Virus record (IMG/VR): IMGVR_UViG_3300005663_003086
Location: 1 to 35,946 of that record
From: a virus
DNA: 35,946 nucleotides
Reading direction: 5' to 3' (one strand)
Shown: piece after piece, positions 1 to 35,946 of the stretch
Numbering within the stretch: position 1 is the first letter of the stretch
Layout: each line of letters opens with the position of its first letter
Notes under the pieces: generated by a model
What the model was told of the DNA's origin: nothing
Seen by the model: only the letters and a program-made list of their open reading frames with translations
The model's database searches: none
Program-made: the position numbers and the translations under genes

Positions 1-591
1 TTAAAGAGCTCGTTCTGCCGCCAGAGTCAAAACTTCACCACTGGCATCATCAATCACCGCCTGGGCATCAGCCAAATCAGCCAGCGCCTGCGTCAGTGCC
101 GGGTTAGTGATTGTTACGGGGTCACCACTTTCATCCACCGATTCAATGGTAGTGGCTAGCGGTTCAACCGCTGTCACTGGCGGCACATACGTCTGAGTGA
201 CCTCGCCTGTCTCCGGATCAGTTTCTTCCGGTACCTCAGCAACCGCATCACGCCCGTCGATCATCAATTCCAGCTCTGCTTTTCGGCGTACTGCGTGCTC
301 GTAGGCAATCGTGGTAATCAGGAGCTCGTTCTTCACCTCGTCAGCCAATCGCCTTTGGTAGCAGGTCTGCTTATCGCTGATGAAGTCAGACAGCAGCACA
401 TCGTTCTGCGCATACTGCGGGAATGTTTCTGGGTCCAGACTCGGCTTGATCTGCATAAAGTCACGCAGGTTGTCCTGCACTTCCTTGCGCCACTTCTTCT
501 GCAATTCCCGGTCCCAGCGCCGCTGGAGTTCCTGTGGTGTAAACGTCACTGAACCCATCAAATCTACATGACTATCAGCAAAAGTAATCAT
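1..591 (-). CDS. Tail-fibre-adjacent protein, possible fibre assembly chaperone
   Basis: A 196-residue protein of unknown function, the last gene of the head-tail operon; its stop codon is the first base of the window. The ATG at 591 overlaps the fibre stop codon (ATGA), so translation is probably coupled; an in-frame TTG two codons upstream is less likely because a GA-rich ribosome site suits the ATG. Seen: a charged, Arg/Lys/Glu/Gln-rich N-terminal half (residues about 15-60), then an acidic Pro/Thr/Val-rich stretch and a helical Ala/Asp-rich C-terminus. No signal peptide or membrane segment. In many tailed phages the gene after the fibre encodes a fibre assembly chaperone, and this placement is the only argument for that role. 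It could equally be a small tail-tip component. Confidence 0.55.
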   Translation of the reverse strand: MITFADSHVDLMGSVTFTPQELQRRWDRELQKKWRKEVQDNLRDFMQIKPSLDPETFPQYAQNDVLLSDFISDKQTCYQRRLADEVKNELLITTIAYEHAVRRKAELELMIDGRDAVAEVPEETDPETGEVTQTYVPPVTAVEPLATTIESVDESGDPVTITNPALTQALADLADAQAVIDDASGEVLTLAAERAL

Positions 592-3500
592 TCCCAACCC
601 TCCGTCTCGAATACCACTTCGACCGTGTTACCGTCAGCCGGATCAACTGCTATCTCCGTCCAGTAGCCGAATCCATCGTATTTGAGCACCCAATCTTTCG
701 ATGCCCCTAGATGCAAGAACTCTCGCTCGTCATATACAGCAATTGGCGTCGCGCCCCGGGCTGCTGCCATCTCCGCGGGGTTCGCGGGGTCGGGGAATTG
801 GTTCCGCTCACCCGTAGCGTCACCGGTGTATTGAATAGAGAACCGTTTGACAGTCCTCCTCAGCTCACCCTCACGCAGATTCCGCGCCGGCACAGACACC
901 TTCAGCCCGGTACTGCCACCCACCACAATCTCACCGCGCTCACCAACGCCGACGGTTGCGATAGTACCAACCGTTGACGCCTGACTGCTGATACGTGCTG
1001 TGTTGGTGGATCGGTAGACAGTCGAGCTGGTTGCGCTCAGTGTCTGACCTGATCGGGTGATAAAGTCTGCTGCTACTGCTGCGGCAGGTTGAGTGGCATT
1101 GCCGTTGTCGATCATGGCTTTCATTGTGCGGCACCAGTGCTTTGCCTGATCCTCTGACCATGCGGTGCCGGTTTGAGGTGTGAAAGCCGCTATTGATCCG
1201 GCGCACGGTAATGTGTTATTGATTCTCACCCCAACCTTAATAGCAGATTCGGCGAACGCGGCCGGTGTGTATGAGCCTGTGCCGACTACCTGACCATCAA
1301 CCATGAGCGAAACGCTTCCGGTCGCAGTATGAATAAGTACGGCGAAGTGCCATTTATCGTCCGCATATGAACCAGCCGAGGTCACAGCTGAGCTGGCGCC
1401 GGTGTAAAATGAAATAACTCCGGAGCTGGCAACATACAAGTAACGCTCTTCCTGCGACACATTAAAATCACCCGCACCTATCAACGCAGTATCAGACCCC
1501 GCCGCCACCTTGAATACCACAGGCCAAGTAAACGCCACGCCACTTACATTCAGCGCAGCATTTGAACTGCTCAGATAGTTTGTGGCACTGAAACCACTGT
1601 ACGCAGCAATAGCACCGGGCAGGGAGTTGATGGCTGTGCGGGCGAGGGAGCCAACTACGGCAAAGTTGTTGGAGTTGCCGGAGCGGTCTGCTGTGACTTC
1701 TTTCAGTGACACGCTTGAGCTGGCAAACGAGTCTCCCGCTTCAGTGCTGTTCGCATAGAAGTAGATATATACTGTTGTGGTTAGAGCAATGAACGAAACT
1801 TCAAACAACTGGTCTGTGACTGATAACGTTTGTGTTGCGCTTTCACCCATACCAACGACACTTGTTGAAACGACAGCCACATAGCCAACTCGCGCTATTC
1901 CCAAAGGCTGTCGGTAGTTAGCACTTAACTTATACGTCTTACCAACTGTCAAGCCTGTGAATGGCCCGCCTGTGTTAGACCTAATAACGCATCCTGCTGT
2001 TGCCCCCGCAATTCGTTCCCACACAAGCTCGCCGCCCGTTACAGCTATGTTTTGAGCGTTACCCACAGATAGCCAATTACTTGCTGTGTCTGTACTGAAG
2101 TCAGGATTTGCAGCAAGCTCAGTATCAGCAATCGCCCCCGTAGTCGTATCACACATCACAGCAGCAGTACCCGCGCCGTCGATATAGGGGCCGGTGTTGA
2201 AGTTGCTGCCGATTTTTTGGATCAGGGATTTGGTGGGTTCGTTGGGGTTGGGGCGTAGGAGGTCTATGCCGGTGGAATATGTGATGGCCAGTTCATCCCC
2301 CGTTGTAAACACCCTCATAGTGTCATCATTGGCTGAAAAGCCGGGAGTGGTGACTATGCTATAGCCAGTACCATTGAAGCCGCCCACTAACTCGTCAACG
2401 GGACCAAAATCATACAGAGTGCGATTAGATACGAAGCGGAATCCGTATAATCGGTTTTCAAGGAAGCCGACAAACGTAAAATTATTGACGAGACCGCCGC
2501 TAAGAATCGTACCATCAGGCTTAATAACAAATGCCCCGCTACCTGACGCCCCTGCAACATACCCTATCGGCTCACCACTGACAGGATCAATAGGGGCATC
2601 ATCGGCGATGCAGGTGGCTAGGGCGTTGACGTTGCTACTGGGTAAAACTTCTGTTGTAGAAATGGTCTTGTAGCTTGACGCCTGATTTCCAAACACTAAT
2701 GGTGACGCCCATTTCCACTTTGCAGTGGCGTTTAATGCTGTTGCTGTGCCATTAGCGAAATCAAGGAAAAACGCACCGGTGGCGACGCTATCATTTGGGC
2801 CTGCCGCCCGCAACTTACTGAACATTAACGTACTGCCATGCATGGCAATAGAGTTAATGGGGTAGGCGCCGCCGCCAGTAATGAATGTGTCACCCCAATT
2901 GTTGTTGATGCTGCTCGGTGTATCGAACTCTCCCCACAATGGGCTCCCAGCAACCGTAGCATCATGGATTAACAATCGCTGTCCTGCCCCAGTACCGATG
3001 GCAGCAATCACAACTTCAGCCGGAAAATCCACCTGCCCCGCTGCATAAATCCGGGTCGATGCCGGCGTGCCAGTAGCAGTAATCTTCTCCCAGAACTTTG
3101 TCGCGATATTATAGAAATACTCACCCACCAGCCCGCCTGCTGATACCGCTGCTGCTACGGTCGAATACTGGCCCTTGGCTGGCGTGTTCTGGCCTACCAG
3201 CACTGAAGGCTTTGTCGGGTCGTACCATGACAGCCCGCGTCCACGGGTGCGCCATGAACCGATATTGCTGACGTAGATGGCCTTTTGCACTGAGGCGTAG
3301 TTGAACTGCGCTTCGATGGCAGCTATGGCGTCGTTGCTGACGATCTGAGCGGCTTCTTGGGCCTTGGCTGCTGCCGAGGCTGCGAATGTACTAGCCAATT
3401 CAAGATTAGTAGCAGTCAGATCCATGATGTTCTGCGAGGTCTGCTCGACCGAGAACTCCACCTCAGCCACATAAGTAGCCAACGTGGTGAAATTGGCACT

Positions 3501-3593
3501 CAGCTGCTGCCACTTTTCAATATAGCCGGTGCCGTCATCGTAAGGGTTGTCGTCTTTGTCAAACTCAATAGCGGTAAAAGTGGGCACTGGCAT
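588..3593 (-). CDS. Tail fibre / receptor-binding protein with lectin-like domain
   Basis: A 1001-residue fibre-type protein. The N-terminal 100 residues are helical with Gln/Ala-rich heptad-like spacing and probably join the tail tip. Residues about 130-480 are repetitive beta-rich sequence rich in Gly, Asn, Thr and Ser. Residues about 490-640 resemble a carbohydrate-binding beta-sandwich, beginning with an 'NPDFSTD..NW' type motif. Residues about 680-830 look like a LamG/concanavalin A-like domain (pattern 'W..F....G....L..DG..VGT'). The distal third carries a further tip domain. The start is supported by AGGAG seven bases before the ATG. It lies after the distal tail genes and overlaps the next gene by four bases. 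Fibre identity rests on length, composition and position; the sugar-binding role is inferred from the fold-like patterns. Confidence 0.8.
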   Translation of the reverse strand: MPVPTFTAIEFDKDDNPYDDGTGYIEKWQQLSANFTTLATYVAEVEFSVEQTSQNIMDLTATNLELASTFAASAAAKAQEAAQIVSNDAIAAIEAQFNYASVQKAIYVSNIGSWRTRGRGLSWYDPTKPSVLVGQNTPAKGQYSTVAAAVSAGGLVGEYFYNIATKFWEKITATGTPASTRIYAAGQVDFPAEVVIAAIGTGAGQRLLIHDATVAGSPLWGEFDTPSSINNNWGDTFITGGGAYPINSIAMHGSTLMFSKLRAAGPNDSVATGAFFLDFANGTATALNATAKWKWASPLVFGNQASSYKTISTTEVLPSSNVNALATCIADDAPIDPVSGEPIGYVAGASGSGAFVIKPDGTILSGGLVNNFTFVGFLENRLYGFRFVSNRTLYDFGPVDELVGGFNGTGYSIVTTPGFSANDDTMRVFTTGDELAITYSTGIDLLRPNPNEPTKSLIQKIGSNFNTGPYIDGAGTAAVMCDTTTGAIADTELAANPDFSTDTASNWLSVGNAQNIAVTGGELVWERIAGATAGCVIRSNTGGPFTGLTVGKTYKLSANYRQPLGIARVGYVAVVSTSVVGMGESATQTLSVTDQLFEVSFIALTTTVYIYFYANSTEAGDSFASSSVSLKEVTADRSGNSNNFAVVGSLARTAINSLPGAIAAYSGFSATNYLSSSNAALNVSGVAFTWPVVFKVAAGSDTALIGAGDFNVSQEERYLYVASSGVISFYTGASSAVTSAGSYADDKWHFAVLIHTATGSVSLMVDGQVVGTGSYTPAAFAESAIKVGVRINNTLPCAGSIAAFTPQTGTAWSEDQAKHWCRTMKAMIDNGNATQPAAAVAADFITRSGQTLSATSSTVYRSTNTARISSQASTVGTIATVGVGERGEIVVGGSTGLKVSVPARNLREGELRRTVKRFSIQYTGDATGERNQFPDPANPAEMAAARGATPIAVYDEREFLHLGASKDWVLKYDGFGYWTEIAVDPADGNTVEVVFETEGWE

Positions 3594-3594
3594 A

Positions 3595-4452
3595 TCAGTT
3601 CTCCTGGAAATTGATGCTGATGGTGAATCGCCGGGCGTTCACGTTTCGCAGGGCAGAACGTGATTTCACGATGCACATCATTGAATGATCGCGCTCAAGC
3701 TTGCCGCCGCGCTCGGGAAACAGGCTGACGAAGATCTCGTTGTACATGGAGGTATTGCGGACAAAGTCCGCCCAGGTGCTGCGCTCTGAGTCGAGCACCC
3801 TGGGCAATTGGATGTTGATCAGACGTCTAATCACGCCCGGATCCGATCGGCCGCTGCCGCCCGCTGTGAGCTCGTGGGTGCTGGTGTCCAGGTAGTCCAG
3901 TTCGTAGCCGAACTGAAAATTGCGCTGTGGCGATATCGCCTGGCCAAACACCAGTCGATTGAAATCAATGTAGCCATCGGGATTGCCCTCGCTGATCACC
4001 ACGATCTCGCCGGACTGGGCGGCCACAGAGCCAAACCAGGTGACGCTGTACACCCGATCCCAGTCGTCAAACGCGGTGGCGGTAAAGTTGTCGATGCCCC
4101 AGTTCACCTCACCGGCCGTCTTGGGTACGAGCGCTTCAAGGAACTCCGTTTCAAAAAGGGATCCCGTTTTCTCAGGTCCGGACCACAGCCGCACTTTCCA
4201 CTTATCACCCACCCGTAGGTTGTGGCCATCAAGCACTACGGCCGAGATGCGCTTACGTGCCGGCAGCTCAAAGCCGATGGTGACGCCGTCTTCATCGATG
4301 GCCGTGCTGCGAAACGACAGGGTGCGATTGCTGTTCTGGACATTCTCGATCGGCATGGTCGCGATGTTGTCGAGCTCAGGCGTGGCAGTCAGCGTGGCCA
4401 CGCGCGCCAGATTCTCTGTGATCACCCGTATCTGTGAATTTGCTATCGCCAC
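3595..4452 (-). CDS. Distal tail protein
   Basis: A 285-residue protein with a predicted beta-sandwich N-terminal half: residues about 45-90 follow a discoidin-like pattern (aromatic/hydrophobic strand, 'PARKRISAVVLDGHNL'). The rest is mixed with Trp-rich strands. No enzyme motif, membrane segment or signal peptide was seen. The start is GTG, chosen because a GAGG ribosome site lies eight bases upstream; it overlaps the end of the 485-residue tail gene by ten bases. It sits between the tape measure/hub region and the fibre, where siphoviruses keep distal tail and tail-tip components. The specific role (distal tail ring, fibre adaptor or hub cap) is not readable from sequence. Confidence 0.65.
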   Translation of the reverse strand: MAIANSQIRVITENLARVATLTATPELDNIATMPIENVQNSNRTLSFRSTAIDEDGVTIGFELPARKRISAVVLDGHNLRVGDKWKVRLWSGPEKTGSLFETEFLEALVPKTAGEVNWGIDNFTATAFDDWDRVYSVTWFGSVAAQSGEIVVISEGNPDGYIDFNRLVFGQAISPQRNFQFGYELDYLDTSTHELTAGGSGRSDPGVIRRLINIQLPRVLDSERSTWADFVRNTSMYNEIFVSLFPERGGKLERDHSMMCIVKSRSALRNVNARRFTISINFQEN

Positions 4453-5900
4453 AACGTCAACCTCGCTCGTCCATCGGTGAAAACGCTGTCTGTGTCATAG
4501 ACAACGCAGTTGATGCCGGCATCGAAACCGTAGCGATCGGCAATCAGTTTGACCGTGCTACCCAGGGCATACTGGTAAAGCACCGCATACACCTGCAGGT
4601 CGAACTTGTAGCGCTCAACCGCGTGCAGGGCCATGAGTTGAGCCAGGCGCTCTGCAGCGTCGGCCTCAAGCGTCAGTGTGGTGCCGATCAGCTCGGGCTC
4701 AGTGGCCAGCGGATGAACGCCGGTGACCGCGTTGGCATCCTCGACAATCGAATACTCGCGGCCTAGGGTGGCGCGCTCAGTGGCGGTGACCAGCGTGTCC
4801 AGGGACTCCTGCACGGTCCAGTTGCGCCGATACCCAAGACGGCCGCGCTTCCAAGGCAGCTCAGTGGCGCTGGCCACCAGCGTATCCATGCGGTAGTCAT
4901 CCGGGCTTATGGTGATGCCGGCACTCTCGGTCGGATCTGCCAATAACACGACGGTGATCGCGCCAGCTTCGGTGCGCGAGAGCTTGGCGCCGATCGACTC
5001 CAGGATCATATCGATCGCCTGGCGCGCCGTAGTCGAGCCATTGATATACAGGTTGTGCTGCCAGGTGATTTCAGTGTCCAGCGCGGTAAACGCTGAGGCA
5101 TCGTAAAACTCTGCCGGCAGATCGGTGCGCTCGGTGATGATGTGATCGATGATCTCGCCAGCTTTGAGCAGCGGGGCCCCGCTGATCTTCGCGCCAGTGC
5201 AGTCCACCGTGATGTTGCCCACCGGTGCGCCGGCCAGCGTGATCGTGCCGGCCGCCAGATCCGCTGTATGCGACACAGGACCCTTGCCGTTGTCTTTCAC
5301 CAGGTCAACGCTATCGATCGCGATATCGCTCACCTGGTAGACGTGGGTGGCACCATCAAGCAGCACCGGTGAGACGTTAAAACACTCGCCATAGCAGATT
5401 GGCAGGTAGTCGCCGGCATTGGGCCCAGAGGCCACGGTCGAGCCTTGCACCGGCTGGTCAAGGAAGTCTTCTGGCTCGCGCATCTTGAACAGCAGCTCAT
5501 CGATGCCCCGGCCGTACCGGGTTTTGATCACGCCAATAAACACCAGGCGAAAATCTGCATACTCCCAGGAGGGATCACCGTAGAGCAGGCGCACCTTGCG
5601 GCCGTCCCACTTGTACTGGGTCAACCAGTGGTCACGCTCGCCAGCGGTGTTGTCGATGATCAGCTCACCGCGCGCCGGCCGGCCGGAACCGAGCGTACGC
5701 CTGGCGCTGGGCACTCCTTTCAGATAGTCGGGGTACGGGCGATGCTCAACCCCGTCAGACCAGTTTGTGTTGTAACCTCGATCACTGATATACGCCGTGC
5801 CCACACTTTCGGTGACCGTGTCGTAATAGTCCATTTCGGCCAGCAGCACCTTGGGCGCTTGCGATCGTAACCAGGCCAGATACTGAGCATCGCTTATCAT
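4443..5900 (-). CDS. Tail-tip / hub-like protein
   Basis: A 485-residue tail protein directly after the tape measure. The start ATG at 5900 overlaps the tape-measure stop (ATGA). Residues 1-160 contain Tyr/Trp/Asp-rich beta strands, including a 'RPARGELIIDNTAGERD' segment like those in siphoviral tail-tip proteins. The middle (about 160-260) is Gly/Val/Thr-rich beta sequence, and residues about 270-480 again look like hub domains. No enzymatic motif was identified. In siphoviruses the gene after the tape measure usually encodes the distal tail protein or the tail-associated hub, so the call is by position and general composition. It probably contacts the tape measure and carries the fibre adaptor encoded next. 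Confidence 0.65.
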   Translation of the reverse strand: MISDAQYLAWLRSQAPKVLLAEMDYYDTVTESVGTAYISDRGYNTNWSDGVEHRPYPDYLKGVPSARRTLGSGRPARGELIIDNTAGERDHWLTQYKWDGRKVRLLYGDPSWEYADFRLVFIGVIKTRYGRGIDELLFKMREPEDFLDQPVQGSTVASGPNAGDYLPICYGECFNVSPVLLDGATHVYQVSDIAIDSVDLVKDNGKGPVSHTADLAAGTITLAGAPVGNITVDCTGAKISGAPLLKAGEIIDHIITERTDLPAEFYDASAFTALDTEITWQHNLYINGSTTARQAIDMILESIGAKLSRTEAGAITVVLLADPTESAGITISPDDYRMDTLVASATELPWKRGRLGYRRNWTVQESLDTLVTATERATLGREYSIVEDANAVTGVHPLATEPELIGTTLTLEADAAERLAQLMALHAVERYKFDLQVYAVLYQYALGSTVKLIADRYGFDAGINCVVYDTDSVFTDGRARLTLWR

Positions 5901-8900
5901 GCTGCGCGCTCCTCCATTTCCCTGGTCAACCGATCCACGCTCTCGGAGATCTCCCGAGCGGCCCCTGCAAACGCCTGACGCTGCTCTGAAGACACATCGC
6001 GGTTCTGGTCAACCAGTTCAGCCAGTAGCGCTGTCTGTGCCTCCACGGCCTTCACGAATCGCTGCACGTCCGCTGAGCTGCCAGCACCTGTGACCCGGTC
6101 AACGATCGCATCACGCAGCTTGCTCGCACGCGGGCGGTCAAAGATGATTTCCTCTTTATGGATCGCAGCAAACTGATCACTGTCGACCCGGTCGGTACCG
6201 ACCGCAAATGAGGCATAACCGTACTTGGCCGCCAGCGCGAGGATCTCCGCCTGGCTGTAGCCGCTGGCCTGAGCCAGTTGTCCGGATCCAACACCGTTGG
6301 CGATCGCCGCATTGTAAATCGCACCTACCGCCTCGGCTTCGGTCGCGGCCGACCCATTCAGAGCCGCTACGGTTGCTGCGATCTCTGCATTACTCAGACT
6401 TGTGTTAACCACGCTTTGGTAGTCAGACACGCTGCCCAGACCGTTCTGGCCCAGGTATTGGTTAGCGGCGTTGGTGGCCACCGGGTTCTTCGCAATCTGA
6501 TCGGCAATCAGTTGGACCGCTGTGCCTTGAGCCAGCATTGCCTGGATCATCGCGCCCATCGCATCAGCCAGCGACTGAATGTTATCGCCCAGCATGTTCG
6601 GGTGTTCAGACAGCGCGGTCACCGCTTCAATCGCGGCCGCAATACCACCATCACTCAGGTCGCTGAGTTTTGGCATCAGGCCCAGCGCGTTGACGATGTC
6701 CTGGGAGAGCAGGCCGAAGTTCGCGCCCTGCTGCAGGATGGCCAGCATGCCGTCGCCGATCAGGCCCTGCAGTTCAAGCGCGATCTCGGCCGGCAGGTTG
6801 GCAAACAGCACTTTCAGATTCACCAGTTCACCGACGATCTGCTCGCCCATCAACTGCTCAATCCGGATCATCTCAGCCTGCAGCTCGCGAAGCTCAGCCA
6901 CATAGGTGGCCGCAAACTCGCCGGCCGCAAATTCACCTGGTGATTGCGCCTGGCCCAGCAGCGCGCTGATCTCCTGCAGCTTGGCCAAGTTGGCATTGAA
7001 TGCGGCCACACCACTTTCAGAGCTGGCCAGGGCAGTCTGATTCAACCGGGCAAAGGCGTCGAAGTAGCCTGTGGCTTCCTGAGCAGCGCCGAGATCTCCG
7101 GAGATGGCACGCTGATACACATCATCAAACTGCTGCTGCGCCAGTGTCAGACGGTCTGCCACCGACAGGGGGGACAGGTCACCGGTCATCAGCTGATTGA
7201 TGTAATCATCAATGCGCTTGGCGGTATCGAGCTGCTGCTGGTAGTGGTTCATCTTCTCTTCGTGCAACTGCTGCTCAAGTTTCAGCTGCTCGTTGTAGTT
7301 GGCCAGGATCTCCTGGCGCAGCGCATCCACGCTTTCCAGCTGCTCATCCAGGGGACCGGTGCGAAGGCGCGATCGCAAATCCACTGCGCCGTTGCCGGTG
7401 AGTTTGAATATGTCATTGTGGATATCGCCGGCAACACGCGCGGCCTGGGTGCGCAGGAACCGGTACTCATCCACCAGATCACTGGCCGCTTCGATCTGCT
7501 CGGCCATGGCCTGGGCTCGCACGTCGGCCAGCTCTTTCTCCTGCTCTATCAGCAGCGCCAGTGCGTTGCCGGCCTGTACCAACTCCAGCACGTTGACCGC
7601 ATCCAGGCTCTGCTTGACTGAGTCAAAATATTCGCGGAATTGAGCGACGCTGGTGAAGTCATCCAGGCTCAGGTTCAGCGCGTCAAACTGCTCTGTGACG
7701 GCGCTACGCAAACGCGTAGTGACGTTGGTCAGCACATCAGACTGATCGGCGATCGACTGGCTGAATGCGCCTGTGGTGGCGGCAAGGTTCTCGATGCCAC
7801 CAGCGGCCTCGGCCAGCTGCTGGGCAAACTCGAAAGTGACATCACCCAGGATATCCAACTGACCCGACTGCACCAGTGAGTCCAGCGCCAGCACTTCCTG
7901 GAACTGCGCGAGGATCTCGTCAGCAGATCCGGTGGCCGCTCGCAGCGCCTGGGTCACGCCATCGCTCAGACCCTCAATGTGGTTGATCAGCTGCTTGCTG
8001 AAGCTGCCAAACAGCGCGTCCAGGGCTTCCTCAGAATCGGCATCCTCACCAGCGCGCATGCCAAAGAAACTGCCCTGGCTGTAGCCGTAATCAGCCGAGG
8101 TGCCAGAGAGCGTCGCCCGGCTCATGTCAATCGAGCCACCGGCCGCACGCGTCAGCTGCGTGATGAACGCATCAATCTCAGCCGCCTTGGCTGTGATCGC
8201 ATCGGTCGCTTCCTGGTCACCGCGCCGGTTGATCTTGTTCACCTGCAGGCCGCTGGCAAAGGTCTCAGTGCCAGTGTAGTAGCTACCGCGTACCGAGTCG
8301 CGATTGGTGTCAAAACCCACGCTCATGCGCTTGTAACCATCACCGCCGAACATCGCATCCAGGGCGCCACCGGCCATTGCGCCCAGGAAGGTGCCCACAC
8401 CTGGGATCACCGAGCCGAGCACCGCACCGGCCATGGCGCCGTAGTTGCTCTGCGCTTGTTTACCAAACACAGCCTCACCAACGGCCGTGCCGATCGCGCT
8501 GCCCGCGATGCCGGCGAAGAGGTTTGCACTCAGGTTCTTCAGGCCAAAGTTGAATGACTTGGCGCCCTCGCTGATCAGCTGGCCACCTTCGTAAACCGCT
8601 GCTGAGTTCTGCACGAGTGAGGCGTTCAGCACGCTGGAGACGCCACCGCCGACCAGCGCTGCCAGCTGGCCATAGTTGACTGAACCACCACTGGCAGGAT
8701 CGCCTGGGGCTGCGCCTGGCGCGGCCGGGGTAAAGACACTACGCAGCGAGTTGGCCATGTCCATGCTGGCCACACTGGCCATCGTGCGGCGCATGATCGC
8801 CACAATCGACTCACCCAGGGTCTCCAGGTTGAACTTGCCTTTTTCAAGGATCTGGTCGAAGTAGTCGGTCCAGCTTCGCTGCAGATCCTCCAGCATGTTC

Positions 8901-11089
8901 TCGGTTGCCCGCTGATAGTCCTGCTGCCGCTGCGCGGTAGCATCAATGGTCACCTGTTCGTCCTGCATCTCGATGATCAGCGCGCGGATGGCATCGCCCT
9001 GCAGGGCAATCTGCTCAGCCGACAAACCCCGGATCCGGTTTGCATACTCCTGCTCAACCGCTGACAGGCGCATCACCCGCAGCTCTTCCTCCATCTGATC
9101 AACCAGCAGCGCGCCAGGGTTTAACGCCTCATACTGCTCCTGGGCAAGCGCGGCCACCGCGATGTGATAGTTCTCCAGGGAAAGCAGGTCCTGATCACGC
9201 GCCTGGCTCAGCAGCAGCAATTGAGTTTCATACTCGACAACTGCGTTCTGCATGGGCGCGTACTGGTCGATCAGTTTGTTCATCTCCTGCAGGGTTTTCT
9301 CGCGCGCCTTGGCCGCATCTTCCTCGGCTTTGGTCACACCGGTCAGCTCGCGCACTTCCTCGCGGTAGGCTTCGTTCAACGCGGTGATCGCACGCTCTTT
9401 GCGGCTGGCCTCTTCAGTGCTGGAGGCTTCGATGGCGCTCAGCGCAGCCAGGTTGGATGTGTACTCGGCGGTCAGTGCCTCCAGCGGCAGGTACTTGTCC
9501 AGGAGGTCCTGTTGGATTTTGGACAGAGCCGTGGCCGCAGCCGTTTCTGCATCCAAATCATTGGCAATCGCTCCGGGCCGAGCCTGTGCCAATGCATTAA
9601 GATTCCGTGCGCCGGCGTCCAGCTGCTGATTTAGAGAATCCATCTCGTCGGTGTATTGCTGCAGAGCTTGGTAGTCAGCATCTGATGGTGACATGCCCCA
9701 GGCCATTAAAGGATTCGACTTCGCTTCGGGCTCAACTAAACCTTCTTTGAGTTTTGACAGTTCAGCCATTTCAGCCTGGGCTGCTGAGATTTGTTGATCA
9801 ATTTGCGCTACGGTTAGCGCCTCATACGAAGCGGCAAGATCGTCGATTTCGCCTCTCAATGCTGCAGCGTCAGCGGCAGCGGTCTGCCCATTTCTGCTAA
9901 ATGCATACAGCGCTGTTGCCGCTAGAACAACCACACCCAAAGGTCCGCCCAGAAACGCCATCGCGCCTCGCAGGCCAATCATTGCCAGGGTAGTTGCCCG
10001 CGCCAACGTCATTGTCGCGAGGAACCGCAGTTCCAGCATTGTCAGAGCGCCGCTGGCTGTGTAGCTGGCCGCAGTTGTTGCGTACAGCCATGCGGCCAGC
10101 TTCACGCCTGCCAACGCCGTCAACATGAAAACCAAGTCACCGGTCAGCTCAATGAGCGATGGAATCAGCGGTGTGATCGTTTTAAGGGTTGCCTCATAGA
10201 GGCGCATCGAATTACCGATAGCGGAATCAATTGGCACTTCCAGGGCTGCCACGAGATTGGTGTGGGCAGTGGCAATCCGATTTGAAATCGATGAGATGTT
10301 TTCGTAAGTGCGGGCAGCAGCCCCCTCGTATTCTTCCAGTGCACCGATCAAAGTGTTCTTGAAAAAAGCAGAGGTGACCTTCCCATCGAGAACCATATTT
10401 CGGAAGCCACCACCGACCAGCCCGGCCGCAGCATCCATGTGATTCAGCAGCCCAGGCATAGGCTCCATGACCTGCATTAATTCTGCGGCGTGCACGATCG
10501 GCTGGCTGATCGCCTGGGACAAGCCGTAATACACTAAGCCCAGTTGCTCGTTATTGACCTTGAGAGCAGCGCTGGCGTCAGAAAGACCTTCAAGCAGCTG
10601 GCGGCTCTCTGACATCGTGACCAGGTTAGCGCCTTCCAGGGCCATCAGCCGCGCGTAGCTCTCTGACAATGTGTTCAGGTTGCGGCTATAGTCCTCCGCC
10701 ACATCAATCAGATATTCCTGCGTTTCTGCATATGCACTTGACGATCCGGACATGCCCTGGATCATGGTGCGCACATCCTGGAAGGCGGCTAACTCTTGCT
10801 TTAAAAAACCACCGATCTTCAAAACGCCGTAGCCAGCCAGAACTGACTTCAGGCTTATGAACTGTTCCCTAAGAGATTTGGTTTCGGTGTTGAGCTTCCG
10901 GGTGCTATCTGCAGCACCCTTGGCTTCGTTGGAATGTTTCTTGATGCCGTCGGCACCCTTGGCGCCGGCAGCACCGGATTGTTGCAGCTCATCATTGAGC
11001 TTGGCGATATCAGCAGCCGCAATCTTGACTTCACCGGTGAGGCCGGATCGATCTGCTTTTAGCTTTATGGTGGCTGTGTATTCGCTCAT
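5897..11089 (-). CDS. Tail tape measure protein
   Basis: At 1730 residues, by far the longest protein here. It sets tail length and is stored inside the tail tube. Residues 1-90 are helical with coiled-coil character. Residues about 80-290 match the general tape-measure N-terminal domain (repeated Leu/Ala helices, 'LMALEGANLVTMSESRQLLEGLSDASAAL'-type text in several short blocks). Hydrophobic segments lie at about 300-400, rich in Ala, Leu and Gly, as expected for the part that helps DNA cross the membrane. Long Gln/Glu/Ala helices follow, then a Gly/Ala-rich block (about 780-880). The C-terminus has the common 'FAVGTDRV..D..AAIHKEEIIFDRP' type ending. The start overlaps the chaperone stop codon. 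Its length predicts a long flexible tail (roughly 0.15 nm per residue is the usual rule). Confidence 0.93.
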   Translation of the reverse strand: MSEYTATIKLKADRSGLTGEVKIAAADIAKLNDELQQSGAAGAKGADGIKKHSNEAKGAADSTRKLNTETKSLREQFISLKSVLAGYGVLKIGGFLKQELAAFQDVRTMIQGMSGSSSAYAETQEYLIDVAEDYSRNLNTLSESYARLMALEGANLVTMSESRQLLEGLSDASAALKVNNEQLGLVYYGLSQAISQPIVHAAELMQVMEPMPGLLNHMDAAAGLVGGGFRNMVLDGKVTSAFFKNTLIGALEEYEGAAARTYENISSISNRIATAHTNLVAALEVPIDSAIGNSMRLYEATLKTITPLIPSLIELTGDLVFMLTALAGVKLAAWLYATTAASYTASGALTMLELRFLATMTLARATTLAMIGLRGAMAFLGGPLGVVVLAATALYAFSRNGQTAAADAAALRGEIDDLAASYEALTVAQIDQQISAAQAEMAELSKLKEGLVEPEAKSNPLMAWGMSPSDADYQALQQYTDEMDSLNQQLDAGARNLNALAQARPGAIANDLDAETAAATALSKIQQDLLDKYLPLEALTAEYTSNLAALSAIEASSTEEASRKERAITALNEAYREEVRELTGVTKAEEDAAKAREKTLQEMNKLIDQYAPMQNAVVEYETQLLLLSQARDQDLLSLENYHIAVAALAQEQYEALNPGALLVDQMEEELRVMRLSAVEQEYANRIRGLSAEQIALQGDAIRALIIEMQDEQVTIDATAQRQQDYQRATENMLEDLQRSWTDYFDQILEKGKFNLETLGESIVAIMRRTMASVASMDMANSLRSVFTPAAPGAAPGDPASGGSVNYGQLAALVGGGVSSVLNASLVQNSAAVYEGGQLISEGAKSFNFGLKNLSANLFAGIAGSAIGTAVGEAVFGKQAQSNYGAMAGAVLGSVIPGVGTFLGAMAGGALDAMFGGDGYKRMSVGFDTNRDSVRGSYYTGTETFASGLQVNKINRRGDQEATDAITAKAAEIDAFITQLTRAAGGSIDMSRATLSGTSADYGYSQGSFFGMRAGEDADSEEALDALFGSFSKQLINHIEGLSDGVTQALRAATGSADEILAQFQEVLALDSLVQSGQLDILGDVTFEFAQQLAEAAGGIENLAATTGAFSQSIADQSDVLTNVTTRLRSAVTEQFDALNLSLDDFTSVAQFREYFDSVKQSLDAVNVLELVQAGNALALLIEQEKELADVRAQAMAEQIEAASDLVDEYRFLRTQAARVAGDIHNDIFKLTGNGAVDLRSRLRTGPLDEQLESVDALRQEILANYNEQLKLEQQLHEEKMNHYQQQLDTAKRIDDYINQLMTGDLSPLSVADRLTLAQQQFDDVYQRAISGDLGAAQEATGYFDAFARLNQTALASSESGVAAFNANLAKLQEISALLGQAQSPGEFAAGEFAATYVAELRELQAEMIRIEQLMGEQIVGELVNLKVLFANLPAEIALELQGLIGDGMLAILQQGANFGLLSQDIVNALGLMPKLSDLSDGGIAAAIEAVTALSEHPNMLGDNIQSLADAMGAMIQAMLAQGTAVQLIADQIAKNPVATNAANQYLGQNGLGSVSDYQSVVNTSLSNAEIAATVAALNGSAATEAEAVGAIYNAAIANGVGSGQLAQASGYSQAEILALAAKYGYASFAVGTDRVDSDQFAAIHKEEIIFDRPRASKLRDAIVDRVTGAGSSADVQRFVKAVEAQTALLAELVDQNRDVSSEQRQAFAGAAREISESVDRLTREMEERAA

Positions 11090-11520
11090 TTTCCATCACG
11101 CTGATTAAGGGTGTGCACGGTGTGGTGGGCCAGAATCTTGAACCGCTGCCAGGTCTGCGGAGTCACTTCAATGCCGCTTCGATCGATGTCAACGTCCACG
11201 GCAGCAAAATTAAACCCGAACACATGTCCGTTTTCAGAGATCGTGAACTGGCCATACACGCTCAGGTAAAGCTGAATGGCATCCCAGTTCTCGGGCATCA
11301 CTTCGAAGGGTTCGGGCTCAACCTCCTGGTCCAGCAGCTGCTCCAGTTCATCCTCGCTGGCCCCCATCTCCCGCATTTCCTCCAGGTCGGCCTCGCTAAA
11401 GCGCGGGACCGGATCCTGGTGGTAATAATCAACGGCGGCCGCGAGCTCCTCGCTTACGAAAGTTGCCGCTTTTGAGTGTCTCCATGTACTCAACAGCGCA
11501 GGCCGACACGCAGCTGGCAT
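11086..11520 (-). CDS. Tail assembly chaperone, downstream frame (frameshift extension)
   Basis: An open frame of up to 144 codons overlapping the end of the preceding chaperone frame by 92 bases. Its first ATG (11520) has no ribosome site, and the sequence before about residue 28 just reads another frame of the upstream gene, so it is most likely made only as a C-terminal extension after ribosomal frameshifting. Moving from the upstream frame to this one needs a +1 (or -2) shift. The likely sites are a run of four A residues (minus-strand 11473-11470) or TTTC (11461-11458). From the A-run the fusion would be about 228 residues. The extension is acidic and helical and ends at the tape-measure start codon. 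Its presence just before the tape measure is the classic gpG/gpGT arrangement. Confidence 0.75.
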   Translation of the reverse strand: MPAACRPALLSTWRHSKAATFVSEELAAAVDYYHQDPVPRFSEADLEEMREMGASEDELEQLLDQEVEPEPFEVMPENWDAIQLYLSVYGQFTISENGHVFGFNFAAVDVDIDRSGIEVTPQTWQRFKILAHHTVHTLNQRDGK

Positions 11521-11773
11521 CGTTCAGCACCAGGTCAATAGCATCCTGGCCTCTGACTACTTCACCTTCTGAGCCCTCAACCGGGATATCACCGACGGCT
11601 TGAATGACGCGCTTACACAGCCCGGCATCATTTTCGTTTTCCACCAGGTCGGAGAATTCATCCTGGCTCAGCTGGACAAAGGTGACATCCAGATCGCCCA
11701 GGGATTCATCGCCCAGGAACACGGATACTTTTTTCTTGAAGGTGTTGGTTGATCGCTTTTTGAACGTGGCCAT
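11429..11773 (-). CDS. Tail assembly chaperone (short form)
   Basis: A 114-residue protein starting at the ATG at 11773, with GGAGAGA six bases upstream; six codons of upstream in-frame sequence are ignored. It is the short form of the tail assembly chaperone that coats the tape measure while the tube polymerises. N-terminal residues are basic (Lys/Arg-rich); the middle is acidic and hydrophobic, typical of gpG-like proteins. The C-terminus (GNFRKRGARGRR) is basic and read only when no frameshift occurs. It follows the tail tube gene after a 115-base gap containing a stable hairpin, and overlaps the downstream extension frame. Family assignment is by size, position between tail tube and tape measure, and the overlapping second frame. 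Confidence 0.78.
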   Translation of the reverse strand: MATFKKRSTNTFKKKVSVFLGDESLGDLDVTFVQLSQDEFSDLVENENDAGLCKRVIQAVGDIPVEGSEGEVVRGQDAIDLVLNDASCVSACAVEYMETLKSGNFRKRGARGRR

Positions 11774-11825
11774 GATGGCTCTCTCCTGCATTAAGTTTAT
11801 GGTTGGTCTTTCATCTTCGGCTCGG

Positions 11826-11860
11826 CCCGGCCAGCGGTACTGCTTAATCCACTGGCCGGG
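11826..11860 (-). terminator. Hairpin after the tail tube gene (possible attenuator)
   Basis: Nine-base perfect arms (CCCGGCCAG at 11826-11834 and CTGGCCGGG at 11852-11860) flank a 17-base loop in the gap after the tail tube stop codon. The stem is very GC-rich and would be stable in RNA of either strand. No T-run follows on the minus strand, so it is not a full intrinsic terminator. It more likely lowers read-through or protects the 3' end of the highly expressed tube message. Confidence 0.5.
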
Positions 11861-11888
11861 GCTGGCTCTCTTCTCACGGGGTTGTGCA

Positions 11889-12836
11889 TTAGCTGACGAT
11901 AATGAGTTCTTCGTCGTTACCGGCCGTGTCAGCGCCGGCCAGCATGTTCAGGTTGGCTTTGATGCCCACTTTGCCGCCCAGCACTGTCGTGTAGTCAGGC
12001 TGGATCAGCTGAGTGTTGGGGTTCTCAAAGCGCACGTGGTTGCCGTCACCGGCGTCGGTACCGGCATGCTCCAGAATCAGCGCACCCTGGGTACCATTCT
12101 TGGCAGTGGTGAACCAATCTTTGGTGCCGATCGCCGGCGCCAGGAAGGTGATGTCACCACCAGGCTCGCGGTCATTTACATCGATGCCTTCGTAGCCTGG
12201 GACGTCGATATACTCAACCGCGTTGTTGTTGCCATACATGTGGCTGATTAAAGCCAGTGAGACGCCATGCAGCGAGGCAGTGGTGTATTCATTGCCGACC
12301 GGCACCGGACGCTGGTAGCCGGTGAAATCAGGATTGATGACTGTCTTGGCCACCGGTGCATTCCACAGACCCTTGAGCTTGTACTGGAAGTACGGACGCT
12401 TTTTGGCGTCGAAGTGCCGGGTGACGTCACCGCGTACACCGGTCATCGGGTGACGGGTACCGCCCACGTTGATAAACAGCGTCGCGCTGTCACCGTCTGC
12501 GCTGATCAGGCTGTAACGCACATCGACCAGCTCATCGATAGTCACTGCATAGCCACAGATTTTGTGGAAGAAACCCCACTCGGGCTCGGTACCGGCCGTG
12601 CCAGCACCGCAGATGGACATCTTGAATTCCAATGACACATTGGTGCCCACGTGGAATATCTCAGAGCTGCCCCATGCGTTCTGTGCTGTCTCATCGCGCT
12701 CGGTCTCACCGTCCAGCGCTTTGAGCACGACATCGAACGTCTTGAACACATCGGCTGCCAAGGTCGGCGCTGCTAACACGCCATAGGTCTCTTCCTTTTT
12801 GCCGTAGATTGTCATTTCCGCTGAACGTTGAAACAT
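11889..12836 (-). CDS. Major tail (tube) protein
   Basis: A 315-residue structural protein, beta-rich and Gly/Thr/Asp-rich, without membrane segment or enzyme motif. The start ATG at 12836 has AGAGGGT eight bases upstream. N-terminal residues 1-30 resemble siphoviral tube subunits that begin by describing a 'YG...YG.....A' type strand pair; the centre (about 110-160) has strands with 'LFINVGGTRHPMTGVRGDV'-like text and the C-terminus has 'GGKVGIKANLN', suggesting the tube-forming beta-barrel. It stands between the tail terminator group and the chaperone pair, the conserved location of the tube gene. The strong hairpin just downstream fits a highly expressed message. No sheath gene lies next to it, which argues for a non-contractile tail. 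Confidence 0.78.
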   Translation of the reverse strand: MFQRSAEMTIYGKKEETYGVLAAPTLAADVFKTFDVVLKALDGETERDETAQNAWGSSEIFHVGTNVSLEFKMSICGAGTAGTEPEWGFFHKICGYAVTIDELVDVRYSLISADGDSATLFINVGGTRHPMTGVRGDVTRHFDAKKRPYFQYKLKGLWNAPVAKTVINPDFTGYQRPVPVGNEYTTASLHGVSLALISHMYGNNNAVEYIDVPGYEGIDVNDREPGGDITFLAPAIGTKDWFTTAKNGTQGALILEHAGTDAGDGNHVRFENPNTQLIQPDYTTVLGGKVGIKANLNMLAGADTAGNDEELIIVS

Positions 12837-12842
12837 GATTGC

Positions 12843-13247
12843 TTACCCTCTTTGGTTGAAGAGCTGCCACGCCTGATCGCGATCAGCTTCAGTGATTTGG
12901 AATCCCAGGACGGCTTCAATAGCTGCCACCTTGGGTCCTTTGTTCTTGGTCATAATCTCGTCGTCTGCCAGATCCAGAGACGCGATCGCATCGACGATGT
13001 CACCGGCCCGTGCGCGCTCAGCCAGTTCAGCAGCCGAAACTGGTGCATCGACCGAATCGTTCAGTGCTTGGTTCTCAGCTTGCTTCGGTGCGAACGGCTC
13101 CGGGTTGTATGTCGCACTGCCTACTGCGTGCGCCAGGCCATCCTGGCTGACGTAGTGCACCCCGGCAGTCACCGGGCGCTCCATGCCCTTGCCTTTAAGC
13201 TCCAGGCTGTGCACGCGCACCTTGTTCTGTTTGGTCGGTTTGCTCAT
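12843..13247 (-). CDS. Uncharacterised tail-operon protein
   Basis: A 134-residue protein between the tail terminator and the tube gene. The second ATG of an ATGACCATG pair is chosen as start because GAGGA lies seven bases upstream of it. The N-terminal 50 residues are basic and beta-like ('VHYVSQDGLAHAVG'); the middle (about 55-75) is Pro/Ala/Glu-rich and flexible; the C-terminal 65 residues are helical and acidic and resemble a short helix-extension-helix fold ('EIMTKNKGPKVAAIEAVLGF'). No function is recognised. The position suggests a minor tail protein or a tube assembly factor. It ends seven bases before the tube start, so it is part of the same transcript. Confidence 0.6.
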   Translation of the reverse strand: MSKPTKQNKVRVHSLELKGKGMERPVTAGVHYVSQDGLAHAVGSATYNPEPFAPKQAENQALNDSVDAPVSAAELAERARAGDIVDAIASLDLADDEIMTKNKGPKVAAIEAVLGFQITEADRDQAWQLFNQRG

Positions 13248-13271
13248 GGTCATGTCCTCACGTAAAAATCG

Positions 13272-13736
13272 TTATGCTGATTCAGAGTGCTCGCTGATCA
13301 GCCTCAGCTTGGCGTAGTGCACCAGGAACCCTGCAAACATCGCTGGTTGACTGGTCAACAGTCGCAGGCCGGCCTGTTCATCGGTGACGATCGTGTCAAC
13401 GGTCCCGCCCAGGGTCTGATCCGCATCAAACGCCGCATCCATGGCGTCGAGCAGGGCATCAAATCCAACCTCGCTGTCTTCGTCTTCCTGGAAGGCGCGG
13501 AAGTAGTGCAGCTCCCAGGTGGAAAACACCACAAACGTGTGGCCAGCATCGGGCGACTCTTTGCGCCGGCCAACCCGGCGAACAAACCCACCGGCAATCA
13601 TGGCGCCAGTGACATAAAATTCTTTCAACTTGCTCGTTGTCTTGCTGTACTTCTCGCGGTCGTGAAACAGGCCGGCCCCGGCAACGCTGTTGACGACAGA
13701 GGCGATCGCGGTGCGAATCTGGGCGCTGTTACTCAC
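13272..13736 (-). CDS. Tail terminator / tail completion protein
   Basis: A 154-residue protein starting with GTG at 13736 and overlapping the end of the preceding HK97 gp10-like gene by eight bases. The order of features fits tail terminators: an N-terminal helix ('IRTAIASVVNSVAG'), a basic central stretch, strands with 'HTFVVFSTWELHYFRAF', then an acidic 'LLDAMDAAFDADQTLGGTV' segment seen in gpU/terminator-like proteins that cap the growing tail tube. No catalytic residues are seen. Its place directly between the gp10-like joining protein and the tube region supports the call. The alternative is another head-tail connector component. Confidence 0.6.
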   Translation of the reverse strand: MSNSAQIRTAIASVVNSVAGAGLFHDREKYSKTTSKLKEFYVTGAMIAGGFVRRVGRRKESPDAGHTFVVFSTWELHYFRAFQEDEDSEVGFDALLDAMDAAFDADQTLGGTVDTIVTDEQAGLRLLTSQPAMFAGFLVHYAKLRLISEHSESA

Positions 13737-14238
13737 CTTGTGTCATCTCCTGGATGATCTGCGGGATCGCGGCCCTGAGCATCTCTTCCACCTGCGCCTC
13801 GTTTGCCGCCAGGGCATCACGAAACATGAACTTGCCCTCGGTGCCATCGCGGGCGATGGTGCGGCTGATGGCAAAGGCGACACTGCGCGCTTCCTGCCCC
13901 TCCAGCCCCAGCTTGTATTCAACCCATTCCTGGAGCGGGCGGATCGGAACAAAGTGCGGTTTGGTACCCATCTCGATTGGTACCGTGTGCGCCGCGCTGC
14001 CGACCACCAAGCCGATCACCTCACCACTGATACCGGAGGCAACCGGTGGTACCGCAGCTATCCCACCGCGCAGACCCGATGAGCCGCCCCGGCCCTCCGG
14101 TGCCCGCTCGATCGTTTCGCGCTCCAGGAGCATCACTGCCTCGGTCATCTGACGGGTCAGGTGCCGCTGCGTAATCTCCGGTTCGCTCGCCCACAGCTGT
14201 GCAAGCTGTGGCAGATTGGTTTCGAGTAAGATCCTCAT
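13729..14238 (-). CDS. HK97 gp10-like head-tail joining protein
   Basis: A 169-residue protein of the HK97 gp10-like tail completion group. Residues about 25-50 form a long amphipathic helix ('MTEAVMLLERETIERAPEGRGG'), followed by 'GLVVGSAAHTVPIEMGTKPHF', the typical pattern of this family (small-residue strand, then 'VE/IE.GT'). The C-terminal half is helical with 'FRDALAANEAQVEEMLRAAI'. It joins the filled head to the tail. Its ATG overlaps the stop codon of the upstream gene (ATGA), and it precedes the tail terminator, as usual for siphoviruses. Confidence 0.72.
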   Translation of the reverse strand: MRILLETNLPQLAQLWASEPEITQRHLTRQMTEAVMLLERETIERAPEGRGGSSGLRGGIAAVPPVASGISGEVIGLVVGSAAHTVPIEMGTKPHFVPIRPLQEWVEYKLGLEGQEARSVAFAISRTIARDGTEGKFMFRDALAANEAQVEEMLRAAIPQIIQEMTQGE

Positions 14239-14885
14239 CGGTTTCGCATCCCAGTTCGACTGGGTGATGGGATCCTTGCAACTGCGCTGGCAGCATTAGT
14301 GCTGGTTGGCTTGCCAAACTTGCTCTCGTAGCGAGCACGATAATCACGAGCACGAGCAGCAAAAGTGCGACCTTTATCGTTGTGCTGTACCGAGTCGGCC
14401 TGAACACTGACGTCCGAATCGTGGCCATACAGCGCCGCCACCTGGTCACAAAGGATTGCTGCGCCCAGGCAAGCCAGCGCCTCACAATCATCTTCATCGA
14501 AAGTGAGTGGGGCGGTATGGCTTGCTGTGTAGCAAACACGCACAAGCTCACCGACACCAACAACACCAGCAAGCAGACGAAGCTCAACATCAGAGTCAGG
14601 AAGGTCGTAGACATAAAAATAATCCTCAGTTACATAGCTTGGCGGGTTGCGACCGATCGGCGCTTCAATGGTAAGAATCGAGCTGCGCTTGTTGGTCCAC
14701 TGGTCAGGCGTTTGCAGAACCATCGCCTCGCCAACTTCCACATCCTGTGTCAGCTGGCGGGGGCGGTCCGCGTTGTAGCGATTGATGACCAGCGCCAGTG
14801 CCGTCGAGACATCTCCGGGAGAGAGTCGGCTGTCGTCGTCGCGCACCAGGCTGGTCATCAAACTCTTAAAGGCTTCCGTTTCCAT
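14235..14885 (-). CDS. Head completion / connector protein
   Basis: A 216-residue protein just downstream of the capsid gene. The N-terminal half is acidic with 'METEAFKSLMTSLVRDDDSRLSPGDVSTAL' type helix text. The centre is beta-rich ('YFYVYDLPDSDVELRLLAGVVGVGELVRVCY'). Residues about 128-190 are helical and Ala-rich, with a Cys pair around 'EALACLGAAILCDQ' and 'ARARDYRARYESKFG', like adaptor proteins that bind under the portal. No enzyme motif. The spacing (15 bases after the capsid stop, four-base overlap with the next gene) places it in the neck module. The exact equivalence to known connectors (gp6- or gp15-like) is not resolved. Confidence 0.6.
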   Translation of the reverse strand: METEAFKSLMTSLVRDDDSRLSPGDVSTALALVINRYNADRPRQLTQDVEVGEAMVLQTPDQWTNKRSSILTIEAPIGRNPPSYVTEDYFYVYDLPDSDVELRLLAGVVGVGELVRVCYTASHTAPLTFDEDDCEALACLGAAILCDQVAALYGHDSDVSVQADSVQHNDKGRTFAARARDYRARYESKFGKPTSTNAASAVARIPSPSRTGMRNR

Positions 14886-14899
14886 CAGGTAGCTCGCGT

Positions 14900-17143
14900 T
14901 TAGGCGTCAGCAACTACATGCTTGCGCATGTTCTTGTGGCTGCTGGCTTTGCCGCCATAGATGTGGCGGATCTTGTAAGTCACCATGTCGTTGGTGAACA
15001 TCGAGCCGGCCGTCGGCGTGTCCTGGATGAACATCTCGGGCTCCTGACGGCCATCCATGAAACCCACTTCAATGGTTGGATGCTCGGCAGGATCACCGAT
15101 CAAGGCCCAGTCGCTGACGTCGGTCCAGTACGGTACCGGGCGAATCATCGGCATGGATGATTGGGCAAAGTCCGGGTCCAGGTTGGTATCGCGGCGGAAG
15201 GCTTCAAACGCTGCCTCCTCCAGATCTGCCGGGATCAGCAGAATCTTGGGCGCCAGGCCCAGCGGCTCGTCGGTGTCGTGGTCAGCCTGTTTCATCATCG
15301 CCAGGCGTGCGACCAGGTAGGCCGCTTTGCTGAACGCAGCGGTGCCCAGGTTGCCGTGATCGGCGTGGAAAATCGCCTTGGTATCAGCCATCACCGGGTT
15401 GGTGCGGATGATGTCCAGGACAAACTTGTTCAGCGTGCGCTTGGCTGCAGTTGTCACAGATTGCGGGATCCGCATGACAAAACCGACATCGTCGTTCTTG
15501 ATCATCTCCAGGGAGACTGCAACGATACCGCCGCGCTTGACCGGGCTGTATTTCTCAGCCTTCTCAGTGGGCTGATCCAGGCCAACGTAAGCTGCCTTCT
15601 CGGCAACCACAGGCAGATCACCAAAGCCGCCGAACATGACGTTGTTGCGCTCACGGAAATCATTGAGCGGTACGATGTCGCTGACAATCTGACGCCACAG
15701 CTCGTGCTGCAGGTTCTGGTTGTACATGGTCAGCACGCGCCGGTTAACCGCATCACCGAGCATGATCGGGAATGATGTGGTATCCAGGGCCTCACGGAAA
15801 CGGCAGTTGCGCAGCTGCCCGGTGACGCGGGTGTCACCGGTGGCCGCCAGATAACATTCCTTTAGGCTGATCACTTCGTTGTCGTCGCGATCCAGCAGCT
15901 TGTCGAGCATCTCTTCCATGCCCTTAACTCCCACGGTGCCATCACCGCCACCCAGGCCGCGTACGGTGCCTGACTCAGTGAAGCTGGCCAGGTACTCGCG
16001 CTCTGCACTGATCGCTTCTTTGAACTTTTCGGTTGTCAGGGCGGGATCGGTTTCCAGCTGCTTGATCAGCTTGTCCTGCGCCTTCTCGGGCAGGTTGGAG
16101 GTGCGGACCGCTTCGCGCATGGCGGTGCGGGTTTCCAGAACCTTCAGTTCCGCGCGGGTGATCGGTGCCTCGTCGCCAGTCTTCGCAGGCGCCTGTACCG
16201 GCTCAGGCTTGGTGGCTTCTTTGAAGGCCGTGAACACGGCATCTTCATCATTTTCGTCCAGGCCTTGTGGCAAAGAGCCGTTGTTGGCCTTGCGGATCGC
16301 TTCGAGCATGCGCTGCTTCATGGCATCGTCCTCATCGTTGGTATTTGAGGCAACCGCCTCGATCAGATTAATAAGCTCTCCGCCAGCGCCGGCTTCGACG
16401 ATCAGGTCAACGGAGTGGATTTTGGTAAATCGGGTAGCTTCCATGATGCGGCCCACGCGCTTGGCGGTACCCTCGACATCAATGGAAAAGCCAAACAGGT
16501 GATTCATGTTGCGCTCTACTGCCTCGCGCAATTTGCCAGCAACCACCGCTTCGGAATCGAAGACATCCAGCACTGCCTGGATCTCGCCTTCGTCGGGCGT
16601 AGCGCCTTCAACAAACTTGGCATCGCGCAGCCCGCCGATCAGGTTGCGCACATCCTTGCCTTTGCCGCCCAGGTGCTCGTCGTCTGATTTGATGAACACA
16701 CGGGTGCCATTAAAAAGCGGCGCCGCTTCACGCAGCACAGCCACTGGATAGCCTTTGTTGTTGGCAGAGGTGCCGGCGCGGATCACGCGGATCAGGAACG
16801 ATCTGGATTTTTCCACATCGCCCACGGCTTCAATCAGCGCCACTGATTCGCGCATGGATGCGCCAACGGGGGTGAACTCGCGCACCACTTCAGAGGGGTC
16901 GCCAATGGTGACAGTGTTGTCCTGGGCGATCGTGTAGGGATACGCGTAGAAGCGGCCGGCCAGACGTGCGACGGCGCGATCGGGATAGATGGCTTCCAGG
17001 TCAATCCAGCATTCGGACTTGCCCAGCTGCACTTTGACTTTCTCATGCAATGCGCTGCGCACCAGTTCGATGGTGTCACGCATCTCGCTGGCCGCTTCGC
17101 GCATCGCTACCGCGCCGACTATACCTTCTGCAGGGATAAACAT
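14900..17143 (-). CDS. Prohead protease-scaffold-major capsid fusion protein
   Basis: A 747-residue fusion in one open frame. Residues about 115-260 resemble a prohead maturation protease: a His in 'DDEHLGG' (about 157), 'GLRDAKFVEG', a likely nucleophile Ser in 'LFGFSID' (about 220), and 'KIHSVDLIVEAGAGG' (241-255), the usual pattern of the S78/T4 gp21-type serine proteases. Residues about 270-400 are charged and helical, as in scaffolds, with an Ala/Pro-rich hinge near 315. Residues about 400-747 look like an HK97-fold major capsid protein ('MLGDAVNRRVLTMYNQN', 'VMFGGFGDLPVV', 'KILLIPADLEEAAFEAF'). The start ATG overlaps the previous stop (TAATG). The protease must presumably free itself during maturation, since it is otherwise present in every subunit. 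Related protease-capsid fusions are known; identification of catalytic residues here is by eye. Confidence 0.85.
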   Translation of the reverse strand: MFIPAEGIVGAVAMREAASEMRDTIELVRSALHEKVKVQLGKSECWIDLEAIYPDRAVARLAGRFYAYPYTIAQDNTVTIGDPSEVVREFTPVGASMRESVALIEAVGDVEKSRSFLIRVIRAGTSANNKGYPVAVLREAAPLFNGTRVFIKSDDEHLGGKGKDVRNLIGGLRDAKFVEGATPDEGEIQAVLDVFDSEAVVAGKLREAVERNMNHLFGFSIDVEGTAKRVGRIMEATRFTKIHSVDLIVEAGAGGELINLIEAVASNTNDEDDAMKQRMLEAIRKANNGSLPQGLDENDEDAVFTAFKEATKPEPVQAPAKTGDEAPITRAELKVLETRTAMREAVRTSNLPEKAQDKLIKQLETDPALTTEKFKEAISAEREYLASFTESGTVRGLGGGDGTVGVKGMEEMLDKLLDRDDNEVISLKECYLAATGDTRVTGQLRNCRFREALDTTSFPIMLGDAVNRRVLTMYNQNLQHELWRQIVSDIVPLNDFRERNNVMFGGFGDLPVVAEKAAYVGLDQPTEKAEKYSPVKRGGIVAVSLEMIKNDDVGFVMRIPQSVTTAAKRTLNKFVLDIIRTNPVMADTKAIFHADHGNLGTAAFSKAAYLVARLAMMKQADHDTDEPLGLAPKILLIPADLEEAAFEAFRRDTNLDPDFAQSSMPMIRPVPYWTDVSDWALIGDPAEHPTIEVGFMDGRQEPEMFIQDTPTAGSMFTNDMVTYKIRHIYGGKASSHKNMRKHVVADA

Positions 17144-17622
17144 TACTGTGCAGCCTTCGCTTTGGCAGCGGCTTTCTCAGCTGCCTTGGCGGCAGCGGCA
17201 GCGGCTTGCGCTTTGCGCTCATCGGGGGTGGAGTTGTACTTGCGGCCGGAGGTGGTGACGACAATGAAGCGGCCGTTGCCCAACGCGTTGAAGTCCAGGA
17301 CCTCTGCTACCTCGACACCTGCGAACTTCGCAGCGGCAGCAACTGTGGCGGCGGGCTTGTCATCGGAACCAGGTGACGCAGGCTTGTTGCCGGCATTGTT
17401 GTTGCCAGCAGGTTTGGCGGTAGTCGCATTGGCCTTGGTCGCCTTATTGGGTTTGCCAGCTTTAGCAGACTTCGCGGCCTTGGCAGTGGTGGCAGCAGCT
17501 GAGTTTTCAGAAGCGCCGGTCGTGTCGGCAGGCGGGGTTTGCGTGCTGGACGTCGATGTACCGGCAGATGAAGCATCTGCTTTTTGGGTAGGATCGCCGT
17601 TCTTTTCTTCGTCGTTGGGCAT
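17143..17622 (-). CDS. Ala/Thr/Lys-rich protein before the capsid fusion
   Basis: A 159-residue protein that opens the head-tail operon. The ATG at 17622 is chosen because GGAGAG lies eight bases upstream; the seven upstream codons lack support. Residues 1-95 are low-complexity, rich in Ala, Thr, Pro, Lys and Ser, with repeated short A/K/T motifs. A small ordered block follows at about 100-140 ('FAGVEVAEVLDFNALGNGRFIVVTTSGRKYNS'), then an Ala/Lys helix to the end. It resembles flexible head proteins such as decoration or scaffolding accessories; nothing shows an enzyme. It overlaps the capsid start by one base (TAATG), so the two are probably translated together. Confidence 0.6.
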   Translation of the reverse strand: MPNDEEKNGDPTQKADASSAGTSTSSTQTPPADTTGASENSAAATTAKAAKSAKAGKPNKATKANATTAKPAGNNNAGNKPASPGSDDKPAATVAAAAKFAGVEVAEVLDFNALGNGRFIVVTTSGRKYNSTPDERKAQAAAAAAKAAEKAAAKAKAAQ

Positions 17623-17663
17623 GGGTGCAACTCTCCGAATCAAAATGATTTATGGACAGTTGC

Positions 17664-17712
17664 AGCGTACTTGAGGGGGGTGGAGTAAGACTTTTAACCT
17701 AAGTTAGTAAAT
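17664..17712 (-). promoter_or_regulatory. Putative Mor-dependent late promoter of the head-tail operon
   Basis: Leftward promoter in the 89-base gap before the Ala-rich gene. It contains a 22-bp motif (17691-17712) that is identical to the one before the endolysin gene. On the minus strand its core is the dyad TAACTTAGGTTA (arms TAAC/GTTA), centred at 17700.5. A -10-like TACGCT begins at 17669, so the dyad centre falls at about -43.5, the position where Mu Mor binds. A C-rich spacer and no -35 consensus lie between them. This fits activation by the Mor-like protein encoded at 33897-34247. Inferred from sequence; not tested. Confidence 0.7.
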
Positions 17713-18551
17713 TATGTTACTGCGCGTTTGCCCGGTGCGGACATCTGCCAGCTCTTCATATAGGGCAGCGACATACAGCCGCAGTTGATGACTTCACCGA
17801 TCGGCGCCTTGGGATCATGCGGGTGCATCATCTCAATGCCACCGATGATAAACGGCTTGTCCAGATCTTGCACCTGTCCATCAGCATAAGTGTGAGTTTC
17901 GCGCGGATCTTTGCGTGCGCTGCGGCGCCATTGCTTTTGCATACCAGGCAACACTGTTGCAGCAGAGCGTTTGCGCAAATCACTGGCAATCGAGTTGGCT
18001 CGGCTGATCTCGGTGCGCAGAATGCCCAGGGCGCGAGAGCGATCACCTTCATCCAGGATATTGGTAATCACCGTGATCGCCATGTCGGCCGGCTGCACGC
18101 CCATCATCACCATACCCAGCTGTGTGTCGATCTTGTCAGCCATGATGCGGGTGACGCCGTCGATCTTGCGTGTGGTCACATGCTGCAGCGCGGCCAGCTG
18201 ACGTGTATCAATGGCCGGCGCCACCCCGGCGATGGTCAGGCCAGCAGCCTGCAGCGGCCGGTCAGTGAGCAGCTCACCCAGCGACCAGGCATTGCTTAAC
18301 GCTGATTGCGCGGCCGCAGCTGACTGACTGGAGACCTGGTTCAGGATGACCTTGATCTGCGACTCCAGCTCACCGAGCAGCCACAGGTTGTAATCGGTCG
18401 GCGAGATGCGCAGCAGGAACTTGATCTGCTCACGTGCTTCGTTGAGGATCCGGTTGATCATCAGCAGCGTGGCAGCGCTGAGTTCTTCAAACTCAGTGAC
18501 GACTGCCTTACGCTCCTGGTTGAATGCCTTGCGGCGTTCGCGATCGTTCAT
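17712..18551 (-). CDS. Mu F-like head morphogenesis protein
   Basis: A 279-residue protein of the Mu F / SPP1 gp7-like minor head group. The first 200 residues are mostly helical (long Glu/Gln/Arg/Ala-rich helices). The C-terminal domain (about 200-265) carries the family's His/Asp/Cys pattern: 'RKDPRETHTYADGQVQDLDKPFIIGG', then 'HPHDPKAP.GEVINCGCMSLPY'. Such proteins are carried in the head and act in capsid assembly or DNA delivery. The ATG overlaps the portal stop by four bases, and the gene ends next to the second late-promoter motif, so it is the last gene of the lysis-packaging operon. Confidence 0.85.
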   Translation of the reverse strand: MNDRERRKAFNQERKAVVTEFEELSAATLLMINRILNEAREQIKFLLRISPTDYNLWLLGELESQIKVILNQVSSQSAAAAQSALSNAWSLGELLTDRPLQAAGLTIAGVAPAIDTRQLAALQHVTTRKIDGVTRIMADKIDTQLGMVMMGVQPADMAITVITNILDEGDRSRALGILRTEISRANSIASDLRKRSAATVLPGMQKQWRRSARKDPRETHTYADGQVQDLDKPFIIGGIEMMHPHDPKAPIGEVINCGCMSLPYMKSWQMSAPGKRAVT

Positions 18552-19954
18552 CCACCAACACCCACATCCAGATCAACATCGGCGTCATCGGTTTTCTGCG
18601 TGGCGATCATCGCCTCGACTTCCTTGAGCAGCTGCCCCGGCTCTTTGTCCACACCCAAGCGCCTGGCCGTAGCCACGATGATCTCGATCGCCACCTCACG
18701 GGTCATCAGCCTGGCGTTCATCGCCGCGACACACGCGCCCACCACCTGCTGCATGGCAGAGGCGTATTTCGTGGTATCTCGCTGCACCATCTCGGGCAGC
18801 TCACAGGTCACCCAGAACGCGCGATCGGACGGGTCAATCGTTCTGTTATTGAACTGGGCCCACATGGAGATCACAAAGGTGCCGATCACCTCCAGCATGT
18901 ACTTGAGCCGGCGCTGACGCGCGGCCAGTATCTTGAAAGTCGGCTCATCCATCTCACCGGCCGTGCTGCGGTTCACATCACCACCACCACCGAACCAGTG
19001 CTCCGGGATTGTTGCACCACCCAGAACATGGTTGCGAAACAGCCGCGCCGACTGGCTCGTGTCGGCTGCGTTCATCTCCGGCACCAGTGCAGTCCATTCC
19101 TCTGACTCGTTGTGTACCCGAACGCCACCAGATTGCGGCACCTGGATGTTCTTTGCCTTGGCCTTGATATCCTCCTCGTTGGCGCCCTTGATCAATACGT
19201 CCCACATGAAGGCACGCAAGCCCTGGTTGCGATCCAGCTCCCCAAACAGGAACTGATCATAGGCATCCAGCCAATCCATTTGCGGCAGCAGATCGGATCG
19301 GCCACGGGCGCCCGATGCCAGCCCCCGGATGCGGAAGTAAAAACACTCACCATCGGTGAACGTCTTGCGCTTGCGCCTGGCGCGCGCACCGAACACAGAC
19401 TCATCGGCGTTGATGATCACTTTGAAGCGTCGGTAATTGCCCTTGCCATCCTTCTTGGTTTTGATGCCGATCGGCTGACGCTTGTTGTCCGGGTCGGTGA
19501 TCACATCGTCAATCTCAGCCGGATCCAGATAACCCAGGCGCACATGACCGTTCATCTGGTTCACAAACACCGGATAACACTGCTCACCGAACAGCGCGAG
19601 CTCGCGGGCGAACTCCTCCAGGGACAGATCCATGTTGTTGATGGGGTCATACCAGAATTTCTCGATGATTGCCTGGGCTTCATCATCGGGCACCTTCAGC
19701 CGGACGCCATCACTGAGCATGAACGCCAGGGGCAGCTCAATAATGCGATCGGCGATCAGGTTGGACTCCCACAGAAACTTTGCCAGCTTCTGCATCCGGT
19801 CCTGTTTCATCGGCTCCAGGTCGCGATCGTTATTACCGGTCAGCGGGCGCCATTGTTCCTCATCCGGATCAATGCTGCTGCCGGCCGCTTCAATGAACTT
19901 TTCAGTGCCTGACTCAGCGGCCTGAGCGGTTTTTGTATCTGTCTTGGTAGCCAT
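18548..19954 (-). CDS. Portal protein
   Basis: A 468-residue portal protein, the dodecameric ring at one vertex through which DNA enters. It follows the large terminase and precedes the Mu F-like gene, the conserved order. Seen: an N-terminal charged stretch (1-60), a strand-rich region with 'LAFMLSDGVRLKVPDDEAQAIIEKFWYDP' (about 75-105), a basic 'FGARARRKRKTF' stretch near 195, and the clip/stem region about 240-350 with 'DQFLFGELDRNQGLRAFMWDV' and 'LGGATIPEHWFGGGGDVNRSTAGEMD', a glycine-rich motif typical of portals. The C-terminal helices end acidic. The second ATG of ATGACCATG (19954) is preferred; AGAGA lies nine bases upstream. It is not the DUF935 type found in Mu by simple inspection. 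Confidence 0.85.
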   Translation of the reverse strand: MATKTDTKTAQAAESGTEKFIEAAGSSIDPDEEQWRPLTGNNDRDLEPMKQDRMQKLAKFLWESNLIADRIIELPLAFMLSDGVRLKVPDDEAQAIIEKFWYDPINNMDLSLEEFARELALFGEQCYPVFVNQMNGHVRLGYLDPAEIDDVITDPDNKRQPIGIKTKKDGKGNYRRFKVIINADESVFGARARRKRKTFTDGECFYFRIRGLASGARGRSDLLPQMDWLDAYDQFLFGELDRNQGLRAFMWDVLIKGANEEDIKAKAKNIQVPQSGGVRVHNESEEWTALVPEMNAADTSQSARLFRNHVLGGATIPEHWFGGGGDVNRSTAGEMDEPTFKILAARQRRLKYMLEVIGTFVISMWAQFNNRTIDPSDRAFWVTCELPEMVQRDTTKYASAMQQVVGACVAAMNARLMTREVAIEIIVATARRLGVDKEPGQLLKEVEAMIATQKTDDADVDLDVGVGG

Positions 19955-20076
19955 GGTCATAATCTCTGGTCAGTTGCGTTCATGAATCGATCCGCGAGCG
20001 TTGCGCGATTTCTCTGGCGTCATAGCGCCGGCACCGGGGAAAACGCCGTAGGCGAGCTCTCAGGGCCTCGGGCAAA

Positions 20077-21660
20077 TCAGCGGAACATTGTGGTACGGCG
20101 GCGGTTTTCCATCCGCGATGGCAGCAGTCGATCAAGTGATGCTTCGATGTTCGCGCCAGCTGCTGGTTCTGTTTCTTCTAGGGCTGCTGCCCAGGCGAGC
20201 AAACCACCGATAGCAGAGTCACCGTGTCGGTACATGCCATCGCTGCCGCGATCGCGGCCATCACTCATGCGCGGACTGCCCTGGTGCAGCACAACCCGGC
20301 GATGGTCAGCAATAACATCCTCGCTCTTGGGTACCAGAATGGTTTTGTCCTCGTAAGCCGATCTGTATTTGGGGAAATACTCGCTGTACCACTTCGGGGT
20401 GGCCATCACGCAATCGATGCGCTGCTCGCCGTACTCCTGCAGTGCTGCTTCAGCATGTGACTGGCCGTTGCCCCTGGCATCAAACTTAGCGTGGTGAAAC
20501 AGCGGCAGGCGGTCGATGATGAAAAACATGATGAGGCGCTGCACATCAAATGGGATTTTGCGCAGCTCCAGCATGAACGCCGTACGCCAGCGCCTCACTC
20601 CATTGGACTGCATGATCCAGAGAACCGACAGGTCACCGTCGCGGCCAAAGTCCTGTCCGTACACCGAACGCTGATGCGTGGGCATGTTGTCGATCACCGG
20701 CTGCAGGACATCACGGCACCACTGCTCAGCCTGTTCAATACGTCTGTCGTCTGTAACCCATTCAGCGGGTTTGGTGAAACGCAGCACCGGGATAGTCTGA
20801 TCCTGGCACTGCTCGATCAACGTCCGCGTGAAATAGGCACCGCTGCCGGCCGAGGGTATACAACCGAGTTCTTCATCAGCGGCCGTGCCATACAGCGCAT
20901 AGATCTTGTCCCGGAACTCGCGCTCTTTCTCCTGGGTCCAAAGCTCACCCTTGACCAGGCAGATGCGCTGGTAGAATCCCTGAGCCAGCGCCTCATCAAA
21001 GGTGACCCTGTGCACCGAGTATTTCAGCTTGCCGGCTTCGATCTCGCGCAGGATCTGATTGAAGGGATTGCCATCACCAAAATGTGTGCTGCAGATATCA
21101 ACCCGGCCACCCCAGATCAGGAACGCCATGGCCGCATCGATCAGCGCCTGCAGGTCATCATGGAAAGCCGCTTCATCCAGGCGGGCATGGCCTTGGTGAC
21201 CACGAAGGTTTGACGGCTTGCTGGACAGGGCAACAATCTCATGACCAGATGCCATGCGGATCCGGTAGCGCAGGATGTCTTTGTCTTCGTCATCAATGAC
21301 AGACTTGTCCAGGGAAACGGAAATCTCTGATGCGACCACCTGGTAAGCTTTGGCAAAACTGGCGCAGTCACCGATGAACTCAGCCGCCATCTCTTTGTTG
21401 TAGCCGACGTAGTATTGGTTCATGCCATTACGGTGCGCAGCCTCAAGGGTCGCCTCTGCAGCCAGACAGCCCCAAGTGCCACCAATACGACGGGACTTGA
21501 CCAGTACCCGCACCGGGCTCATGTCCTGGTGCCAGCGTATCTGATACGGCAATAGAACATCAGGCACTTCGCTGGCGTTAAACTGGCCAACGCGCTCGCG
21601 CTGAATGTCATCGACCTGGTCCAGCAGCTCGCGCTGCTGCGCGGCGCTCAGATTAGCCAT
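20077..21660 (-). CDS. Terminase large subunit (Mu gp28-like)
   Basis: A 527-residue packaging motor. The N-terminal ATPase shows a Walker-A-like 'VKSRRIGGTWG' (about 54-64) and a Walker-B-like 'HARLDEAAF' (158-166, DE at 162-163). The C-terminal nuclease domain contains 'YGQDFGRDGD' (D338) and 'HHAKFDARGNG' (D395), the acidic residues expected to bind metal, with a further Asp near 'RHGDSAIGG'. It docks on the portal and cuts and drives phage DNA into the head. For Mu-type phages this includes cutting host DNA flanking the inserted genome. It overlaps the small terminase gene by eight bases and is followed by a 122-base gap before the portal. Confidence 0.92.
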   Translation of the reverse strand: MANLSAAQQRELLDQVDDIQRERVGQFNASEVPDVLLPYQIRWHQDMSPVRVLVKSRRIGGTWGCLAAEATLEAAHRNGMNQYYVGYNKEMAAEFIGDCASFAKAYQVVASEISVSLDKSVIDDEDKDILRYRIRMASGHEIVALSSKPSNLRGHQGHARLDEAAFHDDLQALIDAAMAFLIWGGRVDICSTHFGDGNPFNQILREIEAGKLKYSVHRVTFDEALAQGFYQRICLVKGELWTQEKEREFRDKIYALYGTAADEELGCIPSAGSGAYFTRTLIEQCQDQTIPVLRFTKPAEWVTDDRRIEQAEQWCRDVLQPVIDNMPTHQRSVYGQDFGRDGDLSVLWIMQSNGVRRWRTAFMLELRKIPFDVQRLIMFFIIDRLPLFHHAKFDARGNGQSHAEAALQEYGEQRIDCVMATPKWYSEYFPKYRSAYEDKTILVPKSEDVIADHRRVVLHQGSPRMSDGRDRGSDGMYRHGDSAIGGLLAWAAALEETEPAAGANIEASLDRLLPSRMENRRRTTMFR

Positions 21661-22216
21661 CGATTTTTATCCCGAGGAATTTGGCGCGCACGCGCTCAAA
21701 CTGCATATCCGACAACCCGGCCTCAGCCTGGATCTCGCTGATCGCCTCGGCGGTTTTGCGCGCGAGCTCCTCACGCACTTTCTTGGCCCATTGCTTTTGT
21801 GGCAGGGACGCCCGGCTGATGTTGCCCAGGGCGCGGAACAGCATGGTGATTTCCTTCACGTTGATCTTCTGGTCCGGATCATCCGCATCGTACTGGTTCA
21901 TCAGCTGGAAAATCAGATCCTGGGCGAGCGCGACGTTGGCCATGCCCAGGGCATCGCCTTCATCGTCCATGGTCTCATTCAGCAGCTTTGCAGCTGCTGT
22001 ACTGGAGCGGATTTTCTCAATCCGGTCTTTCAGGGTTTTGCCGTAGATGCCCAGGCCCGACCGGCTGACCGTCAGCTCCAGCTCATGGGCTGCCAGCTTG
22101 CCATTGAGCTGCTCGGTCAACTCGTCATAGTTGCCAAAGGCGTTGGCCACAAGCTTGGAGTCAAGCCAGGCTTTCACCTCTGATGGCAGCTGCTGTATTT
22201 TGCTGACGGCCGGCAT
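21653..22216 (-). CDS. Terminase small subunit (DUF3486, Mu gp27-like)
   Basis: A 187-residue protein of the DUF3486 family, the small terminase of Mu-like phages that recognises DNA for packaging. The N-terminus has the family start 'SKIQQLPSEVKAWLDSKL' and a helix-turn-helix-like 'YDELTEQLNGKLAAHELELTVSRSGLGIYGKTL' (about 30-65). The rest is helical with an acidic centre ('DADDPDQKINVKEITMLF') and a basic C-terminus. The ATG follows a TGATG junction with the upstream gene. It precedes the large subunit, as in Mu. Confidence 0.87.
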   Translation of the reverse strand: MPAVSKIQQLPSEVKAWLDSKLVANAFGNYDELTEQLNGKLAAHELELTVSRSGLGIYGKTLKDRIEKIRSSTAAAKLLNETMDDEGDALGMANVALAQDLIFQLMNQYDADDPDQKINVKEITMLFRALGNISRASLPQKQWAKKVREELARKTAEAISEIQAEAGLSDMQFERVRAKFLGIKIDG

Positions 22217-22527
22217 CAGAAATCTTCCGGATGAGCAACACCCAGATGGCGATCGCCAAGGCCGTCCAGGAAGTCAACGCCATCGGCGCTGATCTTCGCC
22301 ATCCAGCGATCGTCATTGCGAAGCGTGATGATCACCAGGCCACGCTCTGACAGGTAGTCCAGGGAGTTGCGGATGTTAAACTTGGTAAAGCTCAGATCCA
22401 CATCGCCGCGCAGCACCTGCGCAATCAGGCCATCACCGATTGGCTCTGGCCTGTTCTGGGACAGCGCCTGCAGGATGCGTAATCGACGCAGCCGGTGCCT
22501 TTGAGTTTCCATATCATTGAGTCCCAT
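22216..22527 (-). CDS. Winged-helix-like small phage protein
   Basis: A 103-residue protein with a likely winged-helix fold: basic helix 'RHRLRRLRILQALSQN' (9-25), helices with 'IGDGLIAQVLRGDVDLSFTKFNIRNSLDYLSERGLVII' (30-66), then a short wing ('TLRNDDRWMAKIS'). Similar small proteins stand just before the small terminase in several Mu-like phages. A role in DNA recognition for packaging is plausible but not shown. The start has AGAGGAA five bases upstream, and it overlaps the preceding membrane protein gene by 14 bases. Confidence 0.65.
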   Translation of the reverse strand: MGLNDMETQRHRLRRLRILQALSQNRPEPIGDGLIAQVLRGDVDLSFTKFNIRNSLDYLSERGLVIITLRNDDRWMAKISADGVDFLDGLGDRHLGVAHPEDF

Positions 22528-22954
22528 TTGTTGTTCCTCTGCTGCTGACCGCTTTGATCAGATCTTGGATTTCCCGGTTGAAGTCTTTGCGTAGCTCATC
22601 CACCTTGCGCTCAAGGTTGAGCGCATGCTCCAACCAATCATCTCGTTTGATGTACTCGCCAGCCACCTGCTCGCGGAACTCCTGCAGGCGTTTGTCGACA
22701 TCGGAGATGCGCGCCTCCATCCGCTCTCGCGCTGTGGAAAACTCGCCTTTGTTCTCGCGCACCTGGCCAGCCAGCTGGCTCACCAGGTTCTGCAGGTTGT
22801 CATTCACCGTGCCCCAATACTCTTTTTGGCTTTTCGCCTCTTGCGCTTTCCTGCTCTCTTCGCGCATGAAAATCCATTTCAGAGCGCCGCCCATCCCAGC
22901 GATCATAAACAGGATGATCGGCACCGTAATTTTCAGGATGTCTACCAGCTCCAT
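22514..22954 (-). CDS. Single-span membrane coiled-coil protein (possible spanin)
   Basis: A 146-residue protein with one N-terminal membrane segment (residues about 7-28, 'ILKITVPIILFMIAGMGGALKW') followed by a long charged coiled coil (about 30-140, many Glu, Lys, Arg and Gln in heptads). This is the build of an inner-membrane spanin (Rz) or of the DUF2730-like proteins of Mu phages. It follows the holin gene with a TAATG junction, which fits a lysis role. No lipoprotein-type Rz1 reading frame nested in or next to it was found, so a normal two-part spanin is not evident. Confidence 0.6.
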   Translation of the reverse strand: MELVDILKITVPIILFMIAGMGGALKWIFMREESRKAQEAKSQKEYWGTVNDNLQNLVSQLAGQVRENKGEFSTARERMEARISDVDKRLQEFREQVAGEYIKRDDWLEHALNLERKVDELRKDFNREIQDLIKAVSSRGTTNGTQ

Positions 22955-23364
22955 TACTTAGTTTCCTTTGTGAAGAGGCCTTTAACGTGTGGTGCAATTT
23001 TCTCGCCGCTTCGCCCGACCACGTAACCGCCGATGCCGATCTTCAGTAGGTCCCATGCCTCGTCAGAAAGCCGGAACGCCAGGAAGCCAAAGGAGTCGCA
23101 TACCACCAGGACCAGGAAGGTGAGCATGGCGATCGGGCGCCAGGATCTTTGCAGCCAGCTTTCACCCTGGGCCTCGGCCATGATCACTTTGGCCTGTGAC
23201 TCCAGGATCTTCGCCTCGTACTCCAGCACCTGGCCTGTAACGGTGTTCTGCAGATTCAGCATCTGCGCTCGAAGCTCCAGACGCTCACCATCGCTGGTGT
23301 GCATTTTGTCGATCAGCGAGGTGACCGGCGTGATGGCATCTGCCAGGAATGAGAGGATCTTCAT
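22954..23364 (-). CDS. Holin, 3-TM GTA-type
   Basis: A 136-residue protein of the three-transmembrane holin type (GTA_holin family pattern). Residues 1-20 contain a weakly hydrophobic first segment; a helical charged part (25-68) follows; then 'QRSWRPIAMLTFLVLVVCDSFGFLAF' (about 72-97) and 'LKIGIGGYVVGRSGEKIAP' (107-125), the characteristic C-terminal pair with the 'RSWRP' signature. It forms the lesions that let the endolysin reach the wall. It overlaps the endolysin end by four bases (ATGA) and is followed by the membrane coiled-coil protein. Confidence 0.85.
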   Translation of the reverse strand: MKILSFLADAITPVTSLIDKMHTSDGERLELRAQMLNLQNTVTGQVLEYEAKILESQAKVIMAEAQGESWLQRSWRPIAMLTFLVLVVCDSFGFLAFRLSDEAWDLLKIGIGGYVVGRSGEKIAPHVKGLFTKETK

Positions 23365-23903
23365 GAGTAAGCCCTGTTTTTCCAGCCGTTGTGAAAGACG
23401 CCCTGGGTAGGATCGGCAGCGATGATCAGCCGGTAATGTCCATAGGCTTCTGAGCGCATGGCAGCCAGCGGGTTGAGCTGATCACGGATATCGTTGATGG
23501 CGGCGAAGGTTTTGGAGCCCAGCAGGCCATCTTCAAGCACCGGTTTATTGCAAGCACGCAGCGCCCGTTGGATGATCTTCACGGCAGGTTTAGAGCGCAT
23601 GTTGACCAACAGGTCAAAGGCTTTGATGGCCACCAGATCATGATTGATCTCGTCGAGCCGGTAGTAGTCCCAGAAGTGTTTGCGATACAAGCGGGCGACT
23701 TCACCAGGTGTCAGGGCGGTGATGTCTGCTTCGGTCACGTGGCCGTCGCCATCGATGTCGCCGTCCAGGTCGGGCAGACCTTTCAGAAAGCGCAGCGATA
23801 TCCCATAGTCAGTCACGCCACCCCGGTCAGCCTTATGGTCAACCAGACGGCCCTCTTTTTTCAGGGTCTGCTGCAGTGCTGCGAGAAACGCGTTGGCGCT
23901 CAT
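23361..23903 (-). CDS. Endolysin, GH108 family with EF-hand-like loop
   Basis: A 180-residue peptidoglycan hydrolase. The start is the ATG at 23903; a GTG four codons upstream has no room for a ribosome site. Residues 13-36 hold the GH108 pattern with catalytic Glu17 ('KKEGRLVDHKADRGGVTDYG'). Residues 103-180 match the C-terminal peptidoglycan-binding half of these enzymes. Between them lies a canonical EF-hand/dockerin calcium loop at 49-60 (Asp49, Asp51, Asp53, Asp60). No signal peptide, so the holin must release it. First gene of the lysis-packaging operon, directly behind the first late-promoter motif. Confidence 0.9.
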   Translation of the reverse strand: MSANAFLAALQQTLKKEGRLVDHKADRGGVTDYGISLRFLKGLPDLDGDIDGDGHVTEADITALTPGEVARLYRKHFWDYYRLDEINHDLVAIKAFDLLVNMRSKPAVKIIQRALRACNKPVLEDGLLGSKTFAAINDIRDQLNPLAAMRSEAYGHYRLIIAADPTQGVFHNGWKNRAYS

Positions 23904-23930
23904 GGGTAGAATCACTCCTATGTTGGAGTG

Positions 23931-23979
23931 ATCCTAATCGCGCGGGGCGGGAGGAGGCTTTTAACCTAAGTTAGTAAAT
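23931..23979 (-). promoter_or_regulatory. Putative Mor-dependent late promoter of the lysis-packaging operon
   Basis: Leftward promoter before the endolysin gene. The 22-bp motif (23958-23979) is an exact copy of the one at 17691-17712. Its dyad TAACTTAGGTTA is centred at 23967.5. A good -10, TAGGAT, begins at 23936, placing the centre at -43.5, the same spacing as in the other copy. A C-rich spacer replaces a -35 element, which is usual for promoters that need a bound activator. The Mor-like protein at 33897-34247 is the obvious candidate. Confidence 0.72.
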
Positions 23980-23995
23980 GGGGATAAAGCACAAA

Positions 23996-24343
23996 TCAGA
24001 AGGTGCCCGCACGGAGCTTTACGTATGTTTTATTGTCGGACGACGCTAGAAACTTACGTCCATCGACGATTTTACCTATAAACGTGACTTCCTTTTTACG
24101 ACCACCAAGTAGCAGGCCAGCCAAGAGTCCCACTGGACCCAAAGCCAGCGCACCAGCGGCACCCCATCCAACTGTCCCTGCCGCTTTCTTGACTGTCTCT
24201 TCAGTGGCGATCTCGAATTCAATATCACTGATTTTGATTTCTTCGGGCCAAAATTCACCATCCACTGGGAAGAGTATTTTCTCGTCTTTCACGCGAGCGG
24301 CGCCAAGTACGAATGGCCCGGCGATAACCTTGATATTGCTCAT
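23996..24343 (-). CDS. Glycine-rich membrane-type protein, repressor operon
   Basis: A 115-residue protein of unknown function just downstream of the repressor and on the same strand. The ATG at 24343 is preferred (alternatives at 24355 and a TTG at 24385). Residues about 50-80 form a Gly/Ala/Leu-rich hydrophobic hairpin ('AAGTVGWGAAGALALGPVGLLAGLLLGG', in short blocks), flanked by beta-rich, charged domains. It ends with 'FLASSDNKTYVKLRAG'. It should be transcribed with the repressor, so it is probably made in the lysogen. Such genes often alter the host surface or block superinfection, but nothing in the sequence proves it. Confidence 0.55.
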   Translation of the reverse strand: MSNIKVIAGPFVLGAARVKDEKILFPVDGEFWPEEIKISDIEFEIATEETVKKAAGTVGWGAAGALALGPVGLLAGLLLGGRKKEVTFIGKIVDGRKFLASSDNKTYVKLRAGTF

Positions 24344-24410
24344 TAGCGGTCTCATCGATGCGGGCTCACGGCGAAAAGCGCCCAATTAAATGTGGATTGC
24401 TCTCTCGTGC

Positions 24411-24932
24411 TCAGTCTTCTATTTCTACCATGATCAACGCATCAAGCACAGACCTTACTGTATCGACGCTTGGCGCAGTGCGGCTGTTGGACAGCGTTTT
24501 ATTTTGATAAATGATCGACACGGCCTTAGAAAACACCTTTGGCGGCAACGTCTCGTAGTCTTTGTTGTCTAGTATCACAGCCCAGATACCCTGCACAATT
24601 TTGTTCATCAGGTCCATATCGAGGTCTTTGCTGGTGGTGAGCGCGTATTTTGCACCATCCTCAGCAATATTAAGCAAGCTGCTTTCCGCTGTATCGATCT
24701 CATGCAGATTCTCGCTCCTGACCCCGGTTACGATGTATTGCACATCCGCACCTAGCCGTGCAATTCGCGCCAAATAATCTGCCGAAGGCGAACCGTTTCC
24801 CAGCTCGTACCTCGACTGCGAGTTCCTCGCCACGGCTCCTTGAGCCGCAAATTCAGGCTGCAGATAGCCTAGCCGTTCTCTTTCTTCCTTAATTCGGCCT
24901 GCTATTTCTACAATTAACGTGATATTTTTCAT
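24411..24932 (-). CDS. XRE-type phage repressor
   Basis: A 173-residue repressor. The ATG at 24932 is preferred over an upstream GTG (24971) that lies inside the operator. Residues about 8-62 are an XRE helix-turn-helix ('IKEERERLGYLQPEFAAQGAVARNSQSRYELG' then 'PSADYLARIARLG'). A linker and C-terminal dimerisation domain (about 95-173) follow, without the Ser/Lys pair of LexA-like autocleaving repressors, so induction may not be by RecA-stimulated cleavage. The gene is divergent from the Ner-like gene, with a 30-bp operator between them. No ribosome site precedes the ATG, and the predicted -10 lies so close that the message may be nearly leaderless, like lambda cI from PRM. Confidence 0.85.
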   Translation of the reverse strand: MKNITLIVEIAGRIKEERERLGYLQPEFAAQGAVARNSQSRYELGNGSPSADYLARIARLGADVQYIVTGVRSENLHEIDTAESSLLNIAEDGAKYALTTSKDLDMDLMNKIVQGIWAVILDNKDYETLPPKVFSKAVSIIYQNKTLSNSRTAPSVDTVRSVLDALIMVEIED

Positions 24933-24939
24933 TTTAATA

Positions 24940-24971
24940 TTGACTATTCTACAGTTTTGTAGAATAGTCAC
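24940..24971. promoter_or_regulatory. Shared lytic/lysogenic operator with overlapping divergent promoters
   Basis: A perfect inverted repeat with 13-base arms (TGACTATTCTACA at 24941-24953 and its complement at 24958-24970) and a 4-base spacer. Rightward, TTGACT (24940-24945), 17 bases, AATAGT (24963-24968) form a promoter for the Ner-like gene and early operon. Leftward, by symmetry, GTGACT (24971-24966), 17 bases, AATAGT (24948-24943) would fire into the repressor. The two promoters share nearly all their DNA and could exclude each other. Probable main operator of the repressor. Confidence 0.72.
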
Positions 24972-25036
24972 CTTGTAAGTTTACTTTTATTACCCTGCTG
25001 CGAATCAGGGAAATTACAAAACAGGAGTATAGCACC

Positions 25037-25321
25037 ATGAATACCGAGCGTATTCGAGAACTGCTTGGACAGCACGGCTATAGCTTGTCCCGCATAGCCA
25101 AGCTGCTCGATGTTCAACCATCCTATGTGTCCCTTGTAGTGGCGCGGAAGCGCAGAAACCACCGTGTAGCGATTGCCATTGCTACTGCCATTGAACGACC
25201 AGTCGACAGTGTCTTCCCCGACGTTCCGCTTTATCATGGCCCTCTTACAACTGCCGAGCAGCGTGATGCCGAGCTGGCCAGGCGCCTTCAATCTCAAGGC
25301 GTTATTCGGCGGTCCGCATAA
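25037..25321 (+). CDS. Ner-like (Nlp family) helix-turn-helix regulator
   Basis: A 94-residue first gene of the early operon. AGGAG lies nine bases before the ATG. Residues about 5-55 are a helix-turn-helix of the Ner/Nlp/BcepMu gp16-like type: 'IRELLGQHGYSLSRIAKLLDVQPSYVSLVVARKRRNHRVAIAIATAIE' in order. It is expected to bind the early promoter region and limit early transcription or repressor expression. A structured leader (nested repeats TTGTAA/TTACAA around CCCTG/CAGGG, 24973-25019) precedes it. Its TAA overlaps the end of the antisense gene on the other strand. Confidence 0.75.
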   Translation: MNTERIRELLGQHGYSLSRIAKLLDVQPSYVSLVVARKRRNHRVAIAIATAIERPVDSVFPDVPLYHGPLTTAEQRDAELARRLQSQGVIRRSA

Positions 25322-25550
25322 TGCAAGGCGCTGCAATCTGCCGCCGCCAATCGACTGACAGCTCCAGAGCAGTGAGCGGCACACCGTCTGTAAAAATCAG
25401 CTCCAGCAACACCTCAGCTGATCGATCCAGGGCCCTCTCACGGACAGATGGAGGCATCATTGCGCTTATCGCCTGTGTCAACTGCCCGATAATCAAAGCC
25501 TGGTTAAGTGCCAGAGTCTCCAACCTTTCTAACCTCTTCAAGTTCGCCAT
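25302..25550 (-). CDS. Small leftward protein antisense to the early transcript
   Basis: An 82-residue open frame on the minus strand between two rightward early genes. The ATG at 25550 has GGAGAG five bases upstream; an in-frame ATG at 25574 is less supported. The protein is Leu/Ala/Ile-rich, with heptad-like Leu spacing at 1-30 and an acidic/hydrophobic centre ('VRERALDRSAEVLLELIFTDG'), suggesting a small helical protein. The opposite frame here is Ser/Arg-rich and looks like a shadow. Its 3' end overlaps the Ner-like stop by 20 bases. Function unknown; it may be expressed in lysogeny and interfere with early transcription. Confidence 0.5.
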   Translation of the reverse strand: MANLKRLERLETLALNQALIIGQLTQAISAMMPPSVRERALDRSAEVLLELIFTDGVPLTALELSVDWRRQIAAPCIMRTAE

Positions 25551-25679
25551 TTCGCTCTCCGTCTTCGTTACCAAATGCGTCGCTCCGACGCTTTTGAGAC
25601 AAGCCTATAGCCGGCCGTTCGCGGCGGATAGAGCGCAAAACCGCTTTTGTTTAGAACACGCCTCCAGAGGACATTTCTA

Positions 25680-26165
25680 ATGTCGCGAATAAATTGGAAC
25701 AAGGTCCAACCAACCAGTATTACGCATGCGATGGAGCTGTGTGTGGGCTGTGCCAGGGAAAAAAAGAACCTGTCTGTAGAGCGTATTGCAGAGTTGATGG
25801 GCTTGGCTGGCCACCACTCACTGTACAAATGGATGGCCGAGGGACGGATGCCAGCAGTGCTGGTAAGACCCTTTGAGCATGCCTGCGGCGCCAGTTTCGT
25901 CAGCCGTTACATGGCTCATTCAGCCCAGTACCTAACGTTGAAAATCCCGAGCGGATCGAAGGCGGACGCCCGCGACATCAATGCCCTTCAATCGAGCCTG
26001 ACAAGCGCTGTCGGCGCTTTGATCAAATTCCATGATGCCCAATTGTCCCAGGACGACTGTATCGCCGCCCTGACCGGTGCGCTGGAGAACTTGGCATGGC
26101 ACCGGGCGAATGTGGAAAAAGCCGACACACCTGAGCTGAGTTTATTTGAGGAGGAGATCCAGTGA
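25680..26165 (+). CDS. Early helix-turn-helix protein, CII-like
   Basis: A 161-residue protein. The ATG at 25680 has AGAGGA about nine bases upstream and is preferred to an ATG 33 bases earlier. Residues about 30-58 look like a helix-turn-helix ('LSVERIAELMGLAGHHSLYKWMAEG'). A conserved-looking part with 'RPFEHACGASFVSRYMAHSA' follows, and the C-terminal half is helical and ends acidic. This layout resembles the regulatory (CII-like) small proteins seen in this place in Mu-like and BcepMu-like phages. Whether it activates or represses is not visible. Its stop overlaps a GTG of the next small gene. Confidence 0.65.
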   Translation: MSRINWNKVQPTSITHAMELCVGCAREKKNLSVERIAELMGLAGHHSLYKWMAEGRMPAVLVRPFEHACGASFVSRYMAHSAQYLTLKIPSGSKADARDINALQSSLTSAVGALIKFHDAQLSQDDCIAALTGALENLAWHRANVEKADTPELSLFEEEIQ

Positions 26166-26317
26166 AGCGTCGATCACAACCGAAGCAATCTAAAAGCCGC
26201 AACACCTATGCACCGAAGAAAGCGGCCGGAACCATGATGTATGGACCGCACCCGCACACTCAGCACCAACATCGAATTCGCCAGGGCGCTGGCCAGGAGT
26301 CACCACGACATGGCTGA
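26162..26317 (+). CDS. Small basic protein (51 residues)
   Basis: A short frame starting with GTG inside the stop codon of the preceding gene (GTGA), with GAGGAG five bases upstream, so coupled translation is likely. The peptide is very basic (Lys, Arg and His clusters; Pro-rich), with no hydrophobic segment. Its last 77 bases overlap the start of the next gene in another frame. The strong ribosome site argues it is made; no function is recognised. Nucleic-acid binding is a guess from charge. Confidence 0.5.
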   Translation: MKRRSQPKQSKSRNTYAPKKAAGTMMYGPHPHTQHQHRIRQGAGQESPRHG

Positions 26318-26609
26318 GAACATTCATGAGCGCGTTTGCCAAATGATCACGGCCATGGCTGGCCATGAGGTTCATGGGCTACGCAATTCAGAGCTGGCCG
26401 ATGCCCTAAACGTCTCTCGCCCAACAATTACCCGCGACCTGGCTTCACTGCAGCGCATTGGCATTGTTGAGCAGATTCCGGGAATGCAGGGCCGGTGGCG
26501 GCTCGGCCCCAAGATCATTCAGATATCGCGCGCCCATGCTGAGGGCATGGCGCGGGTTAAATCCGCTGTTGCAGAGATCGAGCAACGCTTTTCACGCAAC
26601 CCACTTTAG
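26241..26609 (+). CDS. IclR/winged-helix-like early regulator
   Basis: A 122-residue protein with a clear winged-helix-type DNA-binding domain: 'MITAMAGHEVHGLRNSELADALNVSRPTITRDLASLQRIGIVEQIPGMQGRWRLG' spans residues about 36-90, and the C-terminus is a helix ('AHAEGMARVKSAVAEIEQRF'). The first ATG (26241) lacks a good ribosome site. An internal ATG at 26310 has AGGAG about ten bases upstream, giving a 99-residue form; it overlaps the stop of the small basic gene (ATGGCTGA). Similar proteins occur in the early regions of Mu-like phages. Probably regulates early genes or assists replication. Confidence 0.7.
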   Translation: MDRTRTLSTNIEFARALARSHHDMAENIHERVCQMITAMAGHEVHGLRNSELADALNVSRPTITRDLASLQRIGIVEQIPGMQGRWRLGPKIIQISRAHAEGMARVKSAVAEIEQRFSRNPL

Positions 26610-26619
26610 GAGAGACATC

Positions 26620-27579
26620 ATGGCAGCTGACGCAAATGAAAAACGCAAACCAGGGCGACCGAAGGAAACTGCAGCCGCAGAGAAAATCGGCCCTGAATTC
26701 GTTACAGAGACCCCGAAGGACATGCAACAGGCCGAAGCTGCCTGGCACGGGGAGCAAATTGAGCATGATCGGAACCTGGTGGTGATAGACAAGCAATACG
26801 GCGACAGCTTGCCTTACGACATAACACGCCTGGAGAACGAGACAAGATTCTATTTGGGTCAAAGTGCAGAATCCATGGTACAGGCCGGCAAGAGGCTCGT
26901 AGTAATCAAAGAGCACGAAGGCCACGGTCAGTTTTTGTCCTCGCTTCAACGAATCGGGCTGGAACCTCGCACAGCCCAGCTAATGATGAAAGCTTCCATC
27001 AAGTTTGGCACGGCAAATGCGAAATCGATTACGCATTTGGGCAGCACAAAGCTTTTTGCACTTCTGACCCAAGATGATGAAGATCTGGAAGCCCTCAGTG
27101 ATGGTGGCACGGTTGCTGGCCTGAAGCTGGATGATATCGAAAAGATGTCAGTGCGGGAGCTTAAGGCAGCGCTGAGAGCTGAGCGCGAACTGCGCGCAGA
27201 GGATGCCGACGTGAAAGAGCGCCTACTGGCAAGCAAGGAGCAAAAGGTCAACCTTCTCGAAAGGGAACTTGATGAGCGAAAGCTGCGAGTCAAGAAGTGG
27301 GACGGGGTGGTTTCTGAAATCACTTCTAACGTCACCATCATGGCTGGTGGTGCCATCCAGCAAATAAATCACCTGCGCACACAGATCGAACAAATCCAGG
27401 AAGAATCCAAAAAGTTCGATCTCTCAAAACAGGAGATGGAAGCGATCGTCAAACCATTCGCTGATCACATCTCGACTCTGGGCGAATATTTCCGCGAGCT
27501 AGAAGCTGAGTTCGGACTCAACCTCTCAGTCTATATGCCAGCGCATGGTGGCAACTTTATTGAGCACTCTGAGGACTAA
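26620..27579 (+). CDS. DUF3102-like early protein
   Basis: A 319-residue protein. The ATG at 26620 is preferred, with AGGAGAG seven bases upstream. N-terminal residues 1-40 are Lys/Pro-rich ('NEKRKPGRPKETAA', AT-hook-like GRP core). Residues about 65-165 match the DUF3102 style ('YYLGQ....AGKRLVVIKEHEGHGQFLSSLQRIGLEPRTAQLMMKAS'). Residues about 165-305 are a long coiled coil. DUF3102 proteins accompany phage and plasmid replication/partition genes. Here it stands just upstream of the transposase, so a replication accessory role is likely, but no catalytic motif was found. Confidence 0.7.
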   Translation: MAADANEKRKPGRPKETAAAEKIGPEFVTETPKDMQQAEAAWHGEQIEHDRNLVVIDKQYGDSLPYDITRLENETRFYLGQSAESMVQAGKRLVVIKEHEGHGQFLSSLQRIGLEPRTAQLMMKASIKFGTANAKSITHLGSTKLFALLTQDDEDLEALSDGGTVAGLKLDDIEKMSVRELKAALRAERELRAEDADVKERLLASKEQKVNLLERELDERKLRVKKWDGVVSEITSNVTIMAGGAIQQINHLRTQIEQIQEESKKFDLSKQEMEAIVKPFADHISTLGEYFRELEAEFGLNLSVYMPAHGGNFIEHSED

Positions 27580-27583
27580 AGGC

Positions 27584-29356
27584 ATGAACCAGCTAGCCAC
27601 AGATATCATTCGTCAGCTGGCCATGAGGCTCGACACCGCGCCTCATGGCAGCAAACGTGCTGAGGTTGAACAGGTAGCTGAGGCGCTTGGCTGGTCACCG
27701 CACAAGGTCTACGAGCACCTCAAAAAAGTCGGCTGGAGCTCAGGTCGTAAAAAACGCTCTGATGCCGGCACAACGACTGTGAGTGACCAGATGCTAAGTG
27801 ATCTGGCAGCGGTGGTTGTAACCTCCATCAGAGCCAATGGCAAAGTCATCATGGATGTGCCCAATGCCCGCAGCATGCTGCAGGCGAACGGCCGTGATTT
27901 CGAAGTCAGCAACGGCCACTTGAACCGGCTGTTGCGCAAAAGGCAGATGAACGCGCCAGCGCTCAAGCGGGCAACGCCTCACGTTCAAATGAAGTCGCTG
28001 CACCCAAACCATGTGCACCAGGTAGACCCCTCGTACTGCGTGCTGTACTACCTGCCTGGTAAAAAAGGGCAGGATGTCCAGCGCTTCGCCAGTGACGATG
28101 AGTTCTACAAAAACAAACCTCAGAATATCGAGCGCAACGCCTCACTTCGGGTGTGGCGATATGTGCTGACCGATCACTACTCAGGGACAGTGCTGGTGCG
28201 CTACTACCAGAGCGCTGGCGAGACGCAAGCCAACCTGTGGGACTTCCTGTTGTGGTGCTGGGCGAAGATGGCTGGCAGGCCGATGCACGGTGTCCCGACG
28301 CTGTTGATTTGGGACAAAGGCAGTGCCAACACGTCCTCTGCGATCAAGAATGCGCTGACGGCGCTGGATGTCAAAGATATCCCTCACAAGGCACACAACG
28401 CCCGCGTTAAAGGTCAGGTTGAAGGTGGCAACAACCTGGTGGAGAAGCTCTTTGAGAGCCGTTTGCGATTCCAGCCGGTGCATAGCGTCGATGAGCTTAA
28501 TGAAGCCGCTGAGCGCTGGTCGACCGCCTTCAACGCAAATGCCATACCGTATTTTGACAGCCGTCTGGCTCGCGATGGGATGGCCCAGCCGCTTGCCCGT
28601 TTTGCGCTGTGGCAGACCATCCGTAAAGAGCAACTTCGAATACTGCCCGATATCGCCTTGTGCCGCACTTTGCTGGCCTCAGCGCCGCAGTCACGAGTGG
28701 TCAGTCAGGCCATGACAATCAGCTTTAAACACCCGCAGGCTGACAGATCGCTGACCTATGATCTGCGTGGTCTGCCTGCTGTCCACCCTGGTGCAAAAGT
28801 GGACGTGTGTCCGCTGGTCTTTGGCGATCGGCAGGTGAAGGTGATTGCTACCGATTACAAGGATGAGAAGCACAGCTTCAGTGTGTCGCCGGTCGAGTTC
28901 AATGATCTGTCTGGCTTCCGTGTGGACGCGCCGGTCTGGGGCGAGGAGTTCCAGTCGATGCCGGACAGCGTTCAGGACGCCAATCGCAAAGACGCCATCC
29001 GCAATGCTTATCCGGAAAAAACGGATGAGGAAATCGAAAAGCTCAGGCGCAAAAACGTGGCGCCGTTCGGTGGCCTTGATGCGCACAGCCATCTGGGCAA
29101 CGTGTACAAGCCTTCCTACATGCCGCGCCTGGGCACGGATATCGAACTTCCCAACACCAACACGATGGAAACCAGGCCGCTGTCGATCATCGAAGCCTGC
29201 AAACGCATTCGCTCCACCCTGGGCAGATCACTCTCGCCCGAGGAGAACCAGATCATCAGAGACCGGTACCCAAGTGGTGTGCCAGTGGATGAGTACGACC
29301 AGCTCGTTGAGCTGATTAATGGACCGCCGGAGGCGAAACTGGCCCTGGTGAAATAA
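27584..29356 (+). CDS. Mu-type DDE transposase (MuA-like)
   Basis: A 590-residue transposase; the ATG at 27584 has GAGGA eight bases upstream and follows the previous stop by four bases. It inserts the phage by replicative transposition. Residues 1-60 hold a helix-turn-helix, and further end-binding domains follow to about 130. The catalytic triad is visible: Asp148 in 'VHQVDPSY', Asp244 in 'LLIWDKGSAN', Glu280 in 'VKGQVEGGN', with exactly 35 residues between the last two (D-35-E). Residues about 370-500 form the Mu-type C-terminal barrel, and the tail is helical. MuB-like ATPase follows directly. The enzyme's end sequences are not seen in the window. Confidence 0.95.
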   Translation: MNQLATDIIRQLAMRLDTAPHGSKRAEVEQVAEALGWSPHKVYEHLKKVGWSSGRKKRSDAGTTTVSDQMLSDLAAVVVTSIRANGKVIMDVPNARSMLQANGRDFEVSNGHLNRLLRKRQMNAPALKRATPHVQMKSLHPNHVHQVDPSYCVLYYLPGKKGQDVQRFASDDEFYKNKPQNIERNASLRVWRYVLTDHYSGTVLVRYYQSAGETQANLWDFLLWCWAKMAGRPMHGVPTLLIWDKGSANTSSAIKNALTALDVKDIPHKAHNARVKGQVEGGNNLVEKLFESRLRFQPVHSVDELNEAAERWSTAFNANAIPYFDSRLARDGMAQPLARFALWQTIRKEQLRILPDIALCRTLLASAPQSRVVSQAMTISFKHPQADRSLTYDLRGLPAVHPGAKVDVCPLVFGDRQVKVIATDYKDEKHSFSVSPVEFNDLSGFRVDAPVWGEEFQSMPDSVQDANRKDAIRNAYPEKTDEEIEKLRRKNVAPFGGLDAHSHLGNVYKPSYMPRLGTDIELPNTNTMETRPLSIIEACKRIRSTLGRSLSPEENQIIRDRYPSGVPVDEYDQLVELINGPPEAKLALVK

Positions 29357-29386
29357 CCCGCAACACTGACCATGACGGAGAGAGCA

Positions 29387-30610
29387 ATGGCAGCACCAAA
29401 CACCGTTACACACATCCCTGGCGCCACCCTGATGCTGAAACGCGTGATGTTTCGCCTCGGTGTTAGCCAGGTCCAACTGCACCGCGTAGTCGGGATCCCG
29501 ACCAGCACGCTGTGCGAGATCATCAACCACAACAACTGGCCCACCAATCATGACCACCAGATGATTCGCCGAGCCACCGAGGAGCACATGCTCCAATGCG
29601 GCGCATTAACGCAGGACATCAAGACGCTGTGGCAGTTCGATGAGGATGACACGCCAGTGACTTACCACGGCCACCTGGTCCGCATGCGTAAAGCTAACCC
29701 AGTTGTCGACTCATCGAAAAAAACTGCTTTTATCAACGAAGAATTACCGGAGAACGAGATGCTGAGCCAGAAAGCCAAACAGCTTTTTAAACTGTTCAAT
29801 GATCCATTTATTGATGATGTGACATGCCCGGATGATGTCTTTATGTCGCCCGATCAGCAGTACGTTCGCGGGGCCATGTACCAGACTGCCAAGCGCGGCG
29901 GGTTCATCGCTGTTGTTGGCGAGAGTGGTGCAGGCAAAACCACTTTGCGCCGGGATCTGCTGGACCGGATCAACCGCGAGGATCCGAATATCCGGGTTGT
30001 GTTCCCCAGGATTATCGACAAATCGCGCATCAATGCCAGCAGCATCTGTGATGCGATTCTCGCTGACATGGATGTACGGCCCAAGTCGTCGCTGGAAGCA
30101 AAAGCCAGGCAGATCGAAGTGCTGCTGTCTGAATCAGCACGGGGCGGCAACGCTCACGTGATCATGATCGAAGAGGCACACGACGTGCCGATCCAGACGC
30201 TCAAATTTATGAAGCGGTTTTGGGAGCTGGAGGACGGCTTTAAGAAATTGATCAGTATCATCCTGGTCGGCCAGCCCGAGCTGAAAAACACCCTCAATGA
30301 ACACATCCATCCGGAGATCCGCGAAGTGTCGCGCCGGTGCGAAATCATCGAGCTGCAGCCGCTCAACGGCAACCTGGAGAAATACCTGGAGCTGAAGTTC
30401 AAACGGGTCGGCCGCAGCCTGGCGGACATCTTCGAGAAAGATGCCTTTGATGCCATCCGGGCGCGCCTCAGCGTCCATAGGGGCACGAGTCGGGTGCCAG
30501 TCAACATGATGTACCCGCTGATCGTGAACAACTGCGTGACCGCTGCCATGAACTCCTGCGCTGAGCTGGGTATGGCGAAAATCAATGCTGAACTGATCAA
30601 GGAATTGTAA
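29387..30610 (+). CDS. Transposition ATPase (MuB-like)
   Basis: A 407-residue AAA+ protein. The ATG at 29387 has GGAGAGA three bases upstream and is preferred to an upstream ATG. Residues about 14-50 are a helix-turn-helix ('MLKRVMFRLGVSQVQLHRVVGIPTSTLCEII'). The ATPase domain has Walker A 'GESGAGKTT' (178-186) and Walker B 'HVIMIEEAH' (257-265), with a sensor-like region near 'IILVGQPELKN'. Like MuB it should bind target DNA, bring the transposase to it and confer target immunity. It is coupled in the operon to the transposase, 30 bases downstream. Confidence 0.92.
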   Translation: MAAPNTVTHIPGATLMLKRVMFRLGVSQVQLHRVVGIPTSTLCEIINHNNWPTNHDHQMIRRATEEHMLQCGALTQDIKTLWQFDEDDTPVTYHGHLVRMRKANPVVDSSKKTAFINEELPENEMLSQKAKQLFKLFNDPFIDDVTCPDDVFMSPDQQYVRGAMYQTAKRGGFIAVVGESGAGKTTLRRDLLDRINREDPNIRVVFPRIIDKSRINASSICDAILADMDVRPKSSLEAKARQIEVLLSESARGGNAHVIMIEEAHDVPIQTLKFMKRFWELEDGFKKLISIILVGQPELKNTLNEHIHPEIREVSRRCEIIELQPLNGNLEKYLELKFKRVGRSLADIFEKDAFDAIRARLSVHRGTSRVPVNMMYPLIVNNCVTAAMNSCAELGMAKINAELIKEL

Positions 30611-30612
30611 CC

Positions 30613-31146
30613 ATGCAATCTCTCATGCAATCGCTGACGTTTGCCCAGTGGCTCGATCTGGCGGTGCTGCTGGTAACCGGCCTACTGGTCCTGTTTGGGT
30701 TCTGGCTGATGGCCGGGGCCCAGCAGGACGACTCGCAGCCAGACTTGCACTACCTGGCAGAGATAGATGATTTCCGGGGTAATGCGGCGGTCGAGCACTG
30801 GGCCAACGTGTTTGTGCTCAACAACGTACCCAGGCGCTTCGGCCTGAGTTTTGCGCAGTTCATGACCAACCCGCGCGGCTACCTGCAGGTGCTGTTCTTC
30901 TATCCCGCCAAGGATGTACCAGAAGTGCGGCCGCTGCTGCCGGCACAGGTCGTGGTGTATGAGCGGCTGCTGCGCGAGGAGCTGGAGGCGGAGGAGCTGC
31001 AGCAGCTGCAGGACAGAGAACTCGCTGCCCTGGAGAGCCGGTACCAGACGATCAGCAACAGCGGTGGCCGCATCACCAGCTCCATGGCCACCCGCAAGCA
31101 GCCTCGCAAGTGGCAGACACGCGGCACCCACCTGAAACACGCCTGA
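30613..31146 (+). CDS. Early membrane-anchored protein
   Basis: A 177-residue protein beginning two bases after the ATPase stop. One strong membrane helix (about 13-35, 'LDLAVLLVTGLLVLFGFWLMAG') is followed by a cytoplasmic-type region with an aromatic motif ('GYLQVLFFYPAKDVPEVRP', about 88-107), then a Glu/Leu/Gln coiled coil (115-145) and a basic tail. A second ATG four codons in could also be used. Function unknown. Membrane proteins in the early region of Mu-like phages sometimes tie replication or host-takeover factors to the membrane. Confidence 0.6.
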   Translation: MQSLMQSLTFAQWLDLAVLLVTGLLVLFGFWLMAGAQQDDSQPDLHYLAEIDDFRGNAAVEHWANVFVLNNVPRRFGLSFAQFMTNPRGYLQVLFFYPAKDVPEVRPLLPAQVVVYERLLREELEAEELQQLQDRELAALESRYQTISNSGGRITSSMATRKQPRKWQTRGTHLKHA

Positions 31147-31173
31147 CCCCATTTTCTACTGAGGAGCATGACC

Positions 31174-31788
31174 ATGCAAAACGCTATTCCCGAAGGCTAC
31201 CGCAAAAATGCGCGCGGCGACCTGGTCAAAGAGTCTGGCATCAAACCGATAGACCTGGCGCGCGATGAGTTGACCATGGAGATCGTTGCCAAGGCCAGAA
31301 ATGTCAGTCAACTGCTGAGCACCGTGAAGGCGTCGATCTACGGCGACATCGAAGCATTCGTCGAGATGTCAGCCGAGCAGTACGGGGTCTCCCTGGGCGG
31401 CAAAAAAGGCAATCTGACGCTGCTCTCGTTCGACGGCCGCTACAAAGTGCTACGCGCCAACGCTGACAATATCGTTTTCGATGAGCGTCTTTACGCCGCC
31501 AAGGAACTGATTGACGAGTGTCTGCGCGACTGGAGCAAGGACGCCCACCCAGGCCTGATGATGATGGTCAACGATGCTTTCCGCGCTGATCGCAATGGCG
31601 AACTTCGCACTGCTCGAGTGCTTGCCCTGCGCCGGCACAACATCGATGACCCACGCTGGAACCGGGCCATGGATGCGATCAGTGATGCCCTGCAGGTGGT
31701 CGGCTCGAAGAGTTACATTCGCGTCTATGAGCGGGTCGGTGAGACTGATCAGTACAAGCTGATCCCACTTGATATTGCGGGGGCTTGA
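31174..31788 (+). CDS. DUF3164 family protein
   Basis: A 204-residue protein of the DUF3164 family, common after the transposition genes in Mu-like phages. The second ATG of an ATGACCATG pair (31174) is chosen because GAGGAG lies seven bases upstream. The family pattern is visible: 'YRKNARGDLVKESGIKPID' near the start, 'KKGNLTLLSFDGRYKVLRANADNIVFDERL', and 'LIDECLRDWSKDAHPGLMMMVNDAFRADRNGELRTARVLALRR'. No catalytic residues are known. Probably soluble, acting during the early or replication phase. Confidence 0.82.
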   Translation: MQNAIPEGYRKNARGDLVKESGIKPIDLARDELTMEIVAKARNVSQLLSTVKASIYGDIEAFVEMSAEQYGVSLGGKKGNLTLLSFDGRYKVLRANADNIVFDERLYAAKELIDECLRDWSKDAHPGLMMMVNDAFRADRNGELRTARVLALRRHNIDDPRWNRAMDAISDALQVVGSKSYIRVYERVGETDQYKLIPLDIAGA

Positions 31789-31790
31789 GC

Positions 31791-32426
31791 ATGCCAGCGA
31801 GCAAAGATATGAATCGTCCTTTACTACCTGTCATCGGACTGCGGCTTGGTTATGAGCGGGATAGGCTCGGGCTCACGCAGGTTCAGCTTGCTGAAGTTGC
31901 AGGAGTGAAGATTCGAGCACAGCAAAACTACGAAGGTGGTAAACGCGCTCCTAACGCGGAATACATTCTCAGGCTACACGAGGCGGGTGTCGACATTCTT
32001 TTCGTACTGACGGGAAAGCGCACGCCCAAGGCCGCACCGGAGCTGCCACGGCTGCACTCGCACGACAAAACTATAAGCGCTACGACAGCAGAAGCGATTC
32101 TGAAGCTGATTATCCCAGGAAAGCAGAAAGATGCCGACTGGTACCCAGGCACCGACATGCCGTTCGTCGTGTCCAACGTGGGCAACGCCCAGGACGGACT
32201 CAACATGGTGGTGTTTGTGTGCATCGACGCCTCGCTGCCAGAGCACGTTGTTGCCCGACCAGTGTTCCTGGAAGTGGCGAATGTCCAGCCTCCGGTCATG
32301 CTGCCTCGCAGCCGCTTCCGGTTCTCACCAGGTGATGCCGCTGTGGCGGCTATGGGTCTCAAGGATGCGGTCACCCGGGTAATCAAACTGCGCAACCAGC
32401 AGCAATCAACGTCACTGGACGCGTAG
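31791..32426 (+). CDS. Second XRE-type regulator in the early operon
   Basis: A 211-residue protein whose ATG (31791) overlaps nothing but lies two bases after the DUF3164 stop, with a GGGGG run seven bases upstream. Residues about 15-65 are an XRE helix-turn-helix with 'YEGGKRAPNAEYILRLHEAGVDILFVLTG', closely parallel in layout to the repressor's 'YELGNGSPSADYLARIARLGADVQYIVTG'. The C-terminal 110 residues look like a dimer or sensor domain but differ from the repressor. It may compete with the repressor for the operator, or turn early genes off later. Direct pairing with the operator is not tested here. Confidence 0.72.
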   Translation: MPASKDMNRPLLPVIGLRLGYERDRLGLTQVQLAEVAGVKIRAQQNYEGGKRAPNAEYILRLHEAGVDILFVLTGKRTPKAAPELPRLHSHDKTISATTAEAILKLIIPGKQKDADWYPGTDMPFVVSNVGNAQDGLNMVVFVCIDASLPEHVVARPVFLEVANVQPPVMLPRSRFRFSPGDAAVAAMGLKDAVTRVIKLRNQQQSTSLDA

Positions 32427-32445
32427 CGTCCCCAGGAGAGAGATC

Positions 32446-32661
32446 ATGAGTGGCATTTCAACATGTGATAAGCAGGCGATCCTCGTTTCAAGATCGAACG
32501 GCATTTGTCTGTTTACTTACCCCAACTCTCGCGAGCTGGCGGACGGTGCGATCAATCGCGCCTGGTCGGAAATGACCGACGCAGAGTGTGCGGCCTGGCT
32601 GCGGGCACGGGCTGATGAAGTCGAGGCCGAGACAGCGACTGAAGAGGTGACCCATGGATAA
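32446..32661 (+). CDS. Small acidic early protein
   Basis: A 71-residue protein with AGGAGAGAG before its ATG. Residues 1-30 are beta-like with 'DKQAILVSRSNGICLFTYPN'; the rest is an acidic helix ('EMTDAECAAWLRARADEVEAETATEE'). Not recognised. It ends overlapping the ATG of the next small membrane protein by eight bases, so the two are probably co-translated. Confidence 0.6.
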   Translation: MSGISTCDKQAILVSRSNGICLFTYPNSRELADGAINRAWSEMTDAECAAWLRARADEVEAETATEEVTHG

Positions 32662-32800
32662 CGCAGACCAGCTGGGCAAACAGATCCTCAAGGCCGTCGC
32701 CTACCTCATTTTCGTGTTCCCGTTTGTCTGGGTATGGCGAAAGCTGACTGGATCCAAGGCCGGTACCGAGCGGCCGGACGACGATCAGGGGGAATCATGA
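32654..32800 (+). CDS. Small membrane protein (48 residues)
   Basis: A short frame with AGAGG six bases upstream of its ATG at 32654. Residues about 12-29 form a single membrane helix rich in aromatics ('ILKAVAYLIFVFPFVWVW'), and the C-terminus is charged and flexible. Its stop overlaps the next gene's ATG (ATGA). Not recognised; small single-span proteins in early phage operons may regulate lysis timing or the host membrane. Confidence 0.6.
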   Translation: MDNADQLGKQILKAVAYLIFVFPFVWVWRKLTGSKAGTERPDDDQGES

Positions 32801-33126
32801 GCATCGCCCAGGAAATAGCGCTCAAAAATCGTCGCCACGTGGGCTCACCTGGTGTTTCAGCATACGACATCGATGCGTTGGTTTCGGATGCGCGCGATCA
32901 ATGCATCGGCGAGTGGCACTACGATGACGTCGGTGTCAGCGACTACAGCTTCATTGATGGTAGCACCCTGCAGATCTTCCACGTGGTGGTTACCGCCAGC
33001 GATGAATCGGATCCTCAGGGCCCAGCCGAGGAACTGATCGGCATTCAATCTGCACCCAAGAAAGCCATCGGCCGGGTTGGTCTGCTCAAGTCACTCACCA
33101 ATCTCATCAGAGGTGCCCGCGCATGA
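32797..33126 (+). CDS. Small early protein of unknown function
   Basis: A 109-residue protein; the ATG at 32797 has AGGGGGA close upstream, and the 21 in-frame codons before it belong to the membrane-protein region in another frame. Predicted mixed alpha/beta, with a Trp/Tyr/Asp-rich centre ('GEWHYDDVGVSDYSFIDG'), strands ('LQIFHVVVTASDES') and a basic C-terminus. No known domain is seen. Stop overlaps the next start (ATGA). Confidence 0.6.
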   Translation: MSIAQEIALKNRRHVGSPGVSAYDIDALVSDARDQCIGEWHYDDVGVSDYSFIDGSTLQIFHVVVTASDESDPQGPAEELIGIQSAPKKAIGRVGLLKSLTNLIRGARA

Positions 33127-33401
33127 GGATCTGCGTCAAAGACAGCAACGGCACCTACAACGCCAAGGTCGACGGCACAGACATCAAAGCCAGCTGCACG
33201 GCCAGCCCTGCGCAGGCAGCAGCACGAGCCGCCTGCAAGGCATTCAACCTGGCACATGATGAGGTGGAAGTCGCCATTTCAGGCGGCGATCGTGAGCTGA
33301 CCTGGTATACAGCAAAACCGACAGGTACCGGTGCCAGGGCTCGGGCAAACATGAGCTTTGAGGAGCTTTTTGACGAGGTGATCTGTGGCAAATCCGCGTA
33401 G
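33123..33401 (+). CDS. Small early protein of unknown function
   Basis: A 92-residue protein starting within the previous stop (ATGA). The N-terminal 45 residues include strand-like 'MRICVKDSNGTYNAKVDG' and a Cys/Ala-rich helix ('CTASPAQAAARAACKAFNLA', three Cys counting Cys4). The C-terminal part is acidic. No known family is recognised. It overlaps the GemA gene start by 17 bases. Confidence 0.6.
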   Translation: MRICVKDSNGTYNAKVDGTDIKASCTASPAQAAARAACKAFNLAHDEVEVAISGGDRELTWYTAKPTGTGARARANMSFEELFDEVICGKSA

Positions 33402-33882
33402 CGACATCGCCATGATCAAGGTTGCCATCAAGCAGCTGGGCATCGCTGACGATGATGGCAACGAGGCTGCTGGCGTGCTGAGCACATACCGCCAGATGCT
33501 GATGTCAGTCACCGGCAAAACCAGCGTCAGCGCCGATGCGATGACCGACCGTGAGCGCGCCAAGGTGCTGCGCCACCTGCGACAGCAGGGCTTCGTACCC
33601 AAGAGCACGAAGAAGCGGCCACGGCGCGTTGAGCGGGCACCAGGCATGCTATCCCAGGGAGAGCTGGGACTGATACATGTCCTGTGGCGTGCCCTGGAAG
33701 ACGCCGGCGAGATCAAGAGCCCAGGCAAAGAATCGTTGTGCGCCTGGGTGGAAAACTTTACCACTCAATTCAATAGTGGTAGAGGATACAGCGCACCTGA
33801 GTTCCTGCCGCAGTATGCGGCCGGAAAGGTGATAGAGCAGCTCAAGCAGTGGTGCCGACGCTGCCACATTGAATGGGAATAA
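33385..33882 (+). CDS. gemA: GemA / DUF1018 regulatory protein (Mu gp16-like)
   Basis: A 165-residue protein of the GemA (DUF1018) family. The start is GTG at 33385, with an AGG-type site about six bases upstream. The N-terminal half has the family pattern: 'DIAMIKVAIKQLGIADDDGNEAAGVLSTYRQMLMSVTGKTSVSADAMTDRERAKVLRHLRQQGF'. A basic hinge (KKRPRR, about 76-81) leads to a C-terminal helical part with 'ELGLIHVLWRALEDAGEI' and 'SLCAWVENFT'. In Mu GemA modulates host gene expression and DNA topology. It sits just before Mor, as in Mu. Confidence 0.85.
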   Translation: MANPRSDIAMIKVAIKQLGIADDDGNEAAGVLSTYRQMLMSVTGKTSVSADAMTDRERAKVLRHLRQQGFVPKSTKKRPRRVERAPGMLSQGELGLIHVLWRALEDAGEIKSPGKESLCAWVENFTTQFNSGRGYSAPEFLPQYAAGKVIEQLKQWCRRCHIEWE

Positions 33883-33896
33883 TGGAGAGTTCCGCG

Positions 33897-34247
33897 ATGT
33901 CAGTTCCTGAGATCCAACAGGATGACGACATACTGATCGACTTACATCAGATCGCCGCGAGGCTGATCTGCAGCGACGGCGTGCCGGCCGAGCGTGCAGA
34001 CGAGCTGGCCGGCCGCATCGCCCAGGAGATCCGATCGGCTTGGGGTGGGCAACAGATATACATCAAGAAAACCGACCTGGTGGAGCTGTCAGCCAGGAAT
34101 CTGGATATCTACAACGAGTTCAATGGTACCAACCACCACCAGCTGGCCAAAAAGCACGGCCTGGCTGTGCCTGTCATCTACCGCATCATCAAATCCGTGA
34201 AGCAGCAGGAGCGCGACAAGCGCCAGCACAAGCTTTTTCAGGAATGA
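33897..34247 (+). CDS. mor: Mor/C-type late transcription activator
   Basis: A 116-residue protein at the end of the early operon. The ATG at 33897 is preferred: GGAGAG lies seven bases upstream. Family pattern: an N-terminal dimer part ending in 'RSAWGGQQIYIKKTD' (about 47-60), then a helix-turn-helix 'FNGTNHHQLAKKHGLAVPVIYRIIK' (about 75-99). In Mu, Mor binds a dyad centred at -43.5 and starts middle transcription. Here two identical dyads at that spacing lie before both late operons, and no second Mor/C gene is seen, so this protein probably does the jobs of both Mor and C. Confidence 0.88.
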   Translation: MSVPEIQQDDDILIDLHQIAARLICSDGVPAERADELAGRIAQEIRSAWGGQQIYIKKTDLVELSARNLDIYNEFNGTNHHQLAKKHGLAVPVIYRIIKSVKQQERDKRQHKLFQE

Positions 34248-34260
34248 ATTGACCGAGACA

Positions 34261-35190
34261 TCAGGAGTCGAGCTGGTTAGTCGTCAGCGAGAGCCTCCTT
34301 ACCTGGCTTAGATGTTTACGGTATAAGGCATCATCATCACCATCCAGCACCAGTGATATTTGCTCTAAGTTGCCAGGGCTCAAAAATCGCATGCCTATAG
34401 CCACAATACCCTCAGCGCGCTCTATCTTCCTTTCAAAACCTTGACACCATTCTGACCAATCCCGCAGACTACGGTGCTCCATGGTATCGATATCCAACTC
34501 AAGCAGTTCACGAAATTTGGCCTGAAGGTCGAGCACGAGCAGGTCCCGCAGATCGTTCTTTGAGTATAGAATTTCAATACCGGAGAGGGCCCCAACAACC
34601 TCTTCGACAATATGCTCTTCGCTTGCTTTTCCAGCTCCCATCACCGAGGCCGTATCTCTTTCTTCCATGGTTGCCTGTCTGACACGAATGAGCTCGTGCC
34701 TCTGATCACGTACCATTTTGGACAACAATTTCGCCACAGCATTTGGGCACCCTTTGCTCGGCGTGATCAGCGCCTGTACATTGCGATAGACCGCTGATCC
34801 TCCCTCATTTAGAACTTTGTCTAGCGACTCGCTATGGCGCTCTTCTTGCGAGAGGAATGATCCAACAATCTCCCTGTTGAGTTGAGCAGTCCTATCCCTT
34901 TCAAACACCTTGGTAAGCTGGTCGAACTCCACACCGAAATTGATTTTCCCACAGACAGTGCCAATGTTTGTCACAAGTCCCGTCTGAGTCGATACGACGT
35001 AACCTTTGTTGTGTGGCGTATGGCAATGGGATAGGCCGCAATGCTGCTTACTTGCAAAGACATACCTACCAATTATGGCCTCCAGAGCGTTATCTGTTGC
35101 ATTCAGATTGTCAGTAAAGCCTGGTAAGGACTCAATTTCGTCCCACGACTCTACTTCTACAAACCCTCGTTCTGTACTTATCGTGATCAT
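34261..35190 (-). CDS. Unrecognised accessory protein with Cys/His cluster
   Basis: A 309-residue protein read leftward toward Mor. The ATG at 35190 has AGAGG seven bases upstream. Seen: an N-terminal acidic segment, then a cluster of possible metal ligands at 51-80 (Cys51, Cys56, His57, His60, Cys80) in 'CGLSHCHTPHNKGYVV' and 'TNIGTVCGKINFG', suggesting a small zinc-binding domain. From about 90 onward it is helical and charged, like a coiled-coil or helical bundle, without ATPase or nuclease motifs visible. Not a standard Mu-like gene; it faces the early operon at its 3' end and is probably accessory cargo. Function unknown. Confidence 0.6.
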   Translation of the reverse strand: MITISTERGFVEVESWDEIESLPGFTDNLNATDNALEAIIGRYVFASKQHCGLSHCHTPHNKGYVVSTQTGLVTNIGTVCGKINFGVEFDQLTKVFERDRTAQLNREIVGSFLSQEERHSESLDKVLNEGGSAVYRNVQALITPSKGCPNAVAKLLSKMVRDQRHELIRVRQATMEERDTASVMGAGKASEEHIVEEVVGALSGIEILYSKNDLRDLLVLDLQAKFRELLELDIDTMEHRSLRDWSEWCQGFERKIERAEGIVAIGMRFLSPGNLEQISLVLDGDDDALYRKHLSQVRRLSLTTNQLDS

Positions 35191-35193
35191 CAA

Positions 35194-35451
35194 ATTACCT
35201 CTGTGAGCTGGCTAGCGTTAAGGAAGTGAAATGATGATAGCACCCGTTTAAAAAGGTCGCTGACGAACTTAGAAAATTTAGGTCAAAAAATACCCGGCCG
35301 GAGCCGGGTCAATGCTACAGCGTGCTTCCTGCTGGCGAATTTTGCGCTTTCTCTAAGTTTTATAGCAGCTGTGTGCACTTTTTTCTGAACTTTACTTTAC
35401 GGTCCAATTGGTATGTAGTGCAGACCACATACCACAGTTTGGAGAGAGACG
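35194..35451. promoter_or_regulatory. Divergent control region of the accessory pair, with inverted repeat
   Basis: The 261-base gap between the divergent accessory genes. It contains an inverted repeat TGGTATGT (35409-35416), 10 bases, ACATACCA (35427-35434), about 18-25 bases before the rightward start codon: a likely operator. A possible rightward -10 (TATGTA, 35412-35417) lies inside it. A leftward TATAAA (35364-35359) stands about 75 bases before the orphan terminator at 35309-35285. No phage-end repeats could be recognised here. Confidence 0.5.
35292..35309 (-). terminator. Strong leftward intrinsic terminator without an obvious gene
   Basis: Perfect 7-base arms (ACCCGGC and GCCGGGT) with a 4-base loop. 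Read leftward it is followed by ATTTTTT, a proper U-tract, so it should stop leftward transcription. But no leftward gene lies upstream of it within the window (the next gene to the right is rightward). It could end a small leftward RNA or be a relic of a replaced gene; it may also shield the 309-residue gene from read-through. Confidence 0.7.
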
Positions 35452-35946
35452 ATGGCACGAAATATCCACGATATGGACGAAGATCTAAGTCGCTGGCAGG
35501 ACAGCTACGCCGGACTCAGAATGGTGTTTCTAACCATTCCCGATACAATCTTAAAAGTGATCCAAAGTGGTAAGAGCAAGATTTCACAGGGTCACGCTTG
35601 TGCTTTCAGCGCTGCCGAAGTCACCCCGCAGCCGGAACGCGACGAGTTTAGGTTTCAATTCTTGTCCTGGCACTACTATTTTCAGTTTACCAGCGTTGTT
35701 AAGGCCGTCTCAGATGGATATAGCCTTGTCGGTAAAGTGACTGTGATGAAGAAATCCGTCCAGGCCACTGAAGATGAAGTAGGTGTCGATGTCGATGAAT
35801 TCTATATCGACTCTCAAGGAGGCACTGTTGGCTGGAATGCCGGAAACCGTGACCTCACTGACAATTTCGGCGTTGAGGTGTTTCTTGTGGAGCTGCTACA
35901 TAAAGAACTTGTCGCTGGCGCAAGAGCCGCAGAGGCCAACGCCTAG
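35452..35946 (+). CDS. Unrecognised accessory protein under a palindromic operator
   Basis: A 164-residue protein ending at the last base of the window. GGAGAGAG lies four bases before the ATG. The sequence is mixed alpha/beta, with a hydrophobic Phe/Tyr/Trp-rich centre ('FRFQFLSWHYYFQFTSVVKAVSDGYS', in short blocks, about 66-90), Val-rich strands ('VGVDVDEFYID'), and a helical acidic end ('VEVFLVELLHKELVAGARAAEANA'). No signal peptide or membrane helix. Not recognised. An inverted repeat just upstream suggests regulated expression. Either phage cargo or the first host gene beyond the phage end; the sequence cannot decide. Confidence 0.55.
   Translation: MARNIHDMDEDLSRWQDSYAGLRMVFLTIPDTILKVIQSGKSKISQGHACAFSAAEVTPQPERDEFRFQFLSWHYYFQFTSVVKAVSDGYSLVGKVTVMKKSVQATEDEVGVDVDEFYIDSQGGTVGWNAGNRDLTDNFGVEVFLVELLHKELVAGARAAEANA

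Follow-up and report, generated by a model that had tools for sequence, protein, structure and literature searches.

Two putative operators before the late operons of a Mu-like prophage and a candidate Mor/C-family activator

The window, i.e. the whole stretch of 35,946 nucleotides that was analysed, is a Mu-like prophage. Its early operon runs rightward and its late genes run leftward; a MuA-type transposase and a MuB-type protein are encoded rightward at 27.5–30.6 kb. The late genes form two operons, A and B, and the same 22 bases are located just upstream of each (Table 1). Which function do these two copies have, and which protein reads them? An earlier note regarded them as late-promoter motifs with the exact geometry of Mu Mor, from which the Mor-like protein encoded at 33897–34247 drives both late operons. 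Judged by its nearest relative, the host would be a Pseudohongiella-type gammaproteobacterium, since this relative, a Pseudohongiella MAG (G005), has a 77% identical Mor.

The 159-aa protein of operon B has no family match among the phrog and Pfam-type profile matches. In the adjacent 747-aa protein the capsid domain is confined to the C-terminal part, and this protein is probably a protease/scaffold–capsid fusion. The fused capsid form marks a large phage group with 80 or more viral contigs.

Table 1. Predicted regulatory sites and genes of the window that are considered in this report.
Feature	Position	Strand	Basis and remarks
Operator of late promoter A (Plys-like; predicted)	23958..23979	minus	ATTTACTAACTTAGGTTAAAAG; the corresponding spots of G195 and G005 have the same bases
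−10 hexamer TAGGAT, promoter A	23931..23936	minus	31.5 bases from dyad centre
GH108 endolysin, first gene of operon A, ATG 23903	23361..23903	minus	phrog_315 endolysin 1.5e-30; PF05838 6.4e-18
Remaining operon A	17712..23364	minus	holin, lipoprotein-like (phrog_462), 103-aa gene, small and large terminase, portal, Mu F-like head protein
Operator of late promoter B (PI-like; predicted)	17691..17712	minus	ATTTACTAACTTAGGTTAAAAG, follows closely on the Mu F-like stop codon
−10 hexamer TACGCT, promoter B	17664..17669	minus	31.5 bases from dyad centre
159-aa Ala/Lys-rich protein, first gene of operon B, ATG 17622	17143..17622	minus	ORF and conserved start
747-aa capsid protein, operon B	14900..17143	minus	Phage_capsid_4 PF25209 1.8e-44
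Operon B tail genes	1..14885	minus	minor tail protein 11889-12836, tape measure 5897-11089
Mor/C-family activator	33897..34247	plus	phrog_532 late transcriptional activator 1.2e-29; PF08765 E 6.7e-27; end of rightward early operon

The repeated element and its promoter signals

The 22 bases are present at 17691–17712 and 23958–23979 exactly as the earlier note had described. On either strand, this pair is the only repeat of at least 22 bases in the window; a pair of this kind is estimated to arise by chance in 36 kb with a probability of ~7e-5. The proposed dyad is found in both copies, centred at 23967/23968 (site A) and 17700/17701 (site B), but it is imperfect, with arms TAAC and GTTA flanking TTAG. 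The 22-mer includes a 16-bp element, ACTAACTTAGGTTAAA, and immediately upstream of it the bases ATTT at an alpha-CTD/UP-like position. When the window is searched for TAAC-N4-GTTA with TAnnnT 30–31 bases from the centre, exact matches are obtained at sites A and B only, and the same search of shuffled windows yields zero exact matches. Candidates for a third operator in the window were rejected, as none combines the core with the hexamer.

Two further features adjoin the operators. The heptamer TTATCCC just upstream of operator A (23980–23986) is common to the window, G195 (IMGVR_UViG_3300009602_000043) and G005. A second, weaker dyad, TAAATTATGTTA, is located 13 bases upstream of operator B (17708–17719), where it shares bases with the stop codon of the preceding gene; G195 has retained this dyad. 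A second dimer site at this position is conceivable, since the Mu C complex 9l0x has four chains (G–J).

The distance of 31.5 bases between dyad centre and hexamer, given for both sites by the earlier note, is reproduced by measurement. In related phages, the hexamer position of promoter A holds TACCAT (30.5 bases from the centre in G195, 31.5 in G005 and G025), and that of promoter B holds TAGTCT (G195 and L043), TACTCT (G005) or TACGCT (G025, 30.5 bases). Altogether, TAnnnT is present at 10/10 sites from six phages, 30.5 (three sites) or 31.5 bases (seven sites) from the centre, and when the 88-base stretches that follow the ten centres are pooled, they contain one additional TAnnnT. By composition alone, the chance of the hexamer is 2–5% per site; a combined probability is omitted because the ten sites are not fully independent. 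The best match to a −35 box is 2/6 (3/6 in one of the ten sites). A −10 hexamer without a −35 box is the pattern of Mor-type promoters. Neither consensus sigma-70 promoters nor terminators were found at sites A and B. The stretch between operator and hexamer is C-rich (8–14 of 20 bases).

Conservation in close relatives and the operator change in G025

An exact-match scan of viral contigs detects the 22-mer in one other contig, G195, which shares 75–80% DNA identity with the window phage and carries two copies, both at the orthologous spots. In ungapped comparisons with G195, all 22 motif bases are identical at both sites, compared with 25/60 and 15/60 bases in the flanks of site A and 44/60 and 31/60 in those of site B. 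Operator B is additionally conserved in G005 (one mismatch, outside the core), in L041 (94% capsid), where the motif is kept as far as the contig end, and in L043 (80% capsid), where 20/22 bases are kept.

In the Mor protein of G005, the recognition helix LAKKHGLAVPVIYRIIK and the preceding strand GGQQIYIKK are identical to those of the window. The contig with this mor gene is too short to include the late genes. The rest of the G005 genome was searched as an out-of-sample prediction, and exactly two exact cores were found, on another contig and 6.7 kb apart; they precede the endolysin (66%) and the capsid operon (79.5%), as predicted. In the whole 3.63-Mb genome that contains the window prophage, the 12-base core TAACTTAGGTTA has, at zero mismatches, only the two sites A and B, and one PF08765 gene is present there. 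The motif occurs in 2 of 15 genomes of the genus, and the same two carry this mor. The earlier note had made its proposal dependent on finding the motif at the same intergenic spots in close relatives, and that is what G195 (22-mer twice) and G005 (core twice) contain. At the level of sequence, these relatives provide strong support for reading both copies as activator sites.

G025, a phage from the same host family, has identities of 83% for the endolysin, 87% for the large terminase, about 68.5% for the capsid and 52% for Mor. Both of its late spots carry TTTTTGACGCGCGTCAAAAG in place of the window motif, with the −10 hexamers still in place, and this dyad occurs in the G025 genome at the two late spots only. 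The recognition helix of its Mor is LAKQYGLTVSVIYRIVK. If one protein reads both operators, a joint change of the operators together with their reader is expected. G025 is the one clear case of such a joint change, and it points to a link between operator and protein.

The same comparisons bear on other regulators. The dyads could be operators of a prophage repressor, or of another phage regulator of the late promoters, rather than of the Mor-like protein; a leftward HTH_3 gene (24411–24971) is located close to site A, and repressor operators are typically short dyads. However, neither the early genes nor the repressor gene has a copy nearby, the hexamer distance without a −35 box is that of an activator replacing this box, and Mor helix and operator differ jointly between G005/G195 and G025, which makes this explanation improbable. 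Some phage late promoters are controlled by host factors, and a host transcription factor binding the motif would tie late expression to the host state. Such a factor is very unlikely, given that the host genome has no further copy of the core, that the motif is absent from the 13 other genomes of the genus, which are without this mor, and that G025 uses a different dyad in the same host family. A short duplicated sequence without regulatory role (a recent duplication, a terminator, or a packaging or gyrase signal) would match the position of both copies at operon borders and the terminator-shaped repeats at these two spots in related phages, but is hardly to be expected, because the two copies have unrelated flanks and stay identical in relatives with 20–25% divergence, no T run follows the A/T-rich dyad, and the search for a terminator-like site at this place was negative.

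The activator candidate and the comparison with Mu

The activator comprises 116 aa, counted from M9 of a 124-aa frame, and belongs to PF08765 with a score of 94 bits (cut-off 24.9). Its sequence matches in the PDB are Mu C and Mor only, and the earlier identification of the gene product as Mor-like is sound. The AlphaFold model, based on four sequences, is weak (pLDDT 65); with Mu C (9l0x) and Mor (1rr7) as top Foldseek matches at E ~1e-3, the predicted fold resembles Mor/C, and the model says no more than this. Pseudomonas Mu-like phages such as JBD25 likewise encode an activator of the Mor family (32% identical to the window protein over 76% of its length), but the window activator belongs to a different activator subgroup. 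In L029 (IMGVR_UViG_2901313434_000004) the Mor-family match is divided between two reading frames, suggesting that the gene is broken or that sequencing introduced an error.

In Mu Pm, positions −57 to −52 read GTAAAC and the primer covers −9 to +10 (PMC4390567). With this numbering on NC_000929, the Mor site AGTAAAGCCGGTTAAT is located at −51 to −36 (centre −43.5) and TATCCT at −13 to −8. The hexamer distance in Mu is accordingly 30.5 bases, compared with 31.5 in the window. The "exact" Mor geometry of the earlier note holds within one base, and its dyad centre at −43.5 requires the hexamer to be placed at −12. The element ACTAACTTAGGTTAAA and the footprinted Mor site of Pm are identical in 10/16 bases; for the L060 element, ACTAACACCGGTTAAA, the count is 12/16. 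Both the window and Mu have a 16-bp dyad with 5-bp arms and a 6-bp spacer (ACTAA-CTTAGG-TTAAA and AGTAA-AGCCGG-TTAAT, respectively); the arms of the window dyad are short and imperfect. As at Pm, the activator is of the same family, the 16-bp dyad element would replace the −35 box, the −10 hexamer follows ~31 bases downstream of the dyad centre, and A/T-rich DNA is located just upstream, which is the alpha-CTD place at Pm (PMC4390567). Unlike Pm, which drives the middle operon with gene C, the window sites are located directly before the late operons, and there are two operator copies instead of one.

The late promoters Plys and PI of Mu are activated by protein C (PMC4461284). One precedes the endolysin gene (Mu gp22), the other separates the Mu F region from the protease/capsid genes, and the window sites occupy the same two borders; the activator is paralogous and the −10 hexamer is weak (PMC4461284). 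Unlike the Mu late promoters, the two window operators are identical across 22 bases, and the late genes and the early operon have opposite orientations. Mu has four C-driven promoters (lys, I, P and mom) below the Mor-driven middle operon, whereas the window has two sites and its genome encodes only one Mor/C-family protein; no counterparts of PP or Pmom were found in the window. By analogy of position, the two predicted promoters correspond in function to the C-dependent Plys and PI, and not to Pm, the middle promoter.

The proposed late switch and its variation among related phages

Very probably, as judged from sequence, the two 22-mers are the operators of both late promoters, bound by a dimer of the single Mor/C-family protein, which would switch on operons A and B. 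The conservation of the motif in G195 and G005 and the Mor assignment support the view, put forward earlier, that this protein drives both late operons. The protein would be produced from the last part of the early operon and, as in Mu, bind the 16-bp element as a dimer. The element would substitute for a −35 box and the holoenzyme would be recruited, through alpha and sigma by analogy with Mu, to the weak TAnnnT hexamer. Recruitment may be aided by the upstream ATTT at the alpha-CTD place, which would explain the conservation beyond the dyad. In this way, the lysis/packaging/portal operon and the capsid/tail operon would be switched on together, with the late timing known from Mu. Because there is one activator of the family and its sites are located before the late operons, a one-step switch, with the Mor-like protein doing the job of Mu C, is likely in place of the two-step Mor-then-C cascade.

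Forty relatives, found by their fused capsid, were surveyed more widely. About 17–19 of the 40 have repeated dyads, of several sequence types, at both late spots, compared with one or two of 310 mismatched control pairs (outside same-class pairs). The repeat dyads in about half of the capsid relatives thus look real, beyond chance. The largest type, GGCCGACATATGTCGGCC-TTAGTTTTTT, is terminator-shaped and for this reason not counted as proof of activator sites. Phages of this type have diverged Mor-domain proteins, and the wider-family dyads are regarded as a lead. L058 was left out because automatic centring misplaced its dyad centre. Among more remote phages, L056, L065, L118, L100 and Mae-JY22 have strong Mor genes but yielded no matched dyad pair with TAnnnT at 30–32. 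A shared 12-mer in L065 was dropped as an operator candidate, as it is located away from the lysis border. A literature search, which covered few subscription journals, did not turn up any previous account of late operators for this group of phages.

Near-identical palindromes GGCCGACATATGTCGGCC-TTAGTTTTTT are present at both late-operon borders of eight relatives (L051, L057, L062, L063, L066, L068, L107 and L119), one at about −370 to −455 relative to the capsid start and the other 7–9 kb upstream of it. A conserved xACAGT is located 32–33 bases from their centre. These palindromes are possibly a combined terminator and operator. In the Pm region of Mu (L133, Mu 8700–9400), the Mor site overlaps the terminator-like hairpin AAAGCCGGTTAATCCGGCTTTTTTT, and an overlap of operator and terminator may therefore be common.

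A late switch of the Mu type is already known in kind, and the natural operator swap in a sister phage is a useful addition. The window provides a concrete predicted operator for a non-Mu activator of the Mor family, with base-for-base conservation in relatives. There is a reasonable, though far from certain, case that sister phages differ by a joint rewriting of both late operators of a single-tier Mor switch (TAACTTAGGTTA to TTGACGCGCGTCAA, accompanied by helix changes), which would result in naturally orthogonal activator–promoter pairs. If this is true, the fused-capsid relatives would add further dyad types at the same two spots. With few helix changes between them, the window and G025 form a pair in which the DNA-recognition code of the Mor/C family is directly testable.
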